Origin: Afipia sp.
GTDB lineage: Bacteria > Pseudomonadota > Alphaproteobacteria > Rhizobiales > Xanthobacteraceae
Reading direction: 5' to 3'
Assembly (NCBI GenBank): GCA_024508675.1
Contig: JANINQ010000021.1
Span: 62,001-126,000, forward strand
Length of the DNA stretch: 64,000 nucleotides
In this document: positions 1 to 64,000 of the stretch, piece by piece
How positions within the stretch are numbered: the first letter of the stretch is position 1
Layout: each line of letters starts with the position of its first letter
The notes under the pieces: generated by a model
Seen by the model: only the letters and a program-made list of their open reading frames with translations
Told to the model about the DNA's origin: nothing
The model's database searches: none
Made by a program: the position numbers and the translations under genes

Positions 1-880
1 TGACGCGCGCATACATACGGGCCACCGAGGCATCGTCATCACGGCCCATTCCGGCGGCGGAGGTCATCAGGAACATCTGCAGGGCCGCGGCGGACACCGG
101 CACCGGGAATTTGGCCGTGCGCGCCATGTCCTGAATGATCCCGAGATCCTTGACGAAGATGTCCACGGCGCTGCGAGGGGTATAGTCGCCATCCAGCACA
201 TGCGGCATCCGGTTCTCGAACATCCATGAATTGCCGGCGGAGGCCGTAATCACCTCATAGACCTTCCTGATGTCGAGGCCCTGCTTGGCGGCGAACGCCA
301 TCGCCTCGCTGGCGGCCGCGATATGCACGCCCGCGAGCAACTGGTTGATCATCTTGAACGCTGCGCCCTGCCCCGGCTGATCGCCGAGTTCGTAGAGCTT
401 GGCCGACATGGCATCGAGCGCAGGTCTCGCCCTGCCAAACGCTGCCGGACTGCCGGACGCGAGAATGGTGAGTTCACCCTGCGCTGCCCGCTGGGCGCCA
501 CCGCTAATCGGCGCATCGAGATAAAGCCTGCCGCTCGCCTCAAGCTGTTTGGCGAGGCGCCGCGCCACGTCCGGGTCCATCGTCGCCGATGATATGAAGA
601 CCGCGCCTTTCGGCAGCGTTTCCGCCACACCCCCGGCACGGAACAGGATGGTCTCCGTCTGGGCGGCGTTCACGACCACGCTGACCACGGCATCGGCACC
701 ATCCGCTGCCTCTGCCGGTGACGCCACTCCGCGTCCGCCCTCGGCCGCCAGTCTGGCGACCGCATCCGGCGTCACATCGCAGCCCGCCACGTCGAATCCG
801 GCGCGCTTCAATGACAGCGCCATGCCCAGCCCCATCGAACCAAGACCAACGACCCCGACGCGCCATGGCTTTGATGTCAT
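1..880 (-). CDS. NAD(P)-dependent 3-hydroxyisobutyrate/L-threonate dehydrogenase family protein (3' end cut by window edge)
   Basis: The minus-strand frame from an ATG at 880-878 stays open to base 1, giving about 293 codons of a family usually near 300 residues, so only the C-terminus is missing. The N-terminus carries a Rossmann GxGxxG (G12, G14, G17), followed by a conserved DAPISGG substrate-binding segment and a catalytic-type lysine in GAAFKMINQ. These mark the beta-hydroxyacid dehydrogenase superfamily. The start has GAGGA just upstream. The divergent class II aldolase next door resembles E. coli ygbJ/ygbL pairing, which suggests L-threonate or tetronate oxidation. Tartronate semialdehyde reductase or 3-hydroxyisobutyrate dehydrogenase remain possible. 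Confidence 0.8.
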   Translation of the reverse strand, partial: MTSKPWRVGVVGLGSMGLGMALSLKRAGFDVAGCDVTPDAVARLAAEGGRGVASPAEAADGADAVVSVVVNAAQTETILFRAGGVAETLPKGAVFISSATMDPDVARRLAKQLEASGRLYLDAPISGGAQRAAQGELTILASGSPAAFGRARPALDAMSAKLYELGDQPGQGAAFKMINQLLAGVHIAAASEAMAFAAKQGLDIRKVYEVITASAGNSWMFENRMPHVLDGDYTPRSAVDIFVKDLGIIQDMARTAKFPVPVSAAALQMFLMTSAAGMGRDDDASVARMYARV

Positions 881-1015
881 GTTTCCTCATCTTGTTGCTT
901 GCTCGTGCATTGACGCCGAGCGATTGAAAGCTTGGTAGCATGGCTCGCCGCGCGTCCAAAATGGCATTTGAGCCGCGCTGCAAACCATGGGAGAACCCAT
1001 TCCGAAAGGCGGCTC

Positions 1016-1672
1016 ATGACAGAAACCCGGCTTCGCGACCAAATCTGCCAGTTCGGCCGTTCGCTGTTCGAGCGGGGCCTGACGCCCGGCTCTTCGGGCA
1101 ATATCAGCGTCCGCCTTGACGATGGCGGCTGGCTGGTCACGCCAACAAATGCCTCGCTGGGCTTTCTCGACCCCGCCCGCCTGTCACGGCTGAATGGATC
1201 GGGCCGCGTCATGTCCGGCGATGCGCCGACCAAGGAAATCCCGTTGCACGCGGCGCTCTATGAGACGCGACGCGGCGCCCGGGCCGTCGTCCATCTTCAT
1301 TGCGCACACTGTGTCGCGGTATCGATGCTGCCGGAGATCAACCCCAAAGCCGCCCTTCCACCCTTGACGCCCTATTACAAGATGCGCTGCGAGGAAACGG
1401 CGCTGCTGCCCTATTACCGCCCCGGCGATGCCGCCGTCGCGGATGCGATCCGTGGGCTTGCCGGACAATATTCATGCGTGCTGCTGTCCAATCACGGTCC
1501 GGTTGTCGCCGGGAATACGCTGGAAGCTGCTGTCTTCGCGATGGAAGAACTTGAGGAGACGGCGAAGCTCTATCTCATGACGCGAAACCTGAATCCCCGC
1601 ATGCTGACGCCGGAACAGGTCAATGATCTCTCCGCAACATTTGGCCAATCGAAACCGGATTCATCGTCATGA
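1016..1672 (+). CDS. Class II aldolase/adducin family protein, probable 3-oxo-tetronate 4-phosphate decarboxylase (OtnC/YgbL-like)
   Basis: This 218-residue protein has the class II aldolase pattern: a KE pair near residue 73, the zinc-ligand motif H93-L-H95, and a third histidine at H160 in SNHGP. The ATG at 1016 is preferred over the upstream in-frame codon at 932 because conserved sequence starts there and AAGG precedes it. The family includes fuculose-phosphate aldolase, ribulose-5-phosphate epimerase and OtnC. The divergent threonate-type dehydrogenase favours the OtnC role, decarboxylating 3-oxo-tetronate 4-phosphate. The matching kinase (OtnK) is not in the window and would be expected to the left of base 1. 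Confidence 0.75.
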   Translation: MTETRLRDQICQFGRSLFERGLTPGSSGNISVRLDDGGWLVTPTNASLGFLDPARLSRLNGSGRVMSGDAPTKEIPLHAALYETRRGARAVVHLHCAHCVAVSMLPEINPKAALPPLTPYYKMRCEETALLPYYRPGDAAVADAIRGLAGQYSCVLLSNHGPVVAGNTLEAAVFAMEELEETAKLYLMTRNLNPRMLTPEQVNDLSATFGQSKPDSSS

Positions 1673-2076
1673 CCGTTACGATCTATCACAACCCCGCCTG
1701 CGGCACGTCGCGCAATACACTCGCGATGATCCGTCAGAGCGGTGAAGAGCCAACGATCATCGAGTATCTTTCCGCGCCGCCTTCCCGCGAGAAGCTGGTG
1801 TCACTGATCCAGTCGATGAACATTTCCGTGCGAGCGCTTGTCCGCGAAAAGGAAGCGCTATTTTCCAGTCTGAATCTGTCCGATCCAGCCATGACCGACG
1901 AGCAATTGATCGACGCGATGGTCGCACATCCGATCCTGATGAACCGCCCGATCGTCGAGACATCGAAAGGCGTGCGCCTGTGCCGTCCGTCGGAGCTGGT
2001 ACTCGGCTTGCTCGAAAATCCTGTCACCTCGTTTGTCAAAGAGGACGGCGAGGTCGTGAGCACGAAACAGCCCTGA
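1669..2076 (+). CDS. arsC: ArsC/Spx-family arsenate reductase (glutaredoxin-type)
   Basis: The 135-residue protein opens with the thioredoxin-fold active site C11-G-T-S-R, the catalytic cysteine of glutaredoxin-dependent ArsC, followed by the family segment LIDAMVAHPILMNRPIV. Length matches E. coli ArsC (about 140 residues). It starts in an ATGA overlap with the aldolase gene and is probably co-transcribed with it. No arsenite pump or ArsR gene is adjacent, so detoxification of arsenate is inferred from the family only; a broader thiol-redox role is possible. Confidence 0.85.
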   Translation: MTVTIYHNPACGTSRNTLAMIRQSGEEPTIIEYLSAPPSREKLVSLIQSMNISVRALVREKEALFSSLNLSDPAMTDEQLIDAMVAHPILMNRPIVETSKGVRLCRPSELVLGLLENPVTSFVKEDGEVVSTKQP

Positions 2077-2264
2077 TCGGGCTTCGACGCATCAGGCATC
2101 GACGTCGCACTCCCGTTACAAATCACAATCGCGCGATGCTCTCGCGGCCATATGTTGCGCCGCCAGAACGAATTCTGATGCGTACTGTCTTGCGCCCCGA
2201 CAACGCTGCGATACGCTCTCGCCCCGTAAAACGCCAAAAATGAACCCCACCGGGAGGATAATTC

Positions 2265-3542
2265 ATGTTTTACGCTTTCGAAAAACACGCTCTTGCTTCA
2301 GTCGCGGTCGCAGCGTTTCTTGGCGCCGCGACAGTCTCTGCCTCGGCTCAAACTCCGAACAACAATCTGGACAAGCTCGGCAACTTTCAAAAAACCGGCA
2401 TCACCGAAATTCCGACCGTTCCGCAAACAGGCCGCAAGGTCGATGCGATCAAGGCCAACCTCGCCAAGATCAAATTACCACCCGGCTTCAAGATCAGCCT
2501 CTACGCGCTCGTCCCCGATGCACGGCATATCGCCGTGGGACCGCAAGGTGTTGTGACATTCGTCGGCACGCGCAAGAGCAAGGTCTACGCAGTGACCGAT
2601 CGCGGCAAGGCCGGTTTCGCCGAAGAGGTGAAGGAGTTCGCGCCTTCGGTAAACTTCGCCATTCCGAATGGCGTCTGCTTCTCCAAGGACGGCTTCCTGT
2701 TCGTGGCCGAGCAGAATCGTGTTCTCAACTTCCCGGCCGCCGAGTTCTTCTATGAAAGCCCGGACATTGCTGTCGCCGTGGTCATCCCGCAAGGCGAGCT
2801 AATTCCGAAGGAAGACGAGAGCTTCAACCATACCGCGCGGGTGTGCCGTGTCGGCGCCGACAACAAAATCTACATTACGCTCGGCCAGCCGTTTAACGTC
2901 CCCGCGAAAAACAAGCTCGATGGCTTCGCGAAGTATGGCATCGGCGGCATCATCCGGGTCGATCAGGACGGTAAGAACCGCGAGGTCTATGCCAGCGGCA
3001 TTCGCAATTCGGTCGGCATGGACTTCAACACAAAGAACAACCAGCTCTGGTTCACCGACAATCAGGTCGACGGCATGGGTGACAACATCCCGCCCGGCGA
3101 GCTCAACCGTATTACCCAGGCCGGCCAGAACTTCGGCTTCCCCTACTACGGTGGCGGCAAGGTGCGGACTGCCGAATACAAGGCCGATACGCCGCCCGCC
3201 AATGTCGTCTATCCCGAAGTCGAAATGGACGCCCATGCCGCCGATCTCGGCATGATCTTCTACAACGGGAAATCGTTCCCGGCGAAGTATCGCGGCGGCA
3301 TCTTTTCGGCCCAGCATGGGTCGTGGAACCGCACGGACCCGGTCGGCGCACGTATCATGTTCACATCGCTCAAGCCCGATGGCAGCGCAGACAAGACCGA
3401 GGTGTTTGCGTCCGGCTGGCTGACAGCGGATGGTGAATATACCGGGCGCCCCGTCGATGTCGCCACGCTGCGCGACGGATCGATGCTGGTCTCCGATGAC
3501 CTCGCCGGAGCCCTGTATCGCATCACCTACGACGGCAAATGA
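2265..3542 (+). CDS. PQQ-dependent sorbosone/aldose dehydrogenase-like protein (periplasmic)
   Basis: The 425-residue protein has a signal peptide (about residues 1-29, ending SASAQ) and then the six-bladed beta-propeller pattern of the soluble glucose/sorbosone dehydrogenase family. Recognisable pieces include KLPPGFKISLYA, NGVCF, IRNSVGMDFN, WFTDNQVDGMGD, AQHGSWNR and GRPVDV near the C-terminus. The start is fixed by a strong GGGAGG seven bases before the ATG. A monohaem cytochrome c follows as the likely electron acceptor. A paralogue lies convergent at 4630-5994 and the PQQ biosynthesis genes are 4 kb away, consistent with PQQ as cofactor. The substrate is not predictable from sequence. 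Confidence 0.82.
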   Translation: MFYAFEKHALASVAVAAFLGAATVSASAQTPNNNLDKLGNFQKTGITEIPTVPQTGRKVDAIKANLAKIKLPPGFKISLYALVPDARHIAVGPQGVVTFVGTRKSKVYAVTDRGKAGFAEEVKEFAPSVNFAIPNGVCFSKDGFLFVAEQNRVLNFPAAEFFYESPDIAVAVVIPQGELIPKEDESFNHTARVCRVGADNKIYITLGQPFNVPAKNKLDGFAKYGIGGIIRVDQDGKNREVYASGIRNSVGMDFNTKNNQLWFTDNQVDGMGDNIPPGELNRITQAGQNFGFPYYGGGKVRTAEYKADTPPANVVYPEVEMDAHAADLGMIFYNGKSFPAKYRGGIFSAQHGSWNRTDPVGARIMFTSLKPDGSADKTEVFASGWLTADGEYTGRPVDVATLRDGSMLVSDDLAGALYRITYDGK

Positions 3543-3558
3543 TCACTCACATCGCAAA

Positions 3559-3590
3559 CGCCGCGGACAGGTTACAACCTGTTCGCGGCG
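3559..3590 (+). terminator. Long inverted repeat between dehydrogenase and cytochrome c genes
   Basis: Two 15-base arms (3559-3573 and 3576-3590) pair completely except for one G-U wobble, around a two-base centre. The arms read CGCCGCGGACAGGTT and AACCTGTTCGCGGCG. The site lies 17 bases after the dehydrogenase stop and 39 bases before the cytochrome c start. It lacks a clear run of T, so it is more likely an attenuating or mRNA-stabilising hairpin than a full terminator. Confidence 0.6.
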
Positions 3591-3628
3591 AGTTGTTATC
3601 CCGCGTGACAGGTAAAACGGACAAAAAA

Positions 3629-3955
3629 ATGATCGCGCGCATATTCGTTTCCCTGTCGATTTTCAGCCTTCTTGCTTCGGCAACGGCTCACGCGGCCGAC
3701 GCAAAGGCTGGACGCAAGAAAGCGCAGATGTGCGCAGCCTGCCACGGCATCGACGGCATCTCCAAGATGCCGATGGCACCCAATATTGCCGGCTCGCCAG
3801 CCATGTATCTGGAAAAACAGATCAAGGCCTTCCGTTCCGAGGAGCGCAAGGACGAGACTATGAATGTGGTCGCCAAACCCCTGTCGGACGCCGACATTGC
3901 GGACCTGGCCGCCTGGTACTCCGGGCTGACGGTGGACGTGACGCTCCCGAACTAG
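3629..3955 (+). CDS. Monohaem c-type cytochrome (periplasmic)
   Basis: The 108-residue protein has a signal peptide (about residues 1-23, ending HAAD) and a single haem-binding motif C35-A-A-C38-H39-G. A C-terminal helix typical of class I cytochromes (DIADLAAWYS) closes the fold. The ATG at 3629 is chosen because the signal peptide starts there; the open frame begins 90 bases earlier inside the hairpin leader. It follows the PQQ-type dehydrogenase and is likely its electron acceptor in the periplasm. Confidence 0.82.
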   Translation: MIARIFVSLSIFSLLASATAHAADAKAGRKKAQMCAACHGIDGISKMPMAPNIAGSPAMYLEKQIKAFRSEERKDETMNVVAKPLSDADIADLAAWYSGLTVDVTLPN

Positions 3956-3967
3956 CTCCGCGTCCGC

Positions 3968-4534
3968 TTAGCGCATCCGGGATATATAATAGGCGAGCTC
4001 GACGATCTGCTGATCGGTCACCGGCTGGAGCACATCGGCCATGGTCGCATCGTAACCATGGCGGCTGTTGTCCTTGTATTCGCGCATGGTCTTGATCAGA
4101 TAGTCCTCCCGCTGGTTGGCGATGTGAGGGATGTTGTCGCGGCCTGCGAGATCGGTGTTGTGGCAGGTATTACAACGATGCTGCTGGATCAACGCTACTG
4201 CCTGCTGCATGCGAGCAGGATCGCCCGCATCATCCGGCGGCGGTGGCTTCTTCAAGGACCCGATATAGTCTGAAAACGCCCTCAAGTCGTCGTCTGTCAG
4301 ATTCTTCGCCATCTCGTTCATGATGTCGAAGGTCCGCAGCTTTTCACGAAACATATAAAGTTGAATCAGCACATAGGCAGGCTGCTGTGCACCGAGCGAC
4401 GGGGTGTTTTCGGTGTCGGACTTTCCGTTCTCGCCATGACAGGCCAGGCATGGCGCGGCACGCTCCTGAAGCGTTTCAGCCCATGCCGCAGCAGGAGAAA
4501 AGACAAGAACAAGCAGGATCAGCAGACGTCGCAT
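3968..4534 (-). CDS. Dihaem c-type cytochrome (cytochrome c4-like, periplasmic)
   Basis: The 188-residue protein starts with a signal peptide ([19 protein letters not shown]) and holds two haem motifs, C29-L-A-C-H and a C-N-T-C-H near residue 125, in two similar halves as in cytochrome c4. The start is set at 4534 because the upstream in-frame codons precede the signal peptide. The gene lies 95 bases after the second sorbosone dehydrogenase-like gene, mirroring the dehydrogenase-cytochrome pair on the other strand. It is probably that enzyme's electron acceptor. Confidence 0.82.
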
Positions 4535-4629
4535 GAACAATCTCGGACAGCGCACCGCTAAACGGCGGCACAATTCCAGAACAATGAGGCCGGAAGTGCG
4601 TGCGCTTCCGGCCGTGTCGATCGGCAGAC

Positions 4630-5994
<1,365 letters not shown>

Positions 5995-6120
5995 TTCGTA
6001 CCTCCCTGTGAAAAGGCCATTATCCAGACCCGGTCTTATTGCCGGAGCACGCTGGCCTCTGTTGAACAGTCTCCAATAGACTCGATCCCGCTTGCAATCG
6101 GAAACCTCTCTGCTTGCCGA

Positions 6121-7104
6121 TCACGCACGCGAGATGTCTTCAATGGCTGCGATGACGGCATCGCGCACGCCGGGATCGTAAAGCGAATGACCTGCTGCCT
6201 CGACAATTCGCAGTGTTGCGTCCGGCCATATCCTCAATAATGCCTGCGCCGTCGACGGCGGACAAAGAAGGTCATAACGGCCCTGCACGACAATCCCGGG
6301 AATTCCAGCGAGTTTCCTTGCATGTGCTAAAAGTTGTCCGGGCTCCAGAAAGCAGCCGCTCTGAAAGTAATGCGCTTCCATGAAAGGCGTAGATGGAAGT
6401 CCCCTCGCCTCGTTGTTCACCGCAGCAAAGTCCAATCGCGTTTTCGACGGCTTGTGCTCGGACAGGATGCGCTCGGTATCATGCCATGCACGCGACGCGG
6501 GACCATGGCTCACCGGGTCAGGATCGAGAATCCGCCGCCAATAGGCATCGAGTGGCTGAGCACGTTCCTCCGGCGGCAACAGGCTGAGGAAGTCCTCGGA
6601 CAGGCCGGGATAGAAGCGTGGCAGGTTCTGCAGGAATGCACTCTCCAGTTCCCCGCGCGTCCCGAGAAAGGTGGCCCGAAGCACGATCCCGCTCACCCGC
6701 TCCGGATGAGCCTGCGCATAGGCAAGCGCCAGCGTCGCGCCCCATGAGCCGCCGACCACGAGCCATTTATCGAAACCAAGGCTTTCACGGATAGTCTCCA
6801 TATCCGCAATCAGATTGCGAAGCGTGTTGGCCTGACGTGATCCTTTCGGCCGGCTCCGGCCCGCGCCGCGCTGGTCGAACAGCACGGCATGAAACCGCGT
6901 GGGATCAAACAACCTGCGATGATCAGGCTGACAGCCGCTGCCCGGCCCGCCGTGCAGATAGAGAGCGGGAATGCCGTCAACCCGGCCAACAGTCTCGACA
7001 TAGATTTCATGGCCATCGCCAACCGCCATGTGCCGCGCAGAGAGCGGCGCAAGGCGATCTGTGCGCTTGTCCGGCGTTGCGATGTCAGCAGCATCAGGTG
7101 CCAT
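6121..7104 (-). CDS. pip: Proline iminopeptidase (alpha/beta hydrolase)
   Basis: The 327-residue protein shows the proline iminopeptidase signature: an HGGPGSG oxyanion motif at about residues 51-57, the nucleophile elbow G-G-S119-W-G, and the DQRGAGRS segment between them. A C-terminal GHS supplies the catalytic histidine. It cleaves N-terminal proline from peptides in the cytoplasm. The start at 7104 gives a GAGG nine bases upstream and overlaps the end of pqqE by 11 bases; an ATG at 7110 is an alternative. Placement right after pqqE raises the idea that it helps recycle or process peptides, but that is inference. Confidence 0.88.
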   Translation of the reverse strand: MAPDAADIATPDKRTDRLAPLSARHMAVGDGHEIYVETVGRVDGIPALYLHGGPGSGCQPDHRRLFDPTRFHAVLFDQRGAGRSRPKGSRQANTLRNLIADMETIRESLGFDKWLVVGGSWGATLALAYAQAHPERVSGIVLRATFLGTRGELESAFLQNLPRFYPGLSEDFLSLLPPEERAQPLDAYWRRILDPDPVSHGPASRAWHDTERILSEHKPSKTRLDFAAVNNEARGLPSTPFMEAHYFQSGCFLEPGQLLAHARKLAGIPGIVVQGRYDLLCPPSTAQALLRIWPDATLRIVEAAGHSLYDPGVRDAVIAAIEDISRA

Positions 7105-8296
7105 GCACATCCGCCTCAAGCGTCCCGCCTGCAAAATTGCGGTAGATGAACCGGCGATTGTCGCCGGTTGCTTCGATCATGGCTGTCTTGAATATCTGCT
7201 CATGCATCGGCGAACGCGCGCAGGCAGGATCGGTATTTCCCGCATTCCCGGTCAGGGCAAAGGCCTGACACCGGCAGCCGCCGTAGTCGATTTCCCTGAA
7301 CTCGCAACTCTGACACGGCTGCGGCATCCAGCCCGTGCCACGGTAGCGATTGAATGCTTCCGAATTCTGCCAAATCCACGCAATGGAGTGATCGCGCACG
7401 GATTCAAATTCGAGTCCGGTGATCGTCTCCGCCGCATGGCAGGGCAGAATCTTGCCGGACGGCGAGATATTGAAGAACTGACGCCCCCATCCGCCCATGC
7501 ATTTTTTCGGGCGAAGCGCATAGTAATCCGGCACGACATAGTCGATGGCGAGGACGCCTTTCAGCCGCGCCTCGGCTTCCTCGACAATGCGGGAGGTTTC
7601 CTCGATCTGTTCGATCGTCGGCATCAGCGCCGCGCGATTCTTCAGCGCCCAGCCGTAATACTGCACATTCGCCACCTCCAGCCGATCGGCATCGAGGTCG
7701 ACCGCCATCTGAATGATGTCGGGGAGCTGAAACAGGTTCTGACGATGCATCACCGCATTGACGGTCAGCGGCAACCCGAGTTCTCGCGCCCAGCCTGCCG
7801 CCTCGATTTTCTTTGCATGCGCGTCTTTCAGACCGGCAACGCGGTCAGCGACGCCCTGCTCGCTGCCCTGAAAGCTGATCTGGATGTGACACAATCCTGC
7901 ATCCGCCAGGGCAGCCAGTTTGTCTTTGGTCAACAGCACCGCTGACGTGATGAGGTTTGTGTAAAGACCGACATCCGTTGCATGCCGGATCAGTTCGGTC
8001 AGATCCTTGCGTGCTGTCGGTTCTCCACCGGAAAAATGGATTTGAAGAACGCCAATTTGCGCGAGTTCGCTCAGCACACGCTTCCACTCATCCGTGGATA
8101 GCTCCGCGCTGCTGCGCTCAAGCTCCAGAGGATTGGAACAATACGGGCATTGCAGCGGGCAGCGGTGGGTCAGTTCCGCCAGAACCGCCAAGGGGATGCC
8201 AAATGTCTCCGCCTGCGACTTGCGCGCCTCCAGCACCGCCAATCCGTCTGCCGGATCGGTGTGAACAGGAGAAGCGTCGGTCAGCGTCGGACTCAT
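7094..8296 (-). CDS. pqqE: PQQ biosynthesis radical SAM protein PqqE
   Basis: The 400-residue protein has the radical SAM cluster motif C46-P-L-Q-C50-P-Y-C53 and a cysteine-rich C-terminal SPASM region (HAAETI, CQSCEFREIDYGGCRCQAFAL). This matches PqqE, which links Glu and Tyr of the PqqA peptide by a C-C bond. It overlaps pqqD upstream by four bases and the proline iminopeptidase gene downstream. Order pqqA-B-C-D-E is the standard arrangement. Confidence 0.96.
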   Translation of the reverse strand: MSPTLTDASPVHTDPADGLAVLEARKSQAETFGIPLAVLAELTHRCPLQCPYCSNPLELERSSAELSTDEWKRVLSELAQIGVLQIHFSGGEPTARKDLTELIRHATDVGLYTNLITSAVLLTKDKLAALADAGLCHIQISFQGSEQGVADRVAGLKDAHAKKIEAAGWARELGLPLTVNAVMHRQNLFQLPDIIQMAVDLDADRLEVANVQYYGWALKNRAALMPTIEQIEETSRIVEEAEARLKGVLAIDYVVPDYYALRPKKCMGGWGRQFFNISPSGKILPCHAAETITGLEFESVRDHSIAWIWQNSEAFNRYRGTGWMPQPCQSCEFREIDYGGCRCQAFALTGNAGNTDPACARSPMHEQIFKTAMIEATGDNRRFIYRNFAGGTLEADVHGT

Positions 8297-8607
8297 GGTC
8301 TGGTGTCCTGTGCCTCCGCAAGAAAACCTTTGTCCGCAAGGTCGCGCAGCATAGCGATGACATCGGCACCGATCATAGCGCGATCCGCTGTATATTTGGC
8401 CGCGAGGACATCAATGATCTGATCGACATTCCGGACGCCATCGCAGAGCTGCAGAATTTCAACAGCGATCTCATCAGGCGCGAGCACCCTCTCCGGCACG
8501 AGAATAACCCAGACCTGCCGCGCCTCGTCGAATTTCAGCTTCGCATGCCGCGCAAGTATCGGCCTGCTCTGTTCAGTTATGTCGATCCGGCGGTTTCGCA
8601 ACGCCAT
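8293..8607 (-). CDS. pqqD: PQQ biosynthesis peptide chaperone PqqD
   Basis: The 104-residue protein has the PqqD pattern (PILARHAKLKFDEARQVWVILVPERV, EILQLCDGVRNVDQIIDVLAAKY). PqqD binds the PqqA peptide and presents it to PqqE. The start is the ATG at 8607, whose A is shared with the TGA of pqqC. The longer upstream frame is out of register with the family and runs through pqqC. Length is slightly above the usual 90-95 residues. Confidence 0.93.
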   Translation of the reverse strand: MALRNRRIDITEQSRPILARHAKLKFDEARQVWVILVPERVLAPDEIAVEILQLCDGVRNVDQIIDVLAAKYTADRAMIGADVIAMLRDLADKGFLAEAQDTRP

Positions 8608-9371
8608 CAACCCTTCTCCGGCACAAAAGCACCGGGTGGAACATGGCCCTCCACATAGGCATGATACAGCGCATCGAGCTGAACCCAGAGCACATTGGTC
8701 TTGAAGATCAGCGCATTGCAAACAGCCTCGCGTTCTTCCGGGGTTTTTGCGTGTTTTTTCACGAAGTCGAGGGCGAAATTGGCATCGCGTGGCGCCTGCT
8801 CCAGACGGCGCTTGAAATAGGTCATGATGTTCGGATTGATGAAGTCGTAATGCGCGAGCATTCCTGAAATCCGCTCTTCGTGCAGATTCGGCGCGAACAG
8901 TTCCGTCAATGACGATGCAATGGCTTCGAGCGGTGCCCGGTCACGGACGAAGTGAACATAGGCATCCACGGCGAAGCGCGTTGCCGGAAGAATTCCCTCG
9001 GCGGATTCGACATAAGCGCTGTCGAGACCGAGTCCTTCTGTCAGTTTCAGCCAGCGCTCGATTCCACCTTCGGTACCGATATTTCCGTCGTGATCTTCGA
9101 TGCGATGCCGCCACTCAAGCCGGATGTCGCGGTCGCGAAACCGGGAGATCACCACCGCATCCTTGATCGGGATCGAACTCTGGTAATAGTAGCGGTTGAG
9201 CGCCCAGGCCTGCACCTGTCCCTTGTTCAGCTTGCCGCCGTGCAGCAGTTTGTGAAACGGGTGCAGGTTATGATAGCGCGTGGCGCCGATCTCCCGCAGC
9301 GCAGCTTCAAGCTCGGCAGCGCTGCCGAGCGGCGTTCCCTTCTTCAGCGAAAAAACGCTCGTGGCGATCAA
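8607..9371 (-). CDS. pqqC: Pyrroloquinoline-quinone synthase PqqC
   Basis: The 254-residue protein matches PqqC, the cofactorless oxidase that closes and oxidises the ring in the last step of PQQ synthesis. Visible family segments include RYHNLHPFHKLLHGGKLNKGQVQAWALNR, YYQSSIPIKD, HDG with RWLKLTEGLGLD, and a C-terminal helix ending LYHAYVEGHVPPG. It starts in an ATGA overlap with pqqB. Confidence 0.95.
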   Translation of the reverse strand: MIATSVFSLKKGTPLGSAAELEAALREIGATRYHNLHPFHKLLHGGKLNKGQVQAWALNRYYYQSSIPIKDAVVISRFRDRDIRLEWRHRIEDHDGNIGTEGGIERWLKLTEGLGLDSAYVESAEGILPATRFAVDAYVHFVRDRAPLEAIASSLTELFAPNLHEERISGMLAHYDFINPNIMTYFKRRLEQAPRDANFALDFVKKHAKTPEEREAVCNALIFKTNVLWVQLDALYHAYVEGHVPPGAFVPEKG

Positions 9372-10294
9372 ACGGTGATCTCCATTCCATCAAAAGGAAT
9401 CTGCCAGCCCGCACGCTCGGCGGACTGACGCTCGGTGGACTCCGGAAGAAGAACCGGATTCGAGTTGTTGATATGCAGGAAAATCTTGCGGCCGACACCG
9501 AGATCCGCAAGCGCGGCCATCGCGCCGTCCGGGCCCGATATGGCCATATGGCCCATCCGCTGCCCTGTTTTGACGCCGAGACCCGCCGCGATCAATTCGT
9601 CGTCCTTCCACAACGTCCCATCAAAGAAGATCAAAGGCGCTCCCTGCAGGCGTTGCCGCAGCTCCGGCGTAAATGCCGCGCAGGCGGCAAGAAAGTAGAG
9701 ATGTTCTCCGGTCCGCTTGTCGGCGATACGCAAACCGAGCGTGTCCCCGGCTTCCTCGCCGCCGCCGGCATCATTTTCGTTTTCCAGATACCATGCGCGC
9801 TTGCCCGGAGCCGCGAACGGAAGCACCTCAAGTCCCGATGACGTTCCATCCGTCAGCTTTGGCTCGAATGCCTCACCGAATTTTATCGGCTCGCGCCCGA
9901 CACGCTTTTCATCAAGCACATTGAAGATTCTGTTGGACTTCAGAATGTCGAGCACCCGCTGATGGGCGTAAATCGTGAACGGCCAGCCTTCGCGGAGAGA
10001 CAGTAGCCCGGCCACAGCATCGACTTCACCATTGGTGAGGATCACCCCGGCGATGGGACTATGACGCAAGTGACCTGTCTTTGGATGAAGTTGCGGCGTT
10101 GCAATCACCTGCTGGCGCAAATCGGGCGAGGCATTGATCAGAAACCAATGCTTATCGTCAGCGGTGACCGCAACTGACGCCTGTGTGGCTCTCAGTTCCG
10201 GGCGCTCATCACGTGCAGCCCGGCAGACCTCACAATTACAGTTCCATTGAGGAACACCGCCGCCCGCCGCTGCTCCAAGAACGACGACGCGCAT
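9368..10294 (-). CDS. pqqB: PQQ biosynthesis protein PqqB (metallo-beta-lactamase fold)
   Basis: The 308-residue protein begins MRVVVLGAAAGGGVPQWNCNC, the typical PqqB N-terminus. It continues with LINASPDLRQQ, GVILTNGEVDAVAGLLSLREGWPF and IFLHINNSNP. PqqB has a metallo-beta-lactamase-like fold and is thought to hydroxylate the PqqA-derived tyrosine before PqqC acts. It lies 150 bases after pqqA, with no gene in that gap. Confidence 0.95.
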   Translation of the reverse strand: MRVVVLGAAAGGGVPQWNCNCEVCRAARDERPELRATQASVAVTADDKHWFLINASPDLRQQVIATPQLHPKTGHLRHSPIAGVILTNGEVDAVAGLLSLREGWPFTIYAHQRVLDILKSNRIFNVLDEKRVGREPIKFGEAFEPKLTDGTSSGLEVLPFAAPGKRAWYLENENDAGGGEEAGDTLGLRIADKRTGEHLYFLAACAAFTPELRQRLQGAPLIFFDGTLWKDDELIAAGLGVKTGQRMGHMAISGPDGAMAALADLGVGRKIFLHINNSNPVLLPESTERQSAERAGWQIPFDGMEITV

Positions 10295-10444
10295 GCGCTT
10301 TTGCTCTCACTCATTCATGACGTTAAAAGAACAAGGAGCTCCGCAGACACAACTCATCCGGCTTCGCGCAGGAACGCCCCTCGTCCGAGGAATTCCTGAC
10401 GCAAACCGGATCGCCCTACTGCGAGCCTGATAGCGATATTCGGA

Positions 10445-10525
10445 TTATTTCCGGGCCGCGCAGGCGTACATGTTGATTTCCATGCCGACCGGCACTTCGA
10501 CGATCCTTGGGGTCTTCCAGGCCAT
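10445..10525 (-). CDS. pqqA: PQQ precursor peptide PqqA
   Basis: A 26-codon frame (ATG at 10525, TAA ending at 10445) encodes MAWKTPRIVEVPVGMEIN followed by MYACAARK. It contains the diagnostic E-x-x-x-Y pair (E16, Y20), the glutamate and tyrosine that become PQQ. An AAGGAG sits about eight bases before the ATG. Its place ahead of pqqB confirms the call. Confidence 0.96.
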   Translation of the reverse strand: MAWKTPRIVEVPVGMEINMYACAARK

Positions 10526-10848
10526 TATTGGTCTCCTTGCCCATTGTGGACGGGACTCTCTCGCCCTCGTCAATGCTGAGGCTAACATGGAGTTTCCAAA
10601 CCGTGCCATCGAATTTCAAAACCGGGGGCAAAACTTTGTGACCGCCCGGAGCGTGCAGCGCATCATTCGATATGGTGGATCGCTGCATCGCAAAATGCCC
10701 CGTCGTTCAAAAAGGGCTTTACTCAAGCTCCGTGCTCATCCCAAGGTGCCCGCAACAATGACGCCGCAATGGCGCGCTTCTTCACCCCACATCTTGGATC
10801 GTGCAGCATTCTCCCACCGGGAGGAAACTCGCATTGGCAGGAGACCAT
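10526..10848. other. Intergenic region upstream of pqqA
   Basis: About 320 bases separate pqqA (minus) from the divergent small gene at 10849. No convincing gene is seen. The region should hold the promoters for both directions. A short hairpin CTCCC-ACC-GGGAG lies at 10811-10823, just before the plus-strand gene. Confidence 0.5.
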
Positions 10849-11196
10849 GTGAACTTGCCCCGTGCCCGCATCAAAATGTCCGATGCAGATATCGTCAGCC
10901 GGTTCGAACGGCTCGGCTATAAACTCGCCATCGACCAGATCGCCTTCACCACGGAAAGTGTCGAGGACTTTTACGACGCACGCGAGACGGAATGGACCGG
11001 AGTCGGCACCATCAAGATTTATGAGGAAGGCGGCTTGCTGCTGGTTGAAAAGGCCCAGCCGCGCGCGGGCCAGCCGACGCGCGACATCGCCGTGATCAGT
11101 CTCGGGCACGCGCGCGCCGTAATGGGCGTGCTCAGGCCGGACAAATCAACCGAACTGCCGCGATATGCCGGGCGTATGGAATCGTCCGACCGCTAG
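10849..11196 (+). CDS. Conserved-looking hypothetical protein, about 115 residues
   Basis: I do not recognise a family. The soluble protein has alternating strand-like segments (GTIKIYEEGGLLLVEK, DIAVISLGHA) and no signal peptide or membrane segment. A GTG at 10849 is chosen because AGGAG lies five bases upstream; an ATG at 10876 is the next option. It stands alone between the divergent pqq operon and the convergent phoB gene. Codon use looks like its neighbours. Confidence 0.55.
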   Translation: MNLPRARIKMSDADIVSRFERLGYKLAIDQIAFTTESVEDFYDARETEWTGVGTIKIYEEGGLLLVEKAQPRAGQPTRDIAVISLGHARAVMGVLRPDKSTELPRYAGRMESSDR

Positions 11197-11232
11197 ATTC
11201 GGATCACCGCCGGCACAGGCAGAGCCCTTGGC

Positions 11233-11940
11233 TCAGCTCTGCTCGGCCTTGGCGAAACGATCATCGAGCGCATAACCCGCGCCGCGCACAGTGCGGATCG
11301 GGTCGGACTCGCGCCCGAGATTCAGCAGCTTTCGCAGCCGACCGATGTGAACGTCCACGGTGCGCTCATCGATATAAATGTCGCGGCCCCAGACGCCATC
11401 GAGCAGCTGCTCGCGGCTGAACACACGTCCCGGATGCTCCAGGAAGAACTCCAGCAGGCGGTACTCCGTCGGCCCGAGATCGATCGGGCGGCCCGAGCGG
11501 GCAACACGGCGCCGATCCCGGTCCAGTTCGATGTCGCCAAAGGCAAGTACGGTAGCCAGACGCTCGGGGCTCGCCCGGCGCAGCAAGCCCTTTACACGAG
11601 CCAGCAATTCAGGAACCGAGAACGGCTTGACGATGTAGTCGTCTGCGCCGGTCGCAAGTCCCCGCACCCGCTCGCTTTCCTCGCCGCGCGCGGTCAGCAT
11701 GATGATCGGGATCTGCTTGGTTTCCGGGCGCGCACGCAGCCGGCGGCACAATTCGATCCCCGACAGACCAGGAAGCATCCAGTCGAGAACAATCAGGTCC
11801 GGAATATGCTCCTTGAGCCGGGTATCCGCATCGTCGCCACGTGCGACGGTTTCGACATCGTACCCTTCGGCATCAAGGTTGTAGCGAAGAAGCGTGGTCA
11901 ACGCTTCTTCGTCTTCGACAACAAGAATTCGGGCGCTCAT
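11233..11940 (-). CDS. phoB: Phosphate regulon response regulator PhoB
   Basis: The 235-residue protein has a receiver domain with phospho-acceptor D53 (in DLIVLDWMLPG) and conserved K in DDYIVKPFS. A C-terminal OmpR-type winged helix follows (TEYRLLEFFLEHPGRVFSREQLLDGVWG, RTVDVHIGRLRK). It is the last gene of pstSCAB-phoU-phoB, the usual alphaproteobacterial order. It activates Pho boxes under phosphate limitation; candidate boxes are present at 16608, 52947 and 57385. The partner kinase phoR is not in this window. Confidence 0.94.
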   Translation of the reverse strand: MSARILVVEDEEALTTLLRYNLDAEGYDVETVARGDDADTRLKEHIPDLIVLDWMLPGLSGIELCRRLRARPETKQIPIIMLTARGEESERVRGLATGADDYIVKPFSVPELLARVKGLLRRASPERLATVLAFGDIELDRDRRRVARSGRPIDLGPTEYRLLEFFLEHPGRVFSREQLLDGVWGRDIYIDERTVDVHIGRLRKLLNLGRESDPIRTVRGAGYALDDRFAKAEQS

Positions 11941-11964
11941 GCTCGATCCTTCAGTTGATTCAAT

Positions 11965-12681
11965 TTAGCTTCCTGACGCAGCCGTTGCAAAAGTCGTCAT
12001 GTCGCCCTTCGGGCGCTGATCGATCATCTGCTGGCCTTCAATCATGTAGAACACCGTCTCAGCGATGTTCGTGGCATGGTCACCGATCCGCTCGATGTTC
12101 TTGGCGCAGAACATCAGATGGATACAGAAGCCGATGTTGCGCGGATCTTCCATCATGTAGGTCAGCAGTTCGCGGAACAGCGAGGTACAGATCGCATCGA
12201 CCTCCTCGTCGCCCTTCCAGACCGTCATGGCGGCCGGCAGGTCATGCGCTGCATAAGCATCCAGCACGGACTTGACCTGCGACTGAACGAGGTCAGTCAT
12301 GTGCTCCAGGCCGCGGATGAGCTTCAGCGGATGGAAATCGCTGTCGAGCGCAGCAACTCGCTTGCCGATGTTCTTGGACAAATCACCGATCCGCTCGAGA
12401 TCGGTCGCGACACGCATCGAACTCACGATTTCGCGCAGGTCGACAGCCATGGGCTGGCGGCGTGCGATGGTGAGGACGGCACGTTCCTCAATGAGATGTT
12501 GCAGCTTGTCGATTTCTAGATCGGCGGCAACAACGCGCTTTCCGAGCGCGACGTCACGACGGATCAGGGCATCGACGGAATCGACGATCTGCCGTTCGGC
12601 AAGGCCGCCCATCTCGGCAACAAGCCGGTTGAGCTCCTGAAGATCGTCATCGAACGCCTTGGCGGTATGATCAGAACCCAT
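11965..12681 (-). CDS. phoU: Phosphate transport system regulator PhoU
   Basis: The 238-residue protein has two repeats of the PhoU helical-bundle signature (one around EIDKLQHLIEERAVLTIARRQPMAVDLR, one around LMFCAKNIERIGDHATNIAE). PhoU represses PhoR-PhoB signalling when phosphate is plentiful, acting with the Pst transporter. The ATG at 12681 is preferred because GGGAGAG precedes it; an earlier in-frame codon lies at 12699. It sits 26 bases after pstB. Confidence 0.93.
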   Translation of the reverse strand: MGSDHTAKAFDDDLQELNRLVAEMGGLAERQIVDSVDALIRRDVALGKRVVAADLEIDKLQHLIEERAVLTIARRQPMAVDLREIVSSMRVATDLERIGDLSKNIGKRVAALDSDFHPLKLIRGLEHMTDLVQSQVKSVLDAYAAHDLPAAMTVWKGDEEVDAICTSLFRELLTYMMEDPRNIGFCIHLMFCAKNIERIGDHATNIAETVFYMIEGQQMIDQRPKGDMTTFATAASGS

Positions 12682-12707
12682 GATATTTCTCTCCCGCAAA
12701 ATGCGCG

Positions 12708-13538
12708 TCAGCCGAAGCGGCCGGTGATGTAGTCTTGCGTGCGCCGATCCGTCGGCGACGTGAAGATCTTGTTGGTATCGTCGAACTCGACCAGTTCGCC
12801 GAGATACATGAACGCGGTCTTGTCCGACACACGCGCCGCCTGCTGCATATTATGCGTCACGATGGCGATCGTGTAGTCTTCCTTCAGTTCCTGGATCAGT
12901 TCCTCGACCTTGGCGGTCGAGATCGGATCGAGCGCCGAGCACGGTTCGTCGAACAGGATGACCTCGGGACGGACCGCAACAGTCCGGGCGATGCACAGAC
13001 GCTGCTGCTGGCCGCCCGACAGGCTGAGACCGCTGGCGTTCAATTTGTCCTTGACCTCATTCCAGAGCGCCCCGCCCTTCAGCGCGGCCTCCACGCGGCC
13101 GTCCATCTCGGATTTCGAGATCTTTTCGTACAGCCGGATGCCGAACGCGATGTTTTCATAGATCGTCATCGGGAATGGAGTCGGCTTCTGGAATACCATG
13201 CCGATCCGGGCGCGAAGCAGATTGAGATCGAGCTTCGGATCAAGAATGTTGGTGTTGTCCAGCATGAGCTGACCCACCGCGCGCTGACCAGGATAGAGGT
13301 CGTACATGCGGTTGAAGATGCGCAGCAGCGTGGACTTGCCGCAACCCGACGGGCCGATGAACGCCGTGACGCGGTTTTCGCCGAGCGTCAGGTTGATGTT
13401 TTTCAGCGCGTGGTGTTCGCCGTAGTAGAAATTCAGGTCGCGCGCAGTCACCTTGGCACGCGCGTCCGATTGACCGGCAACCCCCGGCACATGTCCCGCG
13501 CGGGGAAGATCAACGCTAACAGAAAGCTGCTCGCTCAT
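12708..13538 (-). CDS. pstB: Phosphate ABC transporter ATP-binding protein PstB
   Basis: The 276-residue ATPase carries Walker [10 protein letters not shown], the PstB-specific [14 protein letters not shown] segment, the LSGGQQQR signature and Walker [14 protein letters not shown]. It energises high-affinity phosphate import. Its start overlaps the pstA stop by four bases and AGAGGA precedes it. Confidence 0.96.
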
Positions 13539-14380
13539 TTCGTTTTCCTCTCGGCGCCGAGGACGCGTGCGCCAACATTAAGGGCAAGAACGGTAAAGGT
13601 AATCAGCAGAGCTCCGGTCCATGCGAGCTGTTTCCAGTATTCGTATGGGCTCTGGACGAAGTTGTTGATGGTCACCGGCAGGTTGGCCATCGTCTTGGTG
13701 AGGTCGAGGCTGAAGAACTGATTGCTCAGCGCGGTGAACAGCAGCGGCGCGGTTTCACCCGCGACACGTGCCGTCGCCAGCAACACACCGGTGATGAGGC
13801 CGGAACGCGCTGCCCGATAAGCGATCCGCTTGATCACAAGGGAACGCGGCAGGCCGAGCGCGGAAGCTGCTTCACGCAGAGGATTGGGCACCAGACCTAG
13901 CATGTCTTCCGTCGTGCGGACCACAACCGGGATAACGATCACCGCCAAAGCCAGCGTACCGGCAAGGGCCGAGAAACCGCCCATCGGAACAACAACCGCA
14001 CCATAAACAAACAGACCAATGATGATCGATGGCGCGCTGAGCAGAATGTCGTTGATGAAGCGGATCACCGATGTGAGCCGGTCATGCTTGCCGTACTCGG
14101 CGAGATAAGTACCCGCGAACAGCCCGATCGGAGCGCCGATGCCGACACCGAGCACCGTCATGATGATCGAGCCGACGATGGCGTTCAGAAGTCCGCCCTC
14201 CGTCGATCCCGGCGGCGGCGTGTTCTCGGTGAAGATGCTGAGGTGCAGACCGGCAAGGCCATTATAGAGCAGCGTGAACAGGATCAGCGCGAGCCAGGTC
14301 ACACCGAACACAGCCGCACCAAGACAAAGGAAGCGGATGACGATGTCCGAGCGGCGGCGGGAGGCATAAATCGGGTTCAT
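13535..14380 (-). CDS. pstA: Phosphate ABC transporter permease PstA
   Basis: The 281-residue inner-membrane protein has six predicted hydrophobic segments and the permease EAA-type loop ([29 protein letters not shown]). It forms the membrane channel with PstC. The start follows the pstC stop by a single base. Confidence 0.94.
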
Positions 14381-14381
14381 G

Positions 14382-15401
14382 TTATTTTCCCGCCTTGGTT
14401 TCGAGACGCATCAGCATCAAGCGCGCGGCTGCCAGCACGAAGAACGTCAGCACGAACAGCAAAAGACCGAGCAGGATGAGGCCCGACTGGTGAAGGCCGT
14501 CGCTCTCCGCGAACTCGCTGGCGATCGCCGCTGAAATTGTCGTGCCGGGGGCAAAGATCGATGACGATATCCGGAACGAGTTTCCGATGATGAAGGTAAC
14601 AGCCATCGTTTCGCCGAGGGCGCGACCGAGGGCCAGCATGACGCCGCCGATGACGCCAACCCGCGTATAGGGGATGACCACGTTGCGAACCACTTCCCAG
14701 GTCGTGCAGCCAACACCATAAGCCGCCTCTTTGAGCACCGGCGGGACCGTCTTGAAGACGTCAACCGAGATCGCGGTGATGAACGGCAGCACCATGATCG
14801 CCAGAATCAGCGCGGCATTGAACAGGCTGAGATAGGACGGTGGACCCGCAAAGATCGATCCGAGAACCGGAATGCCGTCAAAGATACGGATCATGAAAGG
14901 CTGGAACGTGTTCGCGAGGAACGGCCCGAGGACGAAGAAACCCCACATGCCGTAAATGATCGACGGAACACCTGCGAGCAATTCAACGGCGATGCCGATC
15001 GGGCGGCGCAGCCACTGCGGGCAGAGTTCGGTCAGGAAGATCGCAATGCCAATTCCGACCGGAATGGCGATCAGCATCGCAATCACTGAGGTCACCAGCG
15101 TGCCGTAGATCGGACCCAAGGCACCGAGCACAGGAGGATCAGCCGACGGCGCCCAGCGCTGCGTCGTGAGGAATGCGAAGCCGTATTCCTTGAGCGCGGG
15201 CCACGCGCCCACAATCAGGGAAAGAATGATGCCGCCGAGAATGAGGAGAACCGCAATGGCACATGCGCGGGTCGTCCAGTAGAATGCCTTATCGCCGAAC
15301 TTGAAAGCACTCAGAGCTTTCGCGCGATCATACGGTCCGGCTGCTGCTTCCATCGAGGTGCTCTGAACGGCCATCTCTGCCACGCTCGTCCCCTGTCCCA
15401 T
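14382..15401 (-). CDS. pstC: Phosphate ABC transporter permease PstC
   Basis: The 339-residue inner-membrane permease has about six hydrophobic segments and an EAA loop ([30 protein letters not shown]). It has a soluble N-terminal region of about 40 residues. The first ATG at 15401 is used, with a weak GAG upstream; an ATG at 15374 is an alternative. An intrinsic terminator between pstS and this gene suggests it is transcribed at lower levels than pstS. Confidence 0.93.
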
Positions 15402-15462
15402 TCACTCTAGTTGAGGTCTGTCGACCGTACATATTCAGTCGGCGTCAAGCGCCGGAAGAAAA

Positions 15463-15489
15463 CGGAGGAGAGGTTTGCCCTCTCCTCCG
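15463..15489 (-). terminator. Intrinsic terminator/attenuator between pstS and pstC
   Basis: On the minus strand a perfect 11-base stem (CGGAGGAGAGG, 15489-15479, with 15473-15463) closes a five-base loop and is followed by TTTTCTT. This is a textbook Rho-independent terminator located right after pstS. Partial read-through would give excess binding protein over permease. Confidence 0.85.
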
Positions 15490-15498
15490 GAATATTGC

Positions 15499-16509
15499 TT
15501 AGCTCTTGATGTCAGCCGACCAGGTCTTTTCGATCAGCTTGACCACTGGTTCCGGCATCGGAATGTAGTCGAGCTCTTCGGCAGCCTTGGCGCCCTTTTC
15601 GAACGACCACTTGAAGAACTTGATGGCTTCAGCCGAAGCGGCCTTATCGACCGGGGTCTTGTGCATCAGGATGAAGGTCGCGGCAGTGATCGGCCAGGAC
15701 GCATCACCCGGCTGGTCGGTCAGGATCACGTAGTAGCCAGGAGCCTTGGCCCAGTCGGCGTTCGACGCGGCTGCCTGGAACGCAGCAATGGTCGGCTGCA
15801 CAGCCTTGCCAGCCTTGTTGATCAGTCCTGCGTAGGTCAGCTTGTTCTGCTTCGCATAGGCATACTCGACATAACCGATCGAGTTCTTGGTCTGGCCGAC
15901 GTTACCGGCGACACCTTCGTTGCCCTTGGCGCCAACGCCGGTGGGCCACTCAACAGCGGTACCCTGACCGACCTTCGCCTTCCACTCGGCGTTAGCCTTG
16001 GACAGGTAATCGGTGAAGTTGAAGGTGGTTCCCGAACCGTCCGAGCGGCGCACGACGGTGATCGCGTCGGTCGGCAGGGTCAGCTTCGGATTGAGCTTGG
16101 CGATGGCCGGGTCGTTCCACTTGGTCACCTTGCCAAGGTAGATGTCGCCGAGCAGTTCGCCCGAGAGCACGAGTTCACCCGGCTTGATGCCTTCGAGGTT
16201 CACGACAGGCACGATAGCGCCCATGACCTGCGGCCACTGGATCAGGCCGTCCTTCTCGAGCTGTTCAGCCTTGAGCGGCGCATCGGTCGCACCGAAGGTC
16301 ACGGTCTTCGCCTGGATCTGCTTGATGCCGGCGCCTGAACCGATCGACTGATAGTTCAGACCGTTGCCGGTCTCTTTCTTGTAGGCGTCAGCCCACTTCG
16401 AATAGATGGGGAACGGGAACGTCGCGCCCGCGCCGGTGATGTCTGCGGCAAATGCCGAGGTCGATGCGGCAACAAGGCCAGCAGCAACCACTGTTTTGAT
16501 GAAATTCAC
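15499..16509 (-). CDS. pstS: Phosphate ABC transporter substrate-binding protein PstS
   Basis: The 336-residue periplasmic protein has a signal peptide ending AFAAD and then the PstS hallmark [17 protein letters not shown], with the phosphate-binding [15 protein letters not shown] later. A GTG start at 16509 is preferred because GGAGAG precedes it and the signal peptide begins there. A longer frame to 16539 adds residues that do not resemble a signal. A Pho box lies about 100 bases upstream. Confidence 0.95.
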
Positions 16510-16864
16510 TGGGTCTCTCCATCGTGTGAGCGGGTGCACAATCGTCGGAGATTGGCTCCCGAGGCCGCCTCTTTAGAGGTCCGGCATAGAGCTTTTATGG
16601 AGGTTGGATGACAGTCGTGTGACACCCGCCGGAAGCACAGGATACCGTCGAAGATACCCGTATATCCATTTGATAAATATCGATAAATTACTACTTGGCG
16701 CAAATGGCCAAATTATCGGCAGAAGCAGATTTTTAACGACTGTGAATGCCGATTACGACAGTCTGCAACGCGCACGGCGCGCCGTGAGTCACACAGCTGC
16801 GCCTCTGTGAAACGCTATAATCTGGCGTTGTTGCCAGTACGCGTGCCCCGGCAGCGAGGCGGCC
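16510..16864. other. pstS promoter region (355 bases without a gene)
   Basis: This gap lies between the 3' end of the formate dehydrogenase alpha gene and pstS, both on the minus strand. It holds the Pho box at 16608-16625, a small hairpin CCTCT-TT-AGAGG near 16568, and a 14-base perfect palindrome (CACGGCGCGCCGTG, 16773-16786). A TCACACAG/CTCTGTGA near-inverted repeat lies at about 16790-16809 and may mark the end of the fds transcript. No coding frame is convincing. Confidence 0.6.
16608..16625 (-). promoter_or_regulatory. Pho box upstream of pstS
   Basis: Read on the minus strand the site is GTGTCACACGACTGTCAT. This is two heptamers of CTGTCAT type spaced by four bases, the PhoB-binding consensus. 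It lies about 100 bases before the pstS start. Two similar boxes precede phnG and phnC. Confidence 0.8.
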
Positions 16865-19630
16865 CTATTCGGCCGCCGTGCGCAGTTCAGCCCGCTCGAC
16901 GCGCACCGCACAGAACTTGAATTCGGGGATCTTCCCGAACGGATCGAGTGCGGGATTGGTGAGCAGGTTCGCTGCCGCTTCCGCGTAACAGAACGGCATG
17001 AACACCATGTTCTCGGGCACGTCGCGGTCCGAACGGACCTTGACCTCAATCGCGCCGCGTCGCGTCTCTAATCGGATGAAGTCGCCGGGCCAGACGTCGA
17101 TGCGCCGCATGTCCTTTGGCGACATGAAGGCGACGGCTTCCGGTTCAATGCTGTCCAGCACCCCGGATCGCCGCGTCATCGAACCCGTGTGCCAATGCTC
17201 AAGCACGCGGCCCGTCGAAAGCACCATGGGATACTCGTCGTCCGGAATCTCGTCGGGCGCCGTAACCCGCGCCGGCACGATCTTGCCGCGGCCGCTCTCG
17301 GTCGGGAAACCTGTGGTGAAAATGATTTCGTTGCCTGGCTTGCACGGATCATCGACCGGATAGGTCACCGCGCCATCGCGCTCAAGCCTCTCCCATGTGA
17401 TGTTTTTCAGCGACGGCATCACGTGCGTCATTTCCGTAAACACGTCGGCGGGACCCCGATAGTTCCAGTCCAGCCCCATCCGCCTGGCGATCTCCTGAAT
17501 GATCCACAAGTCCTGACGGGCATCACCCGGCGGCTTCACCACCTGACGTGCGATCTGTACGCGCCGGTCCGTATTCGTGAACGAACCTTCCTTCTCCGCA
17601 AAAGCAGAGGCCGGCAGGATGACGTCGGCATGGAATGCCGTCTCTGTTACGAACAGATCCTGCACCACCAGATGCTCAAGCATCGCCAGAGCCTGACGGG
17701 CGTGCTGCAGATCGGGGTCCGACATCGCGGGATTCTCACCCTCGATATACATGCCGGTAATGTTGCCCGCGTGGATGGCGTCCATGATCTCGACAACGGT
17801 TAATCCGCGAACCGGATCGAGTTCCTGATGCCAGAGATGTTCGAATGGCTGACGCAGATCGACGCGGCCCACCGGCTGGTAGTCCGGAAGAAACATCGGG
17901 ATGAGGCCGGCATCGGACGCACCCTGCACGTTGTTCTGGCCCCGCAACGGATGAAGACCCGCGCCAGGACGGCCGATCTGTCCCGTGGTCAGCGCAAGCG
18001 CAATCAGGCATCGCGCATTGTCGGTCCCGTGGACATGCTGGCTGACACCCATGCCCCAGAAGATGATCGACGACTTCGCCTTTGCATACATGCGCGCGAC
18101 CTCGCGCAGCGTATCGGCAGGAATTCCGCAGATCGGCGCCATCTTCTCCGGCGGGAATTCCTTGATCTTCTCCTTGAGATCATCAAACCCCTCGGTATAT
18201 CCGGCGATGTATTGCGCGTCGGTCAGACCCTCAGTGATGATCGTGTGAAGCATCGCATTCAGCATCGCGACATCGCTGCCGGGCTTGAACTGCAAATGCT
18301 TGTAGGCGTGGCGCGACAATGTCTGCCGGCGCGGGTCCATCACGATCAGCTTGGCGCCCTTCTTGGTCGCGTTCTTGATGAAGGTAGCCGCGACCGGATG
18401 GTTGACCGTGGGATTGGCGCCGATGACGATGATCACCTCGGCGTCAGCCGCCGCGGCGAACGGCGCAGACACCGCGCCGGAGTTCAAGCCCTCCATGAGA
18501 GCGGCGACTGACGACGCGTGACACAGGCGGGTGCAGTGATCGACGTTATTGGAGCCGAAGCCGGTCCGCACCAGCTTCTGAAACAGATAGGCTTCTTCAT
18601 TGGAGCCCTTGGCCGATCCGAAACCGGCCAGCGCCTTGACGCCCTTCTCATCGCGGATTTTGACAAGGCCGCGCGCGGCAATATCGAGCGCCTCTTCCCA
18701 CGAGGCTTCGCGGAAATGCGTGAACGGATTGGCCGGATCAACCTGATCGTTCGCATCCTTCCTGGCATTCGGCAGCCGCACCAGCGGCTTGGTAATGCGA
18801 TGAGGATGATGGATGTAATCGAAGCCGAAACGCCCCTTCACGCAAAGGCGATTGTGATTGGCCGGGCCATCGCGGCCCTCGGCATAGACGATCTTCTCGT
18901 CCTTGATCTGATAATCGACCTGACAGCCAACGCCGCAGAACGGGCACAGCGAAGCGACAGTCTTGTCGGGATAGACAGTGCGGGTCTGATTGTCATCCAG
19001 ATAGGCGGACGGCATCAGCGCTCCGGTCGGGCAAGCTTGCACGCACTCACCGCACGCAACGCAGGTGGACTCACCCATCGGATCGTCAAAGTCGAATACA
19101 ATCTTGGCGTCGTGATTGCGGTAGGCCATGCCGATGACATCGTTGACCTGAACCTCGCGGCAAGCGCGCACGCAAAGCCCGCACTGGATGCATGCATCAA
19201 GGTTGACGCGCATCGCGGGATGGCTGGCGTCAGCCGTCCATCGCTCAGCTGCCGGGAAACGGCTTTCGGTCACTTCAACCTTGTCAGCCCAATTCCAGAA
19301 CTTGGAATCGGGATCGTGCGACGTCTCGCGTGCCGGCTGATCGGCAACGAGAAGCTCCATCACCATCTTGCGGGCAGAAACAGCGCGCACACTCGCGGAT
19401 TTCACCTTCATGCCGACATTCGGCATGCGCTTGCAGGACGCTGCCAGCACGCGCTCACCTTCGATTTCCACCATGCAGGCCCGGCAGTTGCCGTCGGCGC
19501 GGTAGTCCGGCTTCGGTGAGTAGCAAAGATGCGGAATGTCAGTGCCTTCGCGCTTGGCCACCTGCCAGATCGACTCGCCCGGCTGGGCTTCGACCATTTT
19601 CCCGTCCAGTTCGAACTGAATCTTGGTCAT
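16865..19630 (-). CDS. fdsA: NAD-dependent formate dehydrogenase alpha subunit (FdsA-like)
   Basis: The 921-residue protein is a cytoplasmic molybdenum/tungsten bis-MGD formate dehydrogenase. It has an N-terminal [2Fe-2S] domain (C36, C49, C52, C66) and a histidine/cysteine-rich linker. A double [4Fe-4S] domain follows (C147-C157 and C190-C200), then the catalytic domain with its own cluster (C229, C232, C236, C263). The active-site pair is C370-H371 in RLCHAS, so it uses cysteine and not selenocysteine. The C-terminal MGD-binding domain includes LSTGRVLEHWHTGSMTRR. It oxidises formate to CO2 and passes electrons to the fused FdsG-FdsB subunit, whose gene it overlaps by four bases. No small FdsD gene is seen after it. 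Confidence 0.92.
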   Translation of the reverse strand: MTKIQFELDGKMVEAQPGESIWQVAKREGTDIPHLCYSPKPDYRADGNCRACMVEIEGERVLAASCKRMPNVGMKVKSASVRAVSARKMVMELLVADQPARETSHDPDSKFWNWADKVEVTESRFPAAERWTADASHPAMRVNLDACIQCGLCVRACREVQVNDVIGMAYRNHDAKIVFDFDDPMGESTCVACGECVQACPTGALMPSAYLDDNQTRTVYPDKTVASLCPFCGVGCQVDYQIKDEKIVYAEGRDGPANHNRLCVKGRFGFDYIHHPHRITKPLVRLPNARKDANDQVDPANPFTHFREASWEEALDIAARGLVKIRDEKGVKALAGFGSAKGSNEEAYLFQKLVRTGFGSNNVDHCTRLCHASSVAALMEGLNSGAVSAPFAAAADAEVIIVIGANPTVNHPVAATFIKNATKKGAKLIVMDPRRQTLSRHAYKHLQFKPGSDVAMLNAMLHTIITEGLTDAQYIAGYTEGFDDLKEKIKEFPPEKMAPICGIPADTLREVARMYAKAKSSIIFWGMGVSQHVHGTDNARCLIALALTTGQIGRPGAGLHPLRGQNNVQGASDAGLIPMFLPDYQPVGRVDLRQPFEHLWHQELDPVRGLTVVEIMDAIHAGNITGMYIEGENPAMSDPDLQHARQALAMLEHLVVQDLFVTETAFHADVILPASAFAEKEGSFTNTDRRVQIARQVVKPPGDARQDLWIIQEIARRMGLDWNYRGPADVFTEMTHVMPSLKNITWERLERDGAVTYPVDDPCKPGNEIIFTTGFPTESGRGKIVPARVTAPDEIPDDEYPMVLSTGRVLEHWHTGSMTRRSGVLDSIEPEAVAFMSPKDMRRIDVWPGDFIRLETRRGAIEVKVRSDRDVPENMVFMPFCYAEAAANLLTNPALDPFGKIPEFKFCAVRVERAELRTAAE

Positions 19631-21336
19631 TCTGCAGCTTCCTTGGGCGCGAATTCCTCGGGGAAATACTTGATGACGCTGGTCAGTGGATTCGAGGCCG
19701 CCTGTCCCAGACCGCAGATGGATGCATCGCGCATCGCCTGACTCAATTCATTGAGCAGATCGCGGTTCCAGACCCGCTGCTCCATGAGAATTGCCGCCTT
19801 CTGCGTTCCGACACGGCACGGGGTGCACTGGCCGCAACTTTCATCCTCAAAGAAGCGCATCAGGTTCAGTGCGGCATCCTTGACCTGATCCTTGTCGGAC
19901 AGAATGACCACCGCTGCCGATCCAATAAAGCAGCCGTATTTTTCAAGCGTGCCGAAATCGAGCGGAATGTTGTCCATCGACGCCGGAAGAATACCGCCGG
20001 AGGCACCGCCCGGCAGATACGCATGGAACGTGTGCCCCTCGGCCATGCCGCCGCAGAATTCATCGATCAGTTCACGAACCGTGACGCCCGCGGGCGCGAG
20101 TTTCATGCCGGGATTCTTGACGCGGCCCGAGACGGAGTAGCTGCGCAGACCCTGACGCTCATTGCGGCCCTGCGATTTCCACCAGTCCGCCCCCTTCTCA
20201 ATGATGTCGCGCACCCACCACAAGGTCTCGATGTTGTTGATCAGTGTCGGCAGACCGAACAATCCGACCTGGAATGGATACGGCGGCTTGTGGCGAGGCA
20301 ATCCACGCTTGCCTTCGATGCTCTCGAGAAGCGCGGACTCTTCGCCGCAGATATAAGCACCCGCGCCGCGCCGCAGATGCAGCACCGGGCCGCCCGGCGG
20401 AAGTTTTTGGATTTCACGCGCGAGGATTTCGCGCGATGCCGGGTACTCATCACGCAGATAGATATAAACATCGGACGCTTCGACGACATACGCGCCGATC
20501 AGCATGCCTTCGATGAAACGATGCGGATCGGTTTCGAGGTAGTAGCGATCCTTGAATGTTCCCGGCTCGCCTTCGTCGCCGTTGATCGCCATCAGGCGGG
20601 GGCCTGGCTCGCCTAGCACCGCGCGCCATTTGCGGCCGGTGGGAAAACCCGCGCCGCCAAGTCCACGCAGCGACGCGCCATCGAGTGCGTTCAGCAAGTC
20701 CTCTTTCGACATCGCACCCGAGCGCAATTTTCCGAGCAGCGCATAGCCGCCCCCGGCGACGTAAGATTCGTAATCGATGTATTGCGGCAGATGTGCATGC
20801 GTATCGCCGTTGCTGGCCGCGGCCCATACGCTCGCCGTGCTCGCGTGATCGATGAAGTTATGTCCGACCTCGACCGCAGGCGCTGTGTCGCAGCGTCCCA
20901 CACAAGGCGCGCGCACAACCCGCACGCCGGGGCCTGCACTGTTCTGCAACTCGTTCAGCAGCGTTTCCGCACCAAGCATCGAGCAGGTCAGCGAATCGCA
21001 AACCCGGATGGTCAGCGGTGGAAGATTGGGCTGCCCCTCCTTCACCACGTCGAAATGCGCGTAGAAGGTCGCGGTCTCGAACACCTCCGAAAACGCAAGC
21101 CGCATCGAATCGGCCAGCGCGGCGAGATGGGCCGCCGAGATCTGGTTGTACCTGTCCTGAATGAGGTGGAGGTATTCGATCAGCAGATCGCGCCGGCGCG
21201 GACGATCCCCCAGCAGAATTTCAATATCTTCCGCGGCTTGCGGGTCTATCTGCCGCCCTTTGGGCGTCGCCTTGGCCCGCTTGCGGCCCTCGCCGGGGTG
21301 TTCGAATGGCTGAACTTTCTGCACGCTATGGCTCAT
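19627..21336 (-). CDS. Fused gamma-beta subunit (FdsG-FdsB) of NAD-dependent formate dehydrogenase
   Basis: The 569-residue protein joins a NuoE-like [2Fe-2S] domain (about residues 40-195; CDSLTC and CVGRCD cluster ligands) to a NuoF-like domain. The latter has the FMN/NADH motif GLGGAGFPTGRKW, GDEGEPGTFKDR, GAGAYICGEESALL and the [4Fe-4S] ligands ESCGQCTPC. It transfers electrons from FdsA to NAD+. In many organisms these are two genes, so the fusion is a lineage trait. The ATG at 21336 is preferred; an upstream in-frame codon at 21372 exists. A perfect dyad lies about 50 bases upstream at 21384-21400. Confidence 0.9.
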   Translation of the reverse strand: MSHSVQKVQPFEHPGEGRKRAKATPKGRQIDPQAAEDIEILLGDRPRRRDLLIEYLHLIQDRYNQISAAHLAALADSMRLAFSEVFETATFYAHFDVVKEGQPNLPPLTIRVCDSLTCSMLGAETLLNELQNSAGPGVRVVRAPCVGRCDTAPAVEVGHNFIDHASTASVWAAASNGDTHAHLPQYIDYESYVAGGGYALLGKLRSGAMSKEDLLNALDGASLRGLGGAGFPTGRKWRAVLGEPGPRLMAINGDEGEPGTFKDRYYLETDPHRFIEGMLIGAYVVEASDVYIYLRDEYPASREILAREIQKLPPGGPVLHLRRGAGAYICGEESALLESIEGKRGLPRHKPPYPFQVGLFGLPTLINNIETLWWVRDIIEKGADWWKSQGRNERQGLRSYSVSGRVKNPGMKLAPAGVTVRELIDEFCGGMAEGHTFHAYLPGGASGGILPASMDNIPLDFGTLEKYGCFIGSAAVVILSDKDQVKDAALNLMRFFEDESCGQCTPCRVGTQKAAILMEQRVWNRDLLNELSQAMRDASICGLGQAASNPLTSVIKYFPEEFAPKEAAE

Positions 21337-21383
21337 TCGAAATATCTCATTTCCGGATGCTTCAGGCCACAAACGATAACCTC

Positions 21384-21400
21384 TGGCATTTAGTATGCCA
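21384..21400. promoter_or_regulatory. Dyad in the fds operon promoter region
   Basis: The plus strand reads TGGCAT-TTAGT-ATGCCA, a perfect inverted repeat with six-base arms. It lies 48-64 bases before the fdsG-B start and is followed at 21402-21410 by GAATTATTC, a core also seen before the HTH-TorD gene and mobB. It is a candidate operator; the bound factor is unknown. Confidence 0.45.
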
Positions 21401-21506
21401 AGAATTATTCCAAGGTGTTAGCAAGAACAGCCGATTGTCCCGATCCCCCGCAATATGAAACAGAGTTCCAGTTCGCGCCGGGTGCGATGCCGGGACCTGG
21501 CGAACG

Positions 21507-21884
21507 CTAACGGACGCCGGGCTTGTCCCGGTCCAGATGCTTGGCCGCGAGGTCATCGAGATAATCCTGAAAGCGGCGGTCCGCATTCAGGCCAAGGTCA
21601 TGCAGGAATGCCCAGGAATAGATCCCGGTGCTGTGCATGTCGTCGAAACCGATCCGTATCGCGTAGTTTCCAACGGGATCGACGGAAAGAATGGTCACAT
21701 GGCGCTTGCCGCCGACAGTCTTCCGCTCTGCTTCCGTGTGACCCTGCACTTCTGCCGAAGGACTGGTGACCCGAAGCAGCTCAGCGGACAGGATATGACT
21801 GCTCCCGTCATCGAACGCGACCGTGAGTGATCGTCTGTCTTTCGAAAGACGAATTTCGACCGGCCAGACCGAAGACCCGTTCAA
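21507..21884 (-). CDS. DUF971 (gamma-butyrobetaine hydroxylase N-terminal-like) protein
   Basis: The 125-residue protein has the DUF971 pattern: WPVEIRL, FDDGSSHILSAELLRVTSPSAEVQGH, GKRHVTILSVDPVGNYAIRIGFDDMHSTGIYSW. This zinc-binding-type domain occurs alone in bacteria next to Fe-S and molybdenum cofactor genes (for example near Mrp). It starts at a TTG that overlaps the tusA stop (TTGA), indicating translational coupling. Its position between tusA and the formate dehydrogenase operon hints at a role in cofactor or Fe-S maturation, which is inference. Confidence 0.82.
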   Translation of the reverse strand: MNGSSVWPVEIRLSKDRRSLTVAFDDGSSHILSAELLRVTSPSAEVQGHTEAERKTVGGKRHVTILSVDPVGNYAIRIGFDDMHSTGIYSWAFLHDLGLNADRRFQDYLDDLAAKHLDRDKPGVR

Positions 21885-22114
21885 GCGACAGCCCCATCCG
21901 TCTTTTCAATCATGAAGACGATGCGTTTCTCGGCGCGCTCGACGACCTCGACACGATCACCGGTTTCCCGGATCAGATTCGGAATATCGATGATGGACAG
22001 AGGGTCGGTGCAATGCACCTCCAGCCGGTCGCCAGCCGACAGTGCCTTTAGCGCCTTGCGGGTCTTCAACACCGGCAGCGGGCACTTCAGGCCGGTTAGA
22101 TCGAGCTTGGTCAT
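21881..22114 (-). CDS. TusA/SirA-family sulfur carrier protein
   Basis: The 77-residue protein has the TusA signature LDLTGLKCPLPVLKT, with the sulfur-accepting C11 in a CPxP motif. TusA-like proteins relay persulfide sulfur, including to molybdenum cofactor and formate dehydrogenase maturation. The start is uncertain: ATG at 22114 gives GAGAG eight bases upstream, while ATG 22120 and TTG 22129 are in frame. The DUF971 gene overlaps its stop. The formate dehydrogenase setting suggests it feeds sulfur to FdhD, which is inference. Confidence 0.85.
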   Translation of the reverse strand: MTKLDLTGLKCPLPVLKTRKALKALSAGDRLEVHCTDPLSIIDIPNLIRETGDRVEVVERAEKRIVFMIEKTDGAVA

Positions 22115-22310
22115 GGACATGTCTCTCAATGACGGAGGCGCCTTTCGGCGTCAACGATACCAATGGCGTCTCTCGCACCGCACCATCAAGATGCCGCTCC
22201 TGGAATCCAGACCCGCGGCGGGCGGCAAAAGCGCGACAACTGGCAACTTGCTTTGCCCGGTTCCAAAGCACAAACTGAAACCGGATCACCTGATTTGCCG
22301 GGGGAAGGCC

Positions 22311-22466
22311 ATGAAAGTCTTTATCGTCGCACTGATTTTCGCAGGGCTCTCTGCCGCTGCGGTTTCCATGATCCTCAACAAGTTTCAGGAGCCGGGCTAC
22401 GTCGCATTCACGACCAGCGGAGCGCGCGTTGGCGATCCGGGTCACAACCTGATCGGGCCGAGCTGA
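22311..22466 (+). CDS. Small single-pass membrane or secreted protein, 51 residues
   Basis: An ATG preceded by GGGGAAGG opens a 51-codon frame. It has a hydrophobic N-terminal helix (MKVFIVALIFAGLSAAAVSMIL) and a C-terminus rich in Gly (ARVGDPGHNLIG). I do not know a function. Small proteins with this VGDPG-type tail are, to my memory, common in this bacterial group. It ends six bases from the convergent moeA gene. Confidence 0.6.
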   Translation: MKVFIVALIFAGLSAAAVSMILNKFQEPGYVAFTTSGARVGDPGHNLIGPS

Positions 22467-22472
22467 TTGGTT

Positions 22473-23729
22473 TCAGATCAGGTGTGAATAATCCAGAAAC
22501 CCGACCACCTGGCCGGGTTTGACGCTTGTGGTTTCTTCGCTGAGTTCGACCAGTCCATCGGTGTCCACCAGCGACGAGAGAAGACCTGCACCTTCCCGCG
22601 GAAATTTCGTCGCCTCCAACACCCCCTCACCGCTCCTGCGCAAACTGACCCGGACATATTCACGGCGGCCTGCCTTCTTTGTGTAGTTGAAAGCCGCCCG
22701 TACCGGCATCGGAACCGGATTTCTTTGAACCGTGCCAGCCAGCGCCAGAACGACCGGGCGCACGACGTAGGTAAACGTCACAAAGCTCGCCACAGGATTA
22801 CCCGGCAATCCGATCAGCGGCGTACCGTCAACAATGCCCATTGCAACCGGACGGCCCGGCTTGATCGCCATACGCCATAACACCAGCGTGCCGACGCTTT
22901 CGACGGCGGCCTTGACGTGATCTTCCTCGCCGGTGGACACACCACCCGACGTCAGAGTGAGATCGTGATGCGCAGCGGCATCTTTCAGTCCGGACGCCAG
23001 AGATGCGCGGTCATCCTTGAGAATTCCAAGATCGCTCACATCGCAGCCGAGCCGCTTCAGCATGGCGGTCATCATGAAACGATTGGAATCGAAGAGCTGC
23101 GCCGCGCCGCGCGGCGAACCGGGCGAGACCACTTCATTACCGGTTGAGAATACAGCGACACGTAGCCGCCGCCTCACTTCAACACGCGTCAAGCCGAGCG
23201 CCGCCATCAGCGCAATATCCTGAGGCCGCAACAGTTGCCCTGCGCGAAGGGCGATGTGGCCTTCGGGGATATCTTCTCCCGCAGGCCGCACGTTCGCGCC
23301 GGCCTTGAGACCCGGCGGCAGCACAACGCCACCTGACTGATCGACCTGCACGTCCTCCTGCATAAACACCGTGTCCGCACCCGCAGGCATCGGCGCGCCG
23401 GTGAAAATGCGAACCGCTTTTCCCGGGGAGATCGCCTCCACGGCCTGTGATCCGGCCTGGACACGGCCGGCAATGGTAAAGCGCTGCGCCGTATCGCGGG
23501 GCAAATCGGCGCTGCGAACCGCATATCCATCAACGGCAGAATTAGTGAATGGCGGCAGCGCCAGCGGAGCCTTGATGTCCGATGCCAATACGCGGCCATC
23601 GGCCTCAACGAGGCTGACCTCCTCGCTCTCTGCCACCGCATGAACGCGAGCCGCAATGATAGCGACGGCCTCATCGACGGACATCATCGGACCGCCAAAT
23701 GCAAAGCAATCGTCAGAGAGCTGCGCCAT
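22473..23729 (-). CDS. moeA: Molybdopterin molybdenumtransferase MoeA
   Basis: The 418-residue protein has all MoeA parts: ALPPFTNSAVDGYAVRSADLP near residue 60, VRPAGEDIPEG, VAVFSTGNEVVSPG, TSGGVSTGEEDHVKAAVE and GLPGNPVASFVTF. It inserts molybdate into adenylylated molybdopterin. It lies six bases after mobB and is probably co-transcribed. Two other MoeA-related genes occur at 38385 and 40332, so this is the canonical copy. Confidence 0.94.
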   Translation of the reverse strand: MAQLSDDCFAFGGPMMSVDEAVAIIAARVHAVAESEEVSLVEADGRVLASDIKAPLALPPFTNSAVDGYAVRSADLPRDTAQRFTIAGRVQAGSQAVEAISPGKAVRIFTGAPMPAGADTVFMQEDVQVDQSGGVVLPPGLKAGANVRPAGEDIPEGHIALRAGQLLRPQDIALMAALGLTRVEVRRRLRVAVFSTGNEVVSPGSPRGAAQLFDSNRFMMTAMLKRLGCDVSDLGILKDDRASLASGLKDAAAHHDLTLTSGGVSTGEEDHVKAAVESVGTLVLWRMAIKPGRPVAMGIVDGTPLIGLPGNPVASFVTFTYVVRPVVLALAGTVQRNPVPMPVRAAFNYTKKAGRREYVRVSLRRSGEGVLEATKFPREGAGLLSSLVDTDGLVELSEETTSVKPGQVVGFLDYSHLI

Positions 23730-23735
23730 GATCGA

Positions 23736-24263
23736 TCAGACTCCTGCGCCCTCATACGCAAGCACAGCTTCGGCCGGCACTGCGGCAGCCCGCATGATCC
23801 GCGCGATGGCAGGAATGTCGTCGAGATGAACGACCGGCAGTGTAGTGTCTACAGCGATATCCGCTGCGACACCTACAACAGTCGGGTCCGTTGGAAACAT
23901 CAGCGGCTTGCCGTTTGCCGCACGATGAACCTCGATTTTCGGATGATGATCGGCCTTGAACCCTTCGACGATCAGCAGGTCGACGGGTGACATCTTCGCA
24001 AGCAGTTCCCTGAACGGAGGTTCCGGCGCACCGCGCAATTCATGCATCAGCGCCCAGCGCCGCCCCGAGGAAACAAGCACTTCGGTCGCGCCCGCCTGCC
24101 GATGCTGCCAGGAGTCCTTGCCCGGAACGTCGACATCGAAATTGCTATGGGCATGCTTCATCGTCGAAACGCGCAGCCCCTCAGCGACAAGGTGTGGAAT
24201 CAAGCGGATCAGCAGCGTTGTTTTTCCCGCGCCGCTCCATCCTGACAGACCTATCACCCGCAT
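23736..24263 (-). CDS. mobB: Molybdopterin-guanine dinucleotide biosynthesis protein MobB
   Basis: The 175-residue GTPase begins with a P-loop (GWSGAGKTTLL) and has the MobB segment STMKHAHSNFDVDVPGKDSWQHRQAGA and LLIVEGFKADHHPKIEV. MobB assists MobA in making bis-MGD, needed by both formate dehydrogenases here. A hairpin at 24281-24315 separates it from the fdoGHI operon. Confidence 0.93.
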   Translation of the reverse strand: MRVIGLSGWSGAGKTTLLIRLIPHLVAEGLRVSTMKHAHSNFDVDVPGKDSWQHRQAGATEVLVSSGRRWALMHELRGAPEPPFRELLAKMSPVDLLIVEGFKADHHPKIEVHRAANGKPLMFPTDPTVVGVAADIAVDTTLPVVHLDDIPAIARIMRAAAVPAEAVLAYEGAGV

Positions 24264-24280
24264 TCAGCACTCCGAAACTC

Positions 24281-24315
24281 AAAGGGACTATCCGGCGATA
24301 CCGGACAGTCCCTTT
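24281..24315. terminator. Strong hairpin between fdoI and mobB
   Basis: Arms AAAGGGACTATCCGG (24281-24295) and CCGGACAGTCCCTTT (24301-24315) pair at 14 of 15 positions around a CGATA loop. On the minus strand the stem is followed by GAGTTTC, so termination of the fdo transcript is likely but not textbook. The same hairpin reads out towards AT-rich DNA on the plus strand. Confidence 0.7.
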
Positions 24316-24346
24316 ATATAGTTTAGCTGGCAATCGATAGGTGGAA

Positions 24347-25357
24347 TTATTCGGCCGGCATCGCCCGCGGGCTTCCGGTATCGGGCGCCCGCCCCTTCGC
24401 CTGCTCCTCCTGGACCCAGAGCGAATGGTGTTCCTTGGCCCAGTTGATATCGACGGCACCAGTGCCCATGGCATCGAAGGCACCTTCCATGCCGACAGTG
24501 CCGATGTAGATGTGCGCCAGAATGCCCGCAATGAAGAGCACCGCAATGATCGCGTGGATCACCGTCCAGAACTGGAGCGCCGTGACATTCGCCGGAATGT
24601 AGGGGAACAACATGAACCAGCCTGAGACGGACATCAGCAGACCACCGATGATAACCATCCAGAAGATACCCTTCTGACCGGCATTGAAGCGTTTGGCCGG
24701 CGGATGTTCGCCGTTTCGAAGGATGCCGCCGCCCTTCTTGATCCACTCAAAATCAAGTTTGCCCGGAATGTTATCCTTGATCCACATCAGGAACATGATC
24801 ACGAGGCCAAGCATGAACGGGAACGCGAGGTAGTTATGCGCGATCTTCCCCCAGGCGGTCAGGGTGGAAAACGCCTCCGCTCCGAACAGCGGCAAAATCA
24901 ACACGCGGCCAAAGCTGATGTTGAGACCAGACAGCGCCAGGATGATGAAGCAGATCGCGGTGAGCCAATGGGTGAACCGCTCGAAGCTGGCAAAGCGGAG
25001 AATCTTGACTCCGGAAAAACCATGCTCCACGCGAATGCGGCCGCGGATCAGAAGGAACGCAGCAAGCAGCACCAGCATGCCGATAATGACCACACCGCCA
25101 ACCATGGGAAGCGTGTGCCGCTGGAAGTCGCGCCAGTCCTTGCCGGCGGGCTGGATCAGGCTCGATGCCATCGGATCGGGAATGCTGATCCGGCCCGTGA
25201 TCTTGTCGCCCTCCTTCAACCCCTTGAGAAGCTGGTCCTCATGGACCGCATCAGCAGTGGGCTTGAACGATAGTTGCGCCGTTGCAGGACCGGCGACAAC
25301 GAACAAAAGCACAAGCGCTGCGCATACGGCCTTGAGAGTTGAGAACGAGATCGACAT
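24347..25357 (-). CDS. fdoI: Formate dehydrogenase cytochrome b556 (gamma) subunit, FdoI-like
   Basis: The 336-residue membrane protein has a cleavable-looking signal, a soluble stretch of about 60 residues, one membrane segment near residue 90, and then the four-helix cytochrome b of the FdnI/FdoI family. Histidines lie in RFTHWLTAICFI, HNYLAFPF and IHAIIAVLFIAGILAHIYIG. It anchors the periplasmic FdoGH dimer and passes electrons to quinone. It is longer than E. coli FdoI (about 210 residues) because of the N-terminal extension. Its stop codon overlaps the core GAATTATTC. Confidence 0.9.
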   Translation of the reverse strand: MSISFSTLKAVCAALVLLFVVAGPATAQLSFKPTADAVHEDQLLKGLKEGDKITGRISIPDPMASSLIQPAGKDWRDFQRHTLPMVGGVVIIGMLVLLAAFLLIRGRIRVEHGFSGVKILRFASFERFTHWLTAICFIILALSGLNISFGRVLILPLFGAEAFSTLTAWGKIAHNYLAFPFMLGLVIMFLMWIKDNIPGKLDFEWIKKGGGILRNGEHPPAKRFNAGQKGIFWMVIIGGLLMSVSGWFMLFPYIPANVTALQFWTVIHAIIAVLFIAGILAHIYIGTVGMEGAFDAMGTGAVDINWAKEHHSLWVQEEQAKGRAPDTGSPRAMPAE

Positions 25358-25429
25358 CGGTACGACCTTCCAATTTCAATCAACAATGATTTCGTCCGAA
25401 AGCTGCCTGGCATCCTTCGGCAATCGTGG

Positions 25430-26026
25430 TTAGCCGGTGGGTGAATCGGCGTAAGCGGTCTTCCAGCCCCACATGCCTGAGCCGTAGCCGCGCTTCATCA
25501 CGCGCTCCTTGTAGATTTCGGCAATAATAGCTCCGTCGCCCGCGAGCAGCGACTTGGTCGAGCACATCTCGGCGCAAATCGGCAGCTTGCCCTGGGCGAG
25601 ACGGTTGGCGCCGTACTTGGCGTATTCAGCCGGCGAATTGTCAGCCTCCGGGCCGCCCGCACAATAGGTGCACTTGTCCATTTTGCCGCGCGAGCCGAAG
25701 TTTCCGACTTTCGGATATTGAGGCGCGCCGAAAGGACATGCGTAGAAGCAATATCCGCATCCGATGCAGAGATCCTTCGAATGGAGCACCACGCCGTCTG
25801 CCGTGGTGTAGAAGCACGACACCGGACAGACCGCCGCGCAGGGTGCGTCGGTACAGTGCATGCAGGCCATCGACACTGAACGCTCACCGGGCTTGCCGTC
25901 ATTGATCGTGACGACGCGGCGGCGGTTGATGCCCCACGGCACTTCATGCTCGTTCTTGCAGGCGGTTACGCAGGCGTTGCACTCGATGCAACGATCGGCA
26001 TCACAAAGAAATTTGACGCGAGCCAT
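25430..26026 (-). CDS. fdoH: Formate dehydrogenase iron-sulfur (beta) subunit, FdoH-like
   Basis: The 198-residue protein carries cysteine groups for four [4Fe-4S] clusters: CDADRCIECNACVTACK, CMHCTDAPCAAVC, CIGCGYCFYACPFG and a split group with KCTYC. It is shorter than E. coli FdoH and lacks the C-terminal membrane helix, so attachment relies on FdoI. It transfers electrons from FdoG to the cytochrome b. It sits 14 bases after fdoG. Confidence 0.92.
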   Translation of the reverse strand: MARVKFLCDADRCIECNACVTACKNEHEVPWGINRRRVVTINDGKPGERSVSMACMHCTDAPCAAVCPVSCFYTTADGVVLHSKDLCIGCGYCFYACPFGAPQYPKVGNFGSRGKMDKCTYCAGGPEADNSPAEYAKYGANRLAQGKLPICAEMCSTKSLLAGDGAIIAEIYKERVMKRGYGSGMWGWKTAYADSPTG

Positions 26027-26040
26027 CGCTTATTCTCCTC

Positions 26041-29007
26041 TCACGCCGACTGAATCTGGCACAGGGTCGCCTTGCCCTCGTGCATGCCTGTCACCGGGTC
26101 GTAGCCATAACTGGTGATCGTGTTCACGCTTTCGCCGAGAACGATCGGGTCCGCGCCCTTCGGATACTTGGAGCGTTGATCGACGCCCTGGAACCATCCG
26201 GAGAAGTGGAAGGGCATGAACGCAACGCCCTTGCCGACGCGGTCGGTCACAAGCGCCTTGACGCGCGCCTTCGATCCGTTTTCCGGACCGAACACCCAGA
26301 CCCATCCACCGTCCTTGATGCCGCGCTCGGCGGCATCTGCCGTATTCACCTCGACGAACATGTCCTGCTGCAATTCGGCAAGCCAGCGGTTGGAGCGCGT
26401 TTCTTCGCCGCCGCCCTCATATTCGACGAGACGTCCGGACGTGAGGATAATCGGGAATTGCTTGGCAAGCCCCTTGTCCACCGCCGCTTTCTGAATCGAA
26501 AAGCCGAGGTTGGCCATGCGGAATTGACGTCCATCGGGGCGCGTCGGATATTTGGAAACGAGTTCAGGACGCGGCGTATAGATGGGCTCGCGATGCACGG
26601 GCACCGGGTCTGGCAGATTCCACGCCACCGCACGCGCCTTGCCGTTGCCATAGGCCATCACGCCATGCTCCAGCGTGACGCGAATGATGCCGCCGGACAG
26701 ATCGACAGCCCAGCCCACGCCGTCCGGATTATTGCCGCCGATCTTGTTGATGGTGGCCAGTTCGGCCTCTGTCAGATCCTTGTCCCAACCGAGCTTCTTC
26801 AGGACACCATAAGTGAACTCAGGATAACCGTCGGTCAGTTCGGAACCTTTGCTGTAAGAGCCTTCGGCAAGAAGATTTACGTTCTTCACCGAGCCGTCTG
26901 GCTGCTTTTCTTCGTACACCACACCGAAGCGTGCGCGGAACGTGCCGCCACCGTCCTTGGCGTGCAGATTGGTGTTGTAGAGCGTATGGGTGCCCGGGTG
27001 CTTGATCTGAGGTGTGCCCCAACACGGCCAGGGCAGACCGTAATAGTCGCCGCCGATTTCGGGTTCGTCCGTTTTCGCGCGCAACGTCACGAGATCGAAC
27101 TTGCCCTGATTTCTCATATGCGCCTTGAGGCGCTCGGGCGACTGACCGGAGTATCCCGTCGAGAAGCCGCCGCGGTTAATTTCGCGAAGAATGTCTTCAG
27201 GCACCGGACGATTGTTCTCGACCTTGATGTTCTTGAACATCGGATCGGCAAAGCCGAGCTTTGTCGAAAGCCGGTAGATGATTTCGTAATCGTCCTTGGA
27301 TTCGAAGATCGGCTTGACGACCTGTTCACCCCACTGCAGCGAGCGGTTGGATGCGGTGCGCGAGCCGGAAGTCTCAAACTGCGTACAAGCCGGCAGAAGA
27401 TAGGTGCCGTTCTTGCGCTCGGAGATTGCAGCGAATGTCGTTGGATGCGGGTCCGCGACCACAAGCAGTTCGAGTGCTTCGAGGCCCTTCACCATTTCCG
27501 TCATGCGCGGGATGGTGTTGCCGCCATGCCCCATGATCACAACGCCCTTCACGGTGTCGCGTTGATCGACATCATCCGGCTTGGCGAGTGTCGCATCGAA
27601 CCAGCGTGTCCATGGAATGCCCGGCAGCTCCATGTTCTGCTTGCGCGTGCGGGCTGGACGCCCGGCCTTCGCCGGGACTTCGTCAAAGCGCGATTGCAGG
27701 TAGTCGTATTCGACTTCCCACACACGCGCCCAATGTTTCCACGCGCCTTCAACGAGGCCGTAGTAGAGCGGCAGTGATGTAATATCGAGACCGATATCGG
27801 TCGCGCCCTGCACATTGCAGTGGCCGCGGAAGATGTTCGCGCCTCCTCCGAACACACCGACATTGCCGGTTGCGAGCAGGAGATTGCAGTAAGCCCGGAC
27901 GTTGGCTGTACCGACCGTGTGCTGCGTGCCGCCCATGCACCAGATGAATGTCGCCGGACGAACCTTTGCGAAGGTCTCGGCGATCTTCTTCACCTGCTCG
28001 CCGGGAATGCCGGTGACACGCTCGACCTCATCCGGCGTCCATTTCGCCACTTCGGCGCGAATCTGGTCCATGCCGTAGACGCGCTGCTTGATATATTCCT
28101 TGTCTTCCCAGCCGTTGGCGAAGATGTGATGGAGCATGCCCCAGATCACGGCGATGTCGGTGCCGGAGCGGAAGCGCACGTATTCCGTCGCATGTGCTGC
28201 GGTACGCGTGAAGCGCGGATCGAGTACGAAGACGTTGGCCCGATTGATCTCCTTGCCCGTCAGAATGTGCTGGAGCGAAACCGGATGCGCCTCGGCGGCA
28301 TTCGACCCCATGAAAACAATGGTCTTGGAATTGCGGATGTCGTTGTAGGAGTTCGTCATCGCGCCGTAGCCCCAGGTGTTTGCAACACCTGCGACCGTGG
28401 TCGAGTGACAAATGCGAGCCTGATGGTCGATCGAGTTCGTCCCCCAGAACGCAGCAAACTTGCGGAACAGGTATCCGCCTTCGTTGGAGAACTTCGCCGA
28501 TCCCAACAGATAGACCGAGTCAGCGCCCGACTTGGCGCGAATCTCGAGCATCTTGTCGCCGATCTCGTTGATGGCCTGATCCCAGGCGATCTTCTGCCAT
28601 TCGCCGTTGACCAGCTTCATCGGATATTTCAGCCGGCGGTCGCCATGCACGAGTTCGCGCACCGATGCGCCCTTGGCACAATGCGATCCGCGATTGATCG
28701 GACTGTCCCATGCAGGCTCCTGACCAACCCAGACACCGTTCTGCACTTCGGCGATCACCGTACAGCCCACCGAACAGTGGGTGCATACGTTCTTTTTAAT
28801 CTCAGTCGGCGCACCGACAATCTTCGGACCCGCCTGCGCCTTGCGCACAGATCCAAGAGGCATCAGCCCAACAGCGGCCCCCGCACCTGCAACGAGGCCA
28901 GAGCGACGCAGAAACGTGCGGCGGTCAAGAACACCGGAAGCCAGGCTAGCGGCGATACCCTGCAAACGCGCGCGGCTGGCGGTTCCCTCTTTTCGCTTGA
29001 TCAGCAT
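26041..29007 (-). CDS. fdoG: Formate dehydrogenase major (alpha) subunit, Tat-exported, cysteine-type
   Basis: The 988-residue protein starts with a Tat signal (DRRTFLRRSGL at residues 28-38, followed by a hydrophobic Ala/Gly stretch). The bis-MGD oxidoreductase follows, with a [4Fe-4S] site C75, C78, C82, C110. The active site is C200-H201 in ARICHS, where selenium enzymes have Sec; the codon here is an ordinary cysteine and the gene has no in-frame stop. The C-terminal domain holds VNTADAAERGIKDG. It oxidises formate in the periplasm and gives electrons to FdoH. Genes for export, chaperoning and cofactor sulfuration surround it. Confidence 0.94.
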   Translation of the reverse strand: MLIKRKEGTASRARLQGIAASLASGVLDRRTFLRRSGLVAGAGAAVGLMPLGSVRKAQAGPKIVGAPTEIKKNVCTHCSVGCTVIAEVQNGVWVGQEPAWDSPINRGSHCAKGASVRELVHGDRRLKYPMKLVNGEWQKIAWDQAINEIGDKMLEIRAKSGADSVYLLGSAKFSNEGGYLFRKFAAFWGTNSIDHQARICHSTTVAGVANTWGYGAMTNSYNDIRNSKTIVFMGSNAAEAHPVSLQHILTGKEINRANVFVLDPRFTRTAAHATEYVRFRSGTDIAVIWGMLHHIFANGWEDKEYIKQRVYGMDQIRAEVAKWTPDEVERVTGIPGEQVKKIAETFAKVRPATFIWCMGGTQHTVGTANVRAYCNLLLATGNVGVFGGGANIFRGHCNVQGATDIGLDITSLPLYYGLVEGAWKHWARVWEVEYDYLQSRFDEVPAKAGRPARTRKQNMELPGIPWTRWFDATLAKPDDVDQRDTVKGVVIMGHGGNTIPRMTEMVKGLEALELLVVADPHPTTFAAISERKNGTYLLPACTQFETSGSRTASNRSLQWGEQVVKPIFESKDDYEIIYRLSTKLGFADPMFKNIKVENNRPVPEDILREINRGGFSTGYSGQSPERLKAHMRNQGKFDLVTLRAKTDEPEIGGDYYGLPWPCWGTPQIKHPGTHTLYNTNLHAKDGGGTFRARFGVVYEEKQPDGSVKNVNLLAEGSYSKGSELTDGYPEFTYGVLKKLGWDKDLTEAELATINKIGGNNPDGVGWAVDLSGGIIRVTLEHGVMAYGNGKARAVAWNLPDPVPVHREPIYTPRPELVSKYPTRPDGRQFRMANLGFSIQKAAVDKGLAKQFPIILTSGRLVEYEGGGEETRSNRWLAELQQDMFVEVNTADAAERGIKDGGWVWVFGPENGSKARVKALVTDRVGKGVAFMPFHFSGWFQGVDQRSKYPKGADPIVLGESVNTITSYGYDPVTGMHEGKATLCQIQSA

Positions 29008-29020
29008 GTGCGTGCTTCCA

Positions 29021-29245
29021 TCAGTAACGGTTGACGCGATAGTAGTTTTTGACGTCGGCTGAATTGGCGTCGTAACGAGCCTTCACACGCTCAGCCTGCG
29101 ACTCGTCTGCAGCGGCTTCAGTGGCCAGCGGCACAGCGGTTGCAGCCGCCGCAACGGCCGATCCGCCCATCATGAAGAAGCGGCGGCGATCGAGTCCCTT
29201 CGCATCCTTAGCTACGGATACTTCCTTCTTGGACGGCTTGCTCAT
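29021..29245 (-). CDS. Small Tat-signal protein of the formate dehydrogenase operon
   Basis: The 74-residue protein has a twin-arginine signal (LDRRRFFMMGGSAVAAAA) after a charged N-terminus and a short mature part rich in charged residues ending KNYYRVNRY. The ATG at 29245 is preceded by GGAAGGAG. Proteins of this kind are known from formate dehydrogenase operons of many proteobacteria as a region-specific Tat target of unknown role. It lies 13 bases before fdoG and may act as a Tat-exported partner or assembly factor. Confidence 0.85.
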   Translation of the reverse strand: MSKPSKKEVSVAKDAKGLDRRRFFMMGGSAVAAAATAVPLATEAAADESQAERVKARYDANSADVKNYYRVNRY

Positions 29246-29286
29246 CGCGGTCTCCTTCCAGTCAATTTCCGAAGTCGGCGTTCGCA

Positions 29287-30075
29287 TCACTCGGACAGCG
29301 TGAATGCTTCTGATTCCAGTTCCATGAAGATGCGGCCCACCCGGCCGACAGCGCTGTAGAACGTGGCTGATCGCGAGACTTCGAGATCGGCAAACATCCG
29401 CGCCGCCCACGGCTTGAGGTGGCGCTCGAAGAAACGCGTCTGCGCCGCGAAGTCCGTCGCGAATTCGCCTCGCGCAAGGCCCGCCATCACTTCGAGCAGA
29501 ATTGCGATGTGATCTTCCGGTTCACGCCCAAGACCCGTGCGCTCGATTCCCAGCGCGTCGAAATCTTCGCGGACACGTGCAAGAGGCCGCTCGTGCAGGA
29601 AGCCGGTCAGGTAATAGGAGGCATAGGGCAGTAATTCCCCCCGCCCCAATCCGATAAACAGATCGAAAAACTCCCTGGCGATTGCCCGCTCGCTCAGCTC
29701 TGCGGCGGCAGAAGCCAGTTCGATATGCGCCATTCCAAGTTCGGACGCATCGCCCTTGAGCGTCGCAATTCTCGACAAGACATCCGCCGTGGGTGCTTTG
29801 CCAAGAAGCAGCGACAACAAACCGTACTCGGCAGCGCGCAGCCGATCGACTTCGTCGATATCCAATTTTGCTGACCTGTCATCTTCGGCTGATCCATACA
29901 GGTCGGGGCGCAAAACGAAGCGCGGGACCTGCGTCAGCGTTTCAACGGCAAGAACTCTTTCAGCCGGAATGCGCGACCATGCTGAAACGGAGGGCTGAGC
30001 GATTCCAATCGCGCGCGCCAGGGAGGCGACACCGCCTGCAGCCTTGATGGCCTGCTCTAATCCCGCGTCTCGCAT
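29287..30075 (-). CDS. HTH (YdaS/Cro-like) domain fused to TorD-family chaperone
   Basis: The 262-residue protein has two parts. Residues about 3-60 form a Cro/YdaS-type helix-turn-helix (QAIKAAGGVASLARAIGIAQPSVSAW). Residues about 75-260 match the TorD/DmsD all-helical chaperone of Tat-exported molybdoenzymes, including LPYASYYLTGFLHERPL and EPEDHIAILLEVMAGL. It probably binds the FdoG signal peptide during cofactor insertion. The DNA-binding half suggests it also senses apo-enzyme and controls the operon, which is inference. The ATG at 30075 is chosen because the frame extending to 30108 uses a TTG with no family sequence. A near-perfect dyad lies at 30125-30143. Confidence 0.82.
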   Translation of the reverse strand: MRDAGLEQAIKAAGGVASLARAIGIAQPSVSAWSRIPAERVLAVETLTQVPRFVLRPDLYGSAEDDRSAKLDIDEVDRLRAAEYGLLSLLLGKAPTADVLSRIATLKGDASELGMAHIELASAAAELSERAIAREFFDLFIGLGRGELLPYASYYLTGFLHERPLARVREDFDALGIERTGLGREPEDHIAILLEVMAGLARGEFATDFAAQTRFFERHLKPWAARMFADLEVSRSATFYSAVGRVGRIFMELESEAFTLSE

Positions 30076-30124
30076 GGTCCGAACCGAGTTCCGCCACTGG
30101 TGCCTCAAAACGGGGCACCTGCCT

Positions 30125-30143
30125 AACTGGAATTATTCTAGTT
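30125..30143. promoter_or_regulatory. Candidate operator upstream of the HTH-TorD gene
   Basis: The plus strand reads AACTGGAAT-T-ATTCTAGTT, an inverted repeat with 8 of 9 arm positions matching, 50-68 bases before the HTH-TorD start. The core GAATTATTC recurs at 21402-21410 and 24344-24352. It is a natural candidate for autoregulation by the HTH domain. Confidence 0.45.
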
Positions 30144-30154
30144 CCAATTAGTAA

Positions 30155-30171
30155 CATAGGTTCGTCCTATG
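30155..30171 (-). repeat. Small hairpin after the DUF3306 gene
   Basis: CATAGG-TTCGT-CCTATG forms a perfect six-base stem 17 bases after the DUF3306 stop on the minus strand. It lacks a T run. It may mark the boundary between the upstream accessory genes and the HTH-TorD/fdoGHI transcript. Confidence 0.4.
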
Positions 30172-30187
30172 CCTCAAAAACTTTTGT

Positions 30188-30883
30188 CTAAACCCTTGGT
30201 TTTGCAGTGCCATGTCGTCGCACCCTTTGCTGCGACGCAATCGAATCCTTCGCATCCGCGTGCTGCGAAGCGACCGCGCTATCGGGAACTTCGCTTTCAG
30301 CAATCCCCGATTTTGCTGAAGTTATGTGCTCCGAGAGTCTGGTCGTCTCGCGCGGAAGGTCTTCTGCCGAATCCTGCGATGCAACATTTTGGGGAGATCT
30401 ATCGTCGGGATCTGAAATATCTTCGTGTCGTTCCGATGTGTTCACGGCCCGTGAATCGGCATCGGTCGAATCGCGGCCCATGATCTGCCGGACCATATTC
30501 GCAATATCGGTACCCGGCGCGATTTCGCCGCCTCCGGGCACACCGCCCGGCGTGTTCCAGTCGTACGCGTAGTCCAGCGCCGGATTGACGTAATTGCGGA
30601 TTGCAGGATCGAGCGCCCAGAACTTCTGCAAGGCCGCATTACGAAGACTCTCGGGCACGCCCTTGCGGAGAAAACCGGCGATGTCGGTGGTCTCAGTGAT
30701 TTCTTCGATGCCGGGCAAGCTCGACAGATCGAACGGCTCTTCAACGTCGCTGGTCGTCGTTGCAGGCGAAGCTTCCAAACCTTCGATCGTTGTTTCCGGC
30801 GCTTCGTCCTTCGGCAACGCAGCTTCGCGCTTGCGCTGCGACCAGCGAGACAGAAAGCCTTTCCCGTCGTCCGGTCCACTCAT
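30188..30883 (-). CDS. DUF3306 domain protein
   Basis: The 231-residue protein matches DUF3306: FLSRWSQRKREA at the start, then an acidic stretch, then SLPGIEEITETTDIAGFLRKGVPESLRNAALQKFWALDPAIRNYV and a DWNTPGG segment. The C-terminal third is low-complexity and charged, probably disordered. No enzymatic motif is seen. It overlaps the DUF3305 gene by four bases. DUF3305 and DUF3306 genes co-occur with membrane formate dehydrogenases; a maturation or assembly role is inferred from that context. Confidence 0.85.
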   Translation of the reverse strand: MSGPDDGKGFLSRWSQRKREAALPKDEAPETTIEGLEASPATTTSDVEEPFDLSSLPGIEEITETTDIAGFLRKGVPESLRNAALQKFWALDPAIRNYVNPALDYAYDWNTPGGVPGGGEIAPGTDIANMVRQIMGRDSTDADSRAVNTSERHEDISDPDDRSPQNVASQDSAEDLPRETTRLSEHITSAKSGIAESEVPDSAVASQHADAKDSIASQQRVRRHGTAKPRV

Positions 30884-31389
30884 GCGCTGTCCTCCTGATC
30901 GGCGGATCTGTCATCGCCGCGCTTGCGGTCGACATTCGCGCGATCGCGCATGCGCTTGTGGAACACGCGTTCGACATGGAATTCGTCGACAAATGCCGCG
31001 ATCCACGAGGCGAGGTCTGGCGGCATCGGAACGGTCCCGATAACATCAACGCCACTTTCGAACATCGCCTCACCTTCCGTCGGATCGGCAGTGACTTTCG
31101 TAAGTTCAAGCTCGTCGCCGCCATCCAGACGCCGCAGCGCGACCCAAATCCGGGGCGCACCGTCGGCGAGATTGTCACGGTAGTTGGCCGTTTCGCTGCC
31201 GAACAAATCAATCGTTGCCGCGCCAGCGTAATACAGCGTCTCATCGGCCTCCCGCGACAACACGGTCCATGGCGCTGTCGCAGGCACCTCAGGGAGAATT
31301 GTCACCGGTGACCACATGTGATCCACCCATGGGTTGTCGATGGCCCTCCGGCGGAGTACGACGCCAACCTGACGAGATATCTCGGTCAC
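30880..31389 (-). CDS. DUF3305 domain protein
   Basis: The 169-residue protein has the DUF3305 pattern: VGVVLRRRAIDNPWVDHMWSPVTILPE, ADETLYYAGAATIDLFGSETANYRDNL, PRIWVALRR and a basic HKRMRDRANVDRKRGDD tail. It uses a GTG start with GGGAGG seven bases upstream. Function is unknown. It is translationally coupled to DUF3306 and lies in the formate dehydrogenase accessory run. Confidence 0.85.
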   Translation of the reverse strand: MTEISRQVGVVLRRRAIDNPWVDHMWSPVTILPEVPATAPWTVLSREADETLYYAGAATIDLFGSETANYRDNLADGAPRIWVALRRLDGGDELELTKVTADPTEGEAMFESGVDVIGTVPMPPDLASWIAAFVDEFHVERVFHKRMRDRANVDRKRGDDRSADQEDSA

Positions 31390-31413
31390 TGGAGATCCTC
31401 CCGTTACAACCCG

Positions 31414-32433
31414 TCACGCCACGCTGGCGGCGGAAGTGAGCGGCAATCCCGCCACCAGATTCTGCGGCTTCAGGCGCACGATCTTGTCCGCGTCCATCGC
31501 CAGAATGAGATAAACGGGCTTGTCGCCGACGCGTTCATCCACAAAGCGCAAATCCTCGAACGTCATCCGCATCAGCGCCACAATCCGCTCAGCGGCATTG
31601 CCGCCCGGCGTCTCGCCGTTCCACAGGGCATTCCCGATCCGGGTCCCCTCACTGTCGAGACCGACAAACCAGCGCCAATCGCGATCCTCGATCGAGGCAA
31701 CCGGCTCTACCTTCACCGCAGCTCCAAGCAAATGAACCACCCAGCGCTCAATCACGCGGCAGAAAGCTTCGCGCGCCTTCGCATTCCCGCCGAGATTCAA
31801 AACCATCGCATGGGCGTCTGACTGCGACCAATACGTCCAGGCATTGTCATCATCCATCACATCCATCTCGCCGAACGCCTGCGGATGGAGCATGGCCGTC
31901 AGGGGCGAAGCATGAAGATCGTGCTGCGCCTGTTGCTGTGCCTCGACGACTTCCGCATCGGCAAGTAGCAGCACGCCGTCGTGAATTGCAGCCTTCTGGC
32001 TGCGATAGAACAATTCCGCTGCACGCAGCATGAATGGATCATCGCACCCCTCAAGCGCATTGCGGAGAATCAGATGGCATAGCTGCGAAAGGAAGATCGG
32101 CGGAAAATCACCGGCACCCTTCCGCGCCAGCATCGTGTAAACGGCTTCCAGCGACGGCGCACCGACCAAACGGTCGCGAAATGCCATCATGAAGGTCCAG
32201 TTCTCGCGAGCATCGGCATCGGCAATTGCCGCGATTTCCCGTTTCGAAACCGGACGAAGCGGATCGGCCAATAGGGCCGCATGCAGGTTGCGCTCGGCCT
32301 CGCAGGCATCGTCCGGCGGCATCAACTCGGGGCGCGCGAGATACGCCATGATGAGTTCAGGTGTCGCAACCAGACCGCCGTGATCGCCGCGGCGCGTAAG
32401 ATGATGGCCCGAAGCGACCCAGAATTCTCTCAT
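31414..32433 (-). CDS. DUF6352-like protein of the formate dehydrogenase accessory cluster
   Basis: The 339-residue protein begins MREFWVASGHHLTRR and is predicted soluble with a helical N-terminal half (ELIMAYLARPELMPPDDACEAE, LCHLILRNALEG). I assign it to the DUF6352 type from memory of similar clusters, not from a search. No cofactor motif is obvious. It starts in an ATGA overlap with the preceding gene. A role in formate dehydrogenase maturation is suggested only by context. Confidence 0.65.
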   Translation of the reverse strand: MREFWVASGHHLTRRGDHGGLVATPELIMAYLARPELMPPDDACEAERNLHAALLADPLRPVSKREIAAIADADARENWTFMMAFRDRLVGAPSLEAVYTMLARKGAGDFPPIFLSQLCHLILRNALEGCDDPFMLRAAELFYRSQKAAIHDGVLLLADAEVVEAQQQAQHDLHASPLTAMLHPQAFGEMDVMDDDNAWTYWSQSDAHAMVLNLGGNAKAREAFCRVIERWVVHLLGAAVKVEPVASIEDRDWRWFVGLDSEGTRIGNALWNGETPGGNAAERIVALMRMTFEDLRFVDERVGDKPVYLILAMDADKIVRLKPQNLVAGLPLTSAASVA

Positions 32434-32987
32434 GTCCGATCTGCCTTCGTCAGTCCCAGAAGATCAACTTCCTCGACCGGTTCATCGCCCTCGACCTCAT
32501 GAAAGGTAAAGGCCGGCGCATGGGCATGCAAACGGTCCTGCCCCGCTTCAACACTGCGCGGCCTCAGGGTCCGGAAGCGTTCGCGGATTTCACCATCCTC
32601 AACACTGCGGTGCACGGCCAGCAATGTCTGAAGCGGATGATCGCAAAGCGAGGCCGCAAAGCCGACCTCTTCCACAGCCGCAGCTCGCGCCGCGTCGACA
32701 TCCGGCGCGCCAAACTTCGACATCAACTGCTCTGCCAGCCGCGCGATGACTTGCTCCCGTTCCGCCTCGCTTGCTTCCGTGACCACCGCCAGCGTCGACC
32801 AGCCAAGACTTTCGATTCCGAGAAAACCGGACCGCAGCGCAACCCGCTGCTTCTGTCCGAACGCGGCAGGGTCGCTGTCCCAGAACACAAACCCACCGGA
32901 CACAGCCCATTCGCCGGGTTCGGCAGCCCGTTCGAATACAAAAGTATCCGACGGATCGAGCCTGATGGTGCGCGGCAATTTTAGCAT
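32430..32987 (-). CDS. DUF6505-like protein of the formate dehydrogenase accessory cluster
   Basis: The 185-residue soluble protein begins MLKLPRTIRLDPSDTFVFERAAEPGEWAVSG and has a beta-rich N-terminal half. A helical middle follows (EREQVIARLAEQLMSKFGAP). The family name is from memory. The ATG at 32987 has GAGG five bases upstream and follows the previous stop by seven bases; the longer frame to 33059 runs back into that gene. Function is unknown. Confidence 0.65.
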   Translation of the reverse strand: MLKLPRTIRLDPSDTFVFERAAEPGEWAVSGGFVFWDSDPAAFGQKQRVALRSGFLGIESLGWSTLAVVTEASEAEREQVIARLAEQLMSKFGAPDVDAARAAAVEEVGFAASLCDHPLQTLLAVHRSVEDGEIRERFRTLRPRSVEAGQDRLHAHAPAFTFHEVEGDEPVEEVDLLGLTKADRT

Positions 32988-32994
32988 ATCCGCC

Positions 32995-33750
32995 TCACAC
33001 GAGCCTCGGTGCGCGGTATTCCGGATCATACCATGCGACCTTCCGAAGTGAATCGACAAAGCTGGTCCGCAGCGGCGGGGCTTTCGCTTCAGACTGGGTC
33101 AGTAGGTCGCCATTGAGATCGACGCCGCGCCGTTGGCCGGCTTTTCCGCCGGAAAGCCGTGCCAGATAATCTCGCGCGACCGGATCAAAACCGCGTTCAC
33201 TCCACGAATCGAATGCGGTCATCAGATGACGCGCAAAGCTGCCGACGATCGCCTCGGTCTCCACCATTTCGAAACCTTCCCTGAGCAAGGTGACGCTGCC
33301 TGCGGCAACACTTTCGTCGATATGCGCCATGTCAGCCGCGCGCAGGATGACGCCAAACACCAGCCATCCCGGAATCTCGTCCTCATTGCAGTCTTCAGGC
33401 CAGCCGAGCCGCCCCCCACCCAGCAATCCGCCATCAAACATGATTGAATCCGGCCACGCAAAACCAACTTGGCGCTCCGGAGGACAATGCGCCGCAATGG
33501 CATCCGCGGTGGCGTTCATTCCGGCAAAAAAGGCCCTGCGTGCGGACTGCAGCGGTTCATCGGGTTCGAGGACAACGGCAAACTCGACCAGATCGTATCG
33601 ACGAACCCAGACCAGAGTTCCTGCCCCGGCTTCCGCGGCGATGCCGCAGCCGTGTGCAAATGCATCTCCATACTCCCGAAGCGGCACCAGCGTATAACCG
33701 GGCGGCAGGTCGAGTTGTTGTTCCCCCGGAGCAATACGCCGAACCATCAT
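32995..33750 (-). CDS. Biotin/lipoate-ligase-like protein with DUF4444-type C-terminus
   Basis: The 251-residue protein resembles the biotin/lipoate A/B ligase family found in formate dehydrogenase clusters (LPPGYTLVPLREYGDAFAHGCGIAAEAGAGTLVWVRRYDLVEFAVVLEP). A short C-terminal domain of DUF4444 type follows (RGVDLNGDLL). I do not see the GRGR-type adenylate-binding motif of true biotin ligases, so it may have lost ligase activity or bind another ligand. It is the first gene of a five-gene minus-strand run ending with DUF3306. It is divergent from the ferredoxin gene at 33898. Confidence 0.7.
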   Translation of the reverse strand: MMVRRIAPGEQQLDLPPGYTLVPLREYGDAFAHGCGIAAEAGAGTLVWVRRYDLVEFAVVLEPDEPLQSARRAFFAGMNATADAIAAHCPPERQVGFAWPDSIMFDGGLLGGGRLGWPEDCNEDEIPGWLVFGVILRAADMAHIDESVAAGSVTLLREGFEMVETEAIVGSFARHLMTAFDSWSERGFDPVARDYLARLSGGKAGQRRGVDLNGDLLTQSEAKAPPLRTSFVDSLRKVAWYDPEYRAPRLV

Positions 33751-33897
33751 CGTAGAAAAATTCCCTAAGCTCTTTGTATTTGGGCAGTCTATGCTATCCC
33801 GGTCAAGGCGGAGTCCTGCTTGCGCAAGCGGTCATCGCCGCACCATATGATTGAGCAGCCGCTCTGAGCAGACGCCAAAGGGTGAAAGTCGCAGATC
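33751..33897. promoter_or_regulatory. Divergent promoter region of the formate dehydrogenase accessory genes
   Basis: These 147 bases separate the ligase-like gene (minus) from the ferredoxin gene (plus), so promoters in both directions are expected here. The sequence GGAATTTTTCTA on the minus strand (33764-33753) is close to the GGAATTATTC core seen at three other points, but it overlaps the ribosome binding site of the minus gene. No clear sigma-54 element is visible. Confidence 0.45.
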
Positions 33898-35937
33898 ATG
33901 AATAGCGCTCGGTCCCGCCTTCTGGTTTGCAGTTGCGAAATGACCATGCCGCTCGACATGCAAGCCATTGGACGCGGTTGCACGGCATCAACGACGCAGG
34001 CCAATCAGCTTTGTGGGCTCGATCTTGCGCAATTCAAGTCAGCCCTCGCTGGCGGCGATCCGATCACCGTCGCCTGCACGCAAGAAGCTCCGCTGTTCAA
34101 GGAAGTGGCGGAAGATTTCCCTGACACGCCTCTGACCTTCGTCAATATCCGTGAAACAGGCGGATGGTCCAGGGACGCTGCTGCAGCAGGGCCGAAAACG
34201 GCGGCTCTCATCGCGGCTGCGTCAGAGGACATGCCTCCGATTTCATTGGTGACGCTGGAAAGCAACGGCGTCGCACTGATCTACGGTCACGACGAGGTTG
34301 CCATCGATGCAGCCAGACGTCTCGCAGATCGTCTCGACATCACCGTCATCCTCACCCGGCCCGGCGACATTACGCCGCGGACGATCAACGAATTTCCAGT
34401 GCTCAAGGGCACGATCCGCAATGCGCGCGGGTATCTCGGGAATTTCGAACTCGCCATCGACGATTATGCTCTGCCCTCGCCGTCCTCGCGAAGCAAGCTT
34501 GTATTCGGTGCCCCGCGCAATGGCGCAACATCGACCTGTGATCTCATTCTCGATCTCAGCGGCGGGCTACCCTTGTTTCCCGCACATGAGTTGCGGCCCG
34601 GCTACCTGCGTGCCGATCCGCGCGACCGTGCCGCCATCGAGCGCGTGATTGCGGATGCCAGCAACCTTGTCGGCACGTTCGACAAGCCACGATTTATTCG
34701 CTTCGAGGAATCGCTATGCGCGCATTCGCGCTCGAATATCACCGGCTGCACCCGCTGCCTCGACCTCTGCCCGAGCGGGGCGATTACGCCGAACGGCAAT
34801 GCCGTCTCCGTCGATCCATATGTCTGTGCAGGGTGTGGATCGTGTGCATCCGCATGTCCTACGGGCGCTGCGTCTTACGCGCTGCCCGACAGCGACGCGC
34901 TGATGCGCCGCCTGCGAACGCTGCTGCAAACCTATCGCACCACCGGTGGCGAGCATGCGACCGTTCTGTTTCACGACGGCGATCACGGTGAACCGCTGAT
35001 CGATGCGCTCGCCAGATTTGGCGAGGGCCTGCCCGCCAACGTCCTTCCGGTGCGCGTAAATGAAATCACACAACTCGGACCAGAAACTCTTACGGCGGTT
35101 TTCGCCTACGGCGGAACAGGCGTCGCGCTGCTGATGCGCGCGCAGCCCCGGCATGAGACAGCCGGTCTCCGCCGCGCCGCCGACATGTCAAACATCATCG
35201 TCGCCGCTCTCGGCTTTGGAAGCGAAATTATCCGGATATTGGAAACGGACGATCCGGACCAATTGCGCCTGATGCTGGATGCGATGCCGGCAGGCGTCAT
35301 CTCCCCGAACCCGGCTAACTTCATCCCGCGTGGCGCAAAACGCGGCGTTCTCGAAACGACATTCCGTGAGCTGCATCTGGCGGCTCCGTCTCCTGTCGAC
35401 GTAGTTTCGCTTGCAAGCGGCGCACCCTTCGGCAGCGTGGAGCTGAACGTCGAAAGCTGCACGCTCTGCCATGCCTGCGTCACAGCCTGCCCCACTCAAG
35501 CGCTTTCCGACAATCCGGATCGCGCGATGCTGCGATTCACGGAAAGCCTTTGCGTTCAGTGCGGACTGTGCGAGGCAACCTGTCCGGAGGACGCGATCGC
35601 CCTGAAACCCCAGCTCGATTTCCGGGCATGGAGCGCTCCGCAACGGGTGCTGAAGGAGGAAGAACCATTCCACTGCATCGCCTGCGGCACGCCATTCGGC
35701 ACCCGAAGCTCGATCGAACGCGTACTCGCCAAACTGCAGGAGAAGCACTGGATGTTCGAAGGCGCCAATGCCCGGCGGCTTGACGTCATCAAGATGTGCG
35801 CCGACTGCCGCGTCGAAGCCGCTGTGAATGAGAGCTTCGATCCGCATGCTGCCCCAAAACGCCCTCCAATCATGTCCACGGAGGATTACCTGCGGGCGCG
35901 CGAGCAAAAGAAAAACGATCCGTTTGGATCACAATAA
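33898..35937 (+). CDS. Multi-cluster 4Fe-4S ferredoxin-type protein
   Basis: The 679-residue protein carries two separate double-cluster ferredoxin modules. One lies around residues 273-325 (CTRCLDLCP, CAGCGSCASACP) and one around 520-565 (CTLCHACVTACP, CVQCGLCEATCP). Extra cysteines occur at the N-terminus (C11, C13, C28, C39) and in C-terminal CIACG and CADC motifs near residues 592 and 634, giving possible further metal sites. It is predicted cytoplasmic. Upstream of Mrp, fdhD and mobA, it likely supplies electrons or clusters for formate dehydrogenase maturation, or carries electrons from the enzyme; both are inference. Confidence 0.85.
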   Translation: MNSARSRLLVCSCEMTMPLDMQAIGRGCTASTTQANQLCGLDLAQFKSALAGGDPITVACTQEAPLFKEVAEDFPDTPLTFVNIRETGGWSRDAAAAGPKTAALIAAASEDMPPISLVTLESNGVALIYGHDEVAIDAARRLADRLDITVILTRPGDITPRTINEFPVLKGTIRNARGYLGNFELAIDDYALPSPSSRSKLVFGAPRNGATSTCDLILDLSGGLPLFPAHELRPGYLRADPRDRAAIERVIADASNLVGTFDKPRFIRFEESLCAHSRSNITGCTRCLDLCPSGAITPNGNAVSVDPYVCAGCGSCASACPTGAASYALPDSDALMRRLRTLLQTYRTTGGEHATVLFHDGDHGEPLIDALARFGEGLPANVLPVRVNEITQLGPETLTAVFAYGGTGVALLMRAQPRHETAGLRRAADMSNIIVAALGFGSEIIRILETDDPDQLRLMLDAMPAGVISPNPANFIPRGAKRGVLETTFRELHLAAPSPVDVVSLASGAPFGSVELNVESCTLCHACVTACPTQALSDNPDRAMLRFTESLCVQCGLCEATCPEDAIALKPQLDFRAWSAPQRVLKEEEPFHCIACGTPFGTRSSIERVLAKLQEKHWMFEGANARRLDVIKMCADCRVEAAVNESFDPHAAPKRPPIMSTEDYLRAREQKKNDPFGSQ

Positions 35938-35976
35938 ATTCGCGCGTCATCACATCTGATCGGTCAGGAGATTTAG

Positions 35977-36828
35977 TTGTCAGTCAATCACGCCGCTCCG
36001 GGCGCGCCAGCAACATCGAAAGGTTCGGGCATTCCGGGCGTGAAACATGTGGTCGCCGTCGCCTCCGGTAAAGGCGGCGTCGGCAAGTCGACCACCTCGT
36101 GCAATCTCGCCCTTGGCTTCGCGGCATCGGGACTGAAAGTCGGCATCCTTGACGCAGATATTTATGGCCCCTCGCAGCAGAAACTGTTTGGTCTGCGCGG
36201 CAAGCCGCGCATGCTGGGCCCTCGACTGCTTGAACCACTCGAACGGTTCGGAATCAAGGTGATGTCGATCGGGTTTCTGGTTGAGGAAAACAACGCCATG
36301 ATCTGGCGCGGGGCAATGGTGATCTCCGCCATTACGCAGATGCTGCGCGAGGTCGCCTGGAACGATCTCGACATCCTCGTGGTCGACCTGCCGCCGGGCA
36401 CTGGCGACGCGCAGCTCACCATGGCACAACAAACACCGCTTGCCGGTGCCGTGATCGTCTCCACACCTCAGGATCTTGCGCTGATCGACGCGCAACGCGG
36501 CATTGAGATGTTCAGGAAGGTCAACGTGCCAATTCTGGGCCTGATCGAGAACATGTCCAGCTTCTGCTGTCCCGCATGCAACCACATCACGCCGATTTTC
36601 GGCCATGGCGGCGCGCGAGACGAAGCAGAGCGGCGCGGCATTCCTTTCCTCGGTGAAATCCCGCTCGACATATCGATCCGCGAGACATCAGACGATGGCC
36701 GCCCGATCGTTGCGACCGATCCCGACAGCGTTCATGCCCGACGCTATATCGCCATCGCGCGGCAGCTCTGGCAATCCATCACCACCGGCGCCGCGACCAA
36801 GCCCGCTCCGCGCATTGTGATCGAGTAA
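35977..36828 (+). CDS. Mrp/NBP35-type Fe-S carrier ATPase
   Basis: The 283-residue P-loop ATPase has a deviant Walker A (GKGGVGKST at residues 31-39), DADIYGPSQ, VDLPPGTGDAQL and a C-terminal C-P-A-C pair in SSFCCPACNH, the cluster-binding cysteines of the Mrp/ApbC/NBP35 family. It starts at a TTG, with AGGAG six bases upstream. It lacks the N-terminal MIP18-like domain of the housekeeping Mrp. Its place between a ferredoxin and fdhD suggests a dedicated Fe-S carrier for formate dehydrogenase. Confidence 0.9.
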   Translation: MSVNHAAPGAPATSKGSGIPGVKHVVAVASGKGGVGKSTTSCNLALGFAASGLKVGILDADIYGPSQQKLFGLRGKPRMLGPRLLEPLERFGIKVMSIGFLVEENNAMIWRGAMVISAITQMLREVAWNDLDILVVDLPPGTGDAQLTMAQQTPLAGAVIVSTPQDLALIDAQRGIEMFRKVNVPILGLIENMSSFCCPACNHITPIFGHGGARDEAERRGIPFLGEIPLDISIRETSDDGRPIVATDPDSVHARRYIAIARQLWQSITTGAATKPAPRIVIE

Positions 36829-36831
36829 GCC

Positions 36832-37755
36832 ATGACGGGCACGACACAAACGCACCCAGCCTTGACGTCGGAGCAAAGCAAGCAAGCTGATCTGCCACGC
36901 GTGATGCCGGACCCGCATAATCCACGCCTGACCGAACGCGTCATGGGTATCGACCAGACCGGAGCGCCGGTCGAAATCAGTGTTCCGGTCGAACGTCCGC
37001 TCACGCTTTATCTGAACTCGCAGGAGATCGTCACGATGATGACGATCAACGATTATCCGGAGTATCTGGCCCTCGGCTACCTGCTCAACCAGAACATGCT
37101 CAAGACGGATGATGTCGTGACCGAGGTTGTCTACGACGACGACCTTCAGGTCGTTGTCGTTTACACCGAGCGCGGCACCAACTTCGAGGAAAAGCTCAAG
37201 AAGAAAACGCTTACATCCGGATGTGCCCAAGGCACCGCATTCGGCGATCTGATGGAAGCGATCGAAGGTGTTTCGCTGCCGGACGCCGAACTGCGCACGT
37301 CATGGCTCTATCAGATGACCCATGCGGTCAACACGGCCCCGTCGCTCTATCTCGAAGCCGGTGCGATCCATGGCTGCGTGCTGTGCCGGCAGGGCGAACC
37401 GATCTGCTACATGGAGGATGTCGGCCGGCACAATGCTGTCGACAAGATCGCGGGCTGGGCATGGCAGCACAAGGTCGATGTTGCCGACATGATCATGTAT
37501 ACGACCGGACGCCTCACATCAGAGATGGTCATCAAGACGGTGCGAATGGGTATTCCTATTCTGGTGTCGCGCTCCGGGTTCACGGCATGGGGGGTCCAGC
37601 TCGCCCGCCAGGTCGGCCTCACTCTGGTCGGCCGGACCAAGGGCAAGCGCTTTATTGCACTGTCCGGCCAGGAGCGGATCGTCTTCGACCAGAGTCTCGA
37701 ATTCGTTGCCGAAGAATCTGCACGTCATCGGCGCAAGGGCAGCAGCGATGACTGA
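36832..37755 (+). CDS. fdhD: Formate dehydrogenase accessory sulfurtransferase FdhD
   Basis: The 307-residue protein matches Fdh[30 protein letters not shown], the persulfide cysteine in [11 protein letters not shown] near residue 130, [14 protein letters not shown] and [12 protein letters not shown]. FdhD moves sulfur from a desulfurase to the bis-MGD cofactor, required for formate dehydrogenase activity. The N-terminal 50 residues are an extension rich in polar residues. It is three bases after the Mrp gene and overlaps mobA by eight bases. Confidence 0.95.
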
Positions 37756-38374
37756 CGAAAGACCAACCACGCTTGGCGTACTTCTGGCAGGTGGATTGGC
37801 GCGGCGCATGGGCGGCGGTGACAAGCCCATGAAGACTATCGCTGGCCGCACGATTCTCGAACGCGTCATCGAACGGCTTAAACCGCAGTGCGACCAGATC
37901 ATCCTCAACGCCAACGGCAATGCGTCACGCTTTGCATCATTCGGACTGCCGGTTGTTGCGGATACAATTGAGGGATTTGCAGGCCCCCTCGCCGGCGTGC
38001 TGACGGCTCTCGACTGGACCGCCGCGCATAGACCGGATGTCGAATGGGTGCTGAGTACCGCGACAGACTGCCCGTTCCTGCCGCATGATCTGGTCGCGCG
38101 TTTGCAGCATGCGCGGATCAGCAAAGGCGCACAGCTTGCCGTTGCTGCATCCGGCGATCAGGTTCATCCGGTCATCGGCCTTTGGAACGTCGCCTTGCGC
38201 GAGGATTTGCGTCATGCGCTGGTTGTCGAGGACATGCGCAAGATCGACCGCTGGACCGCGCGCTACAAGCTGGCGACAGTGACTTGGCCGGACAAGCCGA
38301 TTGATCCCTTCTTCAATGCCAACACGATTGAAGATCTTGCGGAAGCGGAACGGCTTGTCTCGTTGGATCTCTGA
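37748..38374 (+). CDS. mobA: Molybdenum cofactor guanylyltransferase MobA
   Basis: The 208-residue nucleotidyltransferase has the MobA N-terminal motif [16 protein letters not shown], the DCPFLP metal-binding segment and the C-terminal [10 protein letters not shown]. It adds GMP to molybdopterin to make MGD. It starts within the end of fdhD, showing coupling of cofactor synthesis to formate dehydrogenase maturation. Confidence 0.94.
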
Positions 38375-38384
38375 TCACGAGTAA

Positions 38385-40322
38385 TTATGCCGGCTGAAAG
38401 CCTGCTTGCTCCAGCGATTTCCGAACATCGGCTGATGCGAGAGCATCGAGAAACGCGTGAACCGCCGGGCGCTCCTTTCGCGACGTCACCAGCGCGAAAT
38501 CGTAGTGTTCCTCGGCGACCGGGATAAAGCCGAGACCGGCAGCACTGGCAACCGGCGCGATGGTCATGCCCCAGTCGGCGCGATTTTGCGCGACAGCAGC
38601 AGCAACCGCATTGTGCGACCGCGGCTGATTCCAGTAGCCATCAGGCCGCGCTCCTCCGAGCAATCGATCGATCAGGATGCGCGTCCCGGCACCCTGATTG
38701 CGATTCACCATCAGGCATGAGGGGTCATTGAGCGCGGCCTGGACTGCTTCATCGGCACTTCGCCCCTCAAATCGCCGGTCGCCGGAGCGAAACACGATGC
38801 CTTGCATCCGCCGATAGCCTGGCACCAGTTCAAGACCATCGACAAGAAACGGCGCGTTATAGGTGTTTGTCTTTTCATCAAGCAGATGAATAGGCGCGAG
38901 ATCGCACTCACCCCGCCGCGCCGCCGACAACCCACCGAGGCTTCCCACCGAGATCGAGCGCACCGACATACCCCTTCGAACCAGCGGCTCCGTGACAAGG
39001 TCAAGTCCGGTGCAATGGCTACCCACGATGACAAGATCGGGAACGCGCACATGCGGCGTAAACAAAGTGACGTCCGTTGCCGTCCCCGCCGGCATCTGCT
39101 CCGCGAGAGCATCGATCTTCAGAAACCCGTCCGCCTGAGAAAACGATGTAATCGCACCGGACCCTTTCCCGGTCGGATAGGCGATCAATCCATCATCGCC
39201 CTCGACCAGAGACACCATCACGAATTCCGTCCGACCGAGTTCCGACGCAATCCGCACCGGTACTTTTGCAGTAACCCGCGCATCACTGCGCTGCGGCAGA
39301 CTAGCAAGGCGGCGCAGCACGGGGACAATCATATCGTGGAATGTGAACATCGCGGATGTTGGAAAACCCGGCAGAATGACAACAGGTTTTCCCTCACAAA
39401 CCGCAAGACATAGCGGTTTTCCGGGTTTGAGCGCGACACCATGCGCGATGATACCCGGCTGTCCCAGCCGCGCGACGATGCGATGAGAAACGTCGCCCTC
39501 ACCCTTCGATGTTCCGCCGGAAAGGATCAGCATGTCGCTGCTTGCGAGCGCCTCCCGCATGACACCTTCGAGCTTTTCCTCGTCATCGGGGAATGCGCCG
39601 AGAAAATGCGCGTCACCGCCATTCTCGGCCACCGCTGCCGCAACAATGGCTCCGTTGGTATCGAAGATGCCGGCGGGGCGCAGCGGCTGACCGGGCTGAA
39701 TAAGCTCATCTCCTGTCGAGACGATTGCCACACGTGGCTTTCGCACAACAGAAATTCGAGCCACACCGCAGGCTGCGAGCATGCCGGTCTCGCGCGAACC
39801 GATCAGCGTTCCCTCTCTCAGGACGACTTCGCCGCGGGCGATGTCGGACCCTGCGTAGGACACGAACTGTCCCGGCGCGACCGCGCGCCGGATTTCGATC
39901 GCATCATGTCCTGCGGGCTGCGTATGCTCGACCATCACGACCGCATCGGCTCCGCGCGGAATGGGCCCTCCCGTTGCGATAGGCGTCGCCGTACCTTGGT
40001 TCACGGTTATCAGCGGCGGCGTGCCGCACGCGATCGTCTCGCTGTTCAAAACCACAGAAACCGGAGCGGACTCCCCCGCTGTGGCAAGGTCGGCTGAGCG
40101 AACGGCGAAACCATCGACATTGGAACGGTCGAAAGGCGGAACATCGACCGCCGCCACAACATCCTTCGCCAGAACAAGACCGAGTGCATCGGCCAGCGCG
40201 CGATCTTCCGCAACAAGATCGCGGGGGAACAGCGCAGCCTCGAACCGCGCCAGCGCTTCCTCGCGCGACAGAATCGTCAGAAACTGTTCCTGGCTCACGC
40301 TAGCGCTGATCGGTGGCTTCAT
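38385..40322 (-). CDS. MoeA-like molybdopterin-binding protein fused to a periplasmic-binding-protein-like domain
   Basis: The 645-residue protein has a MoeA domain (about residues 20-420) with DVPPFDRSNVDGFAVRSADL, SYAGSDIARGE, VAIVSTGDELIQPG and ILSGGTSKGEGDVS. A substrate-binding-protein-like domain follows (about 425-645; NRNQGAGTRILIDRLLG, NRADWGMTIAPVA). There is no signal peptide, so the binding domain acts in the cytoplasm. The same module occurs fused to a DNA-binding domain at 44239-45129. It may bind molybdate, tungstate or a cofactor intermediate. It converges on mobA with a 10-base gap. Confidence 0.87.
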   Translation of the reverse strand: MKPPISASVSQEQFLTILSREEALARFEAALFPRDLVAEDRALADALGLVLAKDVVAAVDVPPFDRSNVDGFAVRSADLATAGESAPVSVVLNSETIACGTPPLITVNQGTATPIATGGPIPRGADAVVMVEHTQPAGHDAIEIRRAVAPGQFVSYAGSDIARGEVVLREGTLIGSRETGMLAACGVARISVVRKPRVAIVSTGDELIQPGQPLRPAGIFDTNGAIVAAAVAENGGDAHFLGAFPDDEEKLEGVMREALASSDMLILSGGTSKGEGDVSHRIVARLGQPGIIAHGVALKPGKPLCLAVCEGKPVVILPGFPTSAMFTFHDMIVPVLRRLASLPQRSDARVTAKVPVRIASELGRTEFVMVSLVEGDDGLIAYPTGKGSGAITSFSQADGFLKIDALAEQMPAGTATDVTLFTPHVRVPDLVIVGSHCTGLDLVTEPLVRRGMSVRSISVGSLGGLSAARRGECDLAPIHLLDEKTNTYNAPFLVDGLELVPGYRRMQGIVFRSGDRRFEGRSADEAVQAALNDPSCLMVNRNQGAGTRILIDRLLGGARPDGYWNQPRSHNAVAAAVAQNRADWGMTIAPVASAAGLGFIPVAEEHYDFALVTSRKERPAVHAFLDALASADVRKSLEQAGFQPA

Positions 40323-40331
40323 TTCGAGATC

Positions 40332-41567
40332 TCACATCGTGCCATGAAGGGAAAATGCGCCCACCATCGTCCCGGCAGCATAACCCTCGCTATCCGCAGG
40401 CACCGCAAGCCACGCATCGCCACGCATAATGGCATCCAGTGAAAGTTGTCCGCCGGCAATCGGCATCCATGCATGGTCCCGCGCTTCCAGCAAAACCAGT
40501 TCCGTAACTCCGATGGGCGATGAAATCTTGCGCGCAAGCGGACGGACGATTTTCTCGCGCGGCAGCCGCGCAAGGAGAACGTCCAGTATCGGTTGAACCA
40601 GCATCAGACAGGCAGCAAGTGCCTGATCGCGCAAACCGGGAACTGCTATAGTTGGCACCGCTCCGATCCTTGCGATTGCAGCCGTTCGCCCCGGCTGGAT
40701 GGCAAGCCCATGCGCCAGAACCTTCCCGCATTTCGCCAGTGCTAAAATCGTCGCATCGGTGCGGCCCGAACCTGTTCCACCAACCGTTATCATCAGATCG
40801 CAAACAGGTTCACGCAGGGAGGCTGCGATATTGACCGCATCGCGTCCCTTTGCCCGGATCAGAGTCGCGCTGGCGCCGGCGCTTTTCAGAAATTCCAACA
40901 CGAACTGCGACGATGCTGTTTCGCCTTCGGTCGAACCGACGTCAATGACAACAACGCGCGGGGATCTAATTCGGATATGCTCAAGTCCCATGACGCCAAG
41001 GACAAGTTTGTCGCGCAGGCTGACTCGCTGCCCCGATGCAAGGATTGCGCGTCCAGCCGCGATATCCTCTCCCGCACGGCGGACACCGTGACCGGGAGCA
41101 ACTTCAGCGAGAACCTGAAACAAGGGTCCGCTCTGCTCGACCATGTCCAGATCAAGCACACAGTCACATCCATCGGGCAGACGATGACCAGCCTCAACCC
41201 AGACCGGCGGCCCCGCCAACATCACCGGGGAATAGGACGATGCGCCAGCAATACCACCCGAACTTAAAGCCCAGCCGTCGGCCGTTGCCATACTAGACAC
41301 AGGAAACGCTTCGCGCCGCGGCGCGTTCTCCGCTGCGATGCGACCGACGGAATCCGAAAGCAATACATCGATGGGGTCGACTGGCCCCACCCGATCCAGC
41401 AGCAATCGACGGGCAATATCGAGCGGGGTCAAGACCGCCGGCAGGCGCTGCATCATTTCGGCATCCGGCGACAATTCGCTGTGCGACACCCTGACGACCG
41501 GCAAAAGGGAACCATCCTGATCATGTGCCGTTAGAGAGGACCTTTGATTCGCTAAGTTATAACTCAC
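40332..41567 (-). CDS. MoeA-like molybdopterin-binding protein (diverged)
   Basis: The 411-residue protein resembles MoeA in outline: STEGET replaces the usual STGDE, VGGTGSGRTDATI replaces the GGVS loop, and MATADGWALSS stands where DGYAVR is usual. It is therefore a diverged paralogue, perhaps a cofactor-binding protein and not the metal-insertion enzyme. The GTG start at 41567 lies only 10 bases from the divergent gene at 41578; an internal ATG at 41456 would leave room for a promoter and is possible. It lies nine bases before the MoeA fusion gene. Confidence 0.75.
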   Translation of the reverse strand: MSYNLANQRSSLTAHDQDGSLLPVVRVSHSELSPDAEMMQRLPAVLTPLDIARRLLLDRVGPVDPIDVLLSDSVGRIAAENAPRREAFPVSSMATADGWALSSGGIAGASSYSPVMLAGPPVWVEAGHRLPDGCDCVLDLDMVEQSGPLFQVLAEVAPGHGVRRAGEDIAAGRAILASGQRVSLRDKLVLGVMGLEHIRIRSPRVVVIDVGSTEGETASSQFVLEFLKSAGASATLIRAKGRDAVNIAASLREPVCDLMITVGGTGSGRTDATILALAKCGKVLAHGLAIQPGRTAAIARIGAVPTIAVPGLRDQALAACLMLVQPILDVLLARLPREKIVRPLARKISSPIGVTELVLLEARDHAWMPIAGGQLSLDAIMRGDAWLAVPADSEGYAAGTMVGAFSLHGTM

Positions 41568-41577
41568 AGAGGTTCCA

Positions 41578-41868
41578 ATGTACGCTCAACTCATTGCCAC
41601 CGCTGTCACCGGAATCCTTGTTGCAACACCGTTAGCAGCGCAGACAACCGAACAACCCAGCCTAAAGCCTGAGACGAACTGCAACATTACAACATCTGGC
41701 ACAACGACGGGCAATCCCGGCTCAACCGTCGGCACTTCGACCGGAATAGAAAAGAGTGCAATTCTGCCATCGGCAGGAGGACACGACCATTCCGCCGCTC
41801 CGACAGTGCAGAGCGACGGAAAACCGATGCAGGCGCGGCCGGATTGCCCGCCCGAAACGAAGAAATAG
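41578..41868 (+). CDS. Small secreted hypothetical protein, 96 residues
   Basis: The protein has a signal peptide (MYAQLIATAVTGILVATPLAAQ) and a low-complexity Thr/Gly/Ser-rich mature part with two cysteines and a GGHDHS segment. GAGG precedes the ATG. I do not recognise the family. The His/Asp motif could bind metal, which is speculation. It is flanked by a MoeA-like gene and tungstate transport genes. Confidence 0.55.
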   Translation: MYAQLIATAVTGILVATPLAAQTTEQPSLKPETNCNITTSGTTTGNPGSTVGTSTGIEKSAILPSAGGHDHSAAPTVQSDGKPMQARPDCPPETKK

Positions 41869-41874
41869 ACTCCT

Positions 41875-42717
41875 TCAGGATGCCTTCTTCTCCGCGTTGG
41901 GGAAGAAAAGCTGCTTGCCGTTAACCTGGTAAGCTGCAATGGCGCTCTGCCCTTCGGGCGAGACCAGCCAGTCGATAAAGGTCTGGCCGAGTTCTTTCTT
42001 TACCGCGGGATGCTTTTCAGGGTTCACCAGAATGACGCCATACTGGTTGAACAGTCGCTTGTCCCCCTCGACCGCGATGACGAGTTCGCCAGGATTCTTG
42101 AAAGAGAGCCATGTTCCGCGATCAGAGATCACATAGGCGTTCATTGCGCCCGCGGTATTGAGCGCGGCACCCATGCCCTGCCCGATCTCACGATACCATG
42201 GTCCCTTTGCGGTCTCGATGTCTACGCCGGCCTGCTTCCACAGCGCGAGTTCAGCAGAATGCGTGCCGGACTTGTCGCCCCGGGAGACGAACGGCACCGC
42301 CTTCCCTTGAATGGTTTTAAGCGCCGCAACGATGTCCTTAGATCCGGCGATACCAGCAGGATCGCTCTTCGGGCCGATCAGAATGAAGTCGTTATACATG
42401 ACGTCGGAGCGCTTCACGCCATGCCCTTCGGCAACGAACTTCTCTTCCTGTGACTTCGCATGCACGAAGACGACATCGGCATCCCCGCGACGTGCAGTGT
42501 CCAGCGCCTGTCCCGTACCCTGAGCAATGACCTTCACGTCAATGCCGGTCTTGGCCTTGAACAGCGGCAGGATGTAACCAAACAGGCCGGAATCCTGTGT
42601 GGATGTTGTCGAAGCCACAACGATCGACTTCTCCTGCGCAAGCGCCGGCGAGCCAGACGCGAGAGCAAGGAACGAGAGCGCAATGGTAGCAATGGCAAAA
42701 GCATGTCGGCGTGTCAC
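41875..42717 (-). CDS. tupA: Tungstate/molybdate ABC transporter substrate-binding protein (TupA-like)
   Basis: The 280-residue periplasmic protein has a signal peptide and the TupA pattern VVASTTSTQDSGLFGYILPLFKAKTG, GTGQALDTARRGDADVVFVHAK, VSRGDKSGTHSAELALW and MNAYVISDRGTWL. TupA proteins bind tungstate tightly. A GTG start at 42717 has GGAGGG eight bases upstream; the frame extends to 42732. Unusually it is the last gene, after permease and ATPase. Confidence 0.88.
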   Translation of the reverse strand: MTRRHAFAIATIALSFLALASGSPALAQEKSIVVASTTSTQDSGLFGYILPLFKAKTGIDVKVIAQGTGQALDTARRGDADVVFVHAKSQEEKFVAEGHGVKRSDVMYNDFILIGPKSDPAGIAGSKDIVAALKTIQGKAVPFVSRGDKSGTHSAELALWKQAGVDIETAKGPWYREIGQGMGAALNTAGAMNAYVISDRGTWLSFKNPGELVIAVEGDKRLFNQYGVILVNPEKHPAVKKELGQTFIDWLVSPEGQSAIAAYQVNGKQLFFPNAEKKAS

Positions 42718-42735
42718 GGCATATCCCTCCACGAG

Positions 42736-43458
42736 CTAAACAACGAGATCACCACGCACGAAGGCCGCCGCCTCCCGTGTCGTGGGATTCCTTAAAAAGT
42801 CTTCAGCCCGTGCGTGCTCACACACAGTGCCTCGCAGCATGAAGACCACATCGCCGGCGAGCCGGCGGACCTGACCAAGATCGTGAGATGCCATCACGAC
42901 CTTGATGCCCGATTTCGCGGCGCTATCGATGATGTCCTCGACACTGCGCGTAGCGGCCGGGTCGAGACTTGCAGTCGGTTCGTCCAGCAGAAGCAGATCA
43001 GGATCACGCGCCAGCGCGCGCGCCAGAGCAAGACGCTGCTGCTCTCCGCCGGACAGGCGCCGCGCAGAGCGCGCTGCCAGCCCCGAAAGACCTACGCGTT
43101 CAAGCAATTCTGCGGCGCGGACCGCCCGCTTCTCCCGCGGATAACCGGCATGGGTCAGCCCATAAGCGATGTTCGCCGCCGCCGTCCGTCGCAGCATCAC
43201 AGGCCGCTGGAAGACGAAAGCACGGCGTGCCGGATCGGTGTCGGCACGCCCGCCCCATGTCACCCGGCCTTCGGTCGGCGCGATGAGCCCCATGCAGACC
43301 CGCAGCAGTGTGCTTTTGCCTGCCCCATTCGGTCCGATGACAAGGGTCGGCGCGCCAGCGGAAAGCGTCAGCGACAGGTGATCGAGAATTGTCGTTGCAC
43401 CAGCCTGCACCGAAACACCGTCCAGTATCACGGGAAGATCGCTCACTGGTGCGCGCAT
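42736..43458 (-). CDS. tupC: Tungstate ABC transporter ATP-binding protein (TupC-like)
   Basis: The 240-residue ATPase has Walker A GPNGAGKST, signature LSGGEQQRLALARAL and Walker B LLLLDEPTASLDP. It lies between the TupB-type permease and the TupA-type binding protein and energises oxyanion import. It starts two bases after the permease stop. Confidence 0.88.
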   Translation of the reverse strand: MRAPVSDLPVILDGVSVQAGATTILDHLSLTLSAGAPTLVIGPNGAGKSTLLRVCMGLIAPTEGRVTWGGRADTDPARRAFVFQRPVMLRRTAAANIAYGLTHAGYPREKRAVRAAELLERVGLSGLAARSARRLSGGEQQRLALARALARDPDLLLLDEPTASLDPAATRSVEDIIDSAAKSGIKVVMASHDLGQVRRLAGDVVFMLRGTVCEHARAEDFLRNPTTREAAAFVRGDLVV

Positions 43459-43460
43459 CG

Positions 43461-44153
43461 CTATCCCGCCTGCCGTTCAGACCAGATTCTCGCGCCCCAT
43501 GCCGCCGCATTGATCGCAAGAACGATGACCACAAGGATGATGCCCAGACCGAGAGCGAGCGGCAGGTTGCCTTTCGATGTTTCGAGGGCAATCGCAGTGG
43601 TCATGGTGCGCGTGAAACCATCGATGTTGCCGCCGACGATCATGACCGCGCCGACCTCCGCTGCCGCGCGGCCAAATCCTGCGAGCAAAGCCGTCAGCAG
43701 GCTGAATCGCGCATCCCACAGCAGCGTCGCCATACGGCCGAGCGGGCCGACATTCATCGCGGAAAGTTCATCCCGGTACTCGATCCAGAGATCCTCGATG
43801 GTCTGGCGTGTCAGCGCGGCGATGATCGGCGTGATGAGAACCGCCTGCGCGATAACCATGGCGGTCGGCGTGAACAGGATGCCGAGCTGACCGAGCGGCC
43901 CGGAGCGGGACAACAGAAGATAGACAGCCAGACCCACGACAACGGGAGGCAGTCCCATAAAAGCGTTCACAAGCACCACGATTGCGCTTCGGCCGGGAAA
44001 GTGCACCAGCGCAAGCAACGCGCCGAACGGCAGGCCCACGATCGCCGCGAGCACCACGGCTGACAGGCTGACAACGAGCGATAACCTGACGATCGCAAAC
44101 AGCGTCGCGTCGCCGCTCGCAATCAATTGCCAGGCGCTCAACCCATCCTGCAT
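43461..44153 (-). CDS. tupB: Tungstate ABC transporter permease (TupB-like)
   Basis: The 230-residue inner-membrane protein has about five hydrophobic segments and an EAA-type loop around AALLAGFGRAAAEVGAVMIVGGNIDGFTRTMTTAI, typical of TupB. The ATG at 44153 follows GGAGG by five bases; an in-frame GTG lies at 44165. It is divergent from the HTH regulator at 44239. Confidence 0.88.
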   Translation of the reverse strand: MQDGLSAWQLIASGDATLFAIVRLSLVVSLSAVVLAAIVGLPFGALLALVHFPGRSAIVVLVNAFMGLPPVVVGLAVYLLLSRSGPLGQLGILFTPTAMVIAQAVLITPIIAALTRQTIEDLWIEYRDELSAMNVGPLGRMATLLWDARFSLLTALLAGFGRAAAEVGAVMIVGGNIDGFTRTMTTAIALETSKGNLPLALGLGIILVVIVLAINAAAWGARIWSERQAG

Positions 44154-44238
44154 CGCGTCCTCCACATGCGTTGTCCTGCATCGGTTTCCGGCCTGTCAAT
44201 CATTTGAAAAGGAACAGGAATATGCATACAAATGCAGG

Positions 44239-45129
44239 ATGGACCTGCTAACCACCAACGAAGCATCAGAATACCTTCGCTTGGGCGAGCGGAAGCTCTA
44301 CGAGCTGGTGGCCGAGGGCGCGATCCCCTGCACCAAGGTAACGGGCAAGTGGCTTTTCCCCCGTGAAGAACTGGACCGCTGGGTGCTGTCCGGCTTGATG
44401 CGCCCGGCCGGGATGGTCCACGCGAATGCCCCGCTGATTGTCGGCGGAAGTCAGGATGCCTTGCTGGAATGGAGCATGCGCGAATCCGGCTCCGGACTCG
44501 CGACACTTGTCGAGGGAACGGAAAACGGCGTTCACCGCGTGCTGCGCGGAGAAGCTATTGCGGCGGCAATTCATTACCACGATGAAGACGAGGGAGAGGA
44601 TTCAGGCAATGCCAACATCAAGGCTGTCCGCGCGATGGCCAGCCTGCACGACGCGGTGCTGGTCGGATTCGTGCGGCGTGAACAAGGCCTTCTGCTTCAG
44701 CCGGGAAATCCAAAAAATCTCAGGAGCATTGGCGACGTCATCGACTCCAAGGCAATAATTGCCGTCAGGCAAGCCGGAGCCGGCGCGCAAATGTTGCTCG
44801 ATGTCCTGTTGAAACAATGTGGCGCGAGTTTGAAGGATCTGCGGCGTCTCAATCCGCCATGCCTGACCGGACCTGATCTGGCGGCTGCTATCCGCGCAGG
44901 AAAGGCTGATTGCGGGATCGCCACCCGAGCAGCAGCGAAGGCAGCGGGTCTCGATTTCATGCCGCTGACGTGGGAAAGTTTTGACCTCGTGATGCACCAG
45001 CGCGATTACTTCAGACCGGCACTTCAGGCGCTAGTCCGCTTCATGTCATCGCCCCTTCTCAGAGAACGCGCCGCAGCACTGACAGGATACGATACGGCCC
45101 CGGCCGGAACGATCCGCTATTTTGCGTGA
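44239..45129 (+). CDS. HTH regulator with periplasmic-binding-protein-like sensor domain
   Basis: The 296-residue protein joins an excisionase/MerR-like helix-turn-helix (residues 1-55; TTNEASEYLRLGERKLYELVAEGAIPCTKVTGKWLFPREELDRW) to a binding-protein-like domain (about 65-290). That domain shares GAGAQMLLDVLL and KADCGIATRAAAKAAGLDF with the MoeA fusion at 38385. It has no signal peptide. Divergent from tupBCA, it probably senses tungstate or molybdate and controls uptake, which is inference. A TGCAT-ACAA-ATGCA repeat lies at 44223-44236, just before its start. Confidence 0.8.
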   Translation: MDLLTTNEASEYLRLGERKLYELVAEGAIPCTKVTGKWLFPREELDRWVLSGLMRPAGMVHANAPLIVGGSQDALLEWSMRESGSGLATLVEGTENGVHRVLRGEAIAAAIHYHDEDEGEDSGNANIKAVRAMASLHDAVLVGFVRREQGLLLQPGNPKNLRSIGDVIDSKAIIAVRQAGAGAQMLLDVLLKQCGASLKDLRRLNPPCLTGPDLAAAIRAGKADCGIATRAAAKAAGLDFMPLTWESFDLVMHQRDYFRPALQALVRFMSSPLLRERAAALTGYDTAPAGTIRYFA

Positions 45130-45230
45130 ACGGAGAACCGATCGATCCTTGTCCGGGCTTATAGGCGTTTATTGAACCCACATTTCATGCTTCGATCCGC
45201 TTTCCCGAATGCGTTTTGAAGGAACCGCGG

Positions 45231-46547
45231 GTGAGATCAACTGGCAGCGACAGATCCAGACGCCGGTTCCGATGCCGGTTTGTAATCGCCATCGCATTCG
45301 CGCTTGGTGCAACAGCTGCCGTAGCGCAACTGCGAGGACATGGCGGCCCCGTTCGCGCGCTGGCGATTTCGTCCGACGGACAGACACTCCTCTCGGGAAG
45401 TTTTGACGGCAGCGCGATCCGCTGGTCGCTCGCTCGCGATGTTGCCGAACAGGTCCTGCGATTTCATTCCGATGCCGTCAATGCAACAGTATTGCTCAAG
45501 GACGGGCGCGCGGCGACGGCCGGGGCAGATGGCCGGATCGCAATCTGGAGTGCAGGCAAGCAACAGCCAGACACCGTGTTTGAAGGCCATACTGCGCCAA
45601 TCGCAGCACTGGCACTATCCCCGGATGGCACAACCCTCGCCTCGGCATCGTGGGACCACTCCGTAAGGCTGTGGCCGCTCAATGGTAATGCCTCACGGGT
45701 GCTCGAAGGTCACTCACAGAATGTCAACGGCGTCGCATTCAGCACCGACGGCAAGGCTGTTGTCAGCGCAAGTTACGATCTCACCATCCGTATCTGGCCG
45801 CTGGGCGGTCCTGGCTCGCCCGCGACTATCACCCTGCCCGCGCCAATCAACTCGGTTGCCGTATCGGCTGACGGTGAAATCGCAGCCGGGGCCGCGGACG
45901 GGAAAATCTATTTCCTCGACCGATCGGGAAAGCCGACCGGCGACGTGGCGGCAGGATCATCTCCCGTCATCGCACTGGCAGTATCAAAGGACAACGCGCT
46001 GCTCGCGGCGGCCGATATCCGGGGAGCTGTCGCGATTATCGATCGCAAAGCACGCCTAGCCGCACGAAAATTGATCGGACCGGGGCTGCCGGTGTGGTCT
46101 GTCGCCTTCATGCCTGACAACAAGACGCTTCTGACCGGAGGCGCGGACAATCTGATCCGGCGATGGAATGCAATGAGCGGCGAACCGATCGGCGCGACCA
46201 TTCAGGAAAATCCCGCCGATCCGCTTTCTGCCTATGCGGGCGATAGAGGCGCGGAAGTTTTTCGCGCCTGCGTGGCTTGCCACACACTCACACCCGATCA
46301 GGGCAACAAGGCAGGTCCGACCTTGTCAGGAATATTTGGGCGAAAGATCGCGACCCTGCCGGGTTATGATTTCTCCGAGCCGTTGAAGAAGCTCGATATC
46401 GTATGGACGCCTGAAACCGTATCGAAGCTCTTTGAAGTTGGCCCGGCCACCTATACGCCCGGCACGAAAATGCCCGAGCAACGGATTGGCTCCGACGAAG
46501 ATCGCAAGGCACTGGTGCATTTCCTTGCCCGCGCGACAAAGCAGTAA
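45231..46547 (+). CDS. WD40-repeat protein fused to cytochrome c (periplasmic)
   Basis: The 438-residue protein has a basic N-terminus and a signal peptide (RFVIAIAFALGATAAVAQ). Seven or so WD40-type repeats follow (GHGGPVRALAISSDG, GHTAPIAALALSPDG, GHSQNVNGVAFSTDG). The C-terminal class I cytochrome c domain (about residues 335-438) has C-V-A-C-H near residue 345 and a Met ligand candidate in GTKMPEQRI. GTG at 45231 has AAGGAA six bases upstream; a TTG at 45216 is in frame. It looks like an electron carrier docked to a propeller scaffold. It stands alone between the regulator and the phn genes. Confidence 0.83.
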   Translation: MRSTGSDRSRRRFRCRFVIAIAFALGATAAVAQLRGHGGPVRALAISSDGQTLLSGSFDGSAIRWSLARDVAEQVLRFHSDAVNATVLLKDGRAATAGADGRIAIWSAGKQQPDTVFEGHTAPIAALALSPDGTTLASASWDHSVRLWPLNGNASRVLEGHSQNVNGVAFSTDGKAVVSASYDLTIRIWPLGGPGSPATITLPAPINSVAVSADGEIAAGAADGKIYFLDRSGKPTGDVAAGSSPVIALAVSKDNALLAAADIRGAVAIIDRKARLAARKLIGPGLPVWSVAFMPDNKTLLTGGADNLIRRWNAMSGEPIGATIQENPADPLSAYAGDRGAEVFRACVACHTLTPDQGNKAGPTLSGIFGRKIATLPGYDFSEPLKKLDIVWTPETVSKLFEVGPATYTPGTKMPEQRIGSDEDRKALVHFLARATKQ

Positions 46548-46597
46548 CGCCATCTGCGCACGAACCATAGAAACATGCCTAGCGATTTTACACCATT

Positions 46598-47176
46598 CTA
46601 GATGCCGTCGATCACCTTCAGCAGCTCGGCAGCGTGCTCTTCCGCAGAACCGACATTATTAATGGTGAAATCCGGCTCGGCACTGACAATGGCTCTTCGC
46701 AGCCGATCCTCAATCCGACCATCGCTCGCGCGTCCGCGCGCTGCGACACGCTGCGCAAGAACATCGGCAGGCGCCGTCACCGCGATCACGCGCACATTCG
46801 CGTATGACCGCCGCGCGGAGTCGATGATCGTGCGCGAGGCGTTCATGATAACAGTCCGGCCAGCTCTGATGTCGTCGATGATCGAGCGCGGAATCCCGTA
46901 ACGCAGCCCGTGCGCTTCCCATTGGAAGGCAAAGTCGCTGCGGGCCAGCATCTGCCCAAACACCATCTGGCTGACGGCCTCATTATTCTCGAAAGACGAT
47001 GCCTCGCGGGTCACGACGCGCCGAGGAAACACGATCCTGTCGTCTCCCGCACGCGCGCTCTGCGCCAGACCTATCAGCGTGTCCTTGCCTGCGCCGCTGG
47101 GGCCGACAACGAGAATCAATCGCCCCGGTCCAATCAGATCGGCGCTCGAGGCGGACAGTGTTGCAATGTCGCTCAT
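46598..47176 (-). CDS. phnN: Ribose 1,5-bisphosphate phosphokinase PhnN
   Basis: The 192-residue kinase has a P-loop (GPSGAGKDTL), guanylate-kinase-like segments and the PhnN stretch RYGIPRSIIDDIRAG. It phosphorylates ribose 1,5-bisphosphate to PRPP at the end of C-P lyase catabolism. It overlaps phnM by four bases and is last in phnGHIJKLMN. Confidence 0.93.
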   Translation of the reverse strand: MSDIATLSASSADLIGPGRLILVVGPSGAGKDTLIGLAQSARAGDDRIVFPRRVVTREASSFENNEAVSQMVFGQMLARSDFAFQWEAHGLRYGIPRSIIDDIRAGRTVIMNASRTIIDSARRSYANVRVIAVTAPADVLAQRVAARGRASDGRIEDRLRRAIVSAEPDFTINNVGSAEEHAAELLKVIDGI

Positions 47177-48330
47177 GCCACCCGGTGCCCTTCTCGCCAG
47201 ACGCTGCGCACGGCGGGGACATCGTGCGCGACATGAACACGGATCAGATCCGCGCGCTTGCCGACGGCGATTTCACCGCGATCATTGAGCCCCACGGCCT
47301 CCGCCGCAGTCTTGGTGACGGTCCGCACCGCGGCCGCAAGATCGATCGCCGGGACATGGCGCGGCAACTGCATCGCGGCCATCAGCAGGCTCGATGGGAT
47401 ATAATCGGACGACATGATGTCGAGCAGGCCTTCTCGGGCGAGATCGATTGCCGCAATATTGCCGGAGTGAGAGCCGCCGCGCACGACGTTCGGAGCGCCC
47501 ATCAGCACAGAGATTCCCGCCTGATGCAGCCCGCGCGCGGCTTCCATCGTGGTCGGAAATTCGGCAACCGAGACGCGATCACGAATTGCGTCGGCAACAT
47601 TCTCGTCCGTCGTATCGTCATGGCTGGCGAGCGGAATGTCGTAACTGTGCGCAAGCGCAACGATCTCACGCATGTTCGTTTCGCCGTACTTCTTCTGGTA
47701 CAGGAAACGCCGCTCGAACATGACATCGAGTTCGGCATCAGTCAGGCCGCCGCTCTTGCCGCGATAATAATCTCGCAGCTTGCCTTCATCGCGAAACTGA
47801 CGCTGACCCGGCGTGTGATCCATCAGGGACATCAACCGCACGTCCGGACGGCCGACCAGCTCCTTCGCCTCCTCCACGACACTCGGCATCGGGATTTCAC
47901 AGCGCAGGTGCAGGAAGTGCTGGGCACGCAAAAGATTCGCATCGCGCGCCGCGGAAATGGCCTCCGCCAGTATTCCCGCCTGACCGTCCACATCCTCCGC
48001 GCCTTCCTCGCGCCATACGCGCAGCGAATCCAGCACGGTGGTGATGCCGCTGGTTGCGAGCTGTCCGTCATAGGATACCACAGCAGCAACCGGGTCCCAG
48101 AACACCTTGGGACGCGGAACGTAATGCGCCTCAAGGTGATCGGTGTGCAACTCGATCAGACCGGGCATGACGAGATCGCCCTTCACGTCCTCGCCGCCGC
48201 CTGGCGCATCGCCTTCGCCAAACTCGACGATCTTGCCGCCGGATACCGCAACCCAGCCACTTTCCAGCACGCGATCCCCAAGCACCAACCGGGCGTTGGT
48301 CAGGATCACTTCGGTTCGTTCGGAACTCAT
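47173..48330 (-). CDS. phnM: Alpha-D-ribose 1-methylphosphonate 5-triphosphate diphosphatase PhnM
   Basis: The 385-residue amidohydrolase has the PhnM metal site ELHTDHLEAHYVPRP and the later segments [24 protein letters not shown] and SDYIPSSLL. It removes pyrophosphate from the triphosphate product of PhnGHIL. AGAGGA precedes its ATG. A second PhnM-type protein at 58222 has HGDAFE in place of HTDHLE. Confidence 0.94.
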   Translation of the reverse strand: MSSERTEVILTNARLVLGDRVLESGWVAVSGGKIVEFGEGDAPGGGEDVKGDLVMPGLIELHTDHLEAHYVPRPKVFWDPVAAVVSYDGQLATSGITTVLDSLRVWREEGAEDVDGQAGILAEAISAARDANLLRAQHFLHLRCEIPMPSVVEEAKELVGRPDVRLMSLMDHTPGQRQFRDEGKLRDYYRGKSGGLTDAELDVMFERRFLYQKKYGETNMREIVALAHSYDIPLASHDDTTDENVADAIRDRVSVAEFPTTMEAARGLHQAGISVLMGAPNVVRGGSHSGNIAAIDLAREGLLDIMSSDYIPSSLLMAAMQLPRHVPAIDLAAAVRTVTKTAAEAVGLNDRGEIAVGKRADLIRVHVAHDVPAVRSVWREGHRVA

Positions 48331-48339
48331 TCTTTCCTC

Positions 48340-49038
48340 TTATGCAGCCGCTGCAAATGACGTGACATCGACGATCCGGTCCGCAATCAGGTTGCGGACC
48401 TCATCGTCATGGACAATGGCCACCATGGCCACGCCGCGCTTTTTCTTCTCTTCGACCAGATCGACAACGATCCTGCGGTTGACAGCGTCCAACGAAGCGG
48501 TCGGCTCGTCCAGAAGCAGAATCGGCATATCCGAGATAAAGCCTCGCGCAATATTCACGCGCTGCTGCTCGCCGCCCGAGAAGGTGGATGGCGGCAACAT
48601 CCAGAGCCGCTCGGCGATGTTCAGCCGGCGCAGAAACGCACCGGCCTGCGCCCGCGCTTCCTCACGCGGCATCCCGTTCACGATCAACGGCTCGGCCACC
48701 ACATCCAGCGTCGCAACGCGCGGCACCGCACGCAGGAACTGGCTAACATAGCCGATAGTCTGTTTGCGGACTCGCAGCACCTCGCGCGGTTGCGCAGTGG
48801 CAATGTCGATCACCTCGCCGCCATGGCGGACGGCGATCCGGCCCTGGTCACAGCGATAGTTTCCGAAGATCATCTTCAGAATTGACGACTTGCCCGCGCC
48901 AGACGGCCCCGACAGCACCACACACTCCCCGGCATCGACATGCATCGAGACCCCCGACACTACTGGCAGGCGAATGCCGTTCTGCAGGTGCATGGTGAAG
49001 GTCTTTGCGGCGCGGGTGATTTCAATCATCGGAGACAT
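48340..49038 (-). CDS. phnL: C-P lyase ABC-type ATPase subunit PhnL
   Basis: The 232-residue protein has Walker A GPSGAGKSS, LSGG-type signature FSGGEQQRVNIARGF and Walker B LLLDEPTASLD. PhnL joins PhnG, PhnH and PhnI in attaching phosphonate to the ribose of ATP. ATG at 49038 has GAGG six bases upstream; the frame upstream to 49104 overlaps phnK and is unlikely to be used. Confidence 0.93.
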   Translation of the reverse strand: MSPMIEITRAAKTFTMHLQNGIRLPVVSGVSMHVDAGECVVLSGPSGAGKSSILKMIFGNYRCDQGRIAVRHGGEVIDIATAQPREVLRVRKQTIGYVSQFLRAVPRVATLDVVAEPLIVNGMPREEARAQAGAFLRRLNIAERLWMLPPSTFSGGEQQRVNIARGFISDMPILLLDEPTASLDAVNRRIVVDLVEEKKKRGVAMVAIVHDDEVRNLIADRIVDVTSFAAAA

Positions 49039-49045
49039 GAGGTCC

Positions 49046-49831
49046 TCACGCCGGCAGAATCGAGGAAACGAGAAGCTGTGTGTAAGGCTCGTGCGGATCG
49101 TCAAGCACCTGATCGGTCAGGCCGGTTTCGATGACTTCGCCGCCCTTCATCACCATCACCCGGTGCGACAGGAGCCGCGCGACAGCAAGATCATGCGTCA
49201 CGATAATCACCGCAAGCCCAAGCTCGGCGACCAGGCCGCGGACCAGATCGAGCAGCCGTGCCTGCACCGAAACATCGAGACCGCCGGTCGGCTCGTCCAT
49301 GAACACCAGCCGCGGTTCCGTCACCAGATTACGCGCAATCTGCAACCGCTGCCGCATGCCGCCGGAATAGGTTTTTGGCGCATCGTCGATCCTGTCCGTG
49401 GAAATCTCAACGCGTTCCAGCCATGACGACGCCGTATCGCGAATCCGGCCGTAGTGATTCCAGCCAACCGCCATCAGCCGCTCGCCGACATTGGCCCCGG
49501 CAGACACAGCCATCCGCAACCCGTTCGCCGGGTCCTGATGCACAAAACCCCAATCGGTACGAAACAGAAAACGCCGCTCGGCTTCCCCGAGCGTGGCAAG
49601 ATCGCGCGTTACCCCGTCGCGCATACGGTAGGACACACGGCCACGGCTCGGCGTGAGCTGGGTCGAGAGCATTTGCAGCAGCGTTGATTTTCCCGATCCG
49701 GATTCGCCGACGATGGCCAGCACCTCACCCGGATAAAGTTCAAATGACACGTTGTTGCAGGCCAGAAGGCGCCCGTAGGATTTGCTCAGGCTTTCGCAAA
49801 CCAGAAGCGGCTGATTGTCGTCGCGCATCAT
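49046..49831 (-). CDS. phnK: C-P lyase ABC-type ATPase subunit PhnK
   Basis: The 261-residue protein has Walker A GESGSGKST, signature YSGGMRQRLQIARNL and Walker B LVFMDEPTGGLD. PhnK binds the PhnGHIJ core complex. It starts at an ATG overlapping the phnJ TGA by four bases; the frame continuing to 49987 lies inside phnJ. Confidence 0.94.
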   Translation of the reverse strand: MMRDDNQPLLVCESLSKSYGRLLACNNVSFELYPGEVLAIVGESGSGKSTLLQMLSTQLTPSRGRVSYRMRDGVTRDLATLGEAERRFLFRTDWGFVHQDPANGLRMAVSAGANVGERLMAVGWNHYGRIRDTASSWLERVEISTDRIDDAPKTYSGGMRQRLQIARNLVTEPRLVFMDEPTGGLDVSVQARLLDLVRGLVAELGLAVIIVTHDLAVARLLSHRVMVMKGGEVIETGLTDQVLDDPHEPYTQLLVSSILPA

Positions 49832-50703
49832 GACACCTGATGATCGGCACCGAATCCCGTGCCCTGATGGCCGTCCGCGCGGCGCGTTTCGCAATAGTCG
49901 GTGTCGGAACAAACGAACATCCGCCCACCCTTGTCGTCGACGACCACCTCGTCGAGATATGAACTGTTCGAGCCGCACAATGCGCACGGCGCATCGAAGC
50001 GATAGGTGTCAAACGGATGATCCTCGAAATCGAGCGAGGTGACTTTGGTGTGCGGCGGGATCGCATAGATGCGCTTCTCCCGGCCCGCACCGAACAGTTG
50101 CAGCGCCGCGCAGTCGTCCATCTTCGGATTGTCAAACTTCGGCGTCGGCGACGGGTCCATCACATAGCGCTCATTGACCTTCACCGGATAAGCATAAGTC
50201 GTCGCGATATGGCCGTGGCGCGCGATGTCCTCATAGAGTTTGACATGCATCAGGCCGTACTCGCCGAGCGCATGCATGCGGCGGGTCTCGGTCTCACGCG
50301 GCTCCAGGAAGCGCAGCGGCTCCGGAATCGGCACCTGATACACCAGCACCTGATTGTCGTTCAGCGCCGTCTCCGGAATACGGTGCCGGGTCTGGATCAC
50401 GGTGGCATCGGAGGTCGTAGTCGTGGTCTTTACGCCTGCGGTCTTCTCGAAGAACTTCCGGATCGAGATCGCATTGGTGGTGTCGTCAGACCCCTGATCG
50501 ATCACCTTCAGCGTATCATCCACACCGAGAATCGCGGCTGTGACCTGCACGCCGCCGGTGCCCCAACCATACGGCATCGGCATTTCGCGGCTGGCGAACG
50601 GCACCTGATAACCCGGAATCGCGATCGCCTTGAGGATCGCGCGGCGGATCATCCGCTTGGTCTGCTCGTCGAGATAGGCGAAGTTGTATGTCGGCGCATT
50701 CAT
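49828..50703 (-). CDS. phnJ: Radical SAM C-P lyase PhnJ
   Basis: The 291-residue protein has the PhnJ cluster cysteines C240, C243, C265 and C271 (CALC … VCSDTDYC), the atypical C-terminal radical SAM motif. It cleaves the carbon-phosphorus bond of ribose 1-methylphosphonate 5-phosphate, releasing methane or another alkane. The start is an ATGA overlap with phnI. Confidence 0.96.
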   Translation of the reverse strand: MNAPTYNFAYLDEQTKRMIRRAILKAIAIPGYQVPFASREMPMPYGWGTGGVQVTAAILGVDDTLKVIDQGSDDTTNAISIRKFFEKTAGVKTTTTTSDATVIQTRHRIPETALNDNQVLVYQVPIPEPLRFLEPRETETRRMHALGEYGLMHVKLYEDIARHGHIATTYAYPVKVNERYVMDPSPTPKFDNPKMDDCAALQLFGAGREKRIYAIPPHTKVTSLDFEDHPFDTYRFDAPCALCGSNSSYLDEVVVDDKGGRMFVCSDTDYCETRRADGHQGTGFGADHQVS

Positions 50704-51806
50704 TCTGCGGCCTCCGCAAGCGTTGCTTCACCGCCCTTCAGTTCGTCAAATTCCTTGCGGAGCTTGCGCAACAGGCCAAGCTCGGACTGGAAGTCGACGT
50801 AATGAGGCAGCTTGAGATGTTCGACGAAGCCGGTTGCCTGCACATTGTCGGAATGTGACATGACGAATTCTTCGTCCTGTGCCGGCGCCCGCGTCTCCTC
50901 TCCAAGTTCACGCGCGCGCAACGAGCGATCAACAAGCGCCATCGACATGGTCTTGCGCTCGCTCTGCCCGAATGCGAGGCCATAGCCGCGTGTGAAACAT
51001 GGAGCTTCAGTCGCCGATCCCTTGAACTGGTTCACCATCTGGCATTCGGTCAGCGTAATCTCGCCGAGCGGCACGGCGAACCCGGCATCCTCCGCGAAAA
51101 ACTCCACTTCGACTTCGCCGAAGCGAATTTCGCCGGCGAATGGATGTGTCCGCCCGAAACCGCGCTGCGTCGAATAGCCAAGCGCAAGCAGAAAGCCCTC
51201 GTCGCCCCGCGCAAGGTTCTGCAACCGAAGATCGCGATCCGCCGGAAAGCTCAGCGGTTCACGGGTCAGGTCGCCGACCTCGGCACCGGGATTCTCGGTC
51301 GGCGAAGATTCGATCAAGCCATCGGTACCGAGAATATCGGTGACACGCGGCATCGGAACATCCTGCGCCTCGCCCTGTGCCGGCGCGGGCACCGGCGAAC
51401 CATTCGTCAGGGCCGGGTCGAGCAGACGATGGGTATAGTCGAAGGTCGGCCCGAGAATCTGTCCGCCGGGAATGTCCTTGAAGGTGGAAGAGATCCGGCG
51501 GCGCACCTGCATGTTCGCGGTATCGAGCGGCTCGGTGGTGCCGAACCGCGGCAAGGTCGCGCGAAACGCGCGCAACAGGAAGATCGCCTCGATCAGATCA
51601 CCACGCGCCTGCTTGATGGCGAGCGCAGCAAGCTCGCGATCATACAGCGAACCCTCGGTCATTACCCGGTCGACTGCGAGCGCAAGCTGTTCGGATATCT
51701 GCGACAGGGAAAGATCCGGCACCGCCGGATCGCCGCGGCGCTCATGCGCCAGCAGCCGATGGGCATTCTCGATGGCGCGCTCGCCGCCCTTCACCGCAAC
51801 ATACAT
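50700..51806 (-). CDS. phnI: C-P lyase core subunit PhnI
   Basis: The 368-residue protein begins MYVAVKGGERAIENAHRLL, the standard PhnI N-terminus, and has LLRAFRATLPRF and the C-terminal ETRAPAQDEEFVMSHSDNVQATGFVEHLKLPHYVDFQSEL. PhnI is the nucleosidase-type subunit that displaces adenine from ATP with phosphonate. It lies three bases after phnH. Confidence 0.95.
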   Translation of the reverse strand: MYVAVKGGERAIENAHRLLAHERRGDPAVPDLSLSQISEQLALAVDRVMTEGSLYDRELAALAIKQARGDLIEAIFLLRAFRATLPRFGTTEPLDTANMQVRRRISSTFKDIPGGQILGPTFDYTHRLLDPALTNGSPVPAPAQGEAQDVPMPRVTDILGTDGLIESSPTENPGAEVGDLTREPLSFPADRDLRLQNLARGDEGFLLALGYSTQRGFGRTHPFAGEIRFGEVEVEFFAEDAGFAVPLGEITLTECQMVNQFKGSATEAPCFTRGYGLAFGQSERKTMSMALVDRSLRARELGEETRAPAQDEEFVMSHSDNVQATGFVEHLKLPHYVDFQSELGLLRKLRKEFDELKGGEATLAEAAE

Positions 51807-51809
51807 GGC

Positions 51810-52427
51810 TCAAGCCTCCCTTGCCGTGACGTGCGTACTGCGCGGCAGGGCAACAAGCTGCGCATCACTTACGAGCAGCAAATCGACGCCCTGCGGAAAC
51901 TGCGCGCGATTGGCCTGCATCCGCGCCGCGAAATCGGGCGGCAATCCACTCGCGTACAGCGACGAGATGCCGCGAATGCCCGGTCCTCTCAAGACGAGTT
52001 CGGAGCCATCCGTCAGCGTATCGGCCTGCACGATCAGCGTCGTCGAACGATCCGGATATTCCGGAGTGCCTTGAGCAAAATGCTCAAGGTCCGGCAAGGC
52101 TGACGCGCGGCTGACAAGCGCGAAAGCCGCTCGGGACGCATCGTCCGTAAGCGGCGCGCCGGTCTGGAACCGCAGCCAGTCCGCGATCTCCGGCGCCGCG
52201 GTAAACGCTGGGTCGATCCAGACAGGCGTATCGTGATCGAAAAGCGCGAGCGCCACAGCCGCCGCGGCAGGCATCAGGAATTGCGGTGGTTCTATCACCG
52301 CGGGGATCGTCTGAATTACCCCGGGCCGCGCCAGCGCATTCATCACGCTTCGAAAGACCGACTGCGAGGTCAGCACGGGCTCGGCAAACCCCGCGGCGGC
52401 CTGGATATTGGCATGAAGCGGCATCAT
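51810..52427 (-). CDS. phnH: C-P lyase core subunit PhnH
   Basis: The 205-residue protein matches PhnH (QSVFRSVMNALARPGVIQ, LFDHDTPVW, PEYPDRSTTLIVQ, RGPGIRG). It is a structural subunit of the PhnGHIJ complex. The start shares a base with the phnG stop (TGATG). Confidence 0.93.
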   Translation of the reverse strand: MMPLHANIQAAAGFAEPVLTSQSVFRSVMNALARPGVIQTIPAVIEPPQFLMPAAAAVALALFDHDTPVWIDPAFTAAPEIADWLRFQTGAPLTDDASRAAFALVSRASALPDLEHFAQGTPEYPDRSTTLIVQADTLTDGSELVLRGPGIRGISSLYASGLPPDFAARMQANRAQFPQGVDLLLVSDAQLVALPRSTHVTAREA

Positions 52428-52888
52428 CAGCCCTCACCTCTGACAAGCGTGTAGAAATCGACACGCGTTGCGGCTGTCTCCGCGGCGCGTTTTGCGCGGG
52501 CGGCCTCACGTTCGTTTTGCAGGGGTGCGATGATCTTCTGTTCGACCTCGCCTGCCAGAGCTTCATTCTGGATAAGCGCATCGCACAGCGCGATCAGCCT
52601 CGCCTTCTCGCCATCGCGCCCCAGCACGTAACCAAAGCCGACTTCGCCGGACAACAGCCGGATCGCAGCCCGCGATACGCTCGCCTCGCCGAGATTGAAT
52701 GGCGCACCGTCGCCGCCGATCCGCCCGCGGACCATCACAAGACCATTTTCAGGCTGACGAGCGCTCTCATGCGCCGGAATATCGAGGGTTTTCAGGAATG
52801 CCGCGATGCGCTCCGCCGGTGCATTTACGAGCACCGACATGGCGTTACGGCGGCGGACCTGCTGCGGGTCTGGTTGGGGCTGGATCAT
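52427..52888 (-). CDS. phnG: C-P lyase core subunit PhnG
   Basis: The 153-residue protein matches PhnG (RRRNAMSVLVNAPAERIAAFL, GLVMVRGRIGGDGAPFNLGEASVSRAAIRL, GYVLGRDGEKARLIALCDAL). It is the first gene of the minus-strand C-P lyase operon. Directly upstream lie a PhnF operator candidate (52907-52932) and a Pho box (52947-52964). Confidence 0.94.
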   Translation of the reverse strand: MIQPQPDPQQVRRRNAMSVLVNAPAERIAAFLKTLDIPAHESARQPENGLVMVRGRIGGDGAPFNLGEASVSRAAIRLLSGEVGFGYVLGRDGEKARLIALCDALIQNEALAGEVEQKIIAPLQNEREAARAKRAAETAATRVDFYTLVRGEG

Positions 52889-52906
52889 GTTCGGCTTGTT
52901 GATTTC

Positions 52907-52932
52907 AAGTTGTCTATGTTAATAGACAACTT
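52907..52932. promoter_or_regulatory. Perfect 26-bp palindrome, candidate PhnF operator
   Basis: Two 11-base arms, AAGTTGTCTAT (52907-52917) and its exact complement (52922-52932), flank a GTTA spacer. The site starts 19 bases before the phnG ATG and lies between phnG and divergent phnF. GntR/UTRA regulators bind such dyads, so it is the likely PhnF operator and would block phnG transcription when phosphonate is absent. Confidence 0.8.
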
Positions 52933-52946
52933 CGTAAAGCAATGCC

Positions 52947-52964
52947 ATGACAAACTGGTGACAT
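52947..52964 (-). promoter_or_regulatory. Pho box upstream of phnG
   Basis: On the minus strand the site reads ATGTCACCAGTTTGTCAT, two near-CTGTCAT heptamers four bases apart. It matches the pstS box at 13 of 18 positions and lies about 60-75 bases before phnG, upstream of the PhnF dyad. Confidence 0.75.
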
Positions 52965-53018
52965 CGGAATGATTTTCACTGCGGCCCAAACCAACTCGAA
53001 TCGCAATACACTGCAGCC

Positions 53019-53750
53019 ATGAGTTTGACCGAACCGCCCAACACCGGTGTGGCATTGTGGCGACGCGTTGCGGATTCCATCGAACAGGCCATCGCCGACG
53101 GAACGTATCCGCACGACACACGCTTGCCTGGCGAGTTGGAGATCGCCGAAGTTCATCGCGTGAACCGGCATACCGTGCGCCGGGCGCTGGCGGCGCTTGC
53201 AGAACGCGGACTGGTGCGCGCTGAGCGCGGCAGCGGTACTTATGTCGAGGCTCCCCGCATCGCCTATCCGCTCCGTTCGCGCACGCGCTTCTCCGAAATT
53301 GTCGGCGCCGGCGGTCAAGAGGCCGATGGCAAGCTGCTGCACTCATCCATTGAGGCGGCCCCGCAGGATCTGGCAAAACGCCTCGGGCTCAAGACCGGCG
53401 CTCCGCTGCTGCGCATCGACGCGCTGCGCACGGCTGACCGGATTCCAATCTGTATCGGAACGAAATGGGTGAGCGCGGACCGCTTTCCCGATGGAGCAAG
53501 AATTTACGAGAAGCTGCGCTCGACCACCAAACTGCTCGCCCAGTTCGGCGTACGGGACTATCGCCGCGAGTGGACCAAAGTCACTGCTGCCATTGCCGAG
53601 GCTGGCGACGCAGCGCGTCTCGACCTAGCACTCGGACGCCCTGTTCTGGTGGTGGACAGCCTTGACGTAGAGCCCGACGGCAAGCCGCTGCTGACCTCAC
53701 GCTCACGCTTTGCCGCCGAGCGCGTGCAGTTCGTCATCGAGAACCAATAG
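53019..53750 (+). CDS. phnF: GntR-family phosphonate regulator PhnF
   Basis: The 243-residue protein has an N-terminal GntR winged helix (WRRVADSIEQAIADGTYPHDTRLPGELEIAEVHRVNRHTVRRALAALAERGL). A C-terminal UTRA ligand-binding domain follows (about residues 85-240), ending SRSRFAAERVQFVIEN. Divergence from phnG and the shared intergenic dyad identify it as PhnF, the operon repressor. It ends eight bases from the convergent phnE. Confidence 0.9.
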   Translation: MSLTEPPNTGVALWRRVADSIEQAIADGTYPHDTRLPGELEIAEVHRVNRHTVRRALAALAERGLVRAERGSGTYVEAPRIAYPLRSRTRFSEIVGAGGQEADGKLLHSSIEAAPQDLAKRLGLKTGAPLLRIDALRTADRIPICIGTKWVSADRFPDGARIYEKLRSTTKLLAQFGVRDYRREWTKVTAAIAEAGDAARLDLALGRPVLVVDSLDVEPDGKPLLTSRSRFAAERVQFVIENQ

Positions 53751-53757
53751 GCCTGAA

Positions 53758-54609
53758 TCAGGTCCGCGCTTCGCCAGCCCGGCCGATAATCGCGAACCGC
53801 AGCCAACTTGAAATAAAGTCGATCACAGCCACGGCGATCAGGATCATCAGGATGAGGGTGGAAACCTTCTGCCATTCCAGCACGCGGATCTGCTCCGCGA
53901 GCTGCAGGCCGATGCCGCCCGCGCCAACAATGCCGATGATCGTGGCCGAGCGCGTATTCGACTCGATGAAATAAAGGATTTGTCCAGCCAGCACCGGCAG
54001 TACCTGCGGCATCAATCCGAACCGGATTTCATGCAGCTTGTTGCCGCCCGAGGCGCGAATGCCTTCGACCTGCTTTCGGTCAGCCCCTTCGATCGCTTCC
54101 GAGAACAGCTTCCCGAACGCACCAAAATCGGAGGTCGCAATCGCAAGCACCCCGGCGAACGGTCCAAGCCCGACTACATTGATCCAGACCAGGGCCCAGA
54201 TCAGCGTATCGATGCCGCGGATCGAATCCAGAAAACGACGAACAGGAAAACGCAGAAAGATAGACGGAATGATATTTCGCGCAGCCAGCAAGCTGACCGG
54301 CAAGGCGAGAAGCGCAGCCAGCAACGTGCCAAGAAACGCGATCGACAGCGTCTCCCCCATCGCTACCAGATAGATCGGCAGCGACGACCCAGGGTCGGGC
54401 GGAATCATCAGCATCACGAACCAGCCGAGCTGGCGCAGGCCGGTCATCAGACGGTCGAGCGAGAACTCGAGATACCAGCAGCCGAACAGAAACAACCCAA
54501 ATGCGGCCAGCATGAGGGCGAGAGTCTTGAGCCGTGCACTATTCGAAGCCTGAAACAGCTCAGGATACTGCGCCATCAATTGGGCTGGGTCGCGAGTCGC
54601 CTGCGTCAT
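53758..54609 (-). CDS. phnE: Phosphonate ABC transporter permease PhnE (second copy)
   Basis: The 283-residue inner-membrane protein has about six hydrophobic segments and the PhnE EAA-type loop (EAIEGADRKQVEGIRASGGNKLHEIRFGLMPQVLPVLAGQ). It forms the permease with the PhnE encoded just upstream, sharing the ATGA overlap. ATG 54609 is chosen because the frame to 54657 lies inside the upstream gene. Confidence 0.92.
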   Translation of the reverse strand: MTQATRDPAQLMAQYPELFQASNSARLKTLALMLAAFGLFLFGCWYLEFSLDRLMTGLRQLGWFVMLMIPPDPGSSLPIYLVAMGETLSIAFLGTLLAALLALPVSLLAARNIIPSIFLRFPVRRFLDSIRGIDTLIWALVWINVVGLGPFAGVLAIATSDFGAFGKLFSEAIEGADRKQVEGIRASGGNKLHEIRFGLMPQVLPVLAGQILYFIESNTRSATIIGIVGAGGIGLQLAEQIRVLEWQKVSTLILMILIAVAVIDFISSWLRFAIIGRAGEART

Positions 54610-55490
54610 GTGCGCTGCTCCGCTCCGAACAAGCGGCCACGCAGCCATCCCGTGCAAATATCGATGACGAAGACGGTGACGATAATCATCAAGAGGATCG
54701 CGCTGACGTCCGAGTAAAAGAACTTGCGTACCGCCACCACGAGTTCCTGACCAATGCCGCCCGCGCCGACAAATCCCATCACAGATGCTTCGCGCACATT
54801 GATCTCGAACCGCAGCAGCGTGTAGCTGGCAAAACCAGGCATCACCTGAGGCAATACGGCAAACCGGACGGACGACAGCCAGCTAGCGCCGGTCGACCGG
54901 ACGCCTTCCAGCGGCTTCATGTCGATGTTTTCGGCCTGCTCGGAATAGAGCTTGCCGAGTGCACCGATGGAATGAATGGCGATGGCCAGGACACCCGCCA
55001 TCGGACCGAGACCGAAGGCGATCACGAAGATCAGCGCAAAAACGATGCTCGGAACCGTCCGGCAAAATTCCAGAAGACGCCGGACAACAAACCGCACGGC
55101 CGGATGCGGTGACAGGTTCGCAGCAGCAAAGAAATTCAGAGCGAAGGCACCTATCGCGCCGATGGTGGTTCCGACGTAGCTAAGCAGCAGCGTTTCAGCG
55201 AGCAGCTTCAGCCACTTCTGCCAGCCCCAGAACCATTCCGCAGGATCGGTCCAGACCCGCTGCCCCGTATCGAGATTCAGAATGCGATCGAAATATCCGG
55301 CAAAATTTCCGATCTTCTCGACAAAGGTTTTCGGTGCGACCTCAGCCCCGAGGCCCGCCAGAATTAGCAACGCAACAAACACACCAAGACCCGCAAAGAA
55401 ACGCAGACGCTTGCGCGAGACAGCCGCGTCATAGGCGGCTTCAAGCGCTGCAATCTGCTGCGGCGGAAAGCTGGTGAGGCTGGTCGTCAA
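54606..55490 (-). CDS. phnE: Phosphonate ABC transporter permease PhnE (first copy)
   Basis: The 294-residue inner-membrane protein has a cytoplasmic N-terminus, about six hydrophobic segments and an EAA-type loop (EQAENIDMKPLEGVRSTGASWLSSVRFAVLPQVMPG). It begins at a TTG with AGGG seven bases upstream; no ATG occurs earlier in the conserved part. A hairpin separates it from phnD. Confidence 0.92.
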   Translation of the reverse strand: MTTSLTSFPPQQIAALEAAYDAAVSRKRLRFFAGLGVFVALLILAGLGAEVAPKTFVEKIGNFAGYFDRILNLDTGQRVWTDPAEWFWGWQKWLKLLAETLLLSYVGTTIGAIGAFALNFFAAANLSPHPAVRFVVRRLLEFCRTVPSIVFALIFVIAFGLGPMAGVLAIAIHSIGALGKLYSEQAENIDMKPLEGVRSTGASWLSSVRFAVLPQVMPGFASYTLLRFEINVREASVMGFVGAGGIGQELVVAVRKFFYSDVSAILLMIIVTVFVIDICTGWLRGRLFGAEQRT

Positions 55491-55513
55491 CTGGCGGCCC
55501 TGATCGGGAGAGA

Positions 55514-55538
55514 AAGGGCCGGAGAACCTCCGGCCCTT
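55514..55538 (-). terminator. Hairpin terminator between phnD and phnE
   Basis: On the minus strand AAGGGCCGGAG-GTT-CTCCGGCCCTT forms a perfect 11-base stem followed by TCTCTC. It lies eight bases after the phnD stop and probably reduces transcription of the permease genes relative to the binding protein. Confidence 0.7.
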
Positions 55539-55545
55539 CGTTCAA

Positions 55546-56484
55546 TCAGGAAGCCTTCTTCTTGCGAAGGCTGTCGACGAACTTGATCAGCTCGATCATG
55601 CCGTCCCAGTCCTTGGTGGTCGCGGCATTAAAGTCCTTCTTCTGTCCATCGGACAGACGATCGAAGGCCGCCTTGTCCTTGGACGGTGCTTCGAAGAATG
55701 CCTTTTCGATGCCGGCCTTAAGATCAGCGGGCATATCCTCCAGAACGGCGTAAGGACCGTTCAGGATCGGGGCGGACTTGTGGATGATGCGGAAGTCTTC
55801 CTTCTTCATCGCCGATCCGTCTGCGTTCTTCAGCATGCCTTTGGTCAGCATCTGCGACAGCGTCGAATCGTTATCGGCGGTCCACTGGTTGGCGGCGACA
55901 TCAACCGTTCCCTGCGCCAACGCAAGCAGCGCATTCTCGTGGCTACCGGTGAACACCACCTTGCTGAAATAGGATTCGGCATCAGTGATCTGCATCTTGT
56001 TCAACTCGAAGCGCGGCACGTTGTTGCCCGAAGTCGAATTCGGATCGACCAGACCGAGGTTCTTGCCCTTCACATCGTCGATGGTCTTGTACGGGCTCTT
56101 CGCCAGCACGAAGAACATCGAATAATAGCCGGTGGTACCATCGATATTGCGGTCGTTAGCGAACGCTGCGGTCTTGACACCGGTGAGGCGTGCACGTGCG
56201 AAAGACGCCGAGCCATAGCTTGCGATATGAATAGCGCCCGTGCGCTGCCCTTCGATGACGGCAGCGTAATCGTTGGCGATGCGCAGGTTCACCTTCACAC
56301 CGAGTTCCTTGCTCAGGTAGGAAATGAACGGTGCCCAGCGCTCGGTCACGCCGGAAGCGTTCTCCGCCGGCACAACAGCGAAGGTCAATTCTGGATACTT
56401 GGACTTCCAGTCCTGCGCAGATGCTGCGGTGGCGCTGAAGGCAAGCGCGGCGGCGCCGGCAATGACGATGCGACGATTGATCAT
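55546..56484 (-). CDS. phnD: Phosphonate ABC transporter substrate-binding protein PhnD
   Basis: The 312-residue periplasmic protein has a signal peptide (ending AASAQ) and PhnD segments: VPAENASGVTERWAPFISYLSKELG, GAIHIASYGSASFARA, NLGLVDPNSTSGNNVPRF and GTVDVAANQWTADND. GAGAGGA precedes its ATG. It captures phosphonates for PhnCE. Confidence 0.93.
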   Translation of the reverse strand: MINRRIVIAGAAALAFSATAASAQDWKSKYPELTFAVVPAENASGVTERWAPFISYLSKELGVKVNLRIANDYAAVIEGQRTGAIHIASYGSASFARARLTGVKTAAFANDRNIDGTTGYYSMFFVLAKSPYKTIDDVKGKNLGLVDPNSTSGNNVPRFELNKMQITDAESYFSKVVFTGSHENALLALAQGTVDVAANQWTADNDSTLSQMLTKGMLKNADGSAMKKEDFRIIHKSAPILNGPYAVLEDMPADLKAGIEKAFFEAPSKDKAAFDRLSDGQKKDFNAATTKDWDGMIELIKFVDSLRKKKAS

Positions 56485-56527
56485 GATATCCTCTCGGGTC
56501 TGTCGATAAGTCCGTTACACGGCGCTG

Positions 56528-57340
56528 CTAGGCTGCCGCGGCATTTCCCAGCACGGGAGCCAATCCTGCCGGCACGAAATCCGGCATCTCTTCCATCACC
56601 TCGCCCGCCTCGAGATCGTAAAGCTCGCGGGCGATGCTGTCGGTCAGCGCGGCAGGCGCGCCGTCGAAAACAACGCGGCCTGCGGACATGCCGATCAGGC
56701 GGTCGCAATAGGTTCGCGCAAGCTCCAGCGAATGGAGGTTGCAGATCACAGTGATGCCAAAGTGCTTGTTGATGCGTAGCAGCGCATCCATCACGATCCG
56801 GGTGTTGCGTGGATCGAGCGACGCAATCGGCTCGTCCGCCAGAATAATATCAGGCTGCTGAACAAGCGCGCGGGCAATGGCCACGCGCTGCTGCTGGCCG
56901 CCGGACAACTGATCGGCGCGCTGCGCCGCCATCGGCATCATATCGAACTGCTCAAGCGCCGAAATCGCCATCGCCTTGTCACCGTGCGGCCAAAGCTGCG
57001 TCAGCGAACGCCACAACGGCACACCCGCAAGACGCCCCATCAGCACATTGGTCAAAACATCAAGGCGCCCGACCAGATTGAACTGCTGAAAGATCATCGC
57101 GGAGCGCGCACGCCACCGGCGCAGGTCGCGTCCATGCAATGCGGTAACATCAACACCTTCAAACAGAATCCGGCCGCTGGTCGGATTCTCAAGACGGTTG
57201 ATCATGCGGAGTAATGTCGACTTACCAGCGCCTGAACGACCGATCACACCAACAAACCGGCCAGGCTCAATCGAGAAAGAGGCATTATCGACGGCCGTCT
57301 TCGTACCAAACCGGCACGTCAATCCGTCCACCTCGAGCAT
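56528..57340 (-). CDS. phnC: Phosphonate ABC transporter ATP-binding protein PhnC
   Basis: The 270-residue ATPase has Walker [10 protein letters not shown], the PhnC segment [63 protein letters not shown] and Walker [19 protein letters not shown] lies seven bases before the ATG. A Pho box lies 45-62 bases upstream. Confidence 0.94.
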
Positions 57341-57384
57341 GCGCCAACTCCGTTGCTATATCCTCCTCTCGCTAACGCGCGTTT

Positions 57385-57402
57385 CCTACAGTTGTGTGAC
57401 AT
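57385..57402 (-). promoter_or_regulatory. Pho box upstream of phnC
   Basis: On the minus strand the site reads ATGTCACACAACTGTAGG. It matches the pstS box at 13 of 18 positions, with one well-conserved and one weaker half-site. It lies 45-62 bases before phnC. Confidence 0.6.
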
Positions 57403-57426
57403 CCGTTGGTGATGTTTTTCTTCTTG

Positions 57427-57481
57427 ACCGAATTCCACCGAATTCGAGCAACATCGATCGCGAAAGCTGGATGTCATCCAG
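57427..57481. repeat. Tandem 9-base repeat and 15-base palindrome in the phnC/acetyltransferase divergent region
   Basis: ACCGAATTC occurs at 57427-57435 and again at 57437-57445, ten bases apart and so on the same DNA face. A perfect palindrome CTGGATG-T-CATCCAG follows at 57467-57481. Both lie between phnC and the plus-strand acetyltransferase gene and are candidate regulator sites. Confidence 0.45.
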
Positions 57482-57565
57482 AATTCACGATCCCGTCATG
57501 AATTGCGCCGAAGAGACTGCTCGCCTCTCTATCGAGTCACCGATCAAACCCGGGATTCCCCATCC

Positions 57566-58225
57566 ATGGCCGGCAAGGTCTTGTCCCTTCAACCTTTCAT
57601 TCACCCGACGGCAAGCCTTCACGACAGCCACGCAGGTGCCTATTGCGAAATCGGCGCGCGGACCGTGCTGCACGAAGTCACGATGGGCGATTACTCTTAT
57701 GTCGTGAACGACAGCCAGATCGCCTATGCCACGATCGGAAAGTTCTGCTCCATTGCTGCGATGACCCGGATCAATCCAGGCAATCATCCGATGCATCGGG
57801 CCACGCAGGCACATTTTACTTATCGCGCGAGCGCCTATTTCCCGGGCGAAGCCGACGATGCGGAGTTCTTCGACTGGCGACGCAGCCATCATGTGACGTT
57901 CGGCCATGACGTCTGGATCGGCCACGGCGCCATCGTGCTGCCAGGCCGCAACATCGGCACCGGCGCAGTGGTCGCGGCAGGAGCCGTAGTTACCAAGGAT
58001 GTGCCCGCCTATACGATCGTCGGCGGCAACCCCGCCAAGCCGATCCGGCGCCGATTTTCCGAGCGCGTTGCAGACGACCTGATGACGCTGGCGTGGTGGG
58101 ACTGGGACCACGACCGCCTGCGGGCCGCATTGCCGGATTTTCGTAATCTTCCGGTTGAAGACTTTATTGAAAAATACCGCTATTCCGCATCGGGGAATCG
58201 GACTTTGAAGGCAGTTGGCACATGA
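57566..58225 (+). CDS. Phosphonate-cluster hexapeptide acetyltransferase
   Basis: The 219-residue protein has left-handed beta-helix hexapeptide repeats ([75 protein letters not shown]), the fold of acetyl- or acyl-transferases. The family is often found in C-P lyase loci. It may modify aminoalkylphosphonates, as PhnO does with a different fold; that is inference. ATG 57566 is the first in the conserved sequence. The stop overlaps the phnM-like gene start. Confidence 0.85.
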
Positions 58226-59412
58226 CGGACATCCTGATCGAAGGCAGCGAAGCACTCATCGGAGGCGAGTTCGCGGACGCCGCCATTCAAGTCGCCAACA
58301 GAAAGATCGTTGAAACGTCTTCGCGGGGCAGCGCCGGCGCAATACGCCTTGATGGCCGCGGTCTGCTCGCACTGCCCGGTATTGTCGACATGCATGGCGA
58401 TGCGTTCGAGCGCCAGATGATGCCACGCCCCGGCGTCGATTTTCCGATCGATGTCGCCCTCGTGGATAGCGACCGGCAGGCCATCGCCAACGGCATCACC
58501 ACGGTGTTCCACGCTACCACATGGTCATGGGAGCCCGGCCTGCGCGGAACGGAGAACGCACATCGTCTTCTCGATGCGATCGAGACGATGCGGCCCCAGC
58601 TCGCCGCCGACACGCGGTTTCACCTGCGACAGGAAACTTACAATCTCGAAGCCGAACCGACGATTGCGGAATGGCTGGTCAGCGGCCGCGTCGATCTCCT
58701 CGCCTTCAATGACCACATGGACATGACGACCACGTCCATGAGCAATCCGAAAAAAAGGATGCGCATGGTGGAGCGCTCAGGCCTCAGCGAAAGCGAATTC
58801 GATGCGCTCGTCGGACGTGTTCTTGCGAGAGAAAATGACGTACCGGCATCCATCGCGCGGCTCGCCGCCATTGCGCGCGATCACACAATTCCACTGCTGT
58901 CCCACGACGACAAGTCCCCCGAACAGCGTTCCGAATTCCGTGCCATGGGTGTCGAGCTTGCCGAATTCCCCATCAACGAAGAAACCGCACGCGCGGCAAC
59001 AGAGGCCGGGGACTTCACGGTGTTCGGCGCGCCGAATGTTGTTCGCGGCGGCAGCCACACCGGATGGACCAGCGCGGCAGACATGGTGAGCAAGGGGCTG
59101 TGTTCCATTCTGGCCTCAGACTACTACTACCCCGCCCCGCTGCTCGCGGCCTTCATGTTGGCTGCCGACAACATCCTACCGCTGCCGGAGGCCTGGTCTC
59201 TGGTGTCCGGCGCGCCCGCCGCGGCGACCGGCTTGCACGACCGCGGCCAGATCGCCGCCGGAAAACGCGCCGACATCATTCTGGTTGATGCACGCGAACC
59301 GCTCAGGCCACATGTTGTTGCGGCAATCACAAATGGCCAGCTTGTTTATCTGACCGAGCCGCAGCGCATCTTATCCGCAGTTTCATTAACGCGGCAGGTT
59401 GAACCGGCCTGA
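58222..59412 (+). CDS. phnM: Second PhnM-type amidohydrolase (ribose 1-methylphosphonate 5-triphosphate diphosphatase family)
   Basis: The 396-residue amidohydrolase has [51 protein letters not shown] and SDYYYPAPL, clearly PhnM-like. Its first metal motif is HGDAFE where the other PhnM (47173-48330) has HTDHLE, so the two differ in the active-site region and may have different substrates. It is translationally coupled to the acetyltransferase. It may be a divergent, partly redundant diphosphatase. Confidence 0.88.
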
Positions 59413-59434
59413 CCGGACAGCTACTCAGGTTTCC

Positions 59435-60136
59435 ATGTCTCAATACCCCCGTTACGCTATCTACTTTGTCCCTGGAGCCGATAGCGTTCTGTATCGATTT
59501 GGCGCGAGCCTGATCGGCTATGACGCCTACTCAGGACAATCACTGGCGTTTCCGAAAGACATCGAAACCGGCGTGGAAGGCTGGGAACGCTTCACAAGCG
59601 ATCCCCGCAAATATGGATTTCACGCCACGCTGAAAGCTCCCATCGCACTCGCCGCAGGCAAGGCCGAGAGCGCGCTTGCCGCAGCGATGGATGCATTTGC
59701 GCGCACGCCGCGCGCAATACCCGTCATCAAGCCGGTTGTCCGCAGCATCAGCAGCTTCATTGCCATTGTTCCTAATACGCCGTCCGAAGAACTCCAGGCA
59801 TTTGCGCGGGACTGCGTCATGCAGTTCGATGCCTTTCGCGCGCCGCTCACGGCAACGGACCGCGAGCGGCGCAATGTATCTGCGCTCTCCGAGCGGCAGG
59901 TGACCTATCTGGACCGCTGGGGTTACCCCTATGTGCTGGAAGAATTCCGGTTTCACATGACGCTGGCAGGCTCGCTTCCCGCGAGCCGCATAGAGACTGT
60001 CACCAGCTTCCTGCGGGACAGGTTCGCTGCACTCGAACTGACATCGGCTCCGATCGATCGCCTGACGCTGCTGCGCCAGGACGATGCAACCTCCCGCTTC
60101 AAGGTCATTCAGCACTGGCCGCTGAAAGCGGCTTAA
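59435..60136 (+). CDS. DUF1045 phosphonate-cluster 2H phosphoesterase
   Basis: The 233-residue protein carries the two H-x-T motifs of the 2H phosphoesterase superfamily, HATL (in KYGFHATLKAP) and HMTL (in FRFHMTLAGSL), and starts SQYPRYAIYFVP. DUF1045 proteins occur in C-P lyase loci that lack PhnP. The likely job is opening the ribose 1,2-cyclic phosphate made by PhnJ, which PhnP does elsewhere. ATG 59435 has AGG six bases upstream. No phnP is present in the window. Confidence 0.85.
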   Translation: MSQYPRYAIYFVPGADSVLYRFGASLIGYDAYSGQSLAFPKDIETGVEGWERFTSDPRKYGFHATLKAPIALAAGKAESALAAAMDAFARTPRAIPVIKPVVRSISSFIAIVPNTPSEELQAFARDCVMQFDAFRAPLTATDRERRNVSALSERQVTYLDRWGYPYVLEEFRFHMTLAGSLPASRIETVTSFLRDRFAALELTSAPIDRLTLLRQDDATSRFKVIQHWPLKAA

Positions 60137-60139
60137 ACG

Positions 60140-61942
60140 CTATCTGTAGAGTCCCTCGATTTCCAGAACGTACTTCTTCTGCACGTTGGCGCGACGGACT
60201 TTCATTGTTGCTGTCACTTCGTCATCGTCGTGATCCAGCTCCTTGGTCAAGAGATGGAATTTACGTATCTGCGACACCTGCGCAAGCTGCGCATTCGCAG
60301 TATTGATTTCCGACTGGATCAGCTCGCGGAGGCTCTCGTTCTCGGTGAGATTCCTGAAGTTGGTATAGGCGATGCCCTTCTCTTCCGCCCACTTCCCCGC
60401 GAGATCGTAGTCGATCTGAATTAGCGCCGAGACGTACTTGCGCGCCTCACCGATGACGATGCACTCCTTGATAAAAGGGCTGGCCTTGACGGTATTCTCG
60501 ATCTCCGACGGGCTGAGATTTTTACCGCCCGCTGTAATCATGATGTCCTTCAGGCGGTCAACGATGCGGAAATGGCCATCCTTGAATTCCGCTACATCGC
60601 CGGTGTGCAACCAACCGTCGCGGATGGCGACATTCGTGGCCTCGTCGTTGCGATAGTACCCCGCGAACACTGTATCGCCGCGCAAAAGAAGCTCGTTGGA
60701 GTCTCCCAACCGGGCATCCATCAGGGCAATGCCATGTCCGACCGTTCCCACACGCCGATCCGACAGCACCTGCCCCAACGCAATGCCCGAGCTTTCCGTC
60801 AGGCCGTACACCTCGATCAGCGGCACGCCGATGGCGCGGAAGAAATGCACGATCGCCGGCGAGATCGGTGCCGCGCCCGTCATCGCGATACGCGTCTTCC
60901 GCAAGCCGATGAAGTTTTGGAGCGCACGGAAAATCAGCCAATAGGACAGACCGAACTTGACCCGCTCCGGCAAACTCCTGTCGGCGGCGTTCTTCTCAGC
61001 AAACGGCTCGCACGCGGCATAGGCACGCTCGAACAGCGCGCGGCGAATACTCCCCGCTTCCAGCAGCTTGATGTGGATCGACGAGTGCAGCTTTTCCCAG
61101 ATACGCGGCACGCCGAGGAACATGCTCGGTGCGACCTCGCGCAGGTCTTCCTGCACAGTCCGGATCGATTCGCCGAAATTGACCAGCGAACCGAGATAAA
61201 CCGGAACCATCACCGTGGTCATCTGCTCCGCGACGTGGCACAGCGGCAGATAGGACAGCAGGCTTTCATGCTGCGAAAGGCCAAGGCGATCTACCGACGC
61301 CATCGCCTGCGCGCGAATGTTCTTGTAGCTGAGCATCGCGCCTTTCGGCTTTCCGGTAGAGCCGGAAGTGTAGATGATCAGACCGATCTGACCGAGCGTC
61401 TGCCTGTCGATGCTTGCATCTACCAGTCCCGCATGACCTGCTTCGAAATCCACGCCGAGCGCTTCGAGCGCGTCGAACGATATCACCTGGTCGGGCGGAT
61501 AATCCCTGATGCCCTTGGTCTCAATGACAATAACTTTGCGCAGCTTCGGCAGCTCATTCCGGCGTTCCAGAACCTTGTCGACCTGCTCCTGATCCTCGCA
61601 GACGATGATCTCGGATTCGGAGTGCGCCAGAACGTAGGCGACCTCATTGGACGGACTCGTCGGGTAAACGCCGACCGCGATGCCGTCGACGATATTCGCA
61701 CCGAGCTGAGCCAACACCCATTCGATCCTGTTCTCCGACAGGATCGCGACATGGCCACCCTCATTGAGGCCAAGCGCACGGAAGCCAAGACCGACATGAC
61801 AGGCGCGCTGATAGTAGCGCTGCCAGGTGGACGGATTCCAGATTCCGAATTCCTTCTGGCGGATGGCAACACGATCAGGATGGCGGCGCGCATTCTCGCG
61901 CAGCATCTGCGGCAACGTGAGCTCAGGAAATCTCTCGCTCAT
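60140..61942 (-). CDS. AMP-dependent acyl-CoA synthetase (long-chain fatty acid CoA ligase type)
   Basis: The 600-residue adenylating enzyme has the P-loop IYTSGSTGKPKGAML, SYLPLCHVAEQMT, VYGLTESSG, and the C-terminal GWLHTGDVAEF and DRLKDIMITAGGKNLSP motifs. It activates a carboxylate with ATP and CoA. It resembles FadD15-type ligases of ABC-transporter operons. It lies 15 bases after the livF-like gene and probably activates the imported substrate. Confidence 0.9.
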   Translation of the reverse strand: MSERFPELTLPQMLRENARRHPDRVAIRQKEFGIWNPSTWQRYYQRACHVGLGFRALGLNEGGHVAILSENRIEWVLAQLGANIVDGIAVGVYPTSPSNEVAYVLAHSESEIIVCEDQEQVDKVLERRNELPKLRKVIVIETKGIRDYPPDQVISFDALEALGVDFEAGHAGLVDASIDRQTLGQIGLIIYTSGSTGKPKGAMLSYKNIRAQAMASVDRLGLSQHESLLSYLPLCHVAEQMTTVMVPVYLGSLVNFGESIRTVQEDLREVAPSMFLGVPRIWEKLHSSIHIKLLEAGSIRRALFERAYAACEPFAEKNAADRSLPERVKFGLSYWLIFRALQNFIGLRKTRIAMTGAAPISPAIVHFFRAIGVPLIEVYGLTESSGIALGQVLSDRRVGTVGHGIALMDARLGDSNELLLRGDTVFAGYYRNDEATNVAIRDGWLHTGDVAEFKDGHFRIVDRLKDIMITAGGKNLSPSEIENTVKASPFIKECIVIGEARKYVSALIQIDYDLAGKWAEEKGIAYTNFRNLTENESLRELIQSEINTANAQLAQVSQIRKFHLLTKELDHDDDEVTATMKVRRANVQKKYVLEIEGLYR

Positions 61943-61957
61943 GCGATCCTCATAACT

Positions 61958-62770
61958 TCAGGACAGCCAGCGCTTGCGGCGCTTGTAGTGCTTGATCCCG
62001 CGAAAACCCTTCGTTTCGGCGTTGGCCGCACCGACTCCAAGATAAAATTCGCGAACATCCTGATCGCGGATCAACTGTTCGGTCGGCCCATCAGTCACGA
62101 TCTTTCCGGATTCCATGATGTAGCCATACGTCGAGACCGCGAACGCGACTGCCGCGTTCTGCTCGACAAGAAGCATGGAAACGCCCTGCTCCCGGCTGAT
62201 CCGCGCGATGATGGTGAATATCTCCTCCACCAGCTTCGGCGACAGGCCGAGCGACGGTTCATCCAGCAGCATCAGTTCCGGTTGGGCAATCAACGCACGG
62301 CCGATGGCCAGCATCTGCTGCTCGCCACCGGAGAGATAGCCGGCGCGCCCTGTCCTGCGTTCGAACAGACGCGGAAAATACGTGTAGACCAGATCGAACG
62401 GTGTCTTCGTCCCGCTGCGGCCTGACATTGCGTAGGTTGCAGCGGTCAGGTTCTCCTCGACCGTGAGATCTTCGAAAATCCGCCGCCCCTCCATCACATG
62501 GAAGAGTCCGCTCCGCACAAGCTGGTGCGGAGCGAGACGCGCCACGGCGCCGCCCTTGAACAGGATTTCACCTGTGGTGACCTTGCCGTCTTCCAGTTCA
62601 AGCAGATTGGAAATGGCCTTGAGGGTGGTCGATTTGCCGGCTCCATTGGAACCCAGCAAGGCGACCACCGTTCCCTTGTCGACTTTCAGCGACAGGCCGC
62701 GGAGCACCTGGACCGTCTTGTTGTAGACGACCTCGATGTTGTTGACTGAGAGAAGTGCTTCCGCGGTCAT
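61958..62770 (-). CDS. livF: Branched-chain amino acid-type ABC transporter ATP-binding protein (LivF-like)
   Basis: The 270-residue ATPase has Walker A GSNGAGKST, signature YLSGGEQQMLAIGRAL and Walker B LMLLDEPSLGLSP, the LivF pattern. The C-terminus has a charged tail of about 30 residues beyond the usual end. Position after a LivK-like binding protein supports a HAAT-type importer. Confidence 0.9.
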   Translation of the reverse strand: MTAEALLSVNNIEVVYNKTVQVLRGLSLKVDKGTVVALLGSNGAGKSTTLKAISNLLELEDGKVTTGEILFKGGAVARLAPHQLVRSGLFHVMEGRRIFEDLTVEENLTAATYAMSGRSGTKTPFDLVYTYFPRLFERRTGRAGYLSGGEQQMLAIGRALIAQPELMLLDEPSLGLSPKLVEEIFTIIARISREQGVSMLLVEQNAAVAFAVSTYGYIMESGKIVTDGPTEQLIRDQDVREFYLGVGAANAETKGFRGIKHYKRRKRWLS

Positions 62771-62775
62771 TGTCG

Positions 62776-63954
62776 TTACTTCGCGATCTTGATCCAGTCG
62801 GAGACCGGCTTCATGGTCTTGTTGGCGCCGTCATATTGATAGACGCGGCCGACAGGCACCGTGTTGCCAGGAATCGAGATCGGCACGCCGATGATCCCGC
62901 CAGTGTCGAAGTCCTTGATGGAGTTCAGCGCAGCCTTCATGTTTGCCGCTGTGAGATCCTTCTTGGCGTCCAGCGTGCGCTTGGCAGCTTCGGTCATCAG
63001 CATCGCGGTCAGGAAGCCCTGCATGTAACCGGTGGACTGATATTCGGGGCGGATCTGCCGGATCTTCTCCAACATCGGCGACTTGCCTTCGGTGTCGAAG
63101 TAGTAGCGATACGGCATCACGCCCATGAAGCCGTCGGCGACGTCCGCTGACTTCGCCCAGATCGCGTTGTCCATCGACCAGAATGTGCCCATGAACTTGG
63201 TCTTGAGACCGAGCTGCTTGGCCTGGGTCATGAATTCCGGCAGCGGCGCGAGAATGTAACCATGGAAGATAGTGTAGTCGGGATCGGCACGGCGCAGCTT
63301 GAGCACCTCGGTGGAGACGTCGACGCTGGTCGGCGGCGTCGCGATCTTCTCCACGATCTTGAGACCCAGCTCAGCCGCGCGCTTCTCTGTCGGCACGATC
63401 GGATCGCGGCCGAACTCGGTGTCCGAATTGACCAGAGCGATCTTCGCGCCCGGCTTGGTCTTGGCGATGTATTCCAGCAGGATGCCGATCATCTCCGAGT
63501 AATCCGGCCCGGCGATGAACTGGTTCGGGAAGTTCTTCGGATCGTTCAGTTCCGAAGCGAAGGATGCGCCCGCGAGCATGATGTCGCCGCGGCGATTCAA
63601 TTCGGCATTGATGGTCTTGGAGAACGCCGTGGAGTCACCATAATAAAGGCTCACCTTCTCCTGGCTGGTGATGCGGTTGAACACCGCCACGGAGTTGTCG
63701 ACCTTGTAGCCGGTATCTTCCGCGACATACTTGACCTTGCGGCCGTTGATGCCGCCGGCGTCGTTGACGATCTTCACATAGTCCTGAAACGCGTTGTTGA
63801 GCGCGATACCCGCGAAGGCGAACACGCCCGTCATCGGCATAGATCCGCCGATCACGATCTCATCGGCGGCGCGCGCCTGAACCCCGAGGCCCAAAGCAAG
63901 GCAGCCTGCGGCTGCGTAGGACAGCACCTTTCGGCGCGTTGGAAAGAGTTTCAT
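62776..63954 (-). CDS. ABC transporter substrate-binding protein, branched-chain amino acid/amide type (LivK/UrtA-like)
   Basis: The 392-residue periplasmic protein has a signal peptide ending QARAADE and the LivK-type pattern IVIGGSMPMTGVFAFAGIALNNAFQDYVKIVNDAGGINGRKVKYV. The ATG at 63954 follows GGGAG by eight bases; GTG 63957 is also in frame. The next gene in the operon is a LivF-type ATPase and then an acyl-CoA ligase, suggesting uptake of an acid that is then activated. The substrate is unknown. Confidence 0.88.
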   Translation of the reverse strand: MKLFPTRRKVLSYAAAGCLALGLGVQARAADEIVIGGSMPMTGVFAFAGIALNNAFQDYVKIVNDAGGINGRKVKYVAEDTGYKVDNSVAVFNRITSQEKVSLYYGDSTAFSKTINAELNRRGDIMLAGASFASELNDPKNFPNQFIAGPDYSEMIGILLEYIAKTKPGAKIALVNSDTEFGRDPIVPTEKRAAELGLKIVEKIATPPTSVDVSTEVLKLRRADPDYTIFHGYILAPLPEFMTQAKQLGLKTKFMGTFWSMDNAIWAKSADVADGFMGVMPYRYYFDTEGKSPMLEKIRQIRPEYQSTGYMQGFLTAMLMTEAAKRTLDAKKDLTAANMKAALNSIKDFDTGGIIGVPISIPGNTVPVGRVYQYDGANKTMKPVSDWIKIAK

Positions 63955-63973
63955 CACTGTATCTCCCTGTGTG

Positions 63974-64000
63974 TTATTTCTTGAACGGCCATAGATGAAA
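63974..64000 (-). CDS. C-terminal end of an upstream gene, possibly the ABC permease
   Basis: The last bases, read on the minus strand, encode FHLWPFKK and a TAA ending at 63974. Only eight codons are visible. The position directly before the binding-protein gene suggests a LivM-type permease, but the sequence is too short to confirm. Confidence 0.35.
   Translation of the reverse strand, partial: FHLWPFKK

Follow-up and report, generated by a model that had tools for sequence, protein, structure and literature searches.

The window (the whole 64,000-nucleotide stretch of Afipia sp. DNA that was analysed) contains a separate, FdhE-free gene set serving a formate dehydrogenase (FDH) whose nearest solved relative is a cysteine-tungsten enzyme. 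The set is regarded as separate and FdhE-free because FdhE (PF04216) had no match in any of the 22 island genomes, that of the window (G000) included, and was present in 22 of 22 sampled genomes with an E. coli-type selenocysteine FdnG (Fisher 9.5e-13). Taken by itself, the zero overlap between FdhE and the island is weak (P 0.05). S. oneidensis is reported to have both the fdnGHI and the fdhA1/fdhA2 types (PMC12093963). The island probably encodes the assembly of a Cys-type, membrane-bound FDH that is exported by Tat, most likely contains tungsten and matures independently of FdhE, with autoregulation by an HTH-TorD protein; its biochemical steps are those we infer below.

Co-occurrence was determined in a sample of 200 genomes from the phylum of the window, with thresholds of E≤1e-120 for FdoG and E≤1e-25 for the polyferredoxin. 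Cys-type FdoG, polyferredoxin, DUF3305 and DUF3306 were found in the identical 22 genomes, which represent 9 families. An earlier note on this DNA had proposed a dedicated assembly system, against which frequent occurrence of the genes in genomes without a formate dehydrogenase would have counted. None of the 178 sampled genomes without Cys-type FdoG contained DUF3305, DUF3306, DUF6505, DUF6352 or the ferredoxin (E≤1e-25). The link of the unknown families to Cys-type FdoG is strong on this evidence, and assembly is the role that they would share.

Gene content and layout

The island is a block of about 16 genes in an Afipia-like bacterium. Every gene named in the earlier note was present, the gene calls were correct, and the Pfam-assignable genes exceeded their family cut-offs; two further families left unnamed were assigned to DUF6352 and DUF6505 (Pfam). 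The divergent layout was confirmed, with two gene strings leaving the 33750/33898 gap. The tight coupling also claimed was not borne out for the minus string, which is broken between the DUF3306 and HTH-TorD genes by 112 bp with two inverted repeats.

Named loci were retrieved through DUF6505 (the best 80 of at least 551 matches, 46 of the 80 being at least 20 kb); these were mostly Rhizobiales and give no measure of breadth, which was taken from the 200-genome sample. Co-occurrence of the set goes far beyond chance: FdoGHI, the Tat protein, TorD, DUF3305, DUF3306, DUF6352 and the ferredoxin were present in all 46 long loci and the ligase-like (BPL-like) gene in 44.

Formate dehydrogenase and probable tungsten genes

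FdoG (26041..29007, minus strand) is a Cys-type catalytic subunit with a Tat signal, matching 9vap_A (S. oneidensis FdhA) at 1219.5 bits over residues 27-987, the whole catalytic subunit. The iron-sulfur subunit FdoH (25430..26026, minus) matched 9vap_B at 320.9 bits, and the cytochrome b subunit FdoI (24347..25357, minus) matched TIGR01583 at 165.9 bits (cut-off 115.85). The RICHS motif was found in FdoG of the window and of 21/21 relatives. Assignment to the E. coli-type FdnG/FdoG (TIGR01553) was rejected on score (318.2 bits, cut-off 814.2), on RICHS with no in-frame TGA and on the FdhE-less genome; of the 27 rows for TIGR01553, by contrast, 26 include one TGA and the remaining row is a C-terminal fragment. 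The nearest solved relative of FdoG, 9VAP, is reported as FdhAB with a Cys ligand and tungsten (PMC13397495).

MobB (23736..24263, minus) matched PF03205 at 165.2 bits. The MoeA adjoining the island (22473..23729, minus) has both published tungsten-type pocket residues, Arg and Ala, as in the M. extorquens tungstate insertase MoeA1. Among the best MoeA matches of at least 150 bits, 26 of 43 fit the pattern and 26/26 of those were Arg/Ala; in 24/24 pattern-fitting matches of at least 200 bits these residues were spaced 21 residues apart. A MoeA-PBP fusion (38385..40322, minus; NF011068 785 bits, cut-off 534), a MoeA-like protein (40332..41567, minus; PF03453 67.5 bits) and a TupA-like tungstate-binding protein (41875..42732, minus; NF041772 241.7 bits, under the cut-off of 400) are also encoded. 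TupA reached at least 200 bits in 17 loci. FdoGHI most likely carries tungsten, as the MoeA residues, TupA and the relationship to 9vap suggest. Tungsten may not be universal among island enzymes, given the Mo-type residues in MoeA of genome G086 (locus L105).

Partner proteins

The ligase-like protein (BPL_LplA_LipB_2, 251 aa, 32995..33750, minus) matched PF16917 at 174.8 bits and 3bfm at 299.6 bits. We take the GRGR...G loop and the catalytic Lys, the latter placed by alignment to BirA, to be the ligase motifs. In 14/14 aligned sequences the loop was absent and the Lys was replaced by L, R, V, E or S, so that the fold family implied by the description 'biotin/lipoate-ligase-like' stands and a working ligase is not predicted. 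Structure 3bfm ('biotin protein ligase-like protein of unknown function') belongs to the same family; its deposited name gives no function, and the formate dehydrogenase link comes from the present analysis.

The small Tat-exported protein (74 aa, 29021..29245, minus) was read from the sequence. It had no Pfam match and, as a longer ORF, a weak match to TIGR02811 'formate dehydrogenase region TAT target' (21.3 bits, cut-off 48.45); an equivalent was present in 19/21 relatives. The DUF6505 (32430..32987; PF20115 198 bits on a longer ORF), DUF6352 (31414..32433; PF19879 202.7 bits), DUF3305 (30880..31389, GTG start; PF11749 126.8 bits) and DUF3306 (30188..30883; PF11748 66.6 bits) genes are all on the minus strand. 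The AlphaFold model of DUF6352 (pLDDT 90.8) had no PDB match at E≤0.001; that of DUF3305 had a pLDDT of 91.7. The match of DUF3305 to the MobA-DUF3305 fusion model NF011058 was confined to positions 221-372 (80.9 bits, cut-off 820).

The plus string begins with a polyferredoxin of 679 aa (33898..35937) with HdrA-like features, composed of an N-terminal four-Cys domain, two Fer4 pairs and a C-terminal CxxC...CxxC. A profile of the N-terminus alone matched HdrA 8rvu_a (residues 61-182, E 1.5e-5), and a Fer4 pair matched the HdrA C-terminus; in single-sequence scans 1/20 members reached each HdrA model (E 0.03-0.14). The likeness to HdrA of heterodisulfide reductase is one of N-terminal domain and Fer4 pair. 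The Gly-rich loop that is the FAD-binding motif of HdrA was absent (consensus LIYGRDExAIEAA, versus VIGGGVAGIQAA of the HdrA chain), and the polyferredoxin differs further in two additional Fer4 clusters and the CxxC...CxxC tail. Other Hdr subunits were not found among the annotated island genes. On the same strand follow a Mrp/NUBPL-type Fe-S P-loop ATPase (35977..36828; PF10609 330.3 bits), a divergent FdhD (36832..37755; PF02634 247.7 bits, cut-off 27.2), which fell below both NCBI equivalog cut-offs (135.9 versus 140.9 and 155 versus 269 bits), and the MobA guanylyltransferase (37745..38374; PF12804 126.4 bits on the longer ORF 37655-38374).

HdrA proteins are electron carriers, and the polyferredoxin, whose N-terminus resembles HdrA and which has four cluster sites of Fer4 type, is as constant as FdoG itself. 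The unknown proteins might accordingly belong to the mature enzyme or exchange electrons with it, in a cytoplasmic route using or supplying formate electrons; DUF3305 and DUF3306 have been termed putative membrane proteins (Bay et al., PMC4464133). We consider this improbable. The Tat signal of FdoG and the membrane cytochrome b FdoI predict an enzyme that faces the periplasm, whereas no Tat-type start was seen by eye in the polyferredoxin, DUF3305 or DUF3306. The known neighbours are cofactor and chaperone genes, and the dimer reported for 9VAP consists of FdhAB and includes no polyferredoxin, DUF3305 or DUF3306 (PMC13397495).

HTH-TorD and its candidate operator

The HTH (YdaS/Cro)-TorD fusion (262 aa, 29287..30075, minus) passed the Pfam cut-offs (in brackets) for PF02613 at 103.8 bits (22.2), PF15943 at 57.4 bits (30) and PF14549 at 31.9 bits (30.2). 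PF02613 and the link to fdoG agree with the chaperone function originally assigned; chaperone alone appears too narrow, and the protein is probably also a regulator. It is best read as a chaperone-repressor fusion that would sense unloaded enzyme.

The proposed operator is the inverted repeat CATAGG-N5-CCTATG (30155..30171), with the core ATAG-N7-CTAT. The core was found upstream of torD in 47 of 52 loci with an HTH-bearing TorD and 0 of 39 without the HTH; 22 of 27 HTH loci independent of the discovery set had it. Three of the five HTH loci without the exact core have a one-mismatch form. Of 3,840 spaced palindromes the core ranked first (15/19 HTH-TorD clusters versus 0/23); the runner-up reached 6/19 versus 0/23, and the highest other count was 7/19 with 2/23.

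The operator could instead serve a different regulator, with the TorD HTH a leftover or a protein contact only. A second inverted repeat nearby, CTGGAATNATTCCAG (1 mismatch, 30127..30141), is kept in the Afipia/Bradyrhizobium alignment and suggests another regulator at the torD promoter, and the FdoG tree gave four independent HTH/no-HTH pairs of which just three were informative (operator agreeing in 3, opposing in 0, neutral in 1; sign test p 0.25). Against this, the core tracks the HTH and was absent, even with one mismatch, from all 39 HTH-less torD upstream regions, and these loci had no match to a separate HTH ORF at E≤1. In loci L125 and L136 changes in one arm of the operator were matched in the other. 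The extended site CATAGSN5SCTATG has a single exact occurrence in the 4.4-Mb genome, the one at 30155-30171, which fits a single-target autoregulator; a wider regulon was not seen among one-mismatch extended sites in the genome (25, versus 22 for the reversed control). Another regulator is therefore unlikely. For HTH-TorD itself, we hold at about even chances the full reading that it is a Tat-proofreading chaperone turned transcription factor, which would bind ATAG-N7-CTAT at its own promoter and report uncharged FDH through its occupancy by apo-FdoG, and that the surrounding assembly system is directed to tungsten, does without FdhE and has a DUF3305/DUF3306/HdrA-like core on which the enzyme class depends obligately.

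Distribution of the partner genes

DUF6505 (15/200 genomes), the distinctive ligase-like protein (14/200) and DUF6352 (9/200) were confined to the 22 FdoG genomes, from which they were absent in 7, 8 and 13 cases, respectively. In 21/21 relatives a TorD shared a 20-kb stretch with FdoG. In genome G016 the partners are dispersed yet present (fdoG at 1.27 Mb, DUF6352 at 1.55 Mb, DUF6505 at 1.65 Mb), so linkage alone does not account for the co-occurrence. That the associations mark one horizontally moved cassette, its extra genes being passengers without a common role, would suit the compact block of most genomes and the genomes without DUF6352, DUF6505 or the BPL-like gene, but is very unlikely, given the same core in 22/22 genomes of 9 families, with gene order varying and the genes of G016 split over several places.

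Proposed assembly scheme and known systems

In the assembly line that we favour, TupA would supply tungstate, which the Arg/Ala-type MoeA with MobB would insert. MobA, probably aided by DUF3305, would add the GMP parts, and FdhD would sulfurate and deliver the cofactor. Electrons or clusters may come from the HdrA-like polyferredoxin and Mrp. DUF3306, DUF6505, DUF6352 and the catalytically dead ligase-like protein are candidate precursor-binding partners. TorD would keep apo-FdoG until loading, followed by export with the small Tat protein. Chaperone free of apo-enzyme would bind, by its Cro/YdaS-type HTH, ATAG-N7-CTAT upstream of its own gene and repress torD-tat-fdoGHI.

The earlier note had taken the combined role of the genes as not described. 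As regards association, DUF3305, DUF3306, a small Tat gene and a 4Fe-4S gene are already on record: Bay et al. (2015, PMC4464133) place them, the last two as fdh tat and fer4, in operons that combine TorD or DmsD with fdhGHI, a neighbour set that the island shares. The full text contains no 'DUF6352', 'DUF6505' or 'helix-turn-helix'. The TorD-fdh species are stated there to have fdhD/fdhE in trans, which for fdhE disagrees with the 22 FdhE-less genomes found here. With the E. coli FdhD/FdhE maturation of FDH-N/FDH-O (PMC10609526) the island shares FdhD and a Tat-exported three-subunit enzyme; it differs in having no FdhE match, Cys instead of Sec, a score far under the FdnG model, and TorD. 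With the M. extorquens MeFDH1 tungsten pathway MoeA1-MobB-MobA-FdhD (PMC13197769) it shares a mobB-moeA pair with R291/A312-type residues, MobA and FdhD; TupA is nearby, and the window also carries an fdh1AB of MeFDH1-like type. MeFDH1 is a soluble enzyme, and the portions of that study drawn on here name no island DUF gene, TorD or polyferredoxin. S. oneidensis FdhAB, to which FdoG and FdoH are closest among solved structures, is likewise of Cys-ligand, membrane type; its tungsten is reported and that of the island predicted, and section 2.4.3 of PMC13397495 does not discuss 9VAP maturation. Knockouts of fdh and fdo in C. necator are reported to leave fitness unaffected (PMC11540253); the FDH type may differ from that of the island.

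Oxygen-tolerant tungsten formate dehydrogenases are sought for CO2 reduction, and making a tungsten FDH in E. coli is reported to be limited by alpha subunit production and maturation (PMC13396061). The partners that accompany the Cys-type exported FDH in all sampled genomes having it, each of these genomes being without FdhE, give a short list of candidates for co-expression or deletion. HTH-TorD and its defined 15-bp site would, if correctly read, be a simple case in which the load of an export chaperone controls transcription. The analysis also places orphan structure 3bfm and four DUF families in a context.

Beyond the island, the window has a second FDH, of the soluble fdh1A/fdh1B type (16865..21372, minus; TIGR01591 730 bits for alpha, cut-off 666), of which the beta ORF matched both the NuoE and NuoF models, under their cut-offs. 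A small GBBH-like_N protein (21507..21884, minus) matched PF06155 at 95 bits, and its gene was close to fdoI in 14 of the 46 long relative loci.

Gene organization

The island was encoded in two divergent gene strings of the 4.4 Mb genome. On the reverse strand, genes for BPL_LplA_LipB_2, DUF6505, DUF6352, DUF3305 and DUF3306 proteins ran in this order from 33750 downwards, followed past a 112-bp gap by HTH-TorD, the small Tat gene, fdoG, fdoH, fdoI, mobB and moeA. The polyferredoxin, Mrp, fdhD and mobA genes ran in order from 33898 on the forward strand. Beyond mobA were genes for a MoeA-PBP fusion, a MoeA-like protein and a TupA-like protein; below moeA came a gene for a small GBBH-like_N protein and the MeFDH1-like pair fdh1A/fdh1B. 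Among the matches listed, the closest named DUF6505 loci were from Afipia, then Bradyrhizobium.

Distribution of the island families

Nine families or proteins were searched in a single set of 200 Pseudomonadota genomes, including the window's own. FdoG (E<=1e-120), polyferredoxin (E<=1e-25), DUF3305 and DUF3306 were each found in 22 genomes, the same 22 in every case, from 15 genera and 9 families. DUF6505 (15 of 200) and DUF6352 (9 of 200) were nested entirely within this set. The co-occurrence with fdoG expected if the unknown families form a dedicated assembly system, as an earlier note had proposed, was thus borne out. BPL_LplA_LipB_2 matched in 120 genomes at E<=0.001, and its distinctive form (>=165 bits) was restricted to 14, all within the FdoG set; the next scores were 95.9 (a canonical BirA, in genome G016) and 58.4. 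The low-scoring matches were taken to be ordinary biotin ligases, that of G016 alone having been read. TorD was present in the fdoG stretch of 21/21 relatives, and 19/21 had a counterpart of the small Tat protein (12 by a first pattern and seven by a looser one, run without locus L100), with none in locus L110.

In G016 all components were present, with the fdoG-DUF3305-DUF3306-TorD group ~31 kb from the polyferredoxin gene and far from DUF6352 and DUF6505. The isolated DUF6505 gene of this genome (L114:6736-7218) was ~2.5 kb from an ORF (L114:9704-11374) that we take to be formate-tetrahydrofolate ligase.

E. coli-type FdnG (E<=1e-80) was found in 22 of the 200 genomes, all of them among the 24 with FdhE_N. 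One in-frame TGA was spanned by 26 of 27 FdnG rows, the remaining row being a C-terminal fragment; the island FdoG carried cysteine in the motif RICHS in the window and 21/21 relatives. Neither FdhE_N nor E. coli-type FdnG was found in the 22 island genomes, so that FdhE accompanied 22/22 FdnG genomes against 0/22 island genomes (9.5e-13). Mutual exclusion of FdhE and the island, taken alone, was weak (P 0.05), and S. oneidensis is said to possess both enzyme types (PMC12093963). A review describes fdhE as systematically accompanying periplasmic FDH operons (PMC10609526); within the 200-genome sample, the island FDH class is an exception to this pairing.

Part of the association has been published. 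Bay et al. (2015; PMC4464133) recorded DUF3305, DUF3306, fdh tat and fer4 in TorD/DmsD-fdhGHI operons, which have these, TorD and fdhGHI in common with the island, and the TorD homologue FdhM of C. jejuni is described as required for its FDH (PMC10609526). The earlier statement that the combined role had not been described needs changing for the link of DUF3305, DUF3306, fdh tat and fer4 to such operons. Neither DUF6505 nor DUF6352 was named in the literature searched. HTH-TorD was not described in titles or abstract openings among the matches listed. Enzyme class and chaperone family are thus known ones, here combined with a different, probable assembly set and a regulatory fusion that was not expected.

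Helper proteins

The DUF3305 protein matched the DUF3305 part of the NCBI MobA-DUF3305 model (80.9 bits), which points to a role in a cofactor step. Predicted models of the DUF3305 and DUF6352 proteins were confident, and neither gave a match in a PDB search. The BPL-like protein belonged to the family of the orphan structure 3bfm; 14/14 sequences had neither Lys at the BirA catalytic-Lys position nor a GRGR loop.

The N-terminal ~270 residues of the polyferredoxin matched HdrA residues 61-182 (E 1.5e-5), the sole PDB match below 0.1, and contained four invariant cysteines (C6, C8, C34 and C55, alignment A9); a Gly-rich loop was looked for there and not found. When members were scanned singly, 1/20 reached each HdrA model (E 0.03-0.14). 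Two Fer4 pairs and a CxxC...CxxC tail followed, and the N-terminal part was shorter in Shewanella-like and related proteins (L102, L104, L107). The middle (34900-35430) weakly matched 2-phospho-L-lactate guanylyltransferase 6bwg with the relatives' profile (E 8e-4), either by chance or through a distant nucleotide-transferase-like domain.

FdhD scored under both NCBI cut-offs. The usual FdhD active-site loop, CxxC, was not seen in the window protein (36832-37755). There, a TSGC loop supplied one cysteine and an HGCxxC motif lay apart from it; HGCxxC was present in 16/21 FdhD matches in the loci.

Active-site metal

Tungsten is likely in the island FdoG, judging from its nearest structure, MoeA residues and TupA matches. 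The sole PDB chain matching FdoG at E<=1e-100 was 9vap_A, from a S. oneidensis enzyme described as membrane-type, oxygen-tolerant and Cys-W (PMC13397495). In M. extorquens MoeA1, R291 and A312 bias insertion toward tungsten (PMC13197769), and the equivalent motif of the window MoeA held an Arg/Ala pair spaced 21 residues apart, an arrangement shared by 24/24 pattern-fitting matches >=200 bits. A looser pattern fitted 26 of the 43 best MoeA matches >=150 bits in the loci, all 26 with Arg/Ala. Fourteen of the 17 unfit matches were inspected: 11 lacked the PGN motif and are probably paralogues, L175 and L107 had Arg/Ala within a variant motif, and L105 had Lys/Ser, the molybdenum type, so tungsten may not apply to every member. 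TupA matches >=200 bits were found in 17 loci.

A candidate operator upstream of torD

The window TorD (29287-30075, reverse strand) had an N-terminal YdaS/Cro HTH. TorD was matched in 91 of 101 loci (21 relatives and 80 named, window left out), 52 with and 39 without the HTH, which was scored present if the match began no later than residue 20 of the window protein. When 26 sequences, mostly from Afipia/Bradyrhizobium, were aligned, two inverted repeats stood out as conserved in the interval from DUF3306 to torD. The first, with the core ATAG-N7-CTAT within the repeat at 30155-30171, occurred <=260 bp upstream of torD in 47/52 HTH loci against 0/39 HTH-less loci (mononucleotide-shuffle expectation for spacers N5-9, 0.58 and 0.46, respectively), including 22/27 HTH loci outside the discovery set. 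Three of the five HTH loci missing the exact site held a one-mismatch form; in the 39 HTH-less loci that form was absent too, and the exact site was still absent at 500 bp.

By TorD clusters (our own clustering on 4-letter words), the site was found in 15/19 HTH and 0/23 HTH-less clusters, ranking first among 3,840 spaced palindromes. The runner-up by difference had 6 against 0, and no other palindrome exceeded 7/19, a count that went with 2/23; with the discovery cluster removed, the site stood at 14/18 and the next palindrome at 7. All loci together (1,665,523 bp) held 55 copies. The extended form CATAGSN5SCTATG had exactly one copy in the window's own genome, and its one-mismatch form was no commoner than a reversed control (25 and 22). 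On a FdoG tree of 76 rows (FdoG match >=900 residues), the HTH changed six times and the site five; four independent pairs (three concordant, none discordant, one neutral) were too few for significance.

The second inverted repeat, CTGGAATNATTCCAG (30127-30141), adjoined the proposed operator and was conserved in Afipia/Bradyrhizobium loci; TGGAATNATTCCA was present in 19/52 HTH loci. It presumably resembles rhizobial iron-responsive Irr/ICE elements.

An occupied chaperone would signal unfinished enzyme, and a free one enzyme that is finished or absent; in the simplest circuit, free HTH-TorD dimers would repress torD-tat-fdoGHI. We infer repression as the sign; these site data are also compatible with an activator. 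No copy of ATAG-N7-CTAT was found in the window beyond that before torD, leaving BPL-DUF6505-DUF6352-DUF3305-DUF3306 and polyferredoxin-Mrp-fdhD-mobA without one, so chaperone control would reach the structural operon only.

Additional features

A relative of the small GBBH-like_N (PF06155) protein (21507-21884) adjoined fdoI in 14/46 long loci. Plant HCF101 carries this domain as a fusion with Mrp, and the small protein and separate Mrp may form a split Fe-S carrier. The protein at 44239-45129, near the tupA-like gene, combined an excisionase-type HTH with a periplasmic-binding-like domain as in MoeA-PBP fusions and is a possible oxyanion-sensing regulator. A tRNA-Ser(cga) called by ARAGORN at 40200-40276 lies, in the same orientation, inside the region of the MoeA-PBP gene that encodes the protein's N-terminal part, and is probably a false positive. 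In a metagenome contig (L189:10509-13419) FdoG was split between ORFs of 505 and 507 aa, through either a sequencing error or a genuine break. The window also held PQQ (pqqE, pqqB; 7094-10294), phosphate regulon (phoB, pstS; 11233-16539) and C-P lyase (phnL, phnM; 48340-59412) genes.
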